From NCBI GenBank assembly GCA_015179125.1, contig WHVA01000336.1:1-64000 (forward strand): a stretch of 64,000 bases of DNA, read 5' to 3'. The notes below the pieces were generated by a model. That model saw nothing but the letters and a program-made list of their open reading frames with translations. It was not told the DNA's origin and did not search any database. The position numbers and the translations under genes were made by a program. The stretch is from Gautieria morchelliformis (taxonomy: Eukaryota; Basidiomycota; Agaricomycetes; Gomphales; Gomphaceae). Shown here piece by piece: positions 1 through 64,000 of the stretch (positions within the stretch are counted from its first letter, which is position 1; each line of letters starts with the position of its first letter).

Positions 1-1580
1 TTGAAAGAGTATTGGGCCCTGAATGCGATTGTTCCTGCCAAAACACCTTGAGCAAGGTGCAGGTCGTAGTTTTAGTAATCGGCCCCCAGACTCGATGTCA
101 ACTCGACCCCTGGCCGCCTGAAAGTACATTGAGGAACCTAGGGCATCCAGGTATACCAGTAATCCCCGACTCCGACTGAAAGGAGGGGGGTTCTGTCGAC
201 ACAACCTCGCTCGGATTCCAACGATCCTGGACGGATTATCTTAATTATGAACCTCTTTTTTTCTTTACCCCTGCGTAATATCTTCCTATCTTGCTTGTCA
301 ACACGAGCCCAAGATAACGATGACAATACGCATTGCACGGTTGTATTTTCTCATTGTTATCTCGGGCTCATGTTCTCTTTTAGGTCGCTTACATGTTTTT
401 AGCCCTCCTCCTTTTACATATCTTATCTCGTCCACTACTCCGAGGGTTCTGTCGACACAAGCTCGCTTGGATTCCTATGTTCCTGGACATCGCTCTTTGG
501 GCATGGACTGGCGTTGATATCAAAAGAATGCAGGTACGTTCAGCGACATATATACGAGCTGATTAGACTCCACCAATAGTACCGATTGTATTTTCTCATC
601 ATTATCTCTTGTTTTTTTCCAAGTTGTGGTCCCCGAAGCGGAGTCGGGGATTGGCGCACGAGCGCCGCTACGGATGAGTATGATACTTGTCATGTACTTT
701 GACGTATGCTCGGATCGATCGTTGAGAGGAACGTCTCCCATTCAACCTCTGTGACCAAAGTTTTGCCACCAACTGTACGTACCACGTCAAGAAAATCGTT
801 TAGAAAATATTATTTGAAAAATAGATTAGGTTTTGTTGTAAGCTTATGAAGCCCGGGCCCTCGTTCCACATGAATATTTTTTTCACTATGCTGCTATTTT
901 ACAAATAAGTAGGGTAAAAATTTAAATGATATACATTTCATCGAATGGAAAGCCTTTTCCACTACTTTTTTATGCATGTAGAACTGCCATTCTGGACACG
1001 ACAAAGGAACTTTATAGAACATGTTTATATACATTCCGTCAGCCTCCTGTCGACTTTCCTAACAGGATGAGCAAAGAGCTGCATTGGGAATCAAATTGCA
1101 AATGCCTGAGATCAGTAATCAGCTATCCATCCATGCACGAGCTGTGCCTGTTTTTACGTGCCTGTTTTTATCATGCGACCTCTATAATATTATATTGGGA
1201 ATTTACGTCCCAAGCGTTGCTTCTTCCTTGGGTGATGTAGTCGTACTTCTTCGAAATAAAAAATGAGCGGCATCATCCGACTGCCAAGATCCGAAGCTGG
1301 AGGTTGTGTTGGCTGTGCGTACGTAACCATCCTTTCGGCACCACGACTAACCCGCGCCTTCACAGTGATTCGCGAATCATGGCATACAATAAGAGAAATT
1401 CACTACATAGGTAACAACGAGGGAAAGCAGTATGTACCTTCAAGAGAAGCTGTAACCCAAGCATGCAGCAAAGGCTTTATTGCTAGCTGGAAGCGGTAAC
1501 ATGGGAGTTTCGGGAGAAGCAAAGGTGCATCATTTCCTATATATATCTTAACTCTACTATTCATATATTTAAATCGTATC
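1..1580. other. Intergenic, no gene recognised; short imperfect repeats
   Basis: I see no gene here: all open frames are short and lack family motifs. A segment near 190-230 (starting TTCTGTCGACACAA) recurs imperfectly near 444-485. A second segment containing TTGTATTTTCTCAT recurs near 341-365 and 585-605. The two pairs suggest an old, partly overlapping tandem duplication of about 250 bases. The last 100 bases presumably hold the promoter of the monooxygenase gene that follows. Confidence 0.5.
1538..1549 (+). promoter_or_regulatory. TATA-like element upstream of the monooxygenase
   Basis: The run CTATATATATC lies about 85-95 bases before the ATG at 1631. It is the only clear TATA-type sequence close to that start. 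Assignment as the promoter is inference from position. Confidence 0.3.
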
Positions 1581-1630
1581 TGTGTTCACACTGACACCAT
1601 CAGCATCGCAAGTGCCGGTCTTCAACTTTC

Positions 1631-3710
1631 ATGGACTCGTCAGACACCACAGCCCAAGGTATTACAGCCATTGTCAAACGATGGCTAGCTGTGTTTGCCG
1701 ATGCCGCAGCCTCTGGAAACGTGAAGGCAATCCTTCCTCTTTTCTTGAAGGTCGGTTGGCTAAGAGATATTCTTGTCTTCACCTGGACACACCGCTCCCT
1801 CCGCGGCCATGATGCTATTTTCGATTATCTGGATAATACTCTCGGTCCAGCCAACATCAGCAACGTTAGGCTTGATGAGGACCATGGTATTAAGCCAAAC
1901 CACGATCCCAAGCTACAAATGATCGAAGCTGCTCTCACTTTCGAAACGCCTACTGCTTATGGTAGAGGTCACATTCGATTGATGCGGGATAGGGATGGAA
2001 AATGGAAGGCATTCACTTTCTTTTTGACGCTCGATGATCTCAAGGGACATGAGGAGAAAGGTCCCGAGAGCGGGCACTATGATGGTCACACAAGAACATG
2101 GAACGAGGTCCATGAGGAGGAGAAAGCTCGCATTGAAAGGGACCCGCACGTTATCATCAGTGAGTCTCGCCGGTAGTTCATCAACTCAATGTTAATATCA
2201 CCGTGATAGTTGGTGCCGGTCAGAATGGGCTAAATGTTGGCGCACGGTTCCGACAGATGAACATTCCGACCCTCTTAATTGAAAAAGAAGATGTGGTTGG
2301 GGATGTCTGGAGAAAACGCTACCCGTCGTTAACTTTACACACCCACAATACGCACCATACCAGTGAGTGGATACTTACATCTAGGTCACGGAAAATTCCA
2401 ACTCAAACGTTGTCGTCAGTGCTTTACAATCGATTCCCGACAAATGCGCCAAAATTTACCCCTCGCGATAAGGTAGCAGCTATGTTAGAGCATTACGCTT
2501 ACAACCAAGACTTAGTTATTTGGAATCGCACCACGATACTTCCGACGCCGTCCTTCAACTCTATAACTAAGCGTTGGACCGTCAATATCCTTCGAGATGG
2601 GGTCAAGGTGACTTTGAACCCTTACCACATTGTCCTAGCAATAGGCACTCTAGGAAAGCCTTGGATTCCACCTCTTCCCGGAAGGGATGACTTCAGAGGA
2701 ACTTCCCTTCATGCTACTGATTTCAAGGGCGCGCCACCCTTCGCTGGGAAAAAAACCATCGTCGTGGGCGCGAGCCAGACCGCTTCAGACATCTGCCAAG
2801 ACCTTGCCTCTCGCGGGGCAGCTTCCGTTACTATGGTGCAGCGTTCAAGTACTGTTGTGGTTACGTGCGAGTACACAGTACAGCAATTAGAGAGCATATG
2901 GCCCATGCATTCTGATCCATTAGTTGGGGATTTCAGGTCGGCATCGATGCCCCTTGGATTACTGAAACAGATCGAGATAGGCAGGAAGGAGAGTAGGATA
3001 GCGCATCATAAAGAGATGCTCGATGGATTGTTGAAGGCGGGTCTAAACGTCAACCAAGGCCGGGAAGGAGCTGGCCAGGCACTCCTGGTCTTTGAAAGGC
3101 TTGGAGGTATATCATGTCGTATGCCATTGATCCTGCCGTAACACACTAACGATTGGTCTCCCTTAGGATACTGTACGAAATTCCTTTCGGTTCGAGAATT
3201 CAGTAACATTTACCTTGCATCTAGGGCTGGATCTTGGTACAGCAGACTTGATCATCAAAGGCGCTATCAAAATCAAGCAAGGCACAGAACCGGATTATTT
3301 CACCGATAAAGGGCTTGTGTTCAAAGATGGCTCGAGTCTTGATGCAGATCTCGTCGTCTTTGCTACTGGTTATGAGCCAATAAAGAACAGTATACGCGAT
3401 ATCTTCGGAGAAGTGCTATCTGCCAAGTCACTCCGGTGTGGGGGCTAGACGAAGAAGGGGAGAGCAGACGAGCCTACACGCCTTCCGGGCATCCCGGTGT
3501 GAGTCTCAAACGGGCACGCACGCGCGATTTACTGATGTATATGAAATATGTAGCTGTGGTGGGCTATAGGGATTTCATGACCTCCAGGTACTACTCTAAA
3601 TCACTCGTGAGTACTATATGAAGATGCAACAAACCAAATACGTGACAATGACAAACTTACTGTAGGCTCTGCAAATCAAGGCACGAGAGCTCGGGCTTGT
3701 CAAAGATTAA
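1631..3710 (+). CDS. Flavin-containing monooxygenase-like protein, seven exons, two frame breaks
   Basis: Probable FAD- and NADPH-dependent monooxygenase of the fungal class with an NTF2/SnoaL-like N-terminal region; substrate unknown. Exons read as 1631-2159, 2210-2362, 2420-3106, 3167-3172, 3225-3498, 3554-3606 and 3666-3710, all with GT-AG introns of 50-60 bases. Splicing at 2159/2210 builds the FAD-binding GAGQNG motif; GASQTAS near 2772 is the NADP site; FATGYE near 3360 is the family C-terminal signature. Exon 4 is only six bases, yet it restores the conserved GGYWLDLG stretch. The intron at 2363-2419 is 57 bases and stop-free, so an unspliced ORF runs through it. Two frame breaks are seen: near 3430, before VWGLDEEG, and near 3570, between GLWWAIG and DFMTSR. 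Each equals one missing G. Counting those two bases gives 583 codons, a normal family length. The gene is either a young pseudogene or carries sequencing errors in G runs. Confidence 0.8.
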
Positions 3711-5214
3711 TGCGCAGGATGATATTTTCTGCCACGAATGCGAAACGAAGGCGCTGACCGCCAGATTTCCGCGTGCGGGGATCTTGAAAACACAGATTTT
3801 TTATGTAAAAATATTGGCAATCAAAGGGAAATATGATAGTCGTTGGTACATTCAACTTCCTCTCAAGTTTCGGCATGCGTCAACCCAGCACTTTGCCCCG
3901 TGTTAATACGATCAGTTGTAATTAAGGCCCCTTTATCCAACCTTTTATCCTAACTCGGGAGTCGTGACGTGGGCAGCGTTGGTTTTATTGCACGCTTCTA
4001 TCTCTAGCCAGGGGAGTTGTCCGCATATTAACACCCCTGTGTCACAGATTTCTTGCGACATTCTCAGTTCCATTCGTCTCATCATTCAACTTTGTTTATG
4101 CTGCTGTCCCCGAAGATACGTTACGGAATTTGGGGGTTTCGCTCGCAGCCAGTCTGGACAATGCACTACGAAGACATTAGGATATCCTTCGGACCCAGAA
4201 ATCGTCTTTTGGCTCACCAAGGTCTGGGTGATGTTTCCTATCCGTGCGAATTGGGCTTGATGTCTTCTTTCCAATCTCGCTCAGAACACTTGCCGGAATG
4301 ATTAATTCACGTTGTTCGCCACAATATTGCGGCTGTTCTTCAGACCCCAAAATTATATTCTAGGTCTTAAAGAGTTATGCTACGGTATGTTGTGTCATTT
4401 TACAGCGTTGCCCTCGGAATTGCTTGAAGCTACTAGTAAGTAAGGTGCCAACGAAGGCCTCATTGTGCGTCCCCCGCAACTACAGAGGACCCAAAAGCGG
4501 GAGGGTGGCTGGCATAGAACACTTCGACTCTGAACCTGGGCACTGCCAGAGACATCCTGGTGATATTACTTGTCTCCGGTGCTGGAAACTGAATGAAATT
4601 CAGCACTGTTGGCCATATTTAGGCCATATTTCCGACTGCTTCTACTCTGACCGTGCGCTGATGCATCAGTCATGGTGGAAGATAATGACAGGAATGCGCT
4701 TGAGCCACTCGCAGGTCAGTACTCAGGTCGGCGACAGCCAGTCATTGTCTGACCTCTTGAAACGTTTCTGAGCAAGATGTTGTGGTCAGACATCTTGTTT
4801 CAGTTCACGGGAGACCATACATGTGATTTACTATATATACTTGTGCACGTGGCTGACCCTCCAACTTGAAAGGTATAAAATCCTGGCTAGCTTCGTGATA
4901 ATTTCTCTATCGCTGCAGCTGGGAGGTACTTAGGTACTCCTCAGGTATGACGGTGTCGTCTCATGGATAAAACCCAAATTAAAGGTCGTTCGTGGACCGG
5001 GGCGAGCAGGACGTGATCACAGGCTCCAGGTCGGCGTCGGTCCTCAGGCGGGTCACCGGTCTCGTCACCGGGAGTTGCGCCCATCCAGCTTCGGTCTTTT
5101 GTTCTACGGTCCTGTCGTTCTCCCAAACACTTTCCCGCTCTCCTCAACGTACTGACCTCTTGCTCTCCTTTTCATCCAAGATCTTTCCGAGTCGACTAGG
5201 ATATGGACGACGCG
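3711..5214. other. Intergenic, nothing recognised
   Basis: Short open frames only, the largest about 115 codons at 4424-4771, with no motif, no plausible splice structure and no resemblance to a known family. A TATAAA sits near 4873 without a recognisable gene after it. It may relate to the Gag-like remnant that follows. Confidence 0.4.
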
Positions 5215-6630
5215 GGCAACGGTAACGGATTCGACGCGTCGAGCTATATAGTGTATATCCACTGGGCCCTGTCCTTTTTCAAGTCTGGATGGGCCACCTG
5301 CTTTGCCAACTGGGTGCTGCACTCTGAAGCAAAATCCTGAGCCCAGCACTTCAGGACCTGGGCAGACTTTGAGGAGGAATTCGTTGACTTGTTCTGCCCA
5401 AGGAACAAGCAGCTCCCAGCTCTCACAAAGCTTGAAGGAACTGGCTGGCACCAGTCCAAGGATCCGATTGATGACTACATTGATGAATTCCAAGAGCTGG
5501 ATAAGTCTGTGTGGCAACTCCTTGTGGGAAAAACAACCTGGGTTTTCTGCTGAATCATCTGCAAAGATGAACTTTGTGAGGGGTTGCTAGATGCCACTTA
5601 TGTCATCATACCTCCATGGCCAAGTAGGGAATTGGTGTGCCTGGCACTTCGGCAGGATGACATGTCTCGACACTGAGATGTGGACAGAGGGTTGTGAGAA
5701 ATATAAGGGACAATGGACAGTGAAAGGAGTATGCAAAGACAATGGCTCTTTGCAAACATTGGACTCATAGTATAATTAGAATGTGTTTCTCTTGTATTTT
5801 GAAGGTCGCTGCTCACTATCAAAAACACCCACTTCACTCTATCTTACTTTGACCTATAGGCCATGCCAGATGAGAACAGTGACTATATAAATCATAGAGA
5901 CAACTATATACACTGAAGTAGACCTATAAATGTTGCCTTCTTGAGCCTCTCAGGGAACTCTACAGTACCTTTGTGAGCTTGAGGAATACCAGGAGGGTGG
6001 TCACCAATATTCAGCTTGTGTCCCAGAGTTTGGCGGTACCTGGTGGCCAATGCTGCACCTGGGGTTGCTGGATAAGCCAAGGGGTTGTCTTTCCTATGGG
6101 GGGTTGCCACACAGAATTATCCCCAAGAGCTGATCGATCTAGCAGAGTATGACAATGACAAGATGAAAGTCGTCAAGTTCCACTGGGTCCATACTATAAG
6201 GGCAACCTAGGCAGATACTCTACACTCAAGTGGCAAACTGGCAAAGGGGCAAAGACAAAACTCTAAGGAACCTCTTCACCAGTTAACTACCACTATATAG
6301 GCCACAGGCATCTAACTCTGACTGCCTGAACCCCAAATGACATCAGCGATCAAACCAAACATAACAAGGAGTGGATGGATGTGCATGGAACAGGAAGGAG
6401 ATAGACATGAATGGAACACAAGCTGGAAGGCATTGAAGGTGCAAGAGGCTCAGAGGCAGTGGGGGCCAAGGCAGGGGCAGCTACCTGTTCGCACAAACAG
6501 CAGCTTGGACAGTGTGTATGCAAATGTGAGCAAATATGAATGTGAACGAATCCAAAGGTACGTGGAAGTGAATGGATGTGAATGGAGTTCCCCTGACACA
6601 GATGATGACAAGATGAAAGTCATCAAGTTC

Positions 6631-8052
6631 TTTTAGGAATAATAGATCAGATATATCAGAATTGATATATTTGATGACTCAGGGAGTGGGGACTCTTCGT
6701 GCACCCCTGTGCACGGTATATGCGTGAGCTGACTAAGCTCTGTGCTGTCAGGGGACACCCTGTTTTCCATTTCCAGTTCCGACACCACATCCAGTTCCGA
6801 CACCATTTCCGACTCCGGTTCCAGTTCCGATTCCATCTCCGCCTCTGCTTTCGGAAATGATTCCGCTTCTGGGAGAACTTCCACCAGTTCTGTTCACCTT
6901 GCCAGTTCCACTCCAATTTCCAACTTCCACTCTCGGAACAGTGTCGGAAATCAAGCGACTCGCGTAATAGGTGGCATCAAGGGTCGATCAAGGGTCAGGG
7001 TGGTCAAGGAGATGCAGGGTGATGGCGGGTGCCAAGTGTTGTCCCTGGCTGCGCAGCGTAGTATAATACGGGCTCGCTGACATTGGGAGTCCTTAGACTT
7101 TTCTCTTTGGATTTCCCCTTGTCAGGTGAGAATCCCCTCTCTTGTATACTCTGTTCATTTATACATACTTTGCATTTCCCCTTGTCAGTTGTGTGGTAGT
7201 GTGATCTCCACAACCAGCCAGGGTTGCCCTTACAAGTGCGTCACTGATTGATGTAGGTCATGTGACTGAGTCAAGGAAGAAACAGGTGAGAACAGAGGAA
7301 CTAGGGGTCCAAAGCTCTCGCTTTCAGAACAGTATAGTGTAGCCAGTTATAGTAGACTCTCAACAAAGAATTAGAGAAATCTATCAAGAAATAAGCTCTG
7401 TAGCTATCAAACAAGTCTACAGTTACTTCAGGAGGTGAAACAGCAATTCTGGATTGTTCTGGATAATATTCTGGATGTTTTGTTTGTACATTTATGGTAG
7501 CTACTTATACTAAAATAGTAGTGACTACCAGTGTTCAAGATAGTGATAGAATGGGTCAGGATAATGTGGAAATGCTCCACAGGCTGCATACAGCTGTGGG
7601 GCAGGAACAATGATGGGGATACTTGTCCTACTGACAAGTATCTAAGCTGGGACCTTGGAGAAATGTACAAAGCCCCTTTCAACATGTAATACAGCTCGTA
7701 ATCAGTGGAGCTGGTCAGGGGAATACAATAGAATAGAAAACCTGTGTGTCCTGTGCTGTGTGCCTACAGCAGCCTTGGCAAGGCATTTGCCATCTCTGTA
7801 CCTCTCTCCTGAGGTAGCTATTCAGTACGTCCATAGATAGGACTGTATACTGTAATCTCCATTGTGTCCGACGTCCCTGTATGGGACTATTAGTCCCATA
7901 GCAATATTTCTTCTGACCAGGGCCCAGGTGCCTGCTTTCCAGGGCAGGCACTGTGATTGGTGCATGGATTATTTATCCCAGATGTTAGCTCAGTTAGACG
8001 ATTGTATAGACCTTAGAATAATGTTTGATATAGCTATCCATTTATTCTAACA
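6631..8052 (+). mobile_element. Solo LTR, family R1 copy A, with extra 490-base insert
   Basis: It starts TTTTAGGAATAA and ends TTATTCTAACA, flanked by the five-base duplication AGTTC at 6626-6630 and 8053-8057. No coding region of its own lies inside, so it is a solo LTR. It is closely similar to copy B at 37216-38154 over most of its length. Relative to copy B it carries about 490 extra bases at roughly 6745-7234, which include an imperfect TTCCAGTTCCGACACC-type simple repeat. The clean target duplication argues for a fairly recent insertion into the Gag fossil. Confidence 0.75.
6765..6910. repeat. Degenerate simple repeat, CCAGTTCCGA-type
   Basis: Repeated variants of TTCCAGTTCCGACAC, degenerating to CTCCGCCTCTG and TTCCACTCC. 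The repeat lies within the 490-base segment of LTR copy A that copy B lacks. Open frames across it (for example a Ser-rich one at 6742-7080) are by-products of the repeat. Confidence 0.6.
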
Positions 8053-8245
8053 AGTTCAGCCGAGGATTGGACCCAGGCCCACAGAACAAGGTCGCCCTGC
8101 TCAGAGACAGCATGCTGTCATGACTTGTTTATTTTAGCATCATCTGTCTCCATTGACTTGTCACTCTTTGATATACCAGTTCACTTTAATTTGCCATCTG
8201 ATCAGTTTTCATCAGCCTAGAACATACAACACAGATCATATTACC

Positions 8246-8692
8246 TGTTAAGAGCTGTTCCCAAGTCTGGACCTGAGGCCTTGGCCTTGGATCTTGCTTG
8301 GGAACCCTTCTTGGCTTAACTCAGGTTTCTATTGGTTCATCATTCACCCTGACTTCCTTTCCTAGATGATCCTGTTCCATTTCCTACCCTTCTTCCTGCT
8401 TGATATGGGCATTGATGCCCTCTTTCCATTCCTTGCAATTAGTATATGAACCCCCCATCATGTATGCTAAATCCTCAGTTCTGATATCAGCTTAGATCCT
8501 CATATCTTCCTATCCTCTGTCTGATCACATTCCTGAACCTCAGCTTGAAGCCAAATTCGTTCCTGAGTCTGTTTTCTGAAATTAGGGTGGAACACTGTAG
8601 TGGGCACAACCTATGAAGTTGAAGCCAAGCCTGTTTCCGATCCTCGGCTTGGCCCTCAGGTTGAGTCTTAAGTACGACTTATGTTCTGAACA
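8246..8692 (+). mobile_element. Solo LTR, family R2
   Basis: A 447-base unit beginning TGTTAAGAGCTGTTCCC and ending TTCTGAACA, flanked by the five-base duplication TTACC at 8241-8245 and 8693-8697. It is related to the minus-strand LTR at 19645-20097 (shared GCTGTTCCCAA-like start, GGGCATTGATGCC, and GGAACACTG...GAAGCCAAGCC blocks) and to 9150-9581. A TATATGAACCCCC block fits a promoter. A Ty3/gypsy-type LTR is likely. Confidence 0.7.
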
Positions 8693-8697
8693 TTACC

Positions 8698-10157
8698 TTG
8701 CACATCCATTCGCTCCATCTATTGTTTGATCAGGTTGCTGAGTTCTATCGCTATTCACATCATTAATCTTCAATTCCACCATCAGCCATGACCAACCCTC
8801 CCTGACTAATGTGATAATACTTCACTATCCCCATCATCTGTCAGCCCTGGAACAGCATGGGTGTTTGTATGGTCAGGGAGCATTCGTGTGGCACCACCCC
8901 CTTTCATGCAAGACCAACCACTTGGGTTGGAAGTCAATGCAGGATAGGATACATGCAGGTCCCAAGGCATGTCTTCCCAATTCTTCCTTCTCTAGTCCAT
9001 CTCCCTGTTGTTTCATGTTCACATTAGCAGATATGTCCTTTATGTATGTTTCTTCTATTACGTATCTCAGCTTCTCAGCTCCACACCTCCTGTGTTCTCC
9101 TGACCCATCATGGCCTCTCTCCCATTCGCTGAGATGCTCCGTCTCTTCATTATAAATAGTTTGTGGCACTCACTTCCAAATGCTTGGTCATTTGGGATGC
9201 CTCGGTAATGCTTAGCTTTTTGTACCTACCCTGGTTTCTGTTATTAGTTAGTTTCATACCAATCCTGTCCAATCAACCTTATCTTTCTTATCAGCTCTAT
9301 CTGGGCATTGATGCCATTTTCCAGATCCCAACTTTTGTATATAAAGCCCCTAGACATGTATGCTATCCCTCAGTTTGAATATCAACTTAGATCCTCATGA
9401 ACTGAAGTCCCTCATCTGACATCCAATTCCGAACCCTTGGCTTGAAGCCAAGATCCCATCCCAAAATACAGGGTCGAACACTGAGTGGGTGCTACCTATG
9501 AAGTTGAAGCCAAGCCCTCCATTCCAAACCTTGGATTGGCCCACATTTTGCTGAGTCTCAGCATGACGACTACTCTTAACATTGTCTAGTTTTCTATTGA
9601 CTTGTGACCTGCTCTTGCGCCATTTGTAATTCCCTTGTTCAGTATTAGTTGCTTGCCCTGTATATTTCAGCCATTTTCATAAGAACTTGCTTAGTACCTC
9701 TGCCTTATATGTTGTTGCAGCTCTTTGTATAAAAGGCTCTCCCGTATGAACTTCATTCTGTGATCAGATTATTGACTTCAAGTGCTACCTTCACTCAAGC
9801 CTCCTATTGTTAGTGCAGTAAACCCTTGCATGATCTGTGTCTCTAAGTTTTCTATGCCCCCTGCTGCCTTCCCACTCTACCTCCCACTCCATCTCCCACT
9901 CCTGACCTTTGACTTCCAATATTGACTTTGACTTGGAAACCTCAAATCTTTGTCAACCTCAGACACTTGTGACTTCCAAAATACTTAGGATTAGTAGTTC
10001 ATTGGGGGTGTTACATATACATTGAATCCTCAGCCCTTTCTAGTCCTGACAGAATATTTCATGATATGTAACAATAGATTAGCATACAGGTACTGAAAAC
10101 TAAGTCTATATATCATTGTATATTAAAAATGGCTGACTCAGTGTTTTGGGGTGCTGC
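8698..10157 (+). mobile_element. Further LTR-like pieces (R2-like to about 9581, R3-like 9582-10014)
   Basis: From about 9150 to 9581 the sequence repeats the R2 blocks GGGCATTGATGCC, a TATATAAAGCCCC promoter-like box and GAAGTTGAAGCCAAGCCC, ending CTCTTAACA. From 9582 to about 10014 it resembles another LTR family (R3) also present at 61374-62260 and 62330-62660: shared GCTCTTTGTATAAA, a CAGATTATTGACTT-like block, and an end like ATACTTAGGATTAGTAGTTCA. I found no clean target duplications and no coding region. The 8698-9150 part and the last 140 bases hold nothing I recognise. Confidence 0.5.
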
Positions 10158-13100
10158 TTACCAGGACCTCTTGGTTAACTCCATGACTTGAATCTCCAGC
10201 TCTTCAGCATCCTTCCACCGGCCCTGATTCCGGTAGGTTGAAGCAAGGTTACCCATGGCCTTCAGGGTGTCAGGATGCTCCTCACCAAGGACCCTCTTCC
10301 TTGCCTCCATCACTTGAACCCCCAGCTCTTCAGCATCCTTCCACCGGCCCTGATTCTGATAGGTTGAAGCAAGGTTACCCATGGCCCCCAGGGTGTCAGG
10401 ATGCTCCTCACCAAGGACCCTCTTGCTTGCCTCCATGACTTGAATCTCCAGCTCTTCAGCATCCTTCCACCGGCCCTGATTCTGATAGGTTGAAGCAAGG
10501 TTACCCATGGCCCCCAGGGTGTCAGGATGCTCCTCACCAAGGACCCTCTTGCTTGCCTCCATGACTTGAATCTCCAGCTCTTCAGCATCCTTCCACCGGC
10601 CCTGATTCCAATAGGTTGAAGCAAGGTTACCCATGGCCCCCAGGGTGTCAGGATGCTCCTCACCAAGGACCCTGTTGCTTGCCTCCATGACTTGAATCTC
10701 CAGCTCTTCAGCATCCTTCCACCGGCCCTGATTCCAATAGGTTGAGGCCAGGTTGCCCATAGCCTTCAGGGTGTCAGGATGCTCCTCACCAAGGACCCTC
10801 TTCCTTGCCCCTATGACTTGAACCCCCAGCTCTTCAGCATCCTTCCACCGGCCCTGATCCAAATAGGTTGCAGCAAGGTTTGCCATGGTTAACAGGGTGT
10901 CAGGATGCTCCTCACCAAGGACCCTCTTCCTTGCCTCCATCACTTGAACCCCCAGCTCTTCAGCATCCTTCCACCAGCCCTGATTCCAATAGGTTGAGGC
11001 CAGGTTGCCCATAGCCTTCAGGGTTTCAGGATGCTCCTCACCAAGGACCCTCTTCCTTGCCTCCATCACTTGAACCCCCAGCTCTTCAGCATCCTTCCAC
11101 CGGCCCTGATTGCAATAGGTTGAGGCCAGGTTGCCCATAGCCTTCAGGGTGTCAGGATGCTCCTCACCAAGGACCCTCTTCCTTGCCCCTATGACTTGAA
11201 CCCCCAGCTCTTCAGCATCCTTCCACCGGCCCTGATCCAAATAGGTTGCAGCAAGGGTTGCCATGGTGAACAGGGTTTCAGGATGCTCCTCACCAAGGAC
11301 CCTCTTCCTTGCCTCCATCACTTGAACCCCCAGCTCTTCAGCATCCTTCCACCGGCCCTGATCAAAATAGGTTGAGGCAAGATTTCCCATAGCCAAAAGG
11401 GTGCCAGGATGCTCCTCACCAAGGACCCTCTTCCTTGCCTCCATGACTTGAACCCCCAGCTCCTCAGCATCCTTCCACCGGCCCTCATTCCAATAGGTTG
11501 TGGCAAGGTTTCCCATGGCCCCCAGGGTCTCAGGATGCTCCTCACCAAGGACCCTCTTCCTTGCCTCCATCACTTGAACCCCCAGGTCTTCAGCATCCTT
11601 CCACCGGCCCTGATTCCAATAGGTTGAGGCCAGGTTGCCCATAGCCCTCAGGGTGTCAGGATGCTCCTCACCAAGGACCCTCTTCCTAGCCTCTATGACC
11701 TTAATATCCAGCTCTTCAGCATCCTTCCATCGTCCTACTTCACTGAACACTGTTGCAAATTTTTCTGCCGCCATGTTTGAATCTGTAGCTTTTGTATGAA
11801 GCTCATTGATATGAGACAGAAGAGATCTCCTAAAAATATAATCCTCTGTACTACCTCCATATGTGATAGAAAGTGCTAGGATCTGCATTGCACACCCTTG
11901 CTTATTCTCCTGCTCTGCCACCTCTAGGTTATCTCGAGCCCATGCATGTACTAGTGGATGCAGGAAAAATGTACTGTCTTCTCCATCAGTACTAATTAAT
12001 GAGTATGAAGCTAATTCATTAATGATCTCCTGAAATTGAAAGTCACTCCAGCCACCATCTGTGGTTTGAAAGTTATGCAGAAATTGTCTTGCATCATCAA
12101 ATGGTCCATCTAGATCCATGACAGAAGCCTTTTGAAAGATGCTTTTGGAAATCCCCCTATAATGCAAAAATGCACACAGGTGTAGCAGGGTTGCTGCAAT
12201 GGGACTTAGCTTCTTAAAGCTAATTTCCCATGTTGTATATACTGCCCATGGATAATCATCCACCATTTGTACTGAGTGCTTGCTCATCAGTTGAGCTCGA
12301 TCCTTCTGAAAAATCTTCAGGTATTCATTTAGACTGCATCCCTTTGAGATATATGCACCAGCCTGTACAATGGCTAGGGCAAGACAACCAAGTTCTTTGA
12401 CAATCAGAGATGCCAAAGAAACATTCCTTGCATCATCTTTGACTGTAGAGAACACAAGAAGCAAATCAATAGCTTCCTCAGCATTCATACTTGACACATG
12501 ACAGCAGGAGTCCGGTGCATGCACACGACACTCCACATTGCGACTTGTCACAATGATATTCCCATGCTTGCATGGTGGGAAGTACTTTTGAAGGTTTATG
12601 TCACGATCATCTGCATTGTCCAGAAAGAGCAACCACCCTTGGTGTTGTCGAGCAAGCCAGAGAAGAGCATATTTGGCAGTCTCACCAATACCCTCTTCCC
12701 GTGCAATATCTTCAAGACCAGACTCCATAGTGGTCACACTACTTGCATCAATATAATAGACTCTCCAAAAGCTAAATGTAACACAAGTTAGTCCAAACAT
12801 AACAGACCCAGTTAAACTACACACCGTTGATGAAACTTTTCAATGAATGTCAATGCAATCTGTGTTTTCCCGGCCCCACCAAGCCCATACAACAGAAAGA
12901 TGTGCTGTTCCTTCTTAACAGTGGATGTCTGGTCTGGGAAGAAGTATCCCTCAAGTTGCAAAAGGATATCTACTCTTCCAGTAAATCTCCTTGTTGGTGG
13001 AGGACAAGCCTTACGGCGAGCTCCAGGTCGACTTGACAGCTGGCCAATAGTGCCTGCTCCTACAGTGTCTACCATAACCCATATGTCATCAGCTGTGAGG

Positions 13101-14541
13101 CATTGCAAGTTGTACGCACTGAGGTGTGTGGCAGCTATTACTTCCCGGCGCTCCCTGAGAGCAGTCACAGCAGCTGCTACCATCTCATCTACCTTTCCCC
13201 GCTGAAGATGCTGCAATGTGTGTGTCTTCACCTCAGGTAACCTTTCCCACTGTGCCAACATTACACTCTGCAATCCTTGCTCCACGTTGAACCGGAAGTA
13301 AACATTCAGTGCAGATCTGAAACGCCGCTCAATTTCCTCCGCTGTTGTCTCACATTCTGTGGTGATCTTCTTCAATGCCTCAACCACCCCTAAAGGTATG
13401 ACATTGTTACGCAGACTGGGTGCCGGCAGGCCGGCAGTGGTGACATGTCCAGTGCCGATACTGATAATGCAAGCAATATGTTGGTGTGGAAATATGTGTT
13501 CTGCTTCGTTGAGCATTTGCTTGATAGGATTGTTGCAACCCAGGCCGCCATCGACGAAGGATTCACGCATAAGTGGAATGCCGATGAAAATCTGTTTGAA
13601 AAAGGTAGGAGCCGCAGATGTGGCACGAGCTGCCTCCCATATAGCGCAGTCGAATGATTCGTATTTGTCTACGGTGTACGTACGAAAGAGGCGGGGTGTG
13701 CTCATATTATTTGCGGGCATTGCGCAGACGAAACTGGGCAATGGTCAGCTATGTGCCAAGTCAGGAAAGAGCGCCAACGTGAACATACGTTTTGCACACT
13801 TCGCTGCTTGGATCGAGCATGCGTGCGTCAGGGTCGCCAGTCGATTCTTGGATGATCGCTTTGATAGCTTTCTCCAAATTGCTGGCCTTGAACATTCCAT
13901 CCTTCCAAAATGGTTTCTTTTCGGAGAACACTTTCGAGGAGAAATTGGCATAGGCTTCGATCGCTTTCTCTACGGGCAGGCGGAGGCGGCCCAGCATAAG
14001 TGCTATAAGCCTGCATTGACCGTATTAGAGAGCGACGGCGATCGTTAAGGAAGTAACTTGCCCCCCTGTACTCGTACCGCAGATTAAGTCGAAATATTCG
14101 CAAGGACGGGGCACCGTGGGTCGCCCTTCTTGGCGCTGGATTCTTTGCATGATTTCTTGTAGAATGATAAGTTCGGACAAACCACGGATGCCACCGCCAT
14201 CTGCTGAGGGAGTCAGAAGGCGTCGTATAACAAGCATCAAAATATTACCGAGTGAAAGCAACCTGAGCCCGGCACCTCGATGGTCTTCGGTTTGCGTCAT
14301 GGGGTTAGATTCGATGCCCCTTACCCCTGTAGAAATACGAGAAGTAGACGGCGATACAACCTATTCATGAAGATTCGTCAGATAGTCACTCCCGTTGATT
14401 CTTTAGCCTCGAATAAACCTTGCTTACCTTGGAGGCTACTAAAGACCGTTCTACGATCGGCGGCGGCGTTTCGTCATGCCTGGATGAAGGAAAGGCTTTA
14501 GCGACCTGCTCATTGTGGTCCATTGAGGAGTTAGAGGTCAT
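10158..14541 (-). CDS. NLR-like protein: patatin phospholipase, NB-ARC, TPR array
   Basis: Six exons on the minus strand: 14541-14428, 14360-14249, 14200-14062, 14010-13789, 13733-12825 and 12771-10158, giving 1369 codons with every phase consistent. The start has a good context (CCACCATGA). Domains in order: patatin-like hydrolase with DGGGIRG (about residue 76), GTSTGG nucleophile elbow (Ser about 119) and DGG (Asp about 257); NB-ARC with Walker A GLGGAGKT (479-486), Walker B LLFLDNADD (about 546-554), IVTSR, and HPLVHAW; then twelve 42-residue TPRs of the kinesin-light-chain type. Known family role: fungal NLR-like proteins such as Neurospora PLP-1 act in allorecognition cell death; a similar surveillance role here is inference. 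Intron 3 (14061-14011) begins with GC. The last repeat breaks off in KRSW before TAA at 10158; a GTAAGC just upstream of the stop could instead be a donor to a missed exon. Confidence 0.87.
10170..11740 (-). repeat. Twelve-unit 126-bp tandem repeat encoding TPRs
   Basis: The block encoding VLGEEHP recurs exactly every 126 bases, twelve times (plus-strand positions 10272 to 11658). Neighbouring units are nearly identical at the DNA level. A higher-order period of three units (378 bases) is visible: the variant coding for MATLAATYLDQGRW or MANLAATYLDQGRW and its two neighbours recur as a block. The variable positions cluster in a few codons: YWNQ/YQNQ/YRNQ/YCNQ/YLDQ, EARK/EASK/IGARK, and the residue after DTL. 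This pattern fits recent unequal exchange. Confidence 0.92.
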
Positions 14542-16799
14542 GGTGGTATGGGGGACGAAGGAGGCAGTGCGGAACTGCGGTGAGAACGTGGGAATGAGAA
14601 GACTTGACAGGCGCTACGAGCGCCCCTACCTAACTGGTATATAGGCCTTTTATTATTGTGAGCACGGCGTTCACACGTAGCATTACTTGTGGATAGATCC
14701 TCAGCGTGATTTGCGATAACGCCAGCGCGAATGACACCACGGTGGACGAAACGGCGAAGCGTCTCCTCGAGTTCTTTAGCGCCCGGGCCAACCGACCGCT
14801 GATGTCCACAGGTCGTGGGGAGTTGAGGCGATTAGGGTGCTTGGGTCGGCTATAGCGGCTGTAGCCGTTGTTTTTGCAGATTGCGCGGGTTGGGGAGCAG
14901 TGACGATCCCGACGATTGTGCGAGCGGTATGTAGATACAGGTGATCCAGGCGGCACAGGTGCGGCGGAAGGTGCGTCGCCTGCTCAAGTTCAAGTACAGA
15001 ATTGCTACATTGAAGTAGATCGCTGGTGGGATTATGCATCATCATTATCTTCCGTACATGAAAAGGTAAAATAGTACTACAACTATTACAAGAACAAGTT
15101 CGACTGGTCACGATGAGGGACCTGAATAAAACAGCAATTAGGTGAGAAATAGGATAGGGTGCAATTATTGAGAGTTGCGCTCAGGCCGATTCTGATGTAT
15201 GCCGTCATGATATGATACAATCCAGATGCATATAGGTATCATCAAGGTCGATGACCAGAAATGGAGTGAAAATCGCCCACCTGTGTTACTGCCAGCGTGA
15301 TCCAATGTTCTTACACCTTGCGCTATCCGCTCCACAGAGAAATCGACAGAGACGCACCAGAACATCGACAGTACATCGGACGTGCACCCCTCTCCTGGAC
15401 AATGGTCCATCGCGCCAACGGTCTGCGGAGTCCTGAATCGAAGCCATCACACGCCACGTCCTAGTTGAACCAACGCGTCGGATTCTGCATCGGCTATTGA
15501 TAGGGACTCGCAGGCGGTGGAGATGGAATAGCGAAGTAAATTCCTGTAAGCGATGTGTTCGGCGTGGACAAGGAATAATATGTTTGGGCGAGGCGTGGTG
15601 CAGTGAGACGGCTGGAGATCTGCTCTGGGCGTGATCGTGATCTAGATGCTTCAGCGGCGTTGATTACGGGATAATATTTCGGGAGCGACGACGAGCGCTG
15701 TAGCGAAGTGGTGACGTCTGAGTGACCACGGTCACAAAGGGTAGCACTAAAGGCATTGGGACGGTGTTAGGGTAAGTAGATTTGAGGGTACGTATGTATT
15801 GTAGGGACACCCAGGTACCTGGACGTAGGGGCTGGAACACTTCGCTCCGCGGTGCTATTGTTGGCGTGCTGCAGCAGCGTATGCGGGGGGCGGTGAGGTA
15901 ATTCGGCTGAGCGAGGGTGATGGAATGGACAGGAAATAGGCAATCACGAGGTGGGGTGCAGTGGAACAGGTGGGGATCTGCTCAGTTAGGGTTGATGGAA
16001 TGGGGAAGAAAACTTTGTTGAGCATGCGCGAGGCGTGTTCCGTTGAGTGGAGATCTGCCCCGGGCATGATGTAGATGGGGGAGCTTCCGAAGCGTTGATT
16101 ACGGTATAAGATTTAGTGAGCGATGCAAGTGTCTGAGCTGAAGGTGGAGCCCCGAATGTCCACGGTGATGGGCGGCACTAAAGGCAATTGGGAAGGTGTT
16201 AAGGTTATTCGAGGGTAGGGAGGGACTGCGCACGGTAACTCAACTATTCACCGGTGGATCAAGCGTGAAGCAGCGTCAATGATGATGCGTGGAAGATCGC
16301 CGATGCGCGCCGCCACGTGGTAAGCTTGGAGCTTCGCACTTTTGCACTGACCACTTCTGAGAAATTGAGACCCGGGGGGTTGACGTTGCGGGCGGAAGAC
16401 GACACTTCTATTCTCATGATGGAGTGAGTGTAGAAACGAGACTAACCTCAGAATTACAGACTGGCAGCGAGTGTGGCAGCGCTGTCAGCGGAAGCAGTGA
16501 CGCAATGGGCACAGCCACGTCTCCGGAGTCGCACTCGCCGCCAGACTCCCGGTGCAAGCTGACTTGGGATTAGTGAAGTTTGTGCATGTGTGACCGTGTG
16601 GGTGGTGCGGTGATACGCGTGATGATGCGATCGGTCTATTTATATACATACGCCGTACCTCGCTCTTCTCTCGCCTCTTGGCAGCATTGTTGTCGTTACT
16701 GTCTTCGAGCTTTCTGACTATAATCTATACTCAGTCTCGTACACACATTTCCACTCAACCCTCGCACCGACACTTTCCCAGCGTTGCGCGGTAACTGGG
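14542..16799. other. Intergenic with a degenerate tandem duplication
   Basis: No gene is supported. Segments around 15590-15790 recur at about 16020-16230 with an offset near 430-435 bases: shared blocks are GATCTGC(T/C)C(T/C)GGGC, GCGTTGATTACGG, and GGCACTAAAGGCA followed by GGTGTTA. A shorter, roughly 100-base internal repeat (GATGGAATGG, GGATCTGC) lies around 15900-16070. The 14542-15500 part contains the divergent upstream region of the NLR-like gene and only short ORFs. Confidence 0.5.
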
Positions 16800-18235
16800 C
16801 TGTATTTTATTTTTATTTTTTTTTATTTTTATATCCTATTTTGTCTTTTGGGGCCGCGCCCTATGTAAGACGATGCATACATGTATTCTGTTTGCCTGTT
16901 TGCTCAATCCCTCTGATTCGATCTGTCTCTGCATGAGCTCGGCAGGCGATGCCCCGAGCGTATCCGTGCCTTTGTGAAAGCGAGGTGTCGGGCTCTGTGC
17001 GGCTTGCGCAGGCTGGTCTATCTTTTGTCCCTTGTCTCTGGCAGCGCTACATCTCCAAACGTTTGTCGGAACCTCCCTGTGTCATTTATGTACCGGAAGA
17101 GCGTTGGCATTGCTTTCGGTCTGGTCAGTAGTGTTCCCATCGATCTAGCTCCGCGCCTCAGCTTGTTTTCCATCTGTCCCCTCTGCTCTCGGTATGCTGG
17201 GCACTGTAGTAGGTAGTGGTGCACGGTTTCGTCGCTGCTGAGGCAAGCTGCGCAGGTGGGTGAGTCGGCCTTCCCTATCCTGAACAAGTGTTTTGCGAGT
17301 GGCGCGTGGCCCGTTCTCAACTGGACTAGTAGTGAGCTGTGTCTTCTTGTCATGCCACTGGTGAGTTTCATGTACGCTGGTGATGGCATTGTTGGGTCGC
17401 TCTTGTGCGCGTGCTTGGCCCTCGGCGATCTCTCGAACGACTCCCTGGCTTGCGCCTTCAGCGCCTTGTGGTGTCTCAGTAGTTCGGCTGTCTTGCTGGT
17501 GGGCATTCTCCCCCGGCATATCGACAAGTCGTTCGCGTTTCTGGTGGAGTCGCCTTTCGCTGCTCTCTTAGCTTCCCTGTCCGCCCGCTCGTTTCCCTCT
17601 ATTCCCTCGTGGCCAGGTATCCATCTCACTGTCACCGTCGCTTTTCCTCCCTTTTCCTCCTTTATTGCCTCCATCTGGTCGTGTATAGCTTCGACCAGGT
17701 ATTGTCCCGATATCGCTCGTTCCTCTCTGGTTGTCTGTATCGCCGATTGATTGTCCAACCCCAACATGTGCGCCCCGTATCCCTCATCCCTGATCATCCT
17801 AGCTCCCATCGCCGCCCCGAGGAGTTCCGCTTCAAAGACGGTATGTCGTCTTCCGATCCCATGTATTTCCTGGCGACCCTCTTCACCGCTCCTCTGCGGC
17901 ACAGTACAGCTGCAGCCCCTACTCCTCCCTCGAACATTGGTCCGTCCGTGTATACCTTCACTTCCGCGTTATCTCCTGCTTCCATTTCCGCCGCTTCTTC
18001 CTTGTTTTCGGGTATATTCACGTCGAAGACAGGCTTCCACTTGGGTCCTCGTCTCACCCCTTCGATTGTCTCCATTCGCTGCGGCTGTAAGTTGAACGCG
18101 TGTAGAATTTCGTGGAGCGATGACCTGTGTTTCTTGACGTATCTACTTGCAGCTTTTCTCACGTGTTTGGACAGGGGGTGCTGTTTGGGCAAACACGTTA
18201 GTCGGACTGCGGCTCGATGAACAACTTTGGATACT
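16800..18235 (-). mobile_element. 5'-truncated LINE (Tad1-like), RNase H end of ORF2
   Basis: The minus-strand reading gives the C-terminal third of a non-LTR retrotransposon ORF2. It has a lead-in resembling HRAAVRLTCLPKQHPLSKH, an acidic linker, an RNase H domain (VYTDG, FEAELLGAAMG, LDNQSA, then WIPGHEGIEGNERAD), and a C-terminal zinc knuckle CAACLSSDETVHHYLLQCP. The frame changes once, near 17858, between KYMGS and RRHTVFEAE, consistent with one lost base. The reading ends at TAA near 17018, and a T-rich run on the plus strand at about 16804-16832 would be its A-rich tail. It is truncated at the 5' side near 18233. The RNase H domain after the RT is typical of Tad1-group fungal LINEs. Confidence 0.75.
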
Positions 18236-18970
18236 AGTAGTGGAGTTCATCAATCCACCTTTCCGATGTTGAAGGGATGCTTGTGAAGTGGGACACCGCC
18301 CATTCTCAAGGGGATCAATAAGGAGCTGTGGCGGCACGCCAGTCCGTTGCAAAGTTTTATAAAGGCTGGTGACGTCATGGATTGTGTGCTGTGAGCTCTC
18401 GGTAACATTTTCAAATGAAGAGCTCTCTTCCTTGTATTTTGAGCGCCGTGCGGTACCTCTGCAGCTCTGCTGCTTTACTGATCGGTAGTTCTCCTTGGCA
18501 TGATGTTGGAGTGTCCTATTCATTTGAGGAGTACCCATTGGCTGCTTTTCTGGCTTCTTCATTCACCAACTCATTGCCTTTCACCCCTACGTGGCCCGGC
18601 ACCCATCTCATCATGATGCTGCTCCGCTCTGCTCTCCCTGTGTGATTGCTCCCATCTGTTCATGCAGGGCATTAACTAGTAAAATAGATATTGGCCTGAG
18701 ATTGCATGCTGTTCTCTGGTTGCTTGCATGGTGGCCTGGTTTTTCACTCCCAGCATATGCTTCCCCGCCTGTTCCCATCGCAGTAACTTGGCTCCCATTG
18801 GGGGGCCCAGCGGTTCTGCTTCGAAAGCTGTGTGCTCGTCCGTCAACCCCATGTATGCCTGCACTACCCTCTCCTCAATTCCGTCTTGGTAGAGTAGTAC
18901 CTGCTGCCACTCCTACGCCCCCATCTATGGCTGAGCCATCTGTGTACACCTTGACTGCCACTTGGTCCAC
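18236..18970 (-). mobile_element. Second, more decayed LINE RNase H fragment
   Basis: Reads like the same part of ORF2 as the neighbouring copy: VKVYTDGSAIDGGVG near 18945-18895, then EHTAFEAEPLG (about 18835-18803), LGVKNQATMQATREQHAISG, WVPGHVGVKGNELV (about 18605-18560), and a tail near PLRMGGVPLHKH. Several frame changes and stops show it is older than the copy at 16800-18235. It ends abruptly at about 18240, where the other copy begins, so one element either inserted into or recombined with the other. Confidence 0.65.
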
Positions 18971-19145
18971 CCCCTCTTCCTCTTCCTCTTCCTCTTCCTC
19001 TTCCTCTTCCTCTTCCTCTTCCTCTTCCTCTTCCTCTTCCTCTTCCTCTTCCTCTTCCTCTTCCTCTTCCTCTTCCTCTTCCTCTTCCTCTTCCTCTTCC
19101 TCTTCCTCTTCCTCTTCCTCTTCCTCTTCCTCTTCCTCTTCCTTC
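18971..19145. repeat. (CCTCTT)n hexanucleotide microsatellite, about 29 units
   Basis: An almost perfect run of CCTCTT for about 175 bases. On the minus strand it reads GAGGAA repeats (poly-Glu) in frame with the RNase H start of the LINE fragment that follows it. In the neighbouring LINE copy the same place is a short acidic linker (ENKEEAAEMEAGDNAE). The Leu/Phe- and Ser-rich plus-strand ORFs over it are by-products. Confidence 0.95.
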
Positions 19146-19174
19146 TTATTCTTGGGGATCTGTCTTGTAATTAT

Positions 19175-19644
19175 TGTTAGAGTAATCAGAATAGAATATA
19201 TTCTGAATGCTCAGGGAGTGGGAATGCTTTGTGCACCCCGGTGCTTGGGGAATGCCCATGCTGACTAAACTCAGTGATGCATGTCCATTGCTGCCCGGCA
19301 TCGGTCATGTGACTGGGTTGAAGAGAAAATGGGTGCAAACAGGAACGAGGGATTTGAAGTGTTCACTTTCAGAAAAGTGTAGTATAACCAGTAGGAGTAG
19401 ACTCTTGACAAAGAATTAGAGACAATCATGGAGAAAAAAGCTCTACAGCAATCAAACATAAATCATGAATATACTTCAAGGGTGAAACAGTTATTTTCTG
19501 GATGATTTATGTACATTCCTTAGTATATATTTTATACTAGAATGCCCATGAATACTAGGATTTGAGATGCCAAGAAAATGGGTTGAAAAGATGCTTTGAG
19601 ACAAGGGGAGGGTGCATATAGCCTTGGAGCAATGTCAGAGATGG
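19175..19644 (+). mobile_element. R1-family LTR, 5' part
   Basis: Starts TGTTAGAGTAAT and follows R1 copies A and B through recognisable blocks: GCTCAGGGAGTGGG, GTGCACCCC, GCTGACTAA, GTCATGTGACTG, a TAGTATAACCAG/GTAGACTCT block and TTCTGGATGAT. It stops at GATGG, where an R2 LTR begins. The corresponding 3' part of an R1 LTR is found at about 21221-21791. Confidence 0.6.
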
Positions 19645-20110
19645 TGTTAAGACTGTGAGTCGTACTGTAGTTCAGCTTTACCAAGGCCAAACTTGGGTCT
19701 TGGGTCAGAGGGCTTGGCTTCAACCTCATGGGTTGTGCCCACTCAGTGTTCCGCCCTAATTTTGGGAGAGGTCTCGGCTATAAGCCGAGAAGCGGGTTTT
19801 GATATCAAGCAGAGAGGTCTAAGTATGAGAAGCTAATTCAATATCTGAACTGGGGAACTACGATACATGGACTGGGGGTCTATATAGTAAAGTAGCGTGC
19901 AGGGTCACGAGGGGTCAATGATTGGATCAATGGACAGGGGAAGAAAGGGTCAGGTAAATGGGGAACTAACTAGAAAAGGAAGTCAGGGGTGATGGAAGGT
20001 GTGAGAGAAACCCAAAGGAAGCCGAGTGAAACCCGAGGTTCCCGAACGAGAACCTAAGCTGAGGCTTCAGGACTGGATTTGGGAACAGATCATAACAGTA
20101 CCTCCCCCTT
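19645..20110 (-). mobile_element. R2-family LTR with adjoining polypurine tract
   Basis: On the minus strand it reads TGTTATGATCTGTTCCC ... CAGTCTTAACA (20097 to 19645, 453 bases). Immediately before it on that strand is AAGGGGGAGGTAC (20110-20098), a polypurine tract of the kind found next to a 3' LTR. This marks it as the 3' LTR of a minus-strand Ty3/gypsy-type element. The rest of that element is not recognisable except perhaps the adjacent 100 bases. Confidence 0.55.
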
Positions 20111-20230
20111 ATGGCCAAATCCATGAGACCATAAGCAAGATCCCAGATATCACTGGGCCAGGAGGTTACATAAGCTTTGTTTCACGTTCTGCTTCTTGTC
20201 TTCTCCCATCATCATCAAACTACACAGATC

Positions 20231-21245
20231 ATGTCAGACACTCATGAATTGAACATTGATGAGATTGAGGAGCTCAACGCTGAGCTCATGTGGGCAGAGT
20301 GCAAAGCGGATGAGCAGTGGAAAGCACTCCAGGAGAAGCGTTGACTTGTGCAGGAGCACAAGGAGGCCTTGGAGAAGAAATGGCGGGAGGACGAGGAAAA
20401 AGCTGAGGCAGAGCAGCAGGAATGGGAAGTGCAAGCCGAAGCTGCAAGAAAAGCCAAGGAGGCTCAAAAGGCCGAGGAAGCCTGACAAGGTGAACAGGCT
20501 AAAAAAGGGGAGGAAGCCTGACAAGCCAAAGAGGCATGGAAAGCGTGGGAGGCTTCAGAGGTGCGGGAGGCCCTAAGGGCAAAAGCCGAGGAGGCTCGGA
20601 AGGCTTGGGGGGAGACAGCTGAACGTGAGCGACTACGGTTTATTGCTATGGTGGAAGCTGAAAAAATCCAACAAGCCGATGTGAATCAAGACATTCACAT
20701 CCTGTCACCTGAGCCGGTGGTCATGGATTCAGCCACCGCAAAAGCTTGGATTCTGGCAGCGAAGCACACGCTGGAAAGGAGTTCAGCTAAAGCGAAGCTG
20801 AGGTCCTCGGGAGCGAGTAAGAGAAAAGTGACTGAGGAGTCGGATGAGGAGGACTCGGGTGAAGAGGTAAGTCCTCCTGTCGGTTCAGTCCAGCTTTGAC
20901 TTATGCTTTTGTGCTTCAGTGTGAACCTTGCAACGCCATACTCGGTGCTTCCGTGGGAAGAAAACTGCATGCCAGCAATGTGTGGACCAAAAGGTCCGGT
21001 GCAGCTTCCTGGACAGGAAGTGGAAGCGAAAGGATGAGGAGGGAGCCGAGGGACCGGTGCCGAAGAAGGCCAAGGTCGCATCGATCAGACCATCAGGAGC
21101 CATACCAATGGTTGACATCAGTGCTGGGCTGTCAGGGATGGGGATTATGGGTTTGAAACCCCATGGGTATTCCGGAGCCGAGGTGTCTGGAATGCTGAGG
21201 GACTTATTGTCCCAACAAAGTATAGTCGTAAAGTCATGGGAGTGA
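20231..21245 (+). pseudogene. Broken coiled-coil / zinc-cluster-like ORF lying among LTR pieces
   Basis: From ATG at 20231 the frame gives an acidic start (MSDTHELNIDEIEELNAEL) and a long Ala/Glu/Lys-rich segment likely to form a coiled coil. An acidic Ser/Glu stretch (EESDEEDSGEE) follows, then an apparent intron (about 20868-20919). After the intron comes a cysteine-rich cluster (CEPC, TRCFRGKKTACQQC, KVRC) with a basic tail. Such coiled-coil plus Cys-cluster proteins of unknown function are common beside transposons in Agaricomycetes; whether this belonged to the host or to a retroelement cannot be told. The reading is broken about four times. The premature stops are all of a kind expected from C-to-T change at CpG. 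Confidence 0.45.
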
Positions 21246-21791
21246 TGGGGATAGTATCAGGGTTGTTAAGATTTGGAATAGAGTCTTGTACCTATTATAC
21301 AAAGCCCCTGTCTACATGGTGTCAAGATAGTAGTCAGCTGGTTGTGTCATGGAGCTCAATAGAAAATAGAAATTAAATTCCTCCTGCCTAGCATAAATGC
21401 TAGGCTTGGTGATGGGGCCGCTGATTGAACACATATATTAGGAATGACATTCTGAAGTCATTCCGCAACGTCCAGTGCTCCTGTGCAGTCTACACTCCTC
21501 TGCGGCGTTTGGTGCCCACACTTCCTCGGTGCCTGTGTGGCCTGGCACCTGTCGACGTCATGGCCGATGCCATCAGTCGATAGGCGTGCTGTCTCTGATC
21601 GGCTGCACGTGGTCGATATCTTATCTGATCTGTAGATAAGATAGCTGTTTGTGATGTCATGTATCTGTCATCTGTGTCGATGTCCATCGTGAGTGTCGTT
21701 CCTATTTTTTGGTCAGTTTTCTTTCTTTCTCTCATTGGTTTCTTTGTATATATAGATGACTAAAAATAGAATAGTTGCGTATATCACAACA
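21246..21791 (+). mobile_element. R1-family LTR, 3' part
   Basis: Matches, in opposite orientation, the LTR at 28704-29740. Shared blocks are AAAGTCATGGG(G)AGTGATGGGGAT, a GCATAAATGCTAGGC / GCATATATGCTGGGC palindrome, CTCTGCGGCGTTTGGTGCCC, and CGTCATGGCCGATGCCATCA, ending in CACAACA. It is probably the remainder of the LTR whose beginning is at 19175. The last 250 bases carry a TATATATAG run near 21750. Confidence 0.55.
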
Positions 21792-21891
21792 TCTCATACA
21801 TTGTTCTCTTAATTTTTTATCTGTAACAGGCCACACTACTTGAGTTCTGAAATATACCATCCTTATATAAAAGTTTTAAAGAAGGATATTT

Positions 21892-22513
21892 GTCAATTTT
21901 TGACGAGCTTACCAATTTCAGTAAACAGACCTCCAAATTCCTTGTAATATGTTGTCGATGATATATCATATTTGGAAAATGTGGATATGACCTTAAATCC
22001 AACTTTCTTATCCTCTTTATAGTTTTCATTACCCCAGGAACATTTGGGTTTATGGATCATGTAATTATTATTTGTTCTTTTATATTTATGCCACAATCAA
22101 CATTTCCCCACAGCAACTATTCCAAATACTATTTCATATAATATTATACTGATTTGTTTATCTAACTGTTCTTTAGTCTTGTTTATTTCTTTAATATCTT
22201 CTCCTCTACTAGCACTTCTTTTATTTTCTACTACAAGGTATATAGGTTTATTGATATAACCACAGTTATCAATATTGTAATCCATAGCAGCAAAGTCAGG
22301 TATTAACATCTTAACATCATCATTGCCATCCCTGTGTTCTGCTGCATAAACCAGAGGATGCTGGGGAGTAACTATTTTATTTATGAACCAATACATGAGA
22401 ATTGTAGTCCACGGAGAATACCAGCAGCACTCAAGATTATCGGGATTGGTGTGGTTATTTATGGCAGCATCTATAGATTTTTTCAAATATCCTTTATGCC
22501 TCTGTATTTCCAT
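21892..22513 (-). pseudogene. Hypothetical protein with a PD-(D/E)XK-like motif, one in-frame stop
   Basis: The frame from ATG at 22513 runs 138 codons to TGA at 22099-22097 and stays open for another 68 codons beyond it, to about 21893. Visible motif: IPDFAAMDY (Asp about 73) followed by YLVVENK (Glu 96, Lys 98), a spacing and context like the PD-(D/E)XK nuclease fold seen in many unnamed Agaricomycete proteins. Just after it comes YEIVFGIVAVGKC, then the stop, then LWHKYKRT. The stop falls where a tryptophan would read smoothly. I do not recognise the gene itself; assignment to the nuclease fold is inference. The ORF lies alone in AT-rich DNA. Confidence 0.4.
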
Positions 22514-22931
22514 ATGAACATCTTAAAGGTTCTGTATATGATATTATCAATATTATCACCAACAAACTTTTATATTATCATTTTTTCTGAGAGATGAAGA
22601 GAATTCTTATAAGGAATTCTTTTGTTACAATAAAAGTACTCAAATTTGAACATTTTTGAAAAAAGTGTGGGCCCCCAACCCCTTTCAATAAAAAACATTA
22701 GAATGGGGGGCACCTTCCATGAGTACAGAGACTCATATGTTTATATTTCAGATTTAAAAAAAAAAAAGAAAATAGGTTTTTACAAATCACACCATTGTTA
22801 TAAGAATCTCAACTGGTCAGTAAGCTTCAATGGGGTATGAGCAATGCAGGTATTAATAGTGTAGTGATTATATGAATCCTGTTCAAACAAAAAGTGAATA
22901 CAAATGAAGTTTAATATAATCTGGATTAACA

Positions 22932-23135
22932 ATGCTATATACCCCTATAGTAGGAGATAAAGTGACATTTATGCATCTAGGGACTCAGGAGGAGACAATG
23001 GGTGATGTTAAAGAAGTACTTATCCTACAGGGGAGAGCAATTATCATATATAAGAGAGTGAAAATCTCACCTTATGAAATAAAGGTGCGAATATCTACAC
23101 CTTTTGTGGCACTTACAAAAGTAGAAGATAATTGA
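22932..23135 (+). CDS. Small hypothetical ORF, 67 codons
   Basis: An ATG-to-TGA frame within the AT-rich island. The product is compact and hydrophobic-patterned (VGDKVTFMHLG, AIIIYKRVKI), suggestive of a small beta-barrel, but I recognise no family. It is divergently placed relative to the nuclease-like ORF. It may be chance, although its amino-acid composition is more protein-like than other short frames here. Confidence 0.25.
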   Translation: MLYTPIVGDKVTFMHLGTQEETMGDVKEVLILQGRAIIIYKRVKISPYEIKVRISTPFVALTKVEDN

Positions 23136-23480
23136 CCAGACCAACCCTGTTTATATACTAGAAAAGAATAAAATTGTCAGACCTCACATTAGTGAGCTTT
23201 TAAAAACCCTTTTATACAACTATATTTTTTATCATCTAGCAAGGAGAATGATGTTTCTGATTTGTTCTCAGATGATAGAAAAGAACAGGGTGAGAGAGTT
23301 TATGGCCATTGTCTCATAAAGAAATAAATAATTCTACTTTTGTCCCTCAAAAGCAGCGGCTCTTCCAACAAGAATGTGTCTTCCTATTTTCTCGTAGACA
23401 GATGTTTATAGTTAGCATATACATGTTTATATAGATAATCTATCTATATTTCATAAAATATATCATAATGGAGACAGTTG

Positions 23481-23860
23481 CCACAGCCTGGAAGGCATGC
23501 TGTAAGGGTGTTACACTCCCTGCACAGTGATTTCAGAGTCAGCGATGTCCACAAACACCCACAGATCATTGGCTTAGTGCCACCCCATTGTTGTGGCTCG
23601 GTCCATTGTTCGATTTTCACTATAAAGCCCCTGTAAATAGTTACAAGAATTAGACAGAGCTTTCCCCTTCCTCTCATTAGGCTTGCGTCTGCACCTGCAG
23701 CACATAGCCTTCTTACAATGCTTAATCCTAACTCTAAAGTTCTTTCTCACAGTCTGCAGCTGCCTTAGGAAAAGGTGTATACACTATTGTTTAAACGTTA
23801 ATAGTTATATATCTTTGTACTATACATGCATATTATGTTAAACATAACTTCTAATCGGAC
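23481..23860. other. Unassigned, possibly LTR-derived
   Basis: No coding frame. The segment has a TGTTACACTCCCTGC start-like sequence near 23510 and CACTATAAAGCCCCTGTAAATAG near 23619, which resembles the promoter box of the R2 LTRs (TATAAAGCCCCTAG). I could not find matching ends or target duplications. Confidence 0.25.
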
Positions 23861-23863
23861 CTA

Positions 23864-26062
23864 TCAAACGGTGCCAAGAAAATTCTGATGGACAGTAAGT
23901 CGACTTGCTCTGGGCTGGGTGGGGTATTCATCTCCCGACGACGTCGATTCTCCTCGGGAGACTGTTGAAACGAAGTGTAAAGAGTCTTGGGGTGTAGGAG
24001 AAATGTCGCTCTTCATACGCATTCTCCTCCACCATTTTGACTCGTCATCTAACCAGCCATCTGCGCCTTCTAGTTGTGAGGTGTCTCCTGTCTGCAAGTA
24101 CATTAGCATGCGTTGTTGTCCTTGTCGGTTGGCTCTCGCCATGGCATGTGATGCCGCTTTTCCTACAATCTCTGCTTGTGCCTTGGTAAGGTTCTATGGG
24201 GGTCGCACAATGGGTCGCCTTTCCTGTGTCCCTGCATGCCGCAGGTCCAACATTCTTGGCTGCCTGGGCTCGGGGATCCCCGGGACAATGGGAATGGCTT
24301 GTCTAGAGACCGTACCGCATTTTGGCCATGGGTTGCGAAAAATGCCTTGACAGCTGCTTTGTATTTTCGTTTTCCTTCTGCTGACTCGTCAAACAAGAGA
24401 TCGACTGGTTTGGTTGAGCTTCCGCTAGGTGCTGTTGGCGGTTGGCGCTGTATCATGTTGTTCGGGGCTGCGAATGATAGCTGGCGGTTCGATGCAGGTC
24501 CATTTCTTCTCTCTCTTTCCCATGCCTCCATCCTGGCTGTAGTACTGGCTAATTGGTGTCCCAGGTTGCTAACCTGGAAGTCAATTGCTGCCCTCATTGC
24601 GATCTGTTGGTGGTCTAGGTTCCGTAGCACGAGGAGTAGAGCTTTGAAGCTCAGCATGTTTGAGTGGTCGAATGGGAGTGCTTCTTGGACGCACAATGGC
24701 AAATTCTGGAAGATGTAATGGGATTTCGTTACTGAGTCCATGCCTGTGAGTCTTGCACCTAGTTCACTCAGCGTTTGTGCGAACTTCACTAAGGCCCACA
24801 CTGGTCTTTGGTCTTCATCCACTGTTTTCGTTAACAACTCCGCTTTGGAGATATGTGCTTTCTGCCAGTTGCTGAAGGTCTCTGCTATCGTAGGTAGAAT
24901 TTCGTGGCTTGGGTAGACCTCCTCCCACTTTGCGGTCAATACTGACCAGGACGTTCTGCAGGCGGGGTCCCAAGACCTAAACTGGTGCAGTGCTTCGCCT
25001 GAGAGGCACAATTTGAGGTATTTGAGTTTCTCTGCCTCATCTGTGTCTATGCCTCTTTCGTAGCACGCTTTCTCAAATGTCTGAAACCACTCGTCTCCAT
25101 CTTGTCCCGGGCTGCCTTTAAAGATGCTGACTTTGGATGACATGTGAGTGGGGTTCTTTTGCGCAATTTTTTTGGTTGTACTGGCTAATGGGGGAAAAGT
25201 GAGCTTGTGGGGTGCGGTTGTGGCGGTTCTTGATGTACGTGGGATGTGCGGTGGTGAGAATTTTGAATTGGGTGCTAGTACTAGCGGTTGACCTAGTGGT
25301 GGGCGGTGTTGTGAGGGGGATAGGTGGGGTGGCTGGTCTCTTTTTCTCTTGACGAGCGGGGTTGCTTCAGGATGGAATACGAGTCGTGGGGGGTTACTAT
25401 TGTTCCAGACTTGTCAAGATCTGATAGTGGAGACGAAAGGTGTAGTGGGTCTCAGCTAGGGTTGGGTTCTTCTTTTGGTGAGGGGGACTCCAGGGTTGTG
25501 GTTTTATGTGAGTGTTCCATAAAATTCTTCAATCTTCTCGCAGACTGCACGTACGGAAACTGGGTGCAGGGGTTCTTCTGACAAAGTCCGGATCACCCAA
25601 ATGAAGTGCCACTTCTCATGATTCCTGGTGATTGAGAAGACAATCCTCTCTACGTGGTCGTTTGGGAAACCGAGTCTGACGACTTCTGCGGGTTCGGTCA
25701 GTTAGGTTGTTATGATCTTCCACGCTCGTAGCTTGAGAGTGCTTGGGTAGTGGATCCCGGTCTCGAAAATTGGGTCCCACTTCTCTGCCCACACCAGTAA
25801 GGGAGCTGTTCCAGAGACTTTGGTGTGGAAAATACTCCTGTTTCTGTTGATTTCTACTTCTGGATTGATGGCGAATAAGGTACGTGTTTGTAGATCTCTT
25901 ATGGATCTGATTTGTGCCAATCGGATCACTGCTTCGGGGTCAAGGCTGTTCAGGGGGTTGCGGTCCGAGTGGCCTTCTTTCATTCACCAATGATCTGGAA
26001 CACGGGGGATTTCGAGCTGTGCTGCTTCTGGTGATTCATGATCTCACGGTTGCCACCATGTA
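23864..26062 (-). mobile_element. Fossil LTR-retroelement Gag region
   Basis: The minus-strand frame at 25143-24163 gives a Gag-like protein: a capsid-like region (GDEWFQTFEKAC, LKLCLSGEALHQF), a Gln/Pro-rich linker and a zinc knuckle CWTCGMQGHRKGDPLC. A further piece continues in 24142-23864, and an upstream piece lies at 25983-25702. Near 26060 the minus strand reads TCTACA followed by TGGTGGCAACCGTGAG, which looks like an LTR end and primer-binding site. The 5' LTR would then lie just right of 26062, but its far end and a second LTR are not found. It is broken, with roughly three or more breaks, and no pol region is present. Confidence 0.6.
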
Positions 26063-28703
26063 GACGCAGATCGCGTCGAATAGAAAGAGATATGATCGTA
26101 GATCGCATGAATACTAGTGAGATAACACGAACACGTCTACAAGTATGAAGGACAAGACTAAGAAGGATCTGCGATGCTCAGTGTAGTCTCCGCTACTGTA
26201 CAGCTCCTCAGATAGGGAATCCTATATCCTCAACTACGGTGTGTTGCTGTGTGTGCGCTGGCGCTAGATGCTGGTCCTGTTAGTATTTGAAAATAATATC
26301 AGAGTGATATGATTCAATCTCTGAACGTGAGACGAATCGAGTGTAAATAAGAGATAGTAAGAATATCTGCACATATAACCAAGTATATGTGTCTGATGAT
26401 AAATGCTATCAAGACTTAGCTATTGCAATATAGAGCAAATAATATCGGATTTCACTGCTGAAATGTAGCGTACAAGTTGTAGTATTTAACTACTGAAGAA
26501 AGCTCTTGGTTTTCTTGGATGATGTAACTGGAACAAAGGATAGATGAAAAGGGAAACGTTAAGGTTGATGTCGACGTGTACATTTCGGTTAGGGGTTGAA
26601 TTGTATCGATAAAAGGGGAATGTGGCATCATAGTGGGCTTGAATCATGTTGATAAAAGGAGCGTATGGCATATGGGGAAGAATAGGGGAAGAGGTTCGAG
26701 ATTTGTACAGGGCCGACCCATCAAGTCGCGTCCCTTGATCAGATCACGTGATCATACGATGTGTAGGTCTTGGAACTGGGCTCGGTGTGCTTGTGTAGGG
26801 CGTATAGGGGAGTTCTGGACTGTGAGAGCATATGGTATGACTTCCTGCAACATCGGAGTAATCTGGTGCGTGGATTGAGTAGGTTCGAAGATGTGTGTTG
26901 GGGTTCGGCGATCTTGGGGATGGGTTGGAGTGAGTATATGCATGTGCGGGTGTGGGTAGTTGGTTCTGTTTGATATCGATGATTGTAGTAGTGAGGATAA
27001 TGATATGATATAGTTTTTCGTCAGTGTTTCTAACAGCTGGGATGTGTGGGAGCTCATCCTGGCATCTACACCTGCCTGCTGGCGAATGATGGGAGCAGCG
27101 AATGGTCGTTCGGTGAATGTGGCGAAGGGTGAATGCAGCGTTCATAGATGAGGTGTGGTCAGAGGGCAGGGCGAAGCCGAGCAAACACAAAGGAGGAGTG
27201 GTAAAAGGGAAACCAGGGATAGCTGGGTGCAGGAAATACATGGGTCGTGACAATCCAGCCATCCAAAGGGGTTGTGCCGATGTAAATAACCTATGTATCT
27301 ATCTGTACACTAGTTATTACATAATCCCAGTGGTCCCCTTAGGGACCCACTGTATAGTTTATGCGTGGGAACCGGTCAGCGGTGTCAAGATTGGTTTTTA
27401 GGCGTTAATATCGTGTATTAGTGAACACAGCGAATGCCCGAATAACTTGTGCGAAGAGATATGCCGTTCGGCGAATAAGTGAACCAATAAATGTTCACGA
27501 AACAAAGGGGTTGCCCGAACGGGGCTCGCCCTATCTACAGTCATAGGGAAACAGCTCGCAACACTTGACGACACAGCGTGCAAGATATTGCGGAAGGGCT
27601 GTCTAAGTTTCGACAGTCCCTTCGCTGGCGAAGGTGCTCCTTAGGAGCCCTTCGCCAACAGCACAGAAGGTAGTTCGAAGGCTAGGGTAACGGAGATGAA
27701 GTATGAGAACTCACCAGTGGTGCCTAAGTCCTTGGCTGGTCGAAGATAGAAATCTTCAAGGAGAGGCTCAAGACGATGATCACAGTGAGGTCAAGTTTGC
27801 ACAAGATGGACGATGTACGATAATTGAACTAGGGAATGTACATGCGAATGTAAACTACTTATATCAAATGCTCGTAAGGTAACAGCGAATAGGACAGAGA
27901 CCGTTAAAAGTCAGGGTTGGATAGGGGTGCGCAGTCATGGTACTAAGGAGATGGAATAAACATACAATAGAGTGAGGGAAGAATGCGAACATGAAACGAC
28001 GGAGAGTAAAAGGGGGCGAAGGCACTTATGGACAAAACCATGTCTTGGGACCCGCATACATGCTACCCTGCATGGACTCTTCATTTACTGGGTTGTTCCC
28101 GCACGACCTATGGAAGGAACGCCCTGCGAACGCACTTTGGCCATACGAACACCCAATGGGGTTGGATTAAGAAGATGATGGGGTTAATGATGAACCATCA
28201 TGCCGGGTGATTGGTATCGATCATATTTGATGGCGTGCCTGCTGGCGAAATGCGCGAGTAGCGAATAGTGGTTCGGAGGATGGGGCGAACAGCGAGTAGG
28301 GTAGACGTAGAGGAGGAGTGGTCGGTAGGTGCGGCAAACTCTGACGAAGATGCTAGGGAGTGATGAGGGGGAACATGGAGGTAGCGTGGTAGGAGAAATA
28401 AACCGGTCATGACAAGCGGTTCCCATCGCATCTTACCCTTATACTGTCACTACATAGCATTCAGAATACCACTCCTTGGTCAAGTTCTGTTGTGCCCTGT
28501 GACACAAGGCTTAAGATTGTCATCTTTACACCTTTTTGAACTATCCTGAGGTTGATCGCCATGCGACCAACCGATTGTGGATTCGAAGCAATCTTGAAAA
28601 AGATCTCTGCGTTGACGACTAAACAATGTTGATACCCTCCAGTAGACCCTCTACCTACTGTTCGCTGCGAGCGTGATGATTCCATGCAGTTGAAGACAGA
28701 CAC
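26063..28703. repeat. Gene-free region with diverged direct repeats and a hairpin
   Basis: No gene is supported. Two imperfect copies of about 43 bases lie in tandem at 26595-26680 (GATAAAAGG...GTGGCAT type). A longer pair of diverged direct repeats lies at about 27069-27270 and 28231-28410: shared blocks are CCTGCTGGCGAA, GTAGCGAAT/GCAGCGAAT, GGAGGAGTGGT and GGTC(G/A)TGACAA. Between them, 27627-27656 is a nearly perfect 30-base palindrome (GGCGAAGG...CCTTCGCC). The nested pattern suggests an old element with long terminal repeats of about 180-200 bases, but no coding part remains. Confidence 0.4.
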
Positions 28704-29740
28704 TGTTGTGACAAACGCAATTATTTCACTTCAAATCATTTATATATAAAGGAAACTAATAAAGAAAGAAAAGAAAATCAAAAGAAAAATCAAAAGAAAC
28801 AGAAATTATATTCATGATAGATGTCGGTGCAGGCGACGATCACATGAAATTTATGTCATGCTATATTACTCATAGATCGGGTGATATACAGGAGTTCGAG
28901 CGTCAACCACGTGCGGTCGATCAAGGACGGCGCGCCTATCGAGTGATGGCATCGGCCATGACGTCAACAGGCGCCAGGCCATAGGCACCGAGGGGTGCGG
29001 GCACCAAACGCCGCAGAGAATAATAGACTGCGCAGGGGTACAGGGTGCTGTGGAGTGACCTGAGAAAGTCATCTGCAGCATACATACTCAATCAGCTGCC
29101 CCACAAGAAGGGCACAGAGACAGTGGCCCCATCTCCAAGCCCAGCATATATGCTGGGCAGGGTAAACTCAGATCCATTTTCTATTTGAATCCCATGACAC
29201 GTCTGACTGATTACTATCTTAACATCACGTGGACATTTGTATACTAGGTACAGATCTCTATTCCAAGGCCCAGACAATCCTAACACCATCCCCATCACCC
29301 CATGACTTTATGACTATAAATTAGTCACCCTTTAGTTACAAAGTAGTTTTTCGACCCATCCATCCAATATCTTGAACACTAGTAGTTGCTATCAATATAG
29401 TATAAATAGCTAGTACAAATGTATGAACGAAATCATCCAGAATCGATTATTCTGCCTCCTGAAATTACTGCAGTCTTGTTTGATAGCTACAGAGCTCAGA
29501 TCTTGATAGTTTATTCCAAATCTTCGTTGAGAGTCTACTATCACTGTTTACACTATACTACCTTAAAAGCGAACGCTTTTGATTTGACTATCCCTTGGAT
29601 CGACACCACTTTTCTGTCGACCCGGTCACGTGACCCTCATTCATCAGTGTTGGACGCGCCTCGAAGGGCTTAGTCAGTACATAGAAGAGAGGCGAATACA
29701 GTGGTTTCAATCACTGAGCAATAGATTTCACTCGTTAAAA
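28704..29740 (-). mobile_element. R1-family LTR, copy C, apparently solo
   Basis: In minus orientation its first 400 bases track copy B (37216-38154): GTCACGTGACC, AAAAGCGTTCGCTTTT, AGATCTGAGCTCTGTAGC, CAGAATAATCGATTCTGGAT. Its later part tracks 21246-21791 through TCATAAAGTCATGGGG, the GCATATATGCTGGGC palindrome and CGTCATGGCCGATGCC. It ends TTGTCACAACA at 28704. The left end near 29740 is approximate. I did not find a target duplication. The mosaic of matches shows two R1 subtypes sharing a 5' half. Confidence 0.6.
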
Positions 29741-30942
29741 GGCACTAATTGATACCTTAATCTAAAAGACACGAGTGTCGAGCTCGCAGTCCACGCCATA
29801 GGCGCAGCCCAGTGACACAATGGCTGACGCTACCCTGGACCAAGAGTCCAGGACACCAGAAGATGGAGAGATCGTAGATCTCACCACCCTTGTCCCCCCA
29901 ATAGAGGACGAGGAAATTCCAACCATGTCTTGCCAAGCGTGGTCAAGCATGAGACGTCGCCAGGTGACAAGCTGGTGCGCCCCCCCAATCCCCTCTTCCC
30001 AGAGACAAGGGAAAAGGCAGAGAGGTCTCTCCATCGTCAGAGGGCAGAGCATCAACATTGAGATGGGCACAAACATAAGTACTCACCAAGCTCTAAGCCA
30101 TCTTTGAGTCAGACCAAGGAAGCAGTGGCATGGAAACGAACTTGCAGTCCGTGACTGAGTGTGTTCCACTCATCTATGATGGGACTCTGGTAAAGTTGAA
30201 ACCCGCTAATAAAACATCAAGGACACACCCATCATGAATAGCATCATGTTGCATGCATGCAGTGCCGCTGGTACTGCAGCTTGAAAAAGGATCATCGTCG
30301 GGCACTGACGTATATGACAAATGGCAAGATATGATGCACTTGCATTGGGAGTGTTCCGAGCGGGAAATTCACTATGTGAGCTTTGCCATTTAGAAGTGAG
30401 TGCTCTCAGCCTCCATACTTAGAGACTGTGGTCGCTGCGGCTGATTACGTAATAAGACTGAGGTTTCTGCGGGCAGCGGGACACGGGCCGATGCCGGACG
30501 GGGCTTACATGAGCGCCCCCCGGCCGGTTTTTTTCTGCTGCCTCCAGCACTGACCGCGACGACCGCGCTGGCGAAGGGGATGCCGTCCCACCACCTAAGT
30601 GTCCCTCGCGCCGCTGAGTCCAACTTGCCACCAAGGTCCATGGACCGAGGTCTATGGACCTTCCCCCAGTAGCTCGCACGCTCTCAACCTGATACAATAT
30701 TGCCATATAGGTTTCTCGGCTATTGCGACCGATCACAAGCGAACGGATCTCTATGGATGAGATAAGTACTCGCGTCTTCCTTGCAGATTTCGCAGTACAG
30801 TGGTGGTAGGAGAGGTTGGTGTGTACCCTTGTTCTATCTGCTCGGATCATCATCCCTCGCCCACATCGGACCCTCATTGAAGTCTAAACTATTTGCATGT
30901 CTGACGCTTATTAATAAGGAATGGACTGACCATATCTTATAG
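29741..30942. other. Mostly unassigned; weak ORF at 29820-30107
   Basis: An ATG frame at 29820-30107 (plus, 95 codons) begins MADATLDQESRTPEDGEIVDL and has an acidic, host-like start. It carries no motif and ends in low-complexity sequence, so I would not call it a gene with confidence. The GC-rich stretch 30460-30660 contains only arginine-rich frames typical of chance ORFs. Confidence 0.3.
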
Positions 30943-30943
30943 A

Positions 30944-31144
30944 TACTACCTCGGCAAGACGGCCTTCGATGAGACTCTCATCTCCATTTCCATTTGTGTT
31001 GAGCAAGGCCTGAATTATCCAACACACATGCGGCAACTACGCGCACTAACAGGATCTTACGATCAAGACTTGATGGACGAGCGTTCGTCCCGAAATATCA
31101 TGGTAACTAGTCCCATTGCGTCACTGCACCTCCGCACCGGATAG
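30944..31144 (+). other. Possible orphan exon
   Basis: An open, coding-looking frame of 67 codons without an initial Met. It is preceded by a TTATAG acceptor-like sequence at 30942 and begins YYLGKTAFDETLIS. A GTAACT donor-like site follows ATCATG near 31100. Amino-acid composition is natural, with no simple repeats. I do not recognise the family and find no adjoining exons, so it may be a relic of a broken gene. Confidence 0.25.
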
Positions 31145-31689
31145 CCGTAGACGCCGGTTGCGACTCACAGTGATTTATGCTCGGGAGATATACTGTCTTT
31201 GGGCAGGTTGCCCTGGTTGTTTGCCATCTGCCAAAGGACAGGAGACCATCTTTCAAACACTGTACGCATGACTTATTATAATTAATGCTGGCTTCCCTTT
31301 TGGGTACGAGATGAATATTAATCTCATTGGAAGCTGTGAGTTTAATTTATGCAGACCTTTAACAGTAGTATAGTCGAGGCCAAATTTCGGTGTGTCCATG
31401 ATTCGCGCAGAGATGTCAATTCCTGGATCTACTGCAACTAAGAAAATGGTAAGGGCTAAAACCTCGAATTAATTGATCTCGGTGGCGGCGACAGGTCAAT
31501 ATGCGTGGCGCAGCACCATACGTATCTATATAAGGTTTCATCACCCTCACTTCCCAATCATTGGCATGCATAGGAGGAGATCAGGCTGCTATGCTGGAGA
31601 ACGTCCAGACCGCCCTCCGCCCATGCGGGGAACGTGACACAACATGTCCGAGCTCGCGACAGTTCGCAGCTAAAACAAATCACTTACCA
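31145..31689. other. Unassigned sequence before the LINE fragment
   Basis: Short frames only. The last 100 bases may belong to the LINE upstream of its endonuclease domain, but I see no recognisable motif before 31690. Confidence 0.3.
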
Positions 31690-32250
31690 CTATGCTGGAC
31701 ATGCTGATGAAGTGCCCACCTGACAAATATGACATTCTAGTGATCCAAGAACCCTACCTAGACTTTTTAGGCAACGCGAGAGCTACCCCCCACTGGTATC
31801 CAGTATACCCCCAAAACACATTACAACGACAGGGAAAAGAAAATGAGATCAATGATCCTAGTCAACAAAAGCATAGCCACAAGCGAGTGGGTGAGCATCG
31901 ACGTTGGTATGCCAGATGTGACCACGATCTCGATAAAAACACAAGCTGGTGAAGTTGTTCTATTCAACCTATACGTAGACTGCACACACGCTAACGGTAT
32001 ACACAAACTCCGAGCCAGCATACAGAGGGAAACACAGATGAACACAGCACAAAGAAGCCGCACAGCAGGAATGGTATGGCTAGGAGACTTTAATAGGCAC
32101 CACCCATACTGGGACGAGGGACGCAATAGCTACCTCTTTACCAGGAGCAACCTCGATGCCGCCCAGCTACTACTAGACACTATAGCTGAAAACGATATGT
32201 AGATGGTTCTCCCCAAAGGAATACCCACACTTAAGGCAATATCTACTGGA
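31690..32250 (+). mobile_element. LINE endonuclease domain, 5' half (split)
   Basis: Reads as an apurinic-type endonuclease domain of a non-LTR retrotransposon: DILVIQEPYLD near 31730, then MRSMILVNKS, LFNLYVDC and GMVWLGDFNRHHPYWDE near 32070-32120. The frame shifts by one base in a C run near 31810 (between VYP and KTHYND). An in-frame TAG follows ENDM at 32200. It is interrupted at 32251 by a Ty1/copia element and resumes at 38442. The N-terminal Gag-like ORF and the reverse transcriptase are absent, so this is a truncated, dead copy. Confidence 0.75.
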
Positions 32251-32255
32251 AATTT
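32251..32255. repeat. Target-site duplication AATTT, left
   Basis: AATTT precedes TGTTAGCAAC and matches AATTT at 38442-38446 after the other end. It defines the limits of the Ty1/copia insertion. Confidence 0.85.
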
Positions 32256-32743
32256 TGTTAGCAACTTGGGGCTATGGCAGGGAAGGTTCGGTAGAGTTCT
32301 TAGAAAGCTAGAATCAAATACACACTCTCAGTGAATTTATTGTCACTCTTATATTAATACAATACCTAGAATCCAATACACTACATGATTTTCAGTCAAC
32401 ATGCTATGAAAATAGGAAGAATATTACTCGCCTCTCTCAGTGGATTTATTGTCACTGAGAGAGGAGCACTATCCTGTCTCAGAAGGCATATACATGCACC
32501 CGGCCCTTTAGCGCTCAAGAGCTCGCGCGTCGAAGTCATTTCAAACTCCGCTGGGTGCAGCCGCCTGTGAAAATAGAGATAACAAAATGAAATGGAGAGA
32601 TAGGGAGTGACTGGAAATTTTCGAAAATAATCAGAGAAGTGAATGCATGGTACAAGAACAATGTGAGAAGAGATTGAAACACCATACAATAAATTGAACA
32701 TATTATGCTTGATTTTGGTGCAGGAGCATAAATGCACCCGACG
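32256..32743 (-). repeat. Copia 3' LTR
   Basis: TGTTAGCAAC at its left edge and AATGCACCCGACG at its right edge match the outer and inner edges of the other LTR (37012 and 38441). Confidence 0.85.
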
Positions 32744-35700
32744 CGCCCCCTCAAGCTTAATATATTCCGATTCTCTCATTGAGGATTCTCACTCTAGGAC
32801 TAGGAAGTCCTTTAGTGAGAAGATCGGCTAGCATGTGTTCCATTGGTAGGTACACAAGCCTAATTTCTCCATCTTCAACTATATCTCGAATGAAATATAA
32901 TCTAATGTCGAAATGCTTGGTCCTTGTGTGTTGTTGAGTGCCATAGACGATGGCAATGGCTGATTGATTGTCTGAATAAAGTTTGATGGGATAATTCAGC
33001 GGTTGGAATACTTCAGAAATAAAGTGGTGCATCCATAAGGCTTCTTTACTTGCATGAGTCAGGGCAACGAATACGGCTTCAGTTGATGACAGGGCTACTA
33101 TGGATTGTTTTTGACAACTCCATGATACTGTCCCTCCATCAATCTGAAAAATATAAGCCGAGTATGAGTGCCTGTGCTCTTGTGAAGCCCAATCCGCATC
33201 TGAATACCCAATGAGGCCGTCTCGATTTTTCCCAAGTGTCAATTTGTAGTCCATCATGCCTTTTAGATATTTAAAGACACGTTTTACTGCATTCCAATGA
33301 GTTAGACCTGGGTTTTCGAGGAATTGAGAAAGTAGTGACACTGCGAATGCAATGTCTGGTCGAGTGGCTACTGCTGCCCACATCAATGATCCTATCGCTT
33401 GTCTGTATGGAACTCTTGACATCTTCTGTTTGTCTTCGTCTGTGGAAGGGCATTGGTCCCTGGATAATTTAACGGCTGGGTAGAGAGGCGTGGAAAATGT
33501 TTTGTCATCATCCAGATTGAATTTTTTGATGATTTTCTGGATGTATGCGGCTTGTGATATTGCAATCAATTTGTTATTCCAATCTCTTTCGATTTTGAGG
33601 TTCAAAAGCCAGTGAATATCGCCTAGATCTTTCATACTGAAGATCTGGGCAAGGTCATGCTTTACCCCATCGAGGATTGGTTGACTCTCAGCTGTGATAG
33701 TGAGGTCGTCTACTGCCGTTGCAATAATCGCATGCCCTCTCGGTCCACGTCTGCAAAATACAGCTCCATCCGAAGCTGATTTAGTGAATCCTAACTTGAG
33801 AAATTCACCACTCAGATGTTTATACCATTCCCTTCCAGCCTGTTTGAGGCCGTAAAGTGCTTTCTTCAGCAGGAGGACATCATCTTTGTCTCCGGTCTCA
33901 TATCCATACGGCTGTCTCATGTAAATAGGTTCTGGCAGTGTAGCATTCAAATACGCACTGTCCACATCCATTTGGTGAATAGGCCAATTGTTCCTGGCAG
34001 CAATGGCACATATAATCCGTAAGGAAGTCATCCGAGCAACAGGTGCATAGGTTTCATTGTAGTCGACTCCAAAACTTTGTGTAAAGCCTTGGGCGACCAT
34101 CCTTGATCTAGGTGTAATGGGTTCACCTTCTGGATTGCGTTTACAGAGGAATACCCATCTATTTCCAACAATATTTGCCCCAGGAGGTGGTTTAACCACT
34201 TCCCATACACCTTTGTCGAGTAGCACCTTGTACTCTTTATCCATCGATGCTTTCCACATAGGATCATTTAAGGCTTCATCTGCATTGCTAGGCTCGGTCT
34301 GATTCAAATACGGTAGCACATTATCTTTGTTTTGATCGGAGGTCGAAAGTGTACTGATGGCAAGGTTATAATCACTGATGCCGTCAGTTTCAGAGGATAA
34401 ATCTTGTTCGAATAATTTGTCTTGATGGTCCTCAATGTCCTCATAAGCTAGTGCAGTGATGTCTGCACCAGCATGTCTCTTAGCTTGAGATCTTGTTACG
34501 GGACCACTTGGGGCCGGCGGCTCCTGCTGCTGATGGATCCTCTCGCTTCTCCTTGTTGGAGCAGCTTCTTTAGGTCTGACATCAATAGTCTGACTGGGTT
34601 GCAGCTCTTCAAGATGTTCCTCTGGTTCATTATCTTCAATTTCCTCGATCTTTGCCTCCTCACTGACTAAGCGACTAGGCATAGGTGCTGGCGCCGAAAT
34701 GGCCTGTATCACTTTTCTGGACGTAGGTAGCTGTGACTCTTCAATAGAAATGATTGGAGCTTTGCCCCCCTTCATCTCTGAGTCAAATATAACATTCCGC
34801 TCGACAGAAACCTTCTGAGAGTCAGGCCAGTAGATGCAGTGACCATGGCTCTGTCCAGAGATTCCTATCCACCGAGCTCTTTTGGCACGGGCTGCTAGTT
34901 TGTTTCCCTCTTTGACTTTAACATAGACTTCAATTCCCCACACATGTATGTCCTTCAGGTTTGGTTTCTCATGATGGATCATTTCAAAAGGGTTTTTTTC
35001 TGGAAAAGCTCTTGTGTGCATCCTATTCCTAAGATAGTTGGCGTGCAAAATTGCATGGCCCCACAAAGTCTTAGGAAGACTTGATTCCAATAGCATGGCA
35101 CGAGCTCTTTCAACTAGAGTTCGGTTTAGACGTTCAGCAACACCATTTGACTCTGGGGTGTCGTGTATGGTTAACCGATGCTTCGTGCCTTGCTTGGCTA
35201 AATGCTGTTTGAATTCTGAGCTTGTGTATTCGCCCCCTCTGTCGGAAACAAGTGCTTTGATGTGCACATTCCTCTGTCGAAGCATCAAGGCCTCGTAGAG
35301 TTTGTACTTTGAAAATGCTTCCGATTTGTTTGCCATCAAATAGATAACTGACTCCCTTGAATAGTCGTCGATGAAAGACACATAATAGGATTTCTTGACA
35401 ATTGTGGAGTGTCTCACTGGTCCCCAGACATCAGAATAAATTCTGTCACCGAATTTTGAAGATCGGCTTCTGGGTTCCTGAGGAAGTGATTTACGTGCAA
35501 TCTTCACTTGAATGCATGCATCGCAAACAACCTTGTCACCTTTTGAGCTCAATTCAATGCCTAATATCATGCCACGGTTGAGCAAATGCTGTAGGGACTT
35601 TTGAGAAATATGCCCCATTTTCTGATGTATCTCCATGGCTGATGCGCATATATGCGCTTCGGCACTTGTGTGTTGTAAGTCAAATCAATATAAGCCATTC

Positions 35701-37011
35701 AGCTTCGGTGCTTGCATCAATATCCTGCCTTTACGATTGGATATTGTGCATTTCTGATTGGCTATTTGTGTGTTATAGCCTGCATCATCACACCGGCCGA
35801 TCGAGATCAGGGTAACAGCCATTTTGGGCGCATAGAACGTATCCTTCAATGTGATCTTCACAGTCTTATCTCCAATTGTATTAGATAGCACGAGTGAGCC
35901 TGAACCGAAGGCATCAAAAGTGCCTTTGTGGGCTGCACAAATTGTGCATGGCTGTGAGAATGGACTGTAATCCCTCAGCAAATTCTTGTGAGGGTCATAT
36001 GTGCGGTCGTTCCAGTGTCGAGGATAACAACAGTGTCCAAGGATAGACTACTCAAATTGGAGCAGTCAAAATTGGCGAAAGCGGCTGGACTACCACTCTC
36101 ATCCTCCTCAGAAGACACTTCTTCGGCAACATTCGCCTTGGCTTTGCCCTTCTTCTTTTGGCTTTAGCTCTCTTTTTCTGACGTGGCCCCTGGCCTTCTT
36201 TACCACCTCCTTTAGCCCAGCCACTCTCGATAGCATGTCCAGGCTTGTGGCAATTAGTGCATGTATGCACCTTCGGGTCTTTCCGGCCCTTCTGCCCTTT
36301 CGTAGATGAACCAATAAATGCCTGCTCTTCTTGTGAAATATTAAGGGTCTTTCTCCTGTCGTATTGAGCCTTTAGTACTCTGATAATATCATCAGGCACT
36401 AAGGGCATTCCACATTCTTCAAGCGACGTGGTACGGGCATTCATAACGGCCTCATAGGAGGGTGGAAGTGATGCAAGGATGATATCTGTGAACTCTCCTT
36501 CAGAAATTCTGGCACCCATCTCATTAAGACGAGCATAGAGGTCTTGGGCCTTGTCCAAGTGATCTCTCAAGTCTCCATCCTCAGGACACCTCATACTGCG
36601 AAGTTGTCTCTGTAGGTTGGTGAGGACCATCTTGGGCTTTTTGGTCATTTCATTGACCAATGCCTCCCAGACTTCCTTTGCTGTATGCTTCTTCTGTAGC
36701 ATCAGAGCTAGTGACTCTGACACTAAGACGATTATTTGGGTTTTTGCCTGTCCTTCTCGGGCAAGATACTTCTCCAGCTTCTCCTCAGCCTTCTCTATCT
36801 GAGTTTCCTCAGCTTCTGTGAGAATATGGCCTGGGGGCATGACTGGAGGATCAGGAGGACGAATGGCTCTCCCTTCTATATGCCTGAGTAGATTTTTGGA
36901 CTCAAAATAACTTGTGAGAGTAGCTCGCCACAGAGGCCAATTACTTCCATCTGTTGCAAGCTTCTCCACACCCAAAAGCTTCTGCGAAGTGTCTGCGGGG
37001 CCCATAACCCT

Positions 37012-38441
37012 TGTTAGCAACTAGGGGCTATGGCAGGGAAGGTTCGGTAGAGTTCTTAGAAAGCTAGAATCAAATACACTCTCTCAGTGAATTTATTGTC
37101 ACTCTTATATTAATACAATACCTTGAATCAAATACACTACATGATTGTCAGTCAACATGCTATGAAAATATGAAGAATATTACTCCTCTCTCAGTGAATT
37201 TATTGTCACTGAGAGTTTTAGGAATAATAGATTAGATATATCAGAATTGATATATTTGATGACTCAGGGAGTGGGGGCTCTTCGTGCACCCCTGTGCACG
37301 GCATATGCGTGAGCTGACTAAGCTCTGTGGAGCGAGTGCGTCACTGATTGGTGTAGGTCACGTGACCAAGTCGATAGAAGATTGGTGTCGATCTGAAGAA
37401 CAGTCAGATCAAAAGCGTTCGCTTTTGAGATAGTATAGAGTAAACAGTGATAGTAGACCCTGGACGAAGGTTTGGAATAAACTATTAAGATCTGAGCTCT
37501 GTAGCTATCAAACAAGACTACAATAATTTCAGGAGGCAGAATAATCGATTCTGGATTGTTCTGGATAATATTCTGGATTTTTTGTTCATACATTTATGGT
37601 AGCTACTTATACTAAAATAGTAGTGACTACCAGTGTTCAAGATAGTGATAGAATGGGTCAGGATAATGTGGAAATGCTCCACAGGCTGCATACAGCTGTG
37701 GAGCAGGAACAATGATGGGGATACTTGTCCTACTGACAAGTATCTAAGTTGGGACCTTGGAGCAATGTACAAAGCCCCTTTCAACATGTAATATAGCTTG
37801 TAATCAGTCGAGCTGGTCAGGGGAATAGAATAGAAAAGAAATCATGTGTGTCCTGTGCTGTGTGCCTACAGCAGCCTTGGCAAGGCATTTGCCATCTCTG
37901 TACCTCTCGCCTGAGGTAGCTATTCAGTACGTCCATAGATAGGACTGTATACTGTAATCTCCATCGTGTCCGATGTCCCTGTATGGGACTATTAGTCCCA
38001 TAGCAATATTTCTTCTGACCAGGGCCCAGGTGCCTGCTTTCCAGGGCAGGCACTGTGATTGGTGCATGGATTATTTCTCCCAGATGTTAGCTCAGTTAGA
38101 CGATTGTATAGACCTTAGAATAATGCTTGATATAGCTATCCATTTATTCTAACAGAGAGAGGAGAACTATCCTGTCTCAGAAGGCATATACATGCACCCA
38201 GCCCTTTAGCGCTCAAGGGCTCACGCATCGAAGTCATTTCAAACTCCACTGGGTGCAGCCGCCTGTGAAAATAGAGATAACAAAATGAAATGGAGAGATA
38301 GGGAGTGACTGGAAATTTTCGAAAATAATCAGAGAAGTGAATGCATGGTACAAGAACAATGTGAGAAGAGATTGAAACACCATACAATAAATTGAACATA
38401 TTATGCTTGATTTTGGTGCAGGAGCATAAATGCATCCAACA
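37012..38441 (-). repeat. Copia 5' LTR containing a solo LTR
   Basis: The copia LTR sequence runs 37012-37215 and continues at 38160-38441. The two parts together equal the 3' LTR in length and order. Many of its differences from the other LTR are CpG-to-CpA/TpG changes. Confidence 0.85.
37216..38154 (+). mobile_element. Solo LTR, family R1 copy B, nested in the copia LTR
   Basis: Starts TTTTAGGAATAA, ends TTATTCTAACA, 939 bases. It is flanked by the duplication GAGAG (37211-37215 and 38155-38159), whose undisturbed form is visible in the other copia LTR near 32455. Closely similar to copy A at 6631-8052, without that copy's 490-base insert. It is the youngest of the three nested layers here. 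Confidence 0.88.
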
Positions 38442-38735
38442 AATTTGACCCGTACTGACAATGTCTTTGTATCAACAGAGCTCTTAGAAAGCATAGTTAG
38501 TTGCACAATGGCGCCAGAGGATCAGCCAGCCAAAAGTGATCATTACCCAGTGGACACGACACTTGAAGTCACCACCAAGGCTGCGGTCAACGTCCCAAGG
38601 TACAATTATAGACAAGCAGACTGGGGGCCCTTCAATGAAGGGCTTGCAGCAAGACTAAGAGATAGCATAGGCAGACCCAATCATAAGGTGTGCGAGCGAT
38701 GGGAGGTGGCATGGGACGGCGCGTGTGCAACAATG
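38442..38735 (+). mobile_element. LINE endonuclease domain, 3' half
   Basis: Continues the domain interrupted at 32250: NLTRTDNVFVSTELLES followed by KSDHYPVDT, the conserved SDH signature of LINE endonucleases near 38540, then PRYNYRQADWGPF typical of the linker toward the reverse transcriptase. Recognisable sequence fades after about 38735. Confidence 0.75.
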
Positions 38736-40007
38736 GTCACTCCCTGTCATGCGGCAGGCTCTGAGATGTTGAAGGATGACTACTCAGCGCCACTCTTGCC
38801 ATCGTCTGCCATCCCGACGCCTCTGTATCTTCCAAGCTTTGCTGGGCCTTCCCATACCCCGACCCCTCAGTGCTAGTGATGGGCATGGCCTGGCTTGGCC
38901 TGAAAGCCGTGGCTTTGGCCTGGTTAGCACTGGCATTGGCCTGCAAAATCCTGAGCCAGGCCGTGGGCACTTGGCCTGGCTCGGTTCCAGCTTGGCCTTG
39001 GCTTGGGCCATGGCCTGTTGGTGGGGGAATGGATTGTCTTGGTCAGTAAGTCCGTGGGCATGCTGCTCGTGGGCTCATAATCAACTCGGATGATCTTCTG
39101 CGCGACTTTCTCTCACAGCCAGAAATACCGAAGATCTAAGTGTTTCATCCGGCCGTGATGTTCGGGGTTCTTTGCAACCGAGAGGGCGGATTGGTTGTCG
39201 ATGAAAAGGTGAGATGGCTCCTCAACTTCGTAACCGAGCTTGGCACAGCACACGGAACGGGAGGGAACGTCTCCATGGTAGCGCTACAATCACTACTCAC
39301 CATATTCAATGCATTATTCCGGGTCGTCTCCACAGCATAGTTCCAGATGTGCCAGGAAGGGGAGCACGAAGAGGGGTCGATGGAGGGCAAGTGAGGGACA
39401 ACCGCTTCCCCCTAAAAACTGCAATAGGTGACAGCACTAGCAAAGAAAAGTGAGCAGTGCGCTTTGCAAAGCATACACACAGAGGACGCACTATACTCCA
39501 AGAAAAGAGGTTTGACTTCCACCTTAGTCCGAAGGTGGAGTAAGACCTTCGTCGCATCTTTGCTTCCAATCCAAAGGAACTTTGCACCATCTCTAACAAC
39601 AGAGTGCCAAGGAAGAGGTGAAGTAGGAGTGGAGATAAAGGAGCTGGTTAGGTAAGCAAAACAGGCACAGCAAATGTAATCATGGGAATGTAGGGGAAGA
39701 AACGATGGATATTAGTCTTATGGATAAGAAAAATGATGGACACATCACCAACTGTTGATTGATGAGGCTCATGGGCCTTGCATGCAGAGGGAAAACCTTG
39801 GTAAGCAAACCATGCAACACACACACAAAGCAGAGGAAGAGCCAATAGCCAATGACAGGAATGCATACTAACGACTGTGTCAGTTGTCAGCCAATAACAT
39901 TTGATGGACAACATCACATGCCACCAAAACAGGGGAAAACATATGCAAAGCCCTGCTACACCCAATCACATGAATGCTTTGTAATGTTTGTCTGGCATGA
40001 TTACACT
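38736..40007. other. Low-complexity stretch and a Ty1/copia RNase H fossil
   Basis: Bases 38875-39030 are a GGCCTGGC/TTGGCCTG-rich low-complexity run. From about 39350 down to 39020 the minus strand reads a copia-type RNase H C-terminus (LFIDNQSALSVAKNPEHHG, MKHLDLRYFWL, then STDLLTK-like MPTDLLTK). This is a small broken fragment unrelated in sequence to the element at 32256-38441. The rest to 40007 has no recognisable feature. Confidence 0.55.
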
Positions 40008-40286
40008 TCTAAGAGTGAAACGCGCTCAGTGGGTTGTGGGCGTCGAGGCTGACAAATAATATTACAAATAATATTACATAATAATTAGGTCAGCGGAGCG
40101 AGCGGCGCAGCTGCGAGCCTAGGCCCAGGCCCAGCCCAGACCAACCGGTCTCTGGGGCTTGCCGGTACAGCGCTGGCTGACCTGGCAGACGCTGCGCAGC
40201 CGGTCCCCTCTGCCCTCCTTCTACCATCATCCCATCCCATCCCATCCCTCCCACCACCTGCATCTCTTCTATTAACATCCTATCTA

Positions 40287-40865
40287 GGTTCTTTCTGGTG
40301 AGTTTGATGCTACTGAAACTGCCTTTTTATGTTGGTTATTTATAATTTCGCTTTTTTGGCCTTTTTTAGGCACTTTTCAAGTGATATTTGTCCTGTCACT
40401 GCTGCACTGAGTACCTGGGTGTTTCTGGTGAGTGTTATGCTATTGTACCTGCCTTTTCTTGATGCTTATTATGTTGTTATTTGCTATAATTTGGCTTTTT
40501 TGGCTTTTTTTAGGCACTGTTCAAGTGACATTTGTCCTGTCACTGCTGCACCTGCTATCTGGCTGTTTCTGGTGAGTGTTATGGTATCGTACCTGCCTTT
40601 TCTTGATGCTTATTATCTTCTTATTTGCCATAATTTCGCTTTTTTGGCTTTTTTTAGACACTTTTCAAGTGACATTCGTTCTGTCACTGCTGCACTTGCT
40701 ACCTGGCTGTTTCTGGTGAGTGCTATGCTATTGTATCTGCCTTTTCTTGATGCTTATTATGTGGTTATTTGCTATAACTTTGCTTTTTTGGCATTTTGTA
40801 GGCACTTTTCAAGTGCATTTGTCCTGTCACTACTGCATACCCTACCTGGGTATTATCCCTTTCTG
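40287..40865 (+). repeat. Four 144-bp tandem units, each an exon-like block with splice sites
   Basis: Units start every 144 bases (acceptors TTTTTTTAG or similar at 40369, 40513, 40657 and 40801). Each contains GGCACTTTTCAAGTG...CACTGCTGCA, 58 bases long (64 in the last), closed by CTG/GTGAGT or GTAAGT donors. A partial fifth unit precedes them (40287-40296, then GTGAGT). They lie between the Helitron 5' end and the Rep gene, and probably form a multiplied non-coding leader exon. HelB lacks them. Confidence 0.75.
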
Positions 40866-40984
40866 GTAAGTTTTTGTAACTGTATCTGCTGTTTGCAGTA
40901 TTTATATTAGGATCAGTGGCTTTGCAATCCGTCTGAGATACCCGCACAGCCTGTTTTCCCTGAGTTTGCCTTATTCTGCTTGCG

Positions 40985-43900
40985 ATGTAAGTCTGATATT
41001 GATATCTGTATTCTCTCTCTACTCTTATGCCTGCATTTCTCAGGGATCCATCTACCCCAGAGAGCATCCGTCGGCAGGTGCGTCAAGGTGCGAGGGAGGG
41101 GCAGGAGGTGATGACACCACCCAGTCATCGGAGAGCGCGTCGGAGAGTGCATATTGGAGCTCAGAACCAGCCACCCCCTCCACCACCGCCTTTTGCCATC
41201 CCTCACCCTCCTTCTAGAAGCAGTGCAGCCGATCCTTTTCAACAACCTGTGGCAGGGCCATCACGTCCACCAATGCCTGCGGGGCCATCACTTGCTCCTG
41301 ATCCCAGTCCTACAGAGCAGGTGGCAGCCCTTCGTGCTCAGTTAGCAGTTATCACACCATGGCAGCCCCTGAGAGGACATAGGCCAGACCCTGTACAGCC
41401 AGCTCCATTGCGCCCTCCTACGCTTGCGGAGCCATCATATCCACCTGATCCCAGTCCTGGAGAGCAGGTGGCAGCCCTTCGTGCACAGTTAGCAGCTATC
41501 CCACGATTACAGCCCCTCAGAAGAAATAGGCCTGACGCTGGACAGCCAGCTCCTGTAGCAGGTTCTGCAGCAATTGCTCAGTTGCGTGCTCAGGCGGCTG
41601 GAATTGGACAACCTGTAGTAGGCTCTACAGCGGTGGCAGATTTGCGTGCTCATGCTGCTGGGTTACAGCCTATCCCAGCACAGCCCTTGGGAAGACACAG
41701 GCAGGCACCTTTACAACCAGCTCCTAGACCTCCTGTAGTAGGTTCTGCAGCAATTGCTCAGTTGCGTGCTCAGGCGGCTGGAATTGGACATTTGGCAGTA
41801 GGCTCTACAGCGGTGGCAGATTTGCATGCTCACACTGCTGGTATACAGCCTATCCCAGCACAGCCCTTGGGAAGACCCAGGCAGGCACCTTTACAACCAG
41901 CTCCTAGACCTCCTGTAGTAGGTTCTGCAGCGGTCGCAGCATTGCGGGCTCAGGCTAATGCAGTAAGACCAATGCCTCCGCTACTCCCTGCACTTCTGCG
42001 GCCTCTTCAGCGACTGCCTGCACCTCCTCGGCCTCCTCAGCCACTCCCTGCACCTCCTCAGCCTCCTCAGCCACTCCCTGCACCTCCACAGCCTCTTCAG
42101 CCACTCCTTGCACCTCCTCAGCCTCCTCAGCCACTCCCTGTACCTCGGCAGCGTCCTCAGCGACCTCCTCCTCCTGTTCCACTTGGTCGCTCTAGAATAA
42201 TTGAGGCAGATGTGCAGCGTCATGATCTGGGTCCCATGGTTATTCCCTGCCCTGACTGTGGAGCATTACACTGGATGGCAGAACGCCTGCAGAGATCCTC
42301 AAATCGGCGGCCCAGATTTGGTGATTGCTGTATGGAAGGAAAGGTGCAGCTTCCAGAGCTGCCAGTGTCCCCTCAGCCATTGAGACGGCTCTTAGAGGGC
42401 CAGGACCCTGAGGCCAAACAGTTTCGCCAGAACATCAGGCAGTACAATGCTGCATTTGCATTCACTTCCTTGGGAGCCGAGTTTGATCTAGATTTGCTTC
42501 GGGAGGGTCGTGGTCCATATGTCCTCAAGCCACAGGGCGAACTGTATCATATTCATGGCTCTCTCATCCCTAACCCTGGGAGGCGGATACAGTATGCCCA
42601 ACTTTATATCTATGATCCAGCATTGGCTTTGGCACAGAGGAACACCCGTAACCCAGGTCTGTCTCCAACTATCATGGGAGACTTGCAGGAAATGCTCCTC
42701 TTATGCAATCCTCATGTTCCCATATATAGACAAGCGGCTGAGAGGCTCAGAGCTCAGGGACAGAATGGTGAGATCCGGGCTAGGCTCACGTACAGGGAAC
42801 ACAGGGATCCTAGGAGGTATAATATCCCTACTGCGGATGAGATTGCGGTGGTTCTTCCTGGAGATGGCATCATCCCTGAACCTAGGGATATTATTGTCCA
42901 GCTCAAAGGTGGACATTTTAAAAGGGTATCCGATATGAATCCAAACTATGCCTCTCTTCACTATGTCTTGCTCTTTCCCAGGGGAGAGTTGGGGTGGCAA
43001 CCGGGTATTCGCTATCGCCAATTACCAGACGGGCGTGAGCGAAGTGGGCATGTCACCCAAATTCAGTTCCATTCCTATCGTCTCTTCCAGAGAACAGAAG
43101 AACCTACAACACTCCTGCGTGCTGGCAAATTATTCCAGCAGTACATTGTAGACTCTTGGGCCGCTGCAGAGCAAAGCAGGCTGTGGTGGATCAGGACAAA
43201 TCAACACACTCTCCGTGCTGAGATGTATAACCAGATGATGGATGCCTTTCATCGCAATGACAATGACAGAGATCCAAACAACTTGGGCATAAGATCCATT
43301 CTGCCTGCCACATTTCAGGGGGGGACACGGGACATGCAGGAAAACCTGCAGAACTCTCTGGCCATTTCAAGGAAGTATGGTGTGGCAGATCTCTTTATTA
43401 CCATGACTGCCAATCCCAACTGGCAGGAGGTATTGGATGCATTGTTGCCCGGACAAACTCCTCAGGACAGACCTGACCTGGTGTCGCGGGTGTTCCAGCT
43501 CAAAAAGAAATACCTCATTGACTTGATCGTCAAGGAAAAGATTTTTGGGGAAACCATCGCTCGCGTCCACACCATTGAATTCCAGAAAAGGGGACTCCCA
43601 CACATGCATATTCTTATCTGGTTTGAAAGAGATTCCAAGATCAGACATCCACATGAGGTGGATTCAATGATTTCGGCAGAGTTCCCTGATCCAGAGACTC
43701 ATCCTGTCCTCTACCGGTTGGTCTGTGAGCTGATGACACATGGTCCCTGTGGACAAATGAATCGAAACGCACCCTGCATGGAAAATGGCAAGTGCAAGAA
43801 AAACTTCCCAAAGCCATTCTGTGAGGAAACCAGTCTGAATGAGGATGGATATCCAAAATATCGTCGTCGCAATGATGGAAGGCTGCACAATGTCAGAGGT

Positions 43901-44578
43901 GACATGCTGGACAACAGATGGGTTGTGCCATACTCTGCCCTGCTCTTGCTCAAATTCTGGTGTCACATCAACCCTGAACTCACCATCAATGTGAGGTGTA
44001 TCAAGTATATCCACAAGTATCTCTACAAGGGCCATGATCGGACCACCATGGAGTTTGGTCGCACCCAGGATGAAATTAAGCAGTACCTGGACGCTCGCTA
44101 TGTCAGTGCTCATGAGGCCTGTTGGAGGTTGCTGGAGCGGGAAATCCACACCCAGGTGCCTGCAGTCATGGCACTGCCAGTCCATGAAAAGGACCACCAC
44201 ACAATCATCTTTGATCCCAACCAGGATGTGGACAACATCCTGGAAAGGGCTGAGGCGAAAAAGACACCGCTCATGGCTTACTTTGAGGCCAATGATATCT
44301 ACCCTGAAGCACGTGATCTGCTCTATGTGGAGTTTCCTGAGCATTTTACCTGGCAAGCACAGGAAAAGGTATGGACACCACGCCAAAGAAGTTTTAGCAT
44401 CGGTCACCTTCACTTTGCAAACCCTAAATCAGGAGAGAGATTTTTGTGCGCACTCTCCTCACAGTGGTCAAGGGGGCTAGATCCTTTGAGGAGCTTAGGT
44501 CGGTGGATGGCATACAATATGCTACTTACTAGGAGGCCTGTCGTGCAAGGGGACTTCTGGATGATGATCAGGAGTTGA
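40985..44578 (+). CDS. Helitron Rep protein (HUH rolling-circle replicase), HelA
   Basis: Rep half of a Helitron replicase-helicase, which nicks DNA and starts rolling-circle transposition in the nucleus. Start: splicing 40986 to 41044 (57-base GT-AG intron) joins AT to G and gives ATG GAT CCA in frame; an unspliced ATG at 41027 is the alternative. The N-terminal 350 residues are Pro/Gln/Ala-rich, with two 61-residue repeats (about 41560-41935) and a QPLPAPPQPP repeat. Then a zinc-like CPDCGALHW...CC motif (about residues 400-430), the HUH motif GLPHMHIL (about 854) and the two-tyrosine motif KYIHKYLYKG (about 988). A T run at 44441 has five T's against six in HelB, shifting the frame for the last 45 codons. 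Without that shift the frame would end at TAG 44530, which HelB also has. Confidence 0.88.
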
Positions 44579-45553
44579 GGTTGTGTCTCCAGGAAGCCAG
44601 TGGCATGAAAACAGGTGCTCAGCTCAGACATCTCTTTGCCACCATCCTTGGCCATTGCAATCCATCGGGCCCCGGCAGATTATGGGATGACTTCAGGGAG
44701 CACATATGTGATGATCTCAGACATCAGCTCCAAATCAGACATGGTATGCAGAATCCACAGGACGATCAGGTTTATGATTTTGGCCTCTTTCTCTTGGAAA
44801 AAATCCTCCAGCAGGGTGGAATGTCCTTGAGCAGCTTTGATGATATGCCTCGGGTGGCAGGCGAGTGGGAGGCCCTCATTGGAAACAGGTTCATAGCTGA
44901 GCAGAGGGACTATGACTGTGTTGAAGAGAGGAACATAGCTGATGAGGAGGTTCCCAGGCTGAATGAGGGGCAAAGGTCCACGCATGATCAGATATTACGG
45001 TCGGCACTGACCAGAGATGCTCATGGGAAACCTGATGGACAAATGTTTTTTGTCACTGGCTCAGGTGGCGCCGGGAAATCATTCACATGGAACACTCTAA
45101 TCCACTCCTGTAGAGCGGAGAGCCTCATTGTGATTGCAGTAGCCTCATCTGCAATGGCTGCACTTATCCTCACTAAGGGTACAACCTCTCATAGCATGCT
45201 TGGAATTCCCATTCCTGTCCATGAGCGCTCTTTCTCCTCCATCAAAAAGAACTCTGACAAGGCTGACATGCTGAGACAGACCAGTCTCCTCATCTGGGAT
45301 GAGGCTGCAATGCAGCATCGCCATGCCATAGAGGCCATTGACAGGACACTGAGGGATTTCCTTGACCAGCCTGACAGACCCTTTGGTGGCATCACAGTCA
45401 CCTTTGGAGGTGACTTTCAGCAGACTCTCCCAATTGTCCCTAAAGGCTCCAAGGAGGATATCGTGGGAGCTACCCTTCAGAAGTCATATCTGTTGCCAAA
45501 GATCAATGTCCTCCATCTGACAGAGACCATGCGGGTGAGAAATGACCCTGACA
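44575..45553 (+). CDS. Helitron Pif1-like helicase, HelA, truncated
   Basis: Continues the Rep protein after a stop. It contains Walker A TGSGGAGKS (near 45058), Walker B IWDEAA (near 45294), GGDFQQ (near 45408) and ends at HLTETMRVRNDPD. From 45554 the sequence no longer matches HelB and reaches a stop within about ten codons. Helicase motifs V and VI are therefore missing, and the protein should be inactive as a helicase. Up to the break it is nearly identical to HelB. The linker between Rep and helicase (44530-44575) is open apart from the TAG. Confidence 0.85.
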
Positions 45554-46503
45554 AGGCTATGTTTCTTGATAGATGAGATACTATATCAATATGTGATGTT
45601 TGAGAGAAAGTGGATGACAGAGAAGCGCTTTGAAACTCCGCCGATCGAGTCAACGTCCTCCTCCAATTCGCTCTTGGTCCAACTAAGCCACTAATTCTGT
45701 GTTTAAGAAGGTACGTTCTTACACAAGACCGACTGCCTTGGCCCTGCAGGTTTCACGTGATCCCATACATGCTGTCGGGTAACCTACATGTCGCCCTCGC
45801 CTTTGCTTCTTTTTCTTTGTCTTTTCTTCCCAAGGTGCGCTTACCCCCGCCACTGCTGATTTTGCTTCCGTTGGACGTGTCTTCATGGAGGCCTGAGTCT
45901 CACTTCGACGCGTCAGGATCTGCGTACAGATTGTGATCGTGTCTCAGTGAGAGGCTCACTCCGGCCTTATTTATCTGTCCCCTCGCGTCTTCTGTTGGCT
46001 CGCTCGCTTGTGTCGCACTCCCACATTCGCACAAGTGATTGAGTAGTAGTCTAGCTCACTATCCCCGCGCGTCCTCACTTCACGTAGCCTAGATTTTAGC
46101 TCTTTTGCTTCCTTTATCACTTTGTGTGTCATCCCCATATCAATCTATGGCCGACAATGGGTAGTCAACCGGACCACTCTATCCACGGAGATATCAGATA
46201 TCTCTGAAAATGCTGGACCTTCCGAGGCCGAAATCTCAGAGGACTGCCTCTCGCAGCGGCGGAGTGGAAAGACCTCCACCGCTACTGTTCTCCTCTTTTA
46301 CAAAACCTTGCCCGATAACGATAGAAGCGCACCGGCCTCAGAGGGTACATCGAAATGTGCATTAAAGTTGACTTCGAGCATGTAACCGCCGCAGCACGAT
46401 GGGGAGTGCGAGCTAACTCTCGGCTCTGCGCTATGCGCCGTCCCAACCTGGACTGAGCCGAATATTATGCAGGTTGTTGCGCAGGCACATCCTAGGAGTT
46501 CGA

Positions 46504-46612
46504 AATGGCGACAGACACACTTAACTGTTCAGAATCGTTTATAGGATCTAAACGAAGACATCCGGATTCTGAAGCTTCAGATACGACTTCGAGAAGGGCG
46601 AAACATCTCAAC
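46504..46612 (+). other. Possible captured first exon with a basic nuclear-type signal
   Basis: ATG in good context (CGAAATGGCG) opens a frame beginning MATDTLNCSESFIGSKRRH and continuing PDSEASDTTSRRAKHLN to a GTAACC donor-like site. Basic clusters KRR and RRAKH around an acidic stretch resemble a nuclear protein N-terminus. No downstream exon was located. The frame runs to TAA about 15 codons further if unspliced. Confidence 0.3.
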
Positions 46613-49087
46613 GTAACCAAGTTCTCCTCGCGGCGGCGTCAGCGAGCTCTGCCCTAAGCCAGCGCGTCGGCTACAAAGACACTCGCGCTTAAAGCCAACC
46701 ACTTGCTCGACCGACCGACTGACGAGATCTTCTGAATGCTCAATGCTCAGCGCTCAGTCCGAGTCCTTGTGCTGCAGTAGCCGATAAATTCAAGCGCACC
46801 CACCTTCCCTCGATCCCTCGATCCCCCGCCCACTGTCGCCGTGCAACCTCGTCTCAAATTATCCTGTACGTCCTGACACCTATTTCCCAACTCCTCGTGC
46901 CAAATTTCGACGACGATACCTTCATCTATGTCCTAGACGTGGCCATATCCTTGTACAGCTGCTAGTGTCGAAGTAGACCTTAGACACCTAGACACTGAGA
47001 TGCTGCTTCCTCCTAATTACGGGCCATGTGACGTGTCCCTGCAAGCCCAGCGAATTCCGAATCAACGTGAACGACAGACAACACAACTACGGCTGGCCCT
47101 CCCATCGTATATGGGTCGGTCGATAAACTCTCGCCCAAGGCATCCGATCAGGAGCAGCGTCCTGTGCACGATGAACGAACATCGGCGATTATAACGCTGT
47201 CCTGCGATCTCTCTATATATATTCAAGGATATTGAGGTTGCGCCAGACGTAAAACCTTCACTTACCTGGTACAGGGCGATGTGCTGGTAAATTTGCTCCG
47301 CGTCAGCTAGAAGCTGTTGTGGACATCCCCTGAACAGGAGTCAAGACAGTACAAGTGCTCTAGCTGTACGACACCATGACCTTCTGGTCTTGAGGTTTCA
47401 GGGAGAGCATGCGACGTGAACACTGAGCACTGAACACTGAACACTGAACACTGAATCTCAATTAAATGGATGAATGTTTTTTTTCAGACGCGGAACGTCG
47501 CCGCACGGCCAGCTCCAGACCTACTCCAGGGCAAGATCCTCCGTTTTACTGGAAATTAGGAATAATATAATGGCGACGTCCAGCTCGCATTACATAGAAT
47601 ATAATACAAGACATCACAGCCGGGGGTATAATCTCGTAGAGTATCAGATGAAGCCAAAAAAAAAGAAAGAAAAGCGGAGTCAGCCCTTCAAAGGGAGTGA
47701 TCCTAATGCACGCAGGACCTCAAACCCATCTTCGTATACGCCACGTCATCGTGAGCGCGAGCCTATTCACATTCGCGAACAGTGCACAGCGCGGCCCTCC
47801 ACGCGCCTGCGCCCATCATGCTCCTCCTCCGGCCCCCTCGGGCTCTTCCCACCCTACCTGATCGCCAGCATCCTAACCACGCACTCCATCCGCGGCTGCC
47901 CCCGACCAGCCGTATCGCATCCGCATTATCGTCCCCTGCGCACCTTCGCGCCTCCGCGCCCACCGGGAAACCTCATATACCGGTGACGCAGCAGCGAAAT
48001 TACAATATGCAGACCTCCCGCTGGCAGCGTATTCCGAAGGCACCAAACGTCGCCTCCAAAGTCTACACGCCTCTCTGGATACTTATGAATGACGTCTTGC
48101 TTGCAGAATAAGCTTCCCGCAGGCCTTCCTCGCAACGCAAGGGCGTAGGGTCAAAAAGGGGCGGAATGGAAGTCGAGCTATCGGTATGTGGAATGGTGGC
48201 GTACGCAACACGTTCAAGGTGTTTAGCTACTCACACCAAGAGCAAACAATTATACATGGAGGAAGGCCATTGTGGTGCTACGTCCAGTTACAAGTCCGCA
48301 CGCTAGAGAGAACCTAGAATGTTCTCACAGCACAAACCTGCGATCTGCTGCAGGACGTAAGTGCGTGGCAAAGGCGTGGCATCGGAAACTTGGAATGCCG
48401 GCCGGTGACATGTGGTTTTTGAGACGTGGAATTAATAATGCCAGGAAGCCACGAGGCACCTGGGAAGACAAGGACAAACCTCATGGATATGTCTCATGAT
48501 TGACTGGGCCCATCCTTTGACGCAGCAGTAAGATATGTATCTCTATTGCCAACCTATCAGGCCTGCTCCGAATCAATGGGACTCCAGAGTTTACAGCGAA
48601 GACGGGAGAGCTCACGTGCACTGATCATCACCATGAACTTGGAGAACAGCGATCACCGATTCATGATTATAAAGTATTGGGGTTCCGAGAAGGTCACGCT
48701 CCGGCTGTAACATTTTGAAATAGGTGCGCCGGAATACAACAGCCATGTGCTTCTTACAAGCCTTCAAGCTTCACAGGTCGAAGTCCAACGCCATCCGGTA
48801 AACATTTTTAAGCCCCGATGTCACTTGTTCACGTGGAATATTTTCTCCGCCTTCTGTGAGTGCCCAAAACATGCTTAGATATTCTTCGCTAGAAGCTAGC
48901 GTTATCGTGTCAGGGACACCCTATTATTGCGACTCGACAGGATCGATCTGAGCTTGGTCTACATTTGACTGGATGCCGTCAGGTATCCACGTTTTTTGAC
49001 ACGTAAACTCTATAATGCCGTTCCCAGGGTATCGGACTCAACGCAGGCGTGTATTAGGATGACTATTCGTGTGTTGACCCAAGTAGA

Positions 49088-49095
49088 TATATAAA
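49088..49095 (+). promoter_or_regulatory. TATA box of the captured gene
   Basis: TATATAAA lies 57 bases before the ATG at 49145, followed by pyrimidine-rich sequence (CTGACTCTCCC) just before the start. The position is normal for a fungal promoter. Confidence 0.55.
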
Positions 49096-49144
49096 GGACA
49101 TGCGTTCCTTTCCCTGTCGCAACATACTCTGACTCTCCCATACC

Positions 49145-49995
49145 ATGCACTATTACAGCAATACCTCTGGGCACAGGCGAGTCTTGCCATTCAATGCCGT
49201 ATCTCTGCACGCTGACATATGATACCACGATGCATTAGCACCTATGATCAGTACACTGCTTCGGTCTCCCCGGCCTGGACCAACAACCTCGGCCAACCTT
49301 CTCAGTACGTTTCGTGTTTCTGTCAGAGCGCAGAAAAACTCACTGGCCCACACACAGGTCAGAATCTCATCACTTTGTGAGGCGGGACTTCCCGCAGAGT
49401 GCTCAGACAGCTGAGAATGGTGCGGAGTACCTGCGGTATGCAAAGACCTTTTCTGTGTAACAGCACATATCTGACCTGTTTATCAGATGTCAGGAGACTG
49501 GACCGCCTCATCTACCGCAAGAGCGGTCCACAAACAACAACGCTCCTGAGGGTGTCGCCCAAGAACTTGGGCCGATGTCATGCAGTGTGGCTCCCAGCGG
49601 GGAGATTGACTGGACAACCCTGTCATACGCCGCCCTCATTGATTACTTCAGGTAGGCAGAGAATTTTTTGTGTAATAGGACATAAGTATCTGACCTAGTT
49701 CATAAGCGTTCAAGACACTGGGCATATGTCTGTACCGCAGGAATACGCGTGGTACCAAGACAATGGCGCACCAGCGTATCAGGCAAACACCTCTTGCTCT
49801 TCCGATAGCGGAGGTGATGACTGCCCAGATGGTGGGCCAAACATGTGCGTGCCTTCGCGTGTGTTCGACAGACAGAGATATAACCCTGGCGCATGCTACA
49901 GGCCCACCATCGAACTAAACATTCTTATTACAACCAGGGGGACGCGTGGACCACCACGGCCACCCCACCGGCAGCAAAAAATGTTGCCAGTTTGA
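49145..49995 (+). CDS. Unrecognised five-exon gene carried inside HelA
   Basis: Exons 49145-49198, 49252-49304, 49358-49435, 49487-49651 and 49707-49995 join in matching phases to 213 codons including the stop. The four GT-AG introns are 53, 53, 51 and 55 bases, most with a CTGAC or CTCAC branch-like sequence. The product begins MHYYSNTSGHRRVLPFNAYT, is rich in Ser, Gln, Asn, Pro and Gly, has a cluster of cysteines around CSSDSGGDDCPDGGPNMC, and lacks a signal peptide or membrane segment. I do not recognise the family; the composition resembles a disordered regulatory protein. The last 25 residues (Arg/Pro-rich) may be read-through beyond the true 3' limit of the captured part. It has the same strand as Rep and its own TATA box. 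Confidence 0.6.
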
Positions 49996-50271
49996 TGGCG
50001 GGATCCCGGCTATGCAGCCGGATCCAATACCCGACTTGCCTTCCGGAGTAACTGCGAACATGAGGGGAACACGGCTTGAGGATGGGTCGGCGGACGTTTG
50101 GACACAACCAACATTGTATATAAAGATGTATTACTTAGAGCTCCTTGATTTTTTTATATCCACTTCTCTTCATATGGTTTATGTGTGTTACTTGATTTTA
50201 CTTGATGCAAATTGGTTACTTTTATTTTCCCCAATGCACTTGACCTTACCGATGCGTTTGACCTACACCCC

Positions 50272-50298
50272 CGCGCTTCGCGCGGGTACCCACCTAGT
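50272..50298 (+). repeat. HelA 3' terminal hairpin and CTAG end
   Basis: CCCGCGC and GCGCGGG form a GC-rich stem with a short TTC-type loop, followed by TACCCACCTAG. Same structure occurs at 50770, 56772, 59007 and 61216 (inverted) and, decayed, at 62682. Confidence 0.88.
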
Positions 50299-50769
50299 TA
50301 CTTACCAATAGATAGCCAGCCAAGCCAATAGATAGTCAGCCAACCAAAGCCATAGACAGCCAGCCAGCTAAAGGAGGAGACAGCAGACAGAGCTGACAGC
50401 AGACAGCACCCAGATCAGACAGAGAACAGAGCAGACAGCGGACAGAGCACAGAGCAGACAGCACAGAGCACAGAGCACAGAGCACAGGGCACAGAGCACA
50501 TAGCGGACAGCAGACAGAGGAATCGCCGGTTGGGCAGGTTCCTGGTGTTATGTCCTTACCGTTCGGCCTTTATACCGTGCGCGCGTGTCGTGCACGGACC
50601 ACACTCGCATATGGGCGCTCTGGTCACGAACGGGTCACGTGACCACTGCGCAGCGTTCTCTCGCGGCTGCGCCGCTCGCGCGCTCCGCTGACAAACTAAT
50701 GACCAAGCATTGGTCAGCATTTGTCAGCGCGCCCACAACCTCCCACCTAGGCGCTTTCATATAGTGTAA
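50299..50769 (-). mobile_element. 5' fragment of a further minus-strand Helitron (H0) between HelA and HelB
   Basis: Bases 50560-50756 resemble, on the same strand, the 5' region of H2 (58735-58927). Shared blocks are GTGCACGGACCAC, GGTCACGTGACC, GCGCAGCGTT, CGGCTGCGCCGCTCGCGCGCTCCGCTGAC and the TGACCAAGCATTGGTCA hairpin. Its outermost TCTAAGAG is not preserved. Left of it, 50335-50530 is a CAGACAG/CAGAGCACAGAG microsatellite. HelB's 3' end follows after only 13 bases, continuing the head-to-tail order. Confidence 0.55.
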
Positions 50770-50918
50770 CTAGGTGGGTACCCGCGCGAAGCGCGGGGGT
50801 GTAGGTCAAACGCATCGGTAAGGTCAAGTGCATTGGGGAAAATAAAAGTAACCAATTTGCATCAAGTAAAATCAAGTAACACACATAAACCATATGAAGA
50901 GAAGTGGATATAAAAAAA

Positions 50919-52694
50919 TCAAGGAGCTCTAAGTAATACATCTTTATATACAATGTTGGTTGTGTCCAAACCCTCCTCAAGCAAGACCTTCACTCTGTTC
51001 CAGTTGGTCCCTCTTGATACACCAACATACAACTGACCATGTCCAAACACTGGATATCTCAGGTCCAGCCCAACCGTACCCAAAGACTGTCCCTGAGACT
51101 TGTTGATAGTCATTGCAAATGCCAAACGCACTGGAAACTGCCTCCTTTTCAGCACAAATGGCAACTCTCCCTCTGATGGCTTAATGATGATCCTGGGGAT
51201 GAAAGCAATATTTCCTGCACATGGACCTGAGATGATCCTGACCTCCAACACTCTAATGCTTATCCTCACCAACCGCAACCTTGTCCCATTGCATAGTCCT
51301 TGCTTCTGATCCAAATTGCGCAACAGCATCAGAGGCACTCCAGGCTTGACTTCCAAGCGAGCAGGAGGAAGACAGCCCATCTCTATGGAATTCAGATACT
51401 CCACAGGATACCGATCTGCATCGTCGGACTCTTCAATGGAATTTGCACAGTGCAAGACCTGAGCATCACCTGGAAACTCCCTAAACACCATGGAATTGAT
51501 CTCATTGACCTCAGTGTTTCTGGCACAGAGGATGGCACGCTCCAAAAAGTAATTGTCCTGGGCAGGGACATGATTGCCAATGCCAGGGTATATTTCCTGG
51601 ATCAGATCTTCAATTCCAGGGCCACAAACCATGTGAGGAGGGAGTGAGAACGTATGATCTAGTGGGAGATCCTTTCCCTGGCCCACATTCTGCAGCCATT
51701 CTGCAAACCTGGCTCTGTCAGGGTCATTTCTCACCCGCATGGTCTCTGTCAGATGGAGGACATTGATCTTTGGCAACAGATATGACTTCTGAAGGGTAGC
51801 TCCCACGATATCCTCCTTGGAGCCTTTAGGGACAATTGGGAGAGTCTGCTGAAAGTCACCTCCAAAGGTGACTGTGATGCCACCAAAGGGTCTGTCAGGC
51901 TGGTCAAGGAAATCCCTCAGTGTCCTGTCAATGGCCTCTATGGCATGGCGATGCTGCATTGCAGCCTCATCCCAGATGAGGAGACTGGTCTGTCTCAGCA
52001 TGTCAGCCTTGTCAGAGTTCTTTTTGATGGAGGAGAAAGAGCGCTCATGGACAGGAATGGGAATTCCAAGCATGCTATGAGAGGTTGTACCCTTAGTGAG
52101 GATAAGTGCAGCCATTGCAGATGAGGCTACTGCAATCACAATGAGGCTCTCCGCTCTACAGGAGTGGATTAGAGTGTTCCATGTGAATGATTTCCCGGCG
52201 CCACCTGAGCCAGTGACAAAAAACATTTGTCCATCAGGTTTCCCATGAGCATCTCTGGTCAGTGCCGACCGTAATATCTGATCATGCGTGGACCTTTGCC
52301 CCTCATTCAGCCTGGGAACCTCCTCATCAGCTATGTTCCTCTCTTCAACACAGTCATAGTCCCTCTGCTCAGCTATGAACCTGTTTCCAATGAGGGCCTC
52401 CCACTCGCCTGCCACCCGAGGCATATCATCAAAGCTGCTCAAGGACATTCCACCCTGCTGGAGGATTTTTTCCAAGAGAAAGAGGCCAAAATCATAAACC
52501 TGATCGTCCTGTGGATTCTGCATACCATGTCTGATTTGGAGCTGATGTCTGAGATCATCACATATGTGCTCCCTGAAGTCATCCCATAATCTGCCGGGGC
52601 CCGATGGATTGCAATGGCCAAGGATGGTGGCAAAGAGATGTCTGAGCTGAGCACCTGTTTTCATGCCACTGGCTTCCTGGAGACACAACCTCAA
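50919..52694 (-). CDS. Helitron Pif1-like helicase, HelB, complete
   Basis: A 591-codon frame with the Pif1/RecD-type motifs in order: Walker A TGSGGAGKS (161-169), Walker B IWDEAA (240-245), GGDFQQTLP (278-286), HLTETMR, and near the end AFAMTINKSQGQSLG plus GQLYVGVSRGTN (motifs V and VI). It unwinds DNA during rolling-circle transposition. The ATG used here (internal to the linker MRLCLQEASG) follows the TAG at 52739-52737; in other Helitrons this part is fused to Rep. It ends TTNIVYKDVLLRAP, the usual Helitron C-terminus. Nearly identical to HelA up to 51716. Confidence 0.9.
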   Translation of the reverse strand: MRLCLQEASGMKTGAQLRHLFATILGHCNPSGPGRLWDDFREHICDDLRHQLQIRHGMQNPQDDQVYDFGLFLLEKILQQGGMSLSSFDDMPRVAGEWEALIGNRFIAEQRDYDCVEERNIADEEVPRLNEGQRSTHDQILRSALTRDAHGKPDGQMFFVTGSGGAGKSFTWNTLIHSCRAESLIVIAVASSAMAALILTKGTTSHSMLGIPIPVHERSFSSIKKNSDKADMLRQTSLLIWDEAAMQHRHAIEAIDRTLRDFLDQPDRPFGGITVTFGGDFQQTLPIVPKGSKEDIVGATLQKSYLLPKINVLHLTETMRVRNDPDRARFAEWLQNVGQGKDLPLDHTFSLPPHMVCGPGIEDLIQEIYPGIGNHVPAQDNYFLERAILCARNTEVNEINSMVFREFPGDAQVLHCANSIEESDDADRYPVEYLNSIEMGCLPPARLEVKPGVPLMLLRNLDQKQGLCNGTRLRLVRISIRVLEVRIISGPCAGNIAFIPRIIIKPSEGELPFVLKRRQFPVRLAFAMTINKSQGQSLGTVGLDLRYPVFGHGQLYVGVSRGTNWNRVKVLLEEGLDTTNIVYKDVLLRAP

Positions 52695-52736
52695 CTCCTG
52701 ATCATCATCCAGAAGTCCCCTTGCACGACAGGCCTC

Positions 52737-55700
52737 CTAGTAAGTAGCATATTGTATGCCATCCACCGACCTAAGCTCCTCAAAGGATCTAGCCCCCTTG
52801 ACCACTGTGAGGAGAGTGCGCACAAAAAATCTCTCTCCTGATTTAGGGTTTGCAAAGTGAAGGTGACCGATGCTAAAACTTCTTTGGCGTGGTGTCCATA
52901 CCTTTTCCTGTGCTTGCCAGGTAAAATGCTCAGGAAACTCCACATAGAGCAGATCACGTGCTTCAGGGTAGATATCATTGGCCTCAAAGTAAGCCATGAG
53001 CGGTGTCTTTTTCGCCTCAGCCCTTTCCAGGATGTTGTCCACATCCTGGTTGGGATCAAAGATGATTGTGTGGTGGTCCTTTTCATGGACTGGCAGTGCC
53101 ATGACTGCAGGCACCTGGGTGTGGATTTCCCGCTCCAGCAACCTCCAACAGGCCTCATGAGCACTGACATAGCGAGCGTCCAGGTACTGCTTAATTTCAT
53201 CCTGGGTGCGACCAAACTCCATGGTGGTCCGATCATGGCCCTTGTAGAGATACTTGTGGATATACTTGATACACCTCACATTGATGGTGAGTTCAGGGTT
53301 GATGTGACACCAGAATTTGAGCAAGAGCAGGGCAGAGTATGGCACAACCCATCTGTTGTCCAGCATGTCACCTCTGACATTGTGCAGCCTTCCATCATTG
53401 CGACGACGATATTTTGGATATCCATCCTCATTCAGACTGGTTTCCTCACAGAATGGCTTTGGGAAGTTTTTCTTGCACTTGCCATTTTCCATGCAGGGTG
53501 CGTTTCGATTCATTTGTCCACAGGGACCATGTGTCATCAGCTCACAGACCAACCGGTAGAGGACAGGATGAGTCTCTGGATCAGGGAACTCTGCCGAAAT
53601 CATTGAATCCACCTCATGTGGATGTCTGATCTTGGAATCTCTTTCAAACCAGATAAGAATATGCATGTGTGGGAGTCCCCTTTTCTGGAATTCAATGGTG
53701 TGGACGCGAGCGATGGTTTCCCCAAAAATCTTTTCCTTGACGATCAAGTCAATGAGGTATTTCTTTTTGAGCTGGAACACCCGCGACACCAGGTCAGGTC
53801 TGTCCTGAGGAGTTTGTCCGGGCAACAATGCATCCAATACCTCCTGCCAGTTGGGATTGGCAGTCATGGTAATAAAGAGATCTGCCACACCATACTTCCT
53901 TGAAATGGCCAGAGAGTTCTGCAGGTTTTCCTGCATGTCCCGTGTCCCCCCCTGAAATGTGGCAGGCAGAATGGATCTTATGCCCAAGTTGTTTGGATCT
54001 CTGTCATTGTCATTGCGATGAAAGGCATCCATCATCTGGTTATACATCTCAGCACGGAGAGTGTGTTGATTTGTCCTGATCCACCACAGCCTGCTTTGCT
54101 CTGCAGCGGCCCAAGAGTCTACAATGTACTGCTGGAATAATTTGCCAGCACGCAGGAGTGTTGTAGGTTCTTCTGTTCTCTGGAAGAGACGATAGGAATG
54201 GAACTGAATTTGGGTGACATGCCCACTTCGCTCACGCCCGTCTGGTAATTGGCGATAGCGAATACCCGGTTGCCACCCCAACTCTCCCCTGGGAAAGAGC
54301 AAGACATAGTGAAGAGAGGCATAGTTTGGATTCATATCGGATACCCTTTTAAAATGTCCACCTTTGAGCTGGACAATAATATCCCTAGGTTCAGGGATGA
54401 TGCCATCTCCAGGAAGAACCACCGCAATCTCATCCGCAGTAGGGATATTATACCTCCTAGGATCCCTGTGTTCCCTGTACGTGAGCCTAGCCCGGATCTC
54501 ACCATTCTGTCCCTGAGCTCTGAGCCTCTCAGCCGCTTGTCTATATATGGGAACATGAGGATTGCATAAGAGGAGCATTTCCTGCAAGTCTCCCATGATA
54601 GTTGGAGACAGACCTGGGTTACGGGTGTTCCTCTGTGCCAAAGCCAATGCTGGATCATAGATATAAAGTTGGGCATACTGTATCCGCCTCCCAGGGTTAG
54701 GGATGAGAGAGCCATGAATATGATACAGTTCGCCCTGTGGCTTGAGGACATATGGACCACGACCCTCCCGAAGCAAATCTAGATCAAACTCGGCTCCCAA
54801 GGAAGTGAATGCAAATGCAGCATTGTACTGCCTGATGTTCTGGCGAAACTGTTTGGCCTCAGGGTCCTGGCCCTCTAAGAGCCGTCTCAATGGCTGAGGG
54901 GACACTGGCAGCTCTGGAAGCTGCACCTTTCCTTCCATACAGCAATCACCAAATCTGGGCCGCCGATTTGAGGATCTCTGCAGGCGTTCTGCCATCCAGT
55001 GTAATGCTCCACAGTCAGGGCAGGGAATAACCATGGGACCCAGATCATGACGCTGCACATCTGCCTCAATTATTCTAGAGCGACCAAGTGGAACAGGAGG
55101 AGGAGGTCGCTGAGGACGCTGCCGAGGTACAGGGAGTGGCTGAGGAGGCTGAGGAGGTGCAAGGAGTGGCTGAAGAGGCTGTGGAGGTGCAGGGAGTGGC
55201 TGAGGAGGCTGAGGAGGTGCAGGGAGTGGCTGAGGAGGCCGAGGAGGTGCAGGCAGTCGCTGAAGAGGCCGCAGAAGTGCAGGGAGTAGCCGAGGCATTG
55301 GTCTTATTGCATTGGCCTGAGCCAGCAATGCTGCCACTCCTGAAGAACCTACTTCAGAAGGATTAGCTGCCTGTCTACCTCTTCCCAATTGCTGCAATAT
55401 AGCAGACTGCTCAGCAGCCTGAGCACGCAACTGTGCAATTCCTGCAGAACCAACCACAGGAAGATTGGGAGGTGGCCGTATAGGCTCCTGCCTGTATCTT
55501 CTCACAGGCTGTGCTGCTGGGATTGCTGCTAACTGAGCACGCAGGGCTGCCACCTGCTGTCCAGGACTGGGATCCGGAGGACGTGACGCCCTGCAGGCAT
55601 AGGAGGACGTGGTGGCCCTGCAAGGATAGGAGGACGTGATGGCCCAGCCACAGGTTGTTGAAAAGGATCAGCGACATTGCTTCTAGGAGGAGGGCGAGGG

Positions 55701-55924
55701 ATGGCAAAAGGCTGTCGTGGAGGGGGAGGCTGGTCCTGAGCTCTGACAGCAGCAGCAGCAAGTGCACGCGCTCTCCGATCAGTGGGCGACGTCATATGAC
55801 CCTCCTGCTCCTCCCTTGCCCTTTCACGCTCCTGCTGAAGATTTCTCTCTGGAGTAGAAGGATCCCTGAGAAATGTAGGCATAAGCTTAGAGGAACAATC
55901 AAGCTACCCCACTTCAACTTACAT
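52737..55924 (-). CDS. Helitron Rep protein, HelB
   Basis: Same architecture as HelA Rep: zinc-like CPDCGALHW...CC, HUH GLPHMHIL and two-tyrosine KYIHKYLYKG. The start is formed by splicing 55923 to 55865 across a 57-base GT-AG intron, joining AT to G (ATGGATCCT); the intron position equals that of HelA. The N-terminal Pro-rich region is shorter and clearly different from HelA up to about 55325; beyond that the two are nearly identical. A frame change near 55590 separates the first 110 codons from the rest. The frame ends at TAG 52739-52737 where comparison with Helitron proteins suggests the reading should go on into the helicase. Confidence 0.85.
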
Positions 55925-56771
55925 TTGCAAGCAGATGCTGTTGTTGTTAATTTTTCTTGGGCAAAGTCAGGGGAATTTATTAATTTCTAATTAAATAAAA
56001 GTCAGACAGCTCACACCAGACCACAGAGAAATACATACATACCAAGGAAGGGACAGGGAGTTTGTTTGTTAGGCAAAGTCAAGGGAATTTATTAATTTCT
56101 ATTTAAAAAAAAAAAAAAAATGTCAGATGGCTCACACCAGACCACAGACAAATATATGTACCAAGGAAGGGATGGGGAATTTTTTTGATGAAAATATCCA
56201 AGTCTTCTTCGGCTATCCAACTGGAATAATTCCAGTAAAAGGTCCTGGTCCTGGTCCTGGTCCTGGTCCTGGGGAGATGTCTTCTTCAGCCACCAGTAGT
56301 GCAAGTCAACACTAAGAGAACTGCAATGCAATTGTGGCTCCCTCTAAGGCAGCCTGGGATGATTACCTGGCTCCTTAGCAGAGAAAAAGCTGCCCCACTG
56401 AAGAGGTCAACCCCAATAGTTCACAGCAGAGATCTCCCTGGGAAGAGATCTTTTGTAGTCTACACTATATAGGCTATCTATTAATTCACTCTCACGCAAT
56501 TTTATTCTATCTAGAGGGCAGAGAGGAGAGGAGGGTGGTGGTGGAGTGCGCAAAAGCGGCTGCGCAGCGTTCTGCCAGCGCAGCGCGGCTTTGAGCGCTT
56601 GAGCCACCAGAACGCTGTGCAGCCTCGAGCGCTGGAGCCGGCAGACCGGCGTGAACCGCGGGTAGGGCGTAGGGCTCGCGGCTGCGCCGCTCGCGCGCTC
56701 TGCTGACAAACTAATGACCAAGCATTGGTCAGCGGGCCCACAACCACCCACCCCCGTGTTTAACTCTTAGA

Positions 56772-58927
56772 CTAGGTGGGTACCCGCGCTTCGCGCGGGG
56801 GTGTAGCTCAAACGCCTTGGTAAGGTCAAATGCATCAGTAAGGTCAAGTGAATCAGTAAGGTCAAGTGCATTGGGGTAAATAGGATCATGCAAAATATAT
56901 CCCTGTTCATATAGTATCATGAGTCATGTATGCACCCATGGAACAGCCGAACATGCAGAGCTCTCTCTCGACCTCTGGGATGGCCCTCCCAGCGACTCTA
57001 GTAATGGTCTTGACTGAATCATCAGAGATTATAAGATTGCGCCTATTGTCATAATCCACAGGTTTCAAAGCTTGTGCATTGTGAAATAGATCCAATAGTG
57101 ATCTTGGGGATCCTGAATTTTGACAATGGGGTTATATTGATGTGCCAGCTGATCCTCCGGTGACACTCTCACAGAACCAGAAACAATACCAAAATCAGAA
57201 ATGGGGGAAGACCCAAAGTGCCAGTTGGGTAGCATGTCCTCACACATAACATGTCCTCACAGGTAGTGTGTCCCCACACATAACCTGTCCTCACAGGTAG
57301 CATGTCCCCCTATGTAACGTGTCCCCACCGGTAGTGTGTCCCCCCACGTAACGTGTCCCCACCATTAGCGTGTCCCCCCACGTAACGTGTCCCCACCGGT
57401 AGCGTGTCCCCACCAGTAGTGTGTCCCCACCGGTAGCGTGTCCTCACATGTAATGCGTCCCCACTGGTAGCGTGTCCTCACATGTAACGTGTCCCCACAC
57501 GTAATGTGTCCTCACACATAACGTGTCCCCACAGGTAGCGTGTCCTCACAGGTAGGGTGTCCCCACATGTAACGTGTCCTCACACGTAATGTGTCCTCAC
57601 AGGTAGCATGTCCCCACACGTAACGTGTCCCCACACATAACTCCCCACACATAACATGTCCCACACGTAACGTGTCCTCACATGTAACATGTCCTTACAT
57701 GTAACGTGTCCCCACAGGTAGCGTGTCCTCACACGTAACATGTCCTCACAGGTAACATGTCCCCACAGGTAGTGTGTCCTCACACGTAACGTGTCCTCAC
57801 AGGTAGCGTGTCCCCATATGTAACGTGTCCTCACAGGTAGCGTGTCCTCACACGAAAGGTGTCCCCACACGTAATGTGTCCTCACAGGTAGCATGTCCCC
57901 ACACATAATGTGTCCCCACATGTAACATGTCCTCACAGGTAGCGTGTCCTCACACGTAACATGTCCTCACAGGTAACCTGTCCCCACAGGTAACCTTTCC
58001 CCACAGGTAACCTGTCCCCACAGGTAGTGTGTCCTCACATGTAACGTGTCCTCACAGGTAGCATGTCCTCACACATATCAGGGACATGTATCAGTATCTA
58101 TTTTGTGACATATATAAAATAGGAAAAGAAACCACATTTAAGCAGCTGTTGTCATTAATTTTAGCAAAGTCAGGATAATTTATTGATATCTACCTTTTGA
58201 AAAAATGTCACAAAGATGTACAGTACATTTAAGCTGAAGCTGGTATTAATTTTAGCAAAGTCAGGATAATTCATTGATATCTATATTTATTTTTTGAAAA
58301 AAGATAAAAAAAAAACACACTACATTTAGCAAAGTCAGAATAAGTTATTGATATCTATTTGCGAAAAAATATCAAAAAAATGTACAGGATATTTAAGTTG
58401 GCTGTTATTAAGGTTAGGAAGTTAGATTTATTGATCTCTATCTGCGAAAAAATATCAAAAAAATGTACAGGATATTTAAGTTGGCTATTATTAAGGTTAG
58501 CAAGTTAGGTGTATTGATAGCAATTTGCGAAGAAATATCAAAAAATATACAGGACATTGAAGCAGAAGCTGGTGTCAATTCACAGCCAAAGAAGCCCAGA
58601 GACACCCAGAGACACACAGAAAGACACCCAGAGACACACAGAAAGACACCAAGACCCCAGCCAAAGCAGTAGTAAGCCCACCACAGCCAGAACACAGGAG
58701 GACACCAGTAGGGAGTGCGGTTCTGCAGCATCGCTCTCTTTATACCAAGCGAAGGGTCGTGCACGGACCACTCGCGTATGGTCGCGAACCGGTCACGTGA
58801 CCTGGAACGCTGCTGCGCAGCGTTTGTAGCTCGCGGCTGCGCCGCTCGCGCGCTCCGCTGACAAACTAATGACCAAGCATTGGTCAGCGGGCCCACAACC
58901 ACCCACCCCCCGCGTTTAACTCTTAGA
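56772..58927 (-). mobile_element. Non-autonomous Helitron H2
   Basis: 5' TCTAAGAGTTAAACG at 58927, 3' hairpin and CTAG at 56772, 2156 bases, no protein. Its 3' CTAG touches the 5' TCTAAGAG of HelB with no base between. Internal order from the 5' end: GC-rich block with hairpin, AGAGACACACAGAAAGACACC repeat (two full units), several 60-90-base units containing GCAAAGTCAGGATAA and AAAAAATATCAAAAAAATGTACAG, the 17-base minisatellite, and a 3' region with a short frame (57095-56907) shared with H3. Confidence 0.85.
57232..58078. repeat. 17-bp minisatellite in H2
   Basis: About 50 tandem units of GTGTCC(T/C)CACA(G/C)GTA(G/A)C, with two main alternating variants (CAGGTAGC and CACGTAAC). Long minus-strand frames rich in Arg, Thr, His, Tyr, Val (for example 57936-57580) come from the repeat and are not genes. 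Confidence 0.92.
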
Positions 58928-59006
58928 TATCTCTTTTTTAATGCATTCCAATGTATTTGATTTGATTTGTGTTTATAATTTTATTGGTTCCTTTTTTTTT
59001 ATCATA
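58928..59006. other. 79-bp spacer between H2 and H3
   Basis: AT-rich sequence with no Helitron similarity, the only unique DNA between HelB and H3. It shows that H2 and H3 were not produced solely by perfect tandem copying. Confidence 0.6.
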
Positions 59007-61215
59007 CTAGGTGGGTACCCGCGCTTCGCGCGGGGGTGTAGGTCAAACGCCTTGGTAAGGTCAAATGCATCAGTAAGATCAAGTGAATCAGTAAGGTCAA
59101 GTGCATTGGGGTAAATAGGATCATGCAAAATATATCCCTGTTCATATAGTATCATGAGTCATGTATGCACCCATGGAACAGCCGAACATGCAGAGCTCTC
59201 TCTCAACCTCTGGGATGGCCCTCCCAGCGACTCTAGACATGAAAGTGGTAATGGTCTTGACTGAATCATCAGAGATTATAAGATTGCGCCTATTGTCATA
59301 ATCCACAGGTTTCAAAGCTTGTGCATTGTGAAATAGATCCAATAGTGATCTTGGGGATCCTGAATTTTGACAATGGGGTTATATTGATGTGCCAGCTGAT
59401 CCTCCGGTGACACTCTCACAGAACCAGAAACAATACCAAAATCAGAAATGAGGAAAGACCCAAAGTGCAGTTGGGTAGCATGTCCTCACACATAACATGT
59501 CCTCACAGGTAGTGTGTCCCCACACATAACCTGTCCTCACAGCTAGCATGTCCCCCTACGTAACGTGTCCCCACCGGTAGTGTGTCGCCCCACGTAACGT
59601 GTCCCCACCGTTAGCGTGTCCCCCCATGTAACGTGTCCCCACCGGTAGTGTGTCCCCCCACGTAACGTGTCCCCACCGGTAGCGTGTCCCCACCGGCAGT
59701 GTGTCCCCACCGGTAGCGTGTCCCCACCGGCAGTGTGTCCCACCGGTAGCGTGTCCTCACATGTAATGTGTCCCCACTGGTAGCGTGTCCTCACATGTAA
59801 TGTGTCCCCACACGTAATGTGTCCTCACACATAACGTGTCCCCACAGGTAGCGTGTCCTCACAGGTAGCGTGTCCCCACATGTAACGTGTCCTCACACGT
59901 AACGTGTCCTCACACGTAATGTGTCCTCACAGGTAGCATGTCCCCACACGTAACGTGTCCCCACACATAACTCCCCACACATAACATGTCCCACACGTAA
60001 CGTGTCCTCACATGTAACATGTCCTTACATGTAACGTGTCCCCACAGGTAGCGTGTCCTCACAGGTAACATGTCCCCACAGGTAGTGTGTCCTCACAGGT
60101 AGCGTGTCCCCATATGTAACGTGTCCTCACAGGTAGCGTGTCCTCACACGAAAGGTGTCCCCACACATAATGTGTCCTCACAGGTAGCATGTCCCCACAC
60201 ATAATGTGTCCCCACATGTAACATGTCCTCACAGGTAGCGTGTCCTCACACGTAACGTGTCCTCACAGGTAACCTGTCCCCACAGGTAACCTTTCCCCAC
60301 AGGTAACCTGTCCCCACAGGTAGCATGTCCCCACAGGTAGTGTGTCCTCACATGTAACGTGTCCTCACAGGTAGCATGTCCTCACACATATCAGGGACAT
60401 GTATCAGTATCTATTTTGTGACATATATAAAATAGGAAAAGAAACCACATTTAAGCAGCTGTTGTCATTAATTTTAGCAAAGTCAGGATAATTTATTGAT
60501 ATCTACCTTTTGAAAAAATGTCACAAAGATGTACAGTACATTTAAGCTGAAGCTGGTATTAATTTTAGCAAAGTCAGGATAATTCATTGATATCTATATT
60601 TATTTTTTGAAAAAGATAAAAAAAACACACACTACATTTAGCAAAGTCAGAATAAGTTATTGATATCTATTTGCGAAAAAATGTCAAAAAAATGTACAGG
60701 ATATTTAAGTTCGCGGTTATTAAGGTTAGGAAGTTAGATTTATTGATCTCTATCTGCGAAAAAAATATCAAAAAAATGTACAGGATATTTAAGTTGGCTG
60801 TTATTAAGGTTAGCAAGTTAGGTGTATTGATAGCAATTTGCGAAGAAATATCAAAAAATATACAGGACATTGAAGCAGAAGCTGGTGTCAATTCACAGCA
60901 AAGAAGCCCAGAGACACCCAGAGACACACAGAAAGACACCCAGAGACACACAGAAAGACACCCAGAGACACACAGAAAGACACCAAGACCCCAGCCAAAG
61001 CAGTAGTAAGCCCACCACAGCCAGAACACAGGAGGACACCAGTGGGGAGTGCGGTTCTGCAGCATCGCTCCGCGAACCGGTCACGTGACCTGGAACGCTG
61101 CTGCGCAGCGTTTGTAGCTCGCGGCTGCGCCGCTCGCGCGCTCCGCTGACAAACTAATGACCAAGCATTGGTCAGCGGGCCCACAACCACCCACCCCCCG
61201 CGTTTAACTCTTAGA
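59007..61215 (-). mobile_element. Non-autonomous Helitron H3
   Basis: 5' TCTAAGAGTTAAACG at 61215, 3' hairpin and CTAG at 59007, 2209 bases. Nearly identical to H2 along its length. It has one more AGAGACACACAGAAAGACACC unit (three against two), lacks about 40 bases of H2 near the GGTCGTGCACGG block, and has a differently arranged minisatellite. Its 5' end touches the 3' CTAG of the next element (H4) with no base between. Confidence 0.85.
59478..60388. repeat. 17-bp minisatellite in H3
   Basis: Same unit as in H2, about 53 units. The order of variants agrees with H2 over long stretches but differs by gains and losses of units (for example extra CACCGGTAG/CACCGGCAG units near 59640-59760). 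Confidence 0.92.
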
Positions 61216-61373
61216 CTAGGTGGGTACCCGCGCTTCGCGCGGGGGTGTAGGTCAAACGCCTCAGTAAGGTCAAACACATCAGCAAGGTCAAATGCCTTGG
61301 GTAAATCAAACTTGGGATAAGTCAAACACATTCAGATAAGTAAAACACATCTTATTGATTGAAGGTAGGTAAT
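61216..61373 (-). mobile_element. Helitron H4 3' end
   Basis: CTAGGTGGGTACCCGCG...CGCGGGGGTGTAGGTCAAACGCC followed by AAGGTCAAA repeats, as at the other 3' ends, then GATTGAAGGTAGGTAATG. At this point an LTR-like sequence begins. The same TAGGTAATG recurs at 62797-62805 in H5, so H4 is probably truncated or interrupted here. Confidence 0.75.
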
Positions 61374-62660
61374 GTTATGACCATGCTGCTCGACCAACTC
61401 TGGTACCCCCATGCCTCCTCTGGCTCTATTCCGCAATGTCCACACTTTGACCTTTTGATCCCCTTGTTCTTTACTATTCACATACTTCCCCTTTTGACTC
61501 TATTCACCGGCCTTCCCTACTTGAGCCTTAGCATAGCAAGTCCAGAGCATCAGGAGATCCATTTGTTCCACTATCAATGTTACAACTGTTCCGCTCAACC
61601 ATCTCCGCCATATCCGCATATCCTCCGCACCACCTCTGCACCGCCTCCGCACCACCTCCAACTCTATTCCGCAACATCTGCACCATCTGCAACCCTCTAC
61701 CTCGACCCTTGTGATTTCAGTACCCCTGGCCACCTCCAGATACCGGCCCCCGTACTCGACCCTGAACACAGCAAGATACCATTTCCGTAATTCCGTTTCT
61801 TCCGAGGCCTATTGTACATACTCGCCTTGTTCTTTGCCATTGTACTTACCCTACCCTGCACCCCCCTTGTCATCCCATTGTTCCGCATTAGTTACTTGCC
61901 CTGTATGTCTATCCGATTCCTGCACTCTCCAGAATTTGCTTAGTACCATACCATTGCCTGTTGCTTCAGCTCTTTGTATAAACCCCCTCATGTATGTCTC
62001 CGTTCCTGCAATCAGATAATCAACTTCGATACGTGATTCCCTTTGCACTGTCTCCTGTTCTTAGCACAGCGAGTTTTGCTAGTCTTGTCTCCTTCCGCTC
62101 CCGACCCTGTGTCCTCCGCCTCTTCCGCCTCTTCTGACCTTTGTTCTCCGACCCTCGAACCTTGACTCTCAGTACTCTGTTCCCGACTTCTGCCTTCTCC
62201 GATATCCGCAAGTCAATCCCGAAATACTTAGGACGGTAGTTCATCAGGGGCGCAACACATAAGTTGAAGCCGTTGTCCTTTCCAGTTCCGACCTCTGGGA
62301 ATTCCAATACGTAACAATCAATTAGACCCACATTCCCCTTGTTCTTTTGCCTATTGATTGTTCTTAGTTCTACCCGGCACCCCCTTGTAGTTCCTCTTGT
62401 TCTGTATTAGTTACTTACTCCATTTATCCTAGTTACTTTTGCTTGCACTGGAATTGCTTACCTCTACCTTCTGACATGTTGTCTCAGCTCTTTGTATAAA
62501 ACCCAGTCATGTGTACCTCTGTTCTGCAATCAGATAATTGACTTTGATATGTGACTCTCTTTGCACTGTTTCCTGTTCTTACCACAGCAAGTACTTGCAA
62601 GGCCTCTGTCTCTCTGACCTCTGCCTTCCAACTCGATTTCTGATATCCAACTTAACTCGA
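61374..62660 (+). mobile_element. Two R3-type LTR-like copies between H4 and H5
   Basis: First copy about 61374-62260 starts TGTTATGACC and ends near GGGGCGCAACA. Second copy about 62330-62660 repeats GCTCTTTGTATAAA, CAGATAAT(T/C)(G/A)ACTT and the TGCACTGT(C/T)TCCTGTTCTTA(G/C)CACAGC block. Both resemble 9582-10014. No coding part of an element is visible and no target duplication could be confirmed. Confidence 0.5.
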
Positions 62661-62681
62661 TTGTTGAACCCTTACCTCTAG

Positions 62682-64000
62682 GTGGATACCCATGCTTCAC
62701 ACGGGGGTGTAGGTCAAACGCATTGGGTAAATCAAACTTGGGATAAGTAAAACACATCTCATTGCAATTGAAAGTAGCTATAAGTAACACATCAAGATAG
62801 GTAATGTCTCTACACATATCTGCATGTGCCCAAGTATAGCGTGCATAGCATGTCCTCCATGCATAGCCTCGAATATAGCATGCTTATTGTGTCCCTGGCC
62901 CACATATAACATGTCCCCAAGTATAGTGTGTGTAGCATGTCCTCCATGCATAGTGTGTCTCCACATGTTGCATATCCCCAAGTACAGTGTGCATGGCGTG
63001 TCCCACATGCATAGAATGTCCCTGGTTTGTAGCATATCCCCAAACATAGCATGTCCCTCCATGTAGTGTGTGTAGCATCCCCCTCAAGTATAGTGTGCAA
63101 AGTGTGTCCCCAATGCATAACATGTCCCCCAAGTATAGTGTGCATAGCATGTCCTTTGTTTGTAGCATGTCCCCCAAGTATAGCATGTGTAGAATGTCCC
63201 GTGTTTGTAGTGTATTCCCCTGTAGTGTGTCCTTTGTTTGTACCATGTCCCCCAAGCATAGTGTGTCCCCACATATAGTGTGCACATCCCCATGCATAGC
63301 ATGCTTGTCCCCATGCATAACATGTGTGTCTCCACGCATAACATGGGTGTCCCCAAGCATAGCGTGTGTGTCCCCATGCATAGCATGCATGTTAGTGTGT
63401 GTAGCATGCCCCTCAAGTATAGCATGCATAGCATGTCCCAATGGCATGTGTAGCATATCCCCAAGGGCTTCAAAGTGAAGCGAGCAGGGGTTGTTACTTA
63501 TCATTAACTTTTCGCAAACTCAGGGACATGTATCAATATCTATTTTGTGACATATACAGACATAAATAAAATAGTAAAGGAAGCCATATTTAAGCAGCTG
63601 CTGTCATTAATTTTAGCAAAGTCAGGATTATCTATTTTTCAAAAAATGTCAAAATAAATGTTCAGTACATTTAAGCTGAAGTTGTTATTAATTTTAGCAG
63701 AGTCAAGATTATCTATTTTTGAAAAATGTCAAAAAAATGCACTGTACATTTAAGCTGACAATTTTCACAAAGTCAGGATAATTTATTGACATCTATCTGC
63801 GAAAAAATGTCAAAAAAGTACAGTACATTGAAGCAGAGGCTGTTATTAATGCCCAGCCAAAGCCAGAGAAGCCCTGAGACTGACAGAGAAACCCAGAGCC
63901 CAGCCAAAGCCATAGTAAGCCGGCCACCAGTATAGCCAGAGAGGAGTGGCTGGTAAGCAGCTTTACAGTAAATAAAACAATAAAACAAACCACATTTAAA
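62682..64000 (-). mobile_element. Helitron H5, older copy, runs off the window
   Basis: Decayed 3' end CTAGGTGGATACCCATGC...CACGGGGGTGTAGGTCAAACG at 62682, then the same 3' region as H4, a degenerate minisatellite (62815-63470), and the GGGACATGTATCA(A/G)TATCTATTTTGTGAC and TTAGCAAAGTCAGGAT units seen in H2 and H3. Its hairpin has lost pairing, so it is older. The 5' end lies beyond 64000. Confidence 0.7.
62815..63470. repeat. Degenerate minisatellite in H5
   Basis: Variants such as ATGTCCCCCAAGTATAGTGTGCATAGC and ATGTCC(T/C)C(C/A)ATGCATAGC. Units are related to the 17-base repeat of H2/H3 but lengthened and diverged, with TATAGC/CATAGC replacing GTAGC/GTAAC. Frames across it are repeat by-products. 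Confidence 0.8.

What the first reader, a model, noticed from the sequence alone, without database searches (positions are those of the whole stretch)
45554..50095. Helitron HelA carries a foreign segment with a promoter and a cleanly spliced five-exon gene
Seen: HelA and HelB match on both sides, but HelA has 4542 unrelated bases where HelB has 744 bases of helicase. Within them TATATAAA at 49088 is followed by exons 49145-49198, 49252-49304, 49358-49435, 49487-49651 and 49707-49995. These join in phase to 213 codons through four 51-55-base GT-AG introns. Known: Helitrons capture host gene pieces, often with introns. Inference: this is a captured host gene 5' part in an unusual place, replacing part of the helicase. 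The gene family is not one I recognise.
Basis: partly seen in the sequence, partly recalled or inferred. Interest (0 to 1): 0.85.

Follow-up and report, generated by a model that had tools for sequence, protein, structure and literature searches.

The report
Jumping gene that swallowed host gene
A rolling-circle transposon in what looks like a fungal genome has had part of its own helicase gene replaced by a copied slice of a host zinc-finger-like gene cluster; the copy lacks the gene's working end, so it is a clear but probably non-functional case of a known process, gene capture.

Summary
HelA and HelB are Helitrons; HelA has 4542 bp (45554-50095) where HelB has 744 bp of helicase. As far as capped searches of this 122-Mb genome reach, both junctions occur only in HelA. 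Likely donor contigs were found: C851 on the left (0 differences in 364 bp), C245 and C29 on the right (99.3%, 99.2%). C245 and C29 continue past 50095 into the rest of the gene, so the insert is captured host DNA.

The gene reading is partly right. The gene belongs to a large family with a zinc-finger-like C-terminus. Introns 2-4 are conserved in paralogues; intron 1 is probably wrong, the last ~27 codons are out of the family frame, and the zinc finger lies beyond the capture edge. The 213-codon spliced frame alone is not beyond chance (18 of 60 shuffles).

A second Helitron (C612) holds 649 bp of the same kind of cluster in place of about 29 bp near its 3' end, an independent event. Nearly blunt joins with a local deletion fit repair or template switching inside the element better than end read-through. 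No expression data were available. A new member of a known kind.

The parts
41027..44578 (+). HelA Rep ORF (Helitron_like_N)
   Evidence: ORF; Pfam PF14214 E=1.3e-57
44575..45576 (+). HelA helicase ORF, truncated; stop codon within 23 bases of the junction
   Evidence: Pfam PIF1 profile 2-192/223, no Pif1_2B match; translation end
45554..50095 (+). captured host segment (4542 bp) in place of 744 bp of helicase
   Evidence: junctions; donor contigs C851, C245, C29
47544..47965 (-). degenerate 3' part of a second array gene (relative of a 434-aa open frame beside the donor gene on C245)
   Evidence: blastn and tblastn matches with stops
48837..48970 (+). upstream block resembling the sharply edged 5' block of the zinc-finger-like gene family
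   Evidence: read by eye against L047; matches of both at C937, C269, C155
49088..49095 (+). TATATAAA, TATA-like box; kept in 5 of 6 relatives with sequence there (not C155)
49145..49176 (+). exon 1, revised from paralogues (donor GT in C471 twice, C478, C155; GC in HelA, C245, C29, C505)
49239..49304 (+). exon 2, revised; 206-221 bp present after 49259 in C471 (two copies), C478 and C155 are absent in HelA, C245, C29 and C505
49358..49435 (+). exon 3
   Evidence: flanking introns kept in relatives
49487..49651 (+). exon 4
   Evidence: flanking introns kept in relatives
49707..50095 (+). exon 5, cut by the capture edge; 1-bp gaps against C29 near 49911-49915 and at 50007
50096..50297 (+). HelA 3' block: perfect 7-bp hairpin 50270-50286 (read by eye) and terminal CTAG followed by T
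   Evidence: 40 matches listed incl. HelA and HelB
50770..55924 (-). HelB, Helitron with a fuller helicase (5' end not fixed)
50972..51715 (-). helicase stretch of HelB missing in HelA
   Evidence: 40 matches to 50972-51704 at 99-100% listed incl. HelB

Best explanation
HelA is a Helitron of an abundant family that lost 744 bp of its helicase gene and gained 4542 bp copied from a host cluster of zinc-finger-like genes. Shown: near-identical donor contigs, nearly blunt junctions found only in HelA, a truncated gene and a truncated helicase. Inferred: a break or stalled replication inside HelA was repaired by copying from the cluster (in the manner of filler DNA or template switching) with loss of helicase sequence. 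The copied promoter and first exons may be transcribed, but the product would lack the zinc finger; without the second half of its helicase HelA could probably move only with help from intact relatives.
For: Donor: C851 0 differences in 364 bp, C245 99.3% over 2360 and C29 99.2% over 978 aligned positions; a cluster copy on C471 holds 45765-50095 in the same order with two extra stretches of about 216 bp; the donor frame continues past 50095. Of 40 matches listed for each 80-bp junction probe, only HelA matches end to end. Normal arrangement: of 40 listed copies of the helicase stretch, 20 have the 3' block within 3 bp in the capped list, 7 more in the listing (read by eye) and C930; 12 were not resolved. 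C612 has a separate capture in place of 29 bp, with the empty arrangement in 17 of 17 other listed copies. Helitron domains. Joins share 1 bp left, 0 bp right.
Against: The filler-DNA model expects short shared sequences at the joins (PMC6544945, passages seen: 2-13 bp there); here 1 and 0. C851, C245 and C29 all end inside the segment, so no contig shows the donor whole and that C851 adjoins C245 is inferred. In 49912-50037 HelA is closer to C426 (3 differences) than to C29 (7), while in 49654-49891 it differs from C426 at 8 sites and from C29 at none, so the exact donor copy is not pinned. The 5' TC end of HelA was not located. No reads were available to exclude misassembly or to tell real 1-bp indels from assembly errors; the C245 copy has frame-shifting 1-bp differences of its own.
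Confidence: 0.8

Rival explanations
1. Capture by read-through past the Helitron end (end bypass) with a new 3' end, followed by rearrangement.
For: Proposed for genes downstream of RepHel in Pleurotus (PMC4289320, passages seen).
Against: HelA keeps the family's own 3' block directly after the insert, 0 differences from HelB, and the insert lies inside the helicase gene.
Confidence: 0.05
2. Assembly chimera joining a Helitron contig and a zinc-finger cluster contig.
For: C851, C245 and C29 all end inside the segment, as happens where assembly graphs tangle.
Against: Helitron sequence resumes in order on both sides, so two wrong joins at non-homologous points would be needed; HelA's segment differs from C245 and C29 (20 and 8 aligned positions), so it is a separate copy.
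Confidence: 0.08
3. A refinement of the best explanation, not exclusive of it: the inverted neighbour took part, a break in HelA being repaired from HelB with a jump to the host cluster on the way.
For: 0 differences in 3574 bp and in 206 bp beside the insert while the 5' parts differ; eight other copies differ from the HelA arm 44446-45553 by 6-19 mismatches over 490-1057 aligned bp (C612, 99 in 1107, left out).
Against: Recent common origin plus a chimeric 5' end would look alike; the other copies were compared only over part of the arm.
Confidence: 0.3
4. The segment is a separate transposon inserted into HelA.
For: Members of the gene family sit in dispersed repeats with a common sharp 5' edge.
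Against: 744 bp were lost, the right edge lies inside a frame that continues in the donor, and the left edge is not the family's 5' edge; (40 of 209 candidates scored, 62 matches) no other place spans both edges.
Confidence: 0.04

Closest known systems
HELPO1 Helitrons of Pleurotus ostreatus (PMC4289320; abstract and passages seen)
   Same: Fungal RepHel Helitrons carrying gene-like sequences; the authors invoke filler DNA for one non-autonomous copy (HELPO1.3).
   Different: [quoted passage not shown] here host donor contigs are found and the piece replaces helicase sequence.
Hel1A Helitrons of Spodoptera frugiperda (PMC6544945; abstract and passages seen)
   Same: Host pieces gained inside the element, with source loci, read by the authors as filler DNA.
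   Different: Those joins share 2-13 bp and the elements are described as amplified; HelA shares 1 and 0 bp and was found once.

Membership tests
Helitron | Rep (Helitron_like_N) domain | tested here: met
   PF14214 E=1.3e-57 in HelA
Helitron | PIF1-type helicase | tested here: met
   HelB PIF1 2-216/223 plus Pif1_2B; HelA keeps PIF1 2-192/223 only
Helitron | 3' hairpin and CTRR end, T after it | tested here: met
   hairpin 50270-50286, CTAG 50294-50297, then T
Helitron | 5' TC end at an A^T site | tested here: inconclusive
   5' end not located; copies match upstream to at least 40100, the start of the probe
Helitron gene capture | host donor with sequence beyond the captured edges | tested here: met
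   C851 (left), C245 and C29 (right)
Filler-DNA capture | short homology at both joins | tested here: not met
   1 bp left, 0 bp right in HelA; about 2 bp and 0 bp in C612
C2H2 zinc-finger family (PF00096) | score above the Pfam cut-off | tested here: not met
   relative from C417: 9 bits against a cut-off of 25.2, E=2.7
Expressed captured gene | spliced transcripts | not testable with these tools
   no RNA data held

The most novel reading that the evidence does not exclude
The zinc-finger-like gene cluster is a preferred donor: at least two Helitrons of diverged kinds copied overlapping parts of it (HelA 45554-50095; C612 the equivalent of 47719-48367) into different places of the element, so that capture in this genome is steered by donor structure or nuclear position rather than random.
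Probability: 0.2. Interest if true: 0.65.

Novelty: new member of a known kind. Interest (0 to 1): 0.45.

Why it matters
How Helitrons acquire host DNA is still debated (so stated in PMC6544945, passages seen). A capture with near-identical donor contigs, both joins readable, many uninterrupted relatives and a second independent capture from the same kind of cluster makes the models testable in one genome. It also bears on the conclusion drawn from Pleurotus (PMC4289320) that its Helitrons do not take up host genes.

Tried and rejected
Relaxed Pfam gave only sub-threshold zf-C2H2 (E=2.7) and zf-TRAF (E=0.2). The PDB gave three weak matches with one relative, best 2gli at E=0.07, and none with another.

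I first took the extra 206-221 bp at 49259 in four paralogues for an inserted element; it reads as the rest of an exon, an intron and part of the next exon, so a deletion in the HelA/C245/C29/C505 line is simpler. I first took the '100%' as full identity of HelA and HelB; one search shows 12 differences at the 5' edge of that arm. dN/dS among 12 family frames lay within 0.5-1.1 in 60 of 66 pairs (range 0.40-1.68), weak support at best for constraint.

C1012/C214/C609 (99.5-99.6% alike over 6.6-8.3 kb, 84% to part of the segment) were looked at as possible captures. An exact 3'-end motif scan found none there, but that scan is insensitive: among the loci held then it hit L001, L029, L030 and L031 only and missed known Helitron loci such as L032-L036 and L024. 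Pfam was uninformative, and I dropped the matter.

Counts of Helitron and family copies are lower bounds: DNA searches scored at most 40 candidates (of 1465 for the 3' block). The list holds, by construction, only copies that have the helicase stretch, so it does not say how many Helitrons lack it. 'Fungal' is my inference from short introns and Helitron type (recalled); no call names the organism.

Full report
What is there. The window is C378:1-64000 of a 122-Mb, 1113-contig genome. HelA (+) and HelB (-) are Helitrons facing each other 3' to 3'. HelA has the Rep domain (PF14214, E=1.3e-57) and a PIF1 helicase match that stops at profile position 192 of 223; HelB reaches 216 and also has the Pif1_2B domain. 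Between 41980 and 45553 (3574 bp) and in the last 206 bp they have no differences, but 41017-41299 is only 79% alike and the stretch from there to 41979 shows patchy repeat matches of 75-85%. HelA ends in a perfect 7-bp hairpin (50270-50286, read by eye) and CTAG followed by T.

The replacement. HelA carries 45554-50095 where HelB carries 50972-51715. Forty copies of that helicase stretch, HelB included, are listed at 99-100% (40 of 611 candidates scored; by construction only copies that have it). In 20 of the 40 the 3' block lies within 3 bp in the capped list; the listing, read by eye, shows the same for seven more (C204, C181, C47, C139, C74, C179, C1103), and for C930; 12 were not resolved. 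Of the 40 matches listed for each 80-bp junction probe (422 and 414 candidates), only HelA matches end to end. So this insert is single-copy as far as those searches reach.

The donor. The segment is not unique (62 matches including HelA, 40 of 209 candidates scored). The closest are C851 (0 differences in 364 bp from 45553), C245 (99.3%, 47738-50095) and C29 (99.2%, 49120-50095). C851 has other sequence left of the junction, and C245 and C29 have the rest of the gene right of it. All three contigs stop inside the segment, so the donor is seen in parts and that C851 adjoins C245 is inferred; a 96-97% copy on C471 (88% from 49259 to 50095) shows 45765-50095 in the same order with two extra stretches of about 216 bp. 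C245 and C29 are 99.6% alike over 2685 bp, perhaps two haplotypes. Seven of the eight differences from C29 lie in 49912-50037, where HelA is closer to C426 (three differences); in 49654-49891 HelA differs from C426 at eight sites and from C29 at none. A paralogue patch is likely.

The joins. The left join shares one base (A at 45553) and the right join none, read from the sequences. The event combined a 744-bp loss with a 4542-bp gain at nearly blunt joins.

The gene. Aligning HelA with nine relatives shows a gene family. Introns 49305-49357, 49436-49486 and 49652-49706 keep GT and AG in 7 of 7, 8 of 8 and 9 of 9 relatives with sequence there; C245 and C29 are nearly the same sequence, so these are not all independent. 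A first intron 49177-49238 fits these rows; in HelA, C245, C29 and C505 its donor is GC, so whether it is spliced there is open. The donor frame goes on past 50095 to a C-x3-C ... H ... C motif, zinc-finger-like by my reading (Pfam zf-C2H2 only E=2.7). A protein search with the C417 relative gives 101 matching stretches (138 candidates, all scored), of which 25 are at least 82% identical with no stop inside. dN/dS lies within 0.5-1.1 in 60 of 66 pairs of 12 frames. In the five more diverged relatives with both introns 3 and 4 aligned (C471 twice, C478, C505, C930) exons 3-5 together differ from HelA at least as much as those introns (C155 was left out because its row is unrelated beyond 49731, and C426 because only part of it aligns). 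Strong constraint is thus not shown.

Chance. Taken alone, a GT..AG-spliced frame of 213 codons is not unusual for this stretch: 18 of 60 shuffles allow it. The support comes from the relatives.

A second capture. On C612 another Helitron (91% to the HelA arm over 1107 bp) has the equivalent of 47719-48367 (96%, 649 bp) in its 3' region, followed by Helitron sequence with hairpin and CTAG. The 751-bp probe matches whole only there among 57 matches (40 of 499 candidates scored); 17 of 17 other listed copies that match the flanks have both, with 29 bp between them counting the left flank to probe position 53. It differs from HelA in element, position and breakpoints, so it is an independent event from the same kind of cluster.

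Mechanism. Internal position, native 3' block, local deletion and nearly blunt joins favour repair of an internal break, or template switching during replication, over end bypass. The filler-DNA model as summarised in PMC6544945 (passages seen) expects short shared sequences, which are hardly present here, so I say that it works like filler DNA, not that it meets the definition. The perfect HelA/HelB identity beside the insert may mean that HelB served as a repair partner; that is a guess.

Comparison. In PMC4289320 (abstract and passages seen) Pleurotus Helitrons carry genes of unknown origin and are said not to capture host genes. Three searches of the paper library listed 3, 5 and 9 papers; I saw passages of three papers only and found no fungal case with a mapped donor in them. 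That is not a claim that none is in print. The review PMC13317346 (passages seen) concerns plants.

Noticed in passing
L024 (C612) 4034-4784: Second Helitron with a 649-bp captured piece of the same kind of cluster in place of about 29 bp near its 3' end.
   Followed up: yes
L047 1318 on (C564:6317) and relatives: Of 40 listed matches to the 5' block of the zinc-finger-like gene region, 24 begin at the same base (counted by eye); several copies are 93-99% alike over kilobases. The family may be spread by an unidentified element.
   Followed up: partly
41017-41979 against 55412-55892: HelA and HelB have different 5' parts but no differences from 41980 on, as after gene conversion or template exchange.
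   Followed up: partly
L018 1621-9901 (C1012), L019, L020: Three loci share 6.6-8.3 kb at 99.5-99.6%, including a relative of the captured segment (84%); the unit is unidentified.
   Followed up: partly
56751-56850, 58986-59085, 61195-61294: Three more sequences like the Helitron 3' end, in HelB orientation; 17-bp tandem repeats begin near 57139.
   Followed up: no
10041-11852: Tandem repeat of 126-bp period (13 overlapping 300-nt copies listed) that overlaps an 888-aa open frame on the - strand.
   Followed up: no
49358-49905 and relatives: Exons of the captured gene differ at least as much as its introns among relatives, and dN/dS is mostly 0.5-1.1: relaxed or diversifying change.
   Followed up: partly
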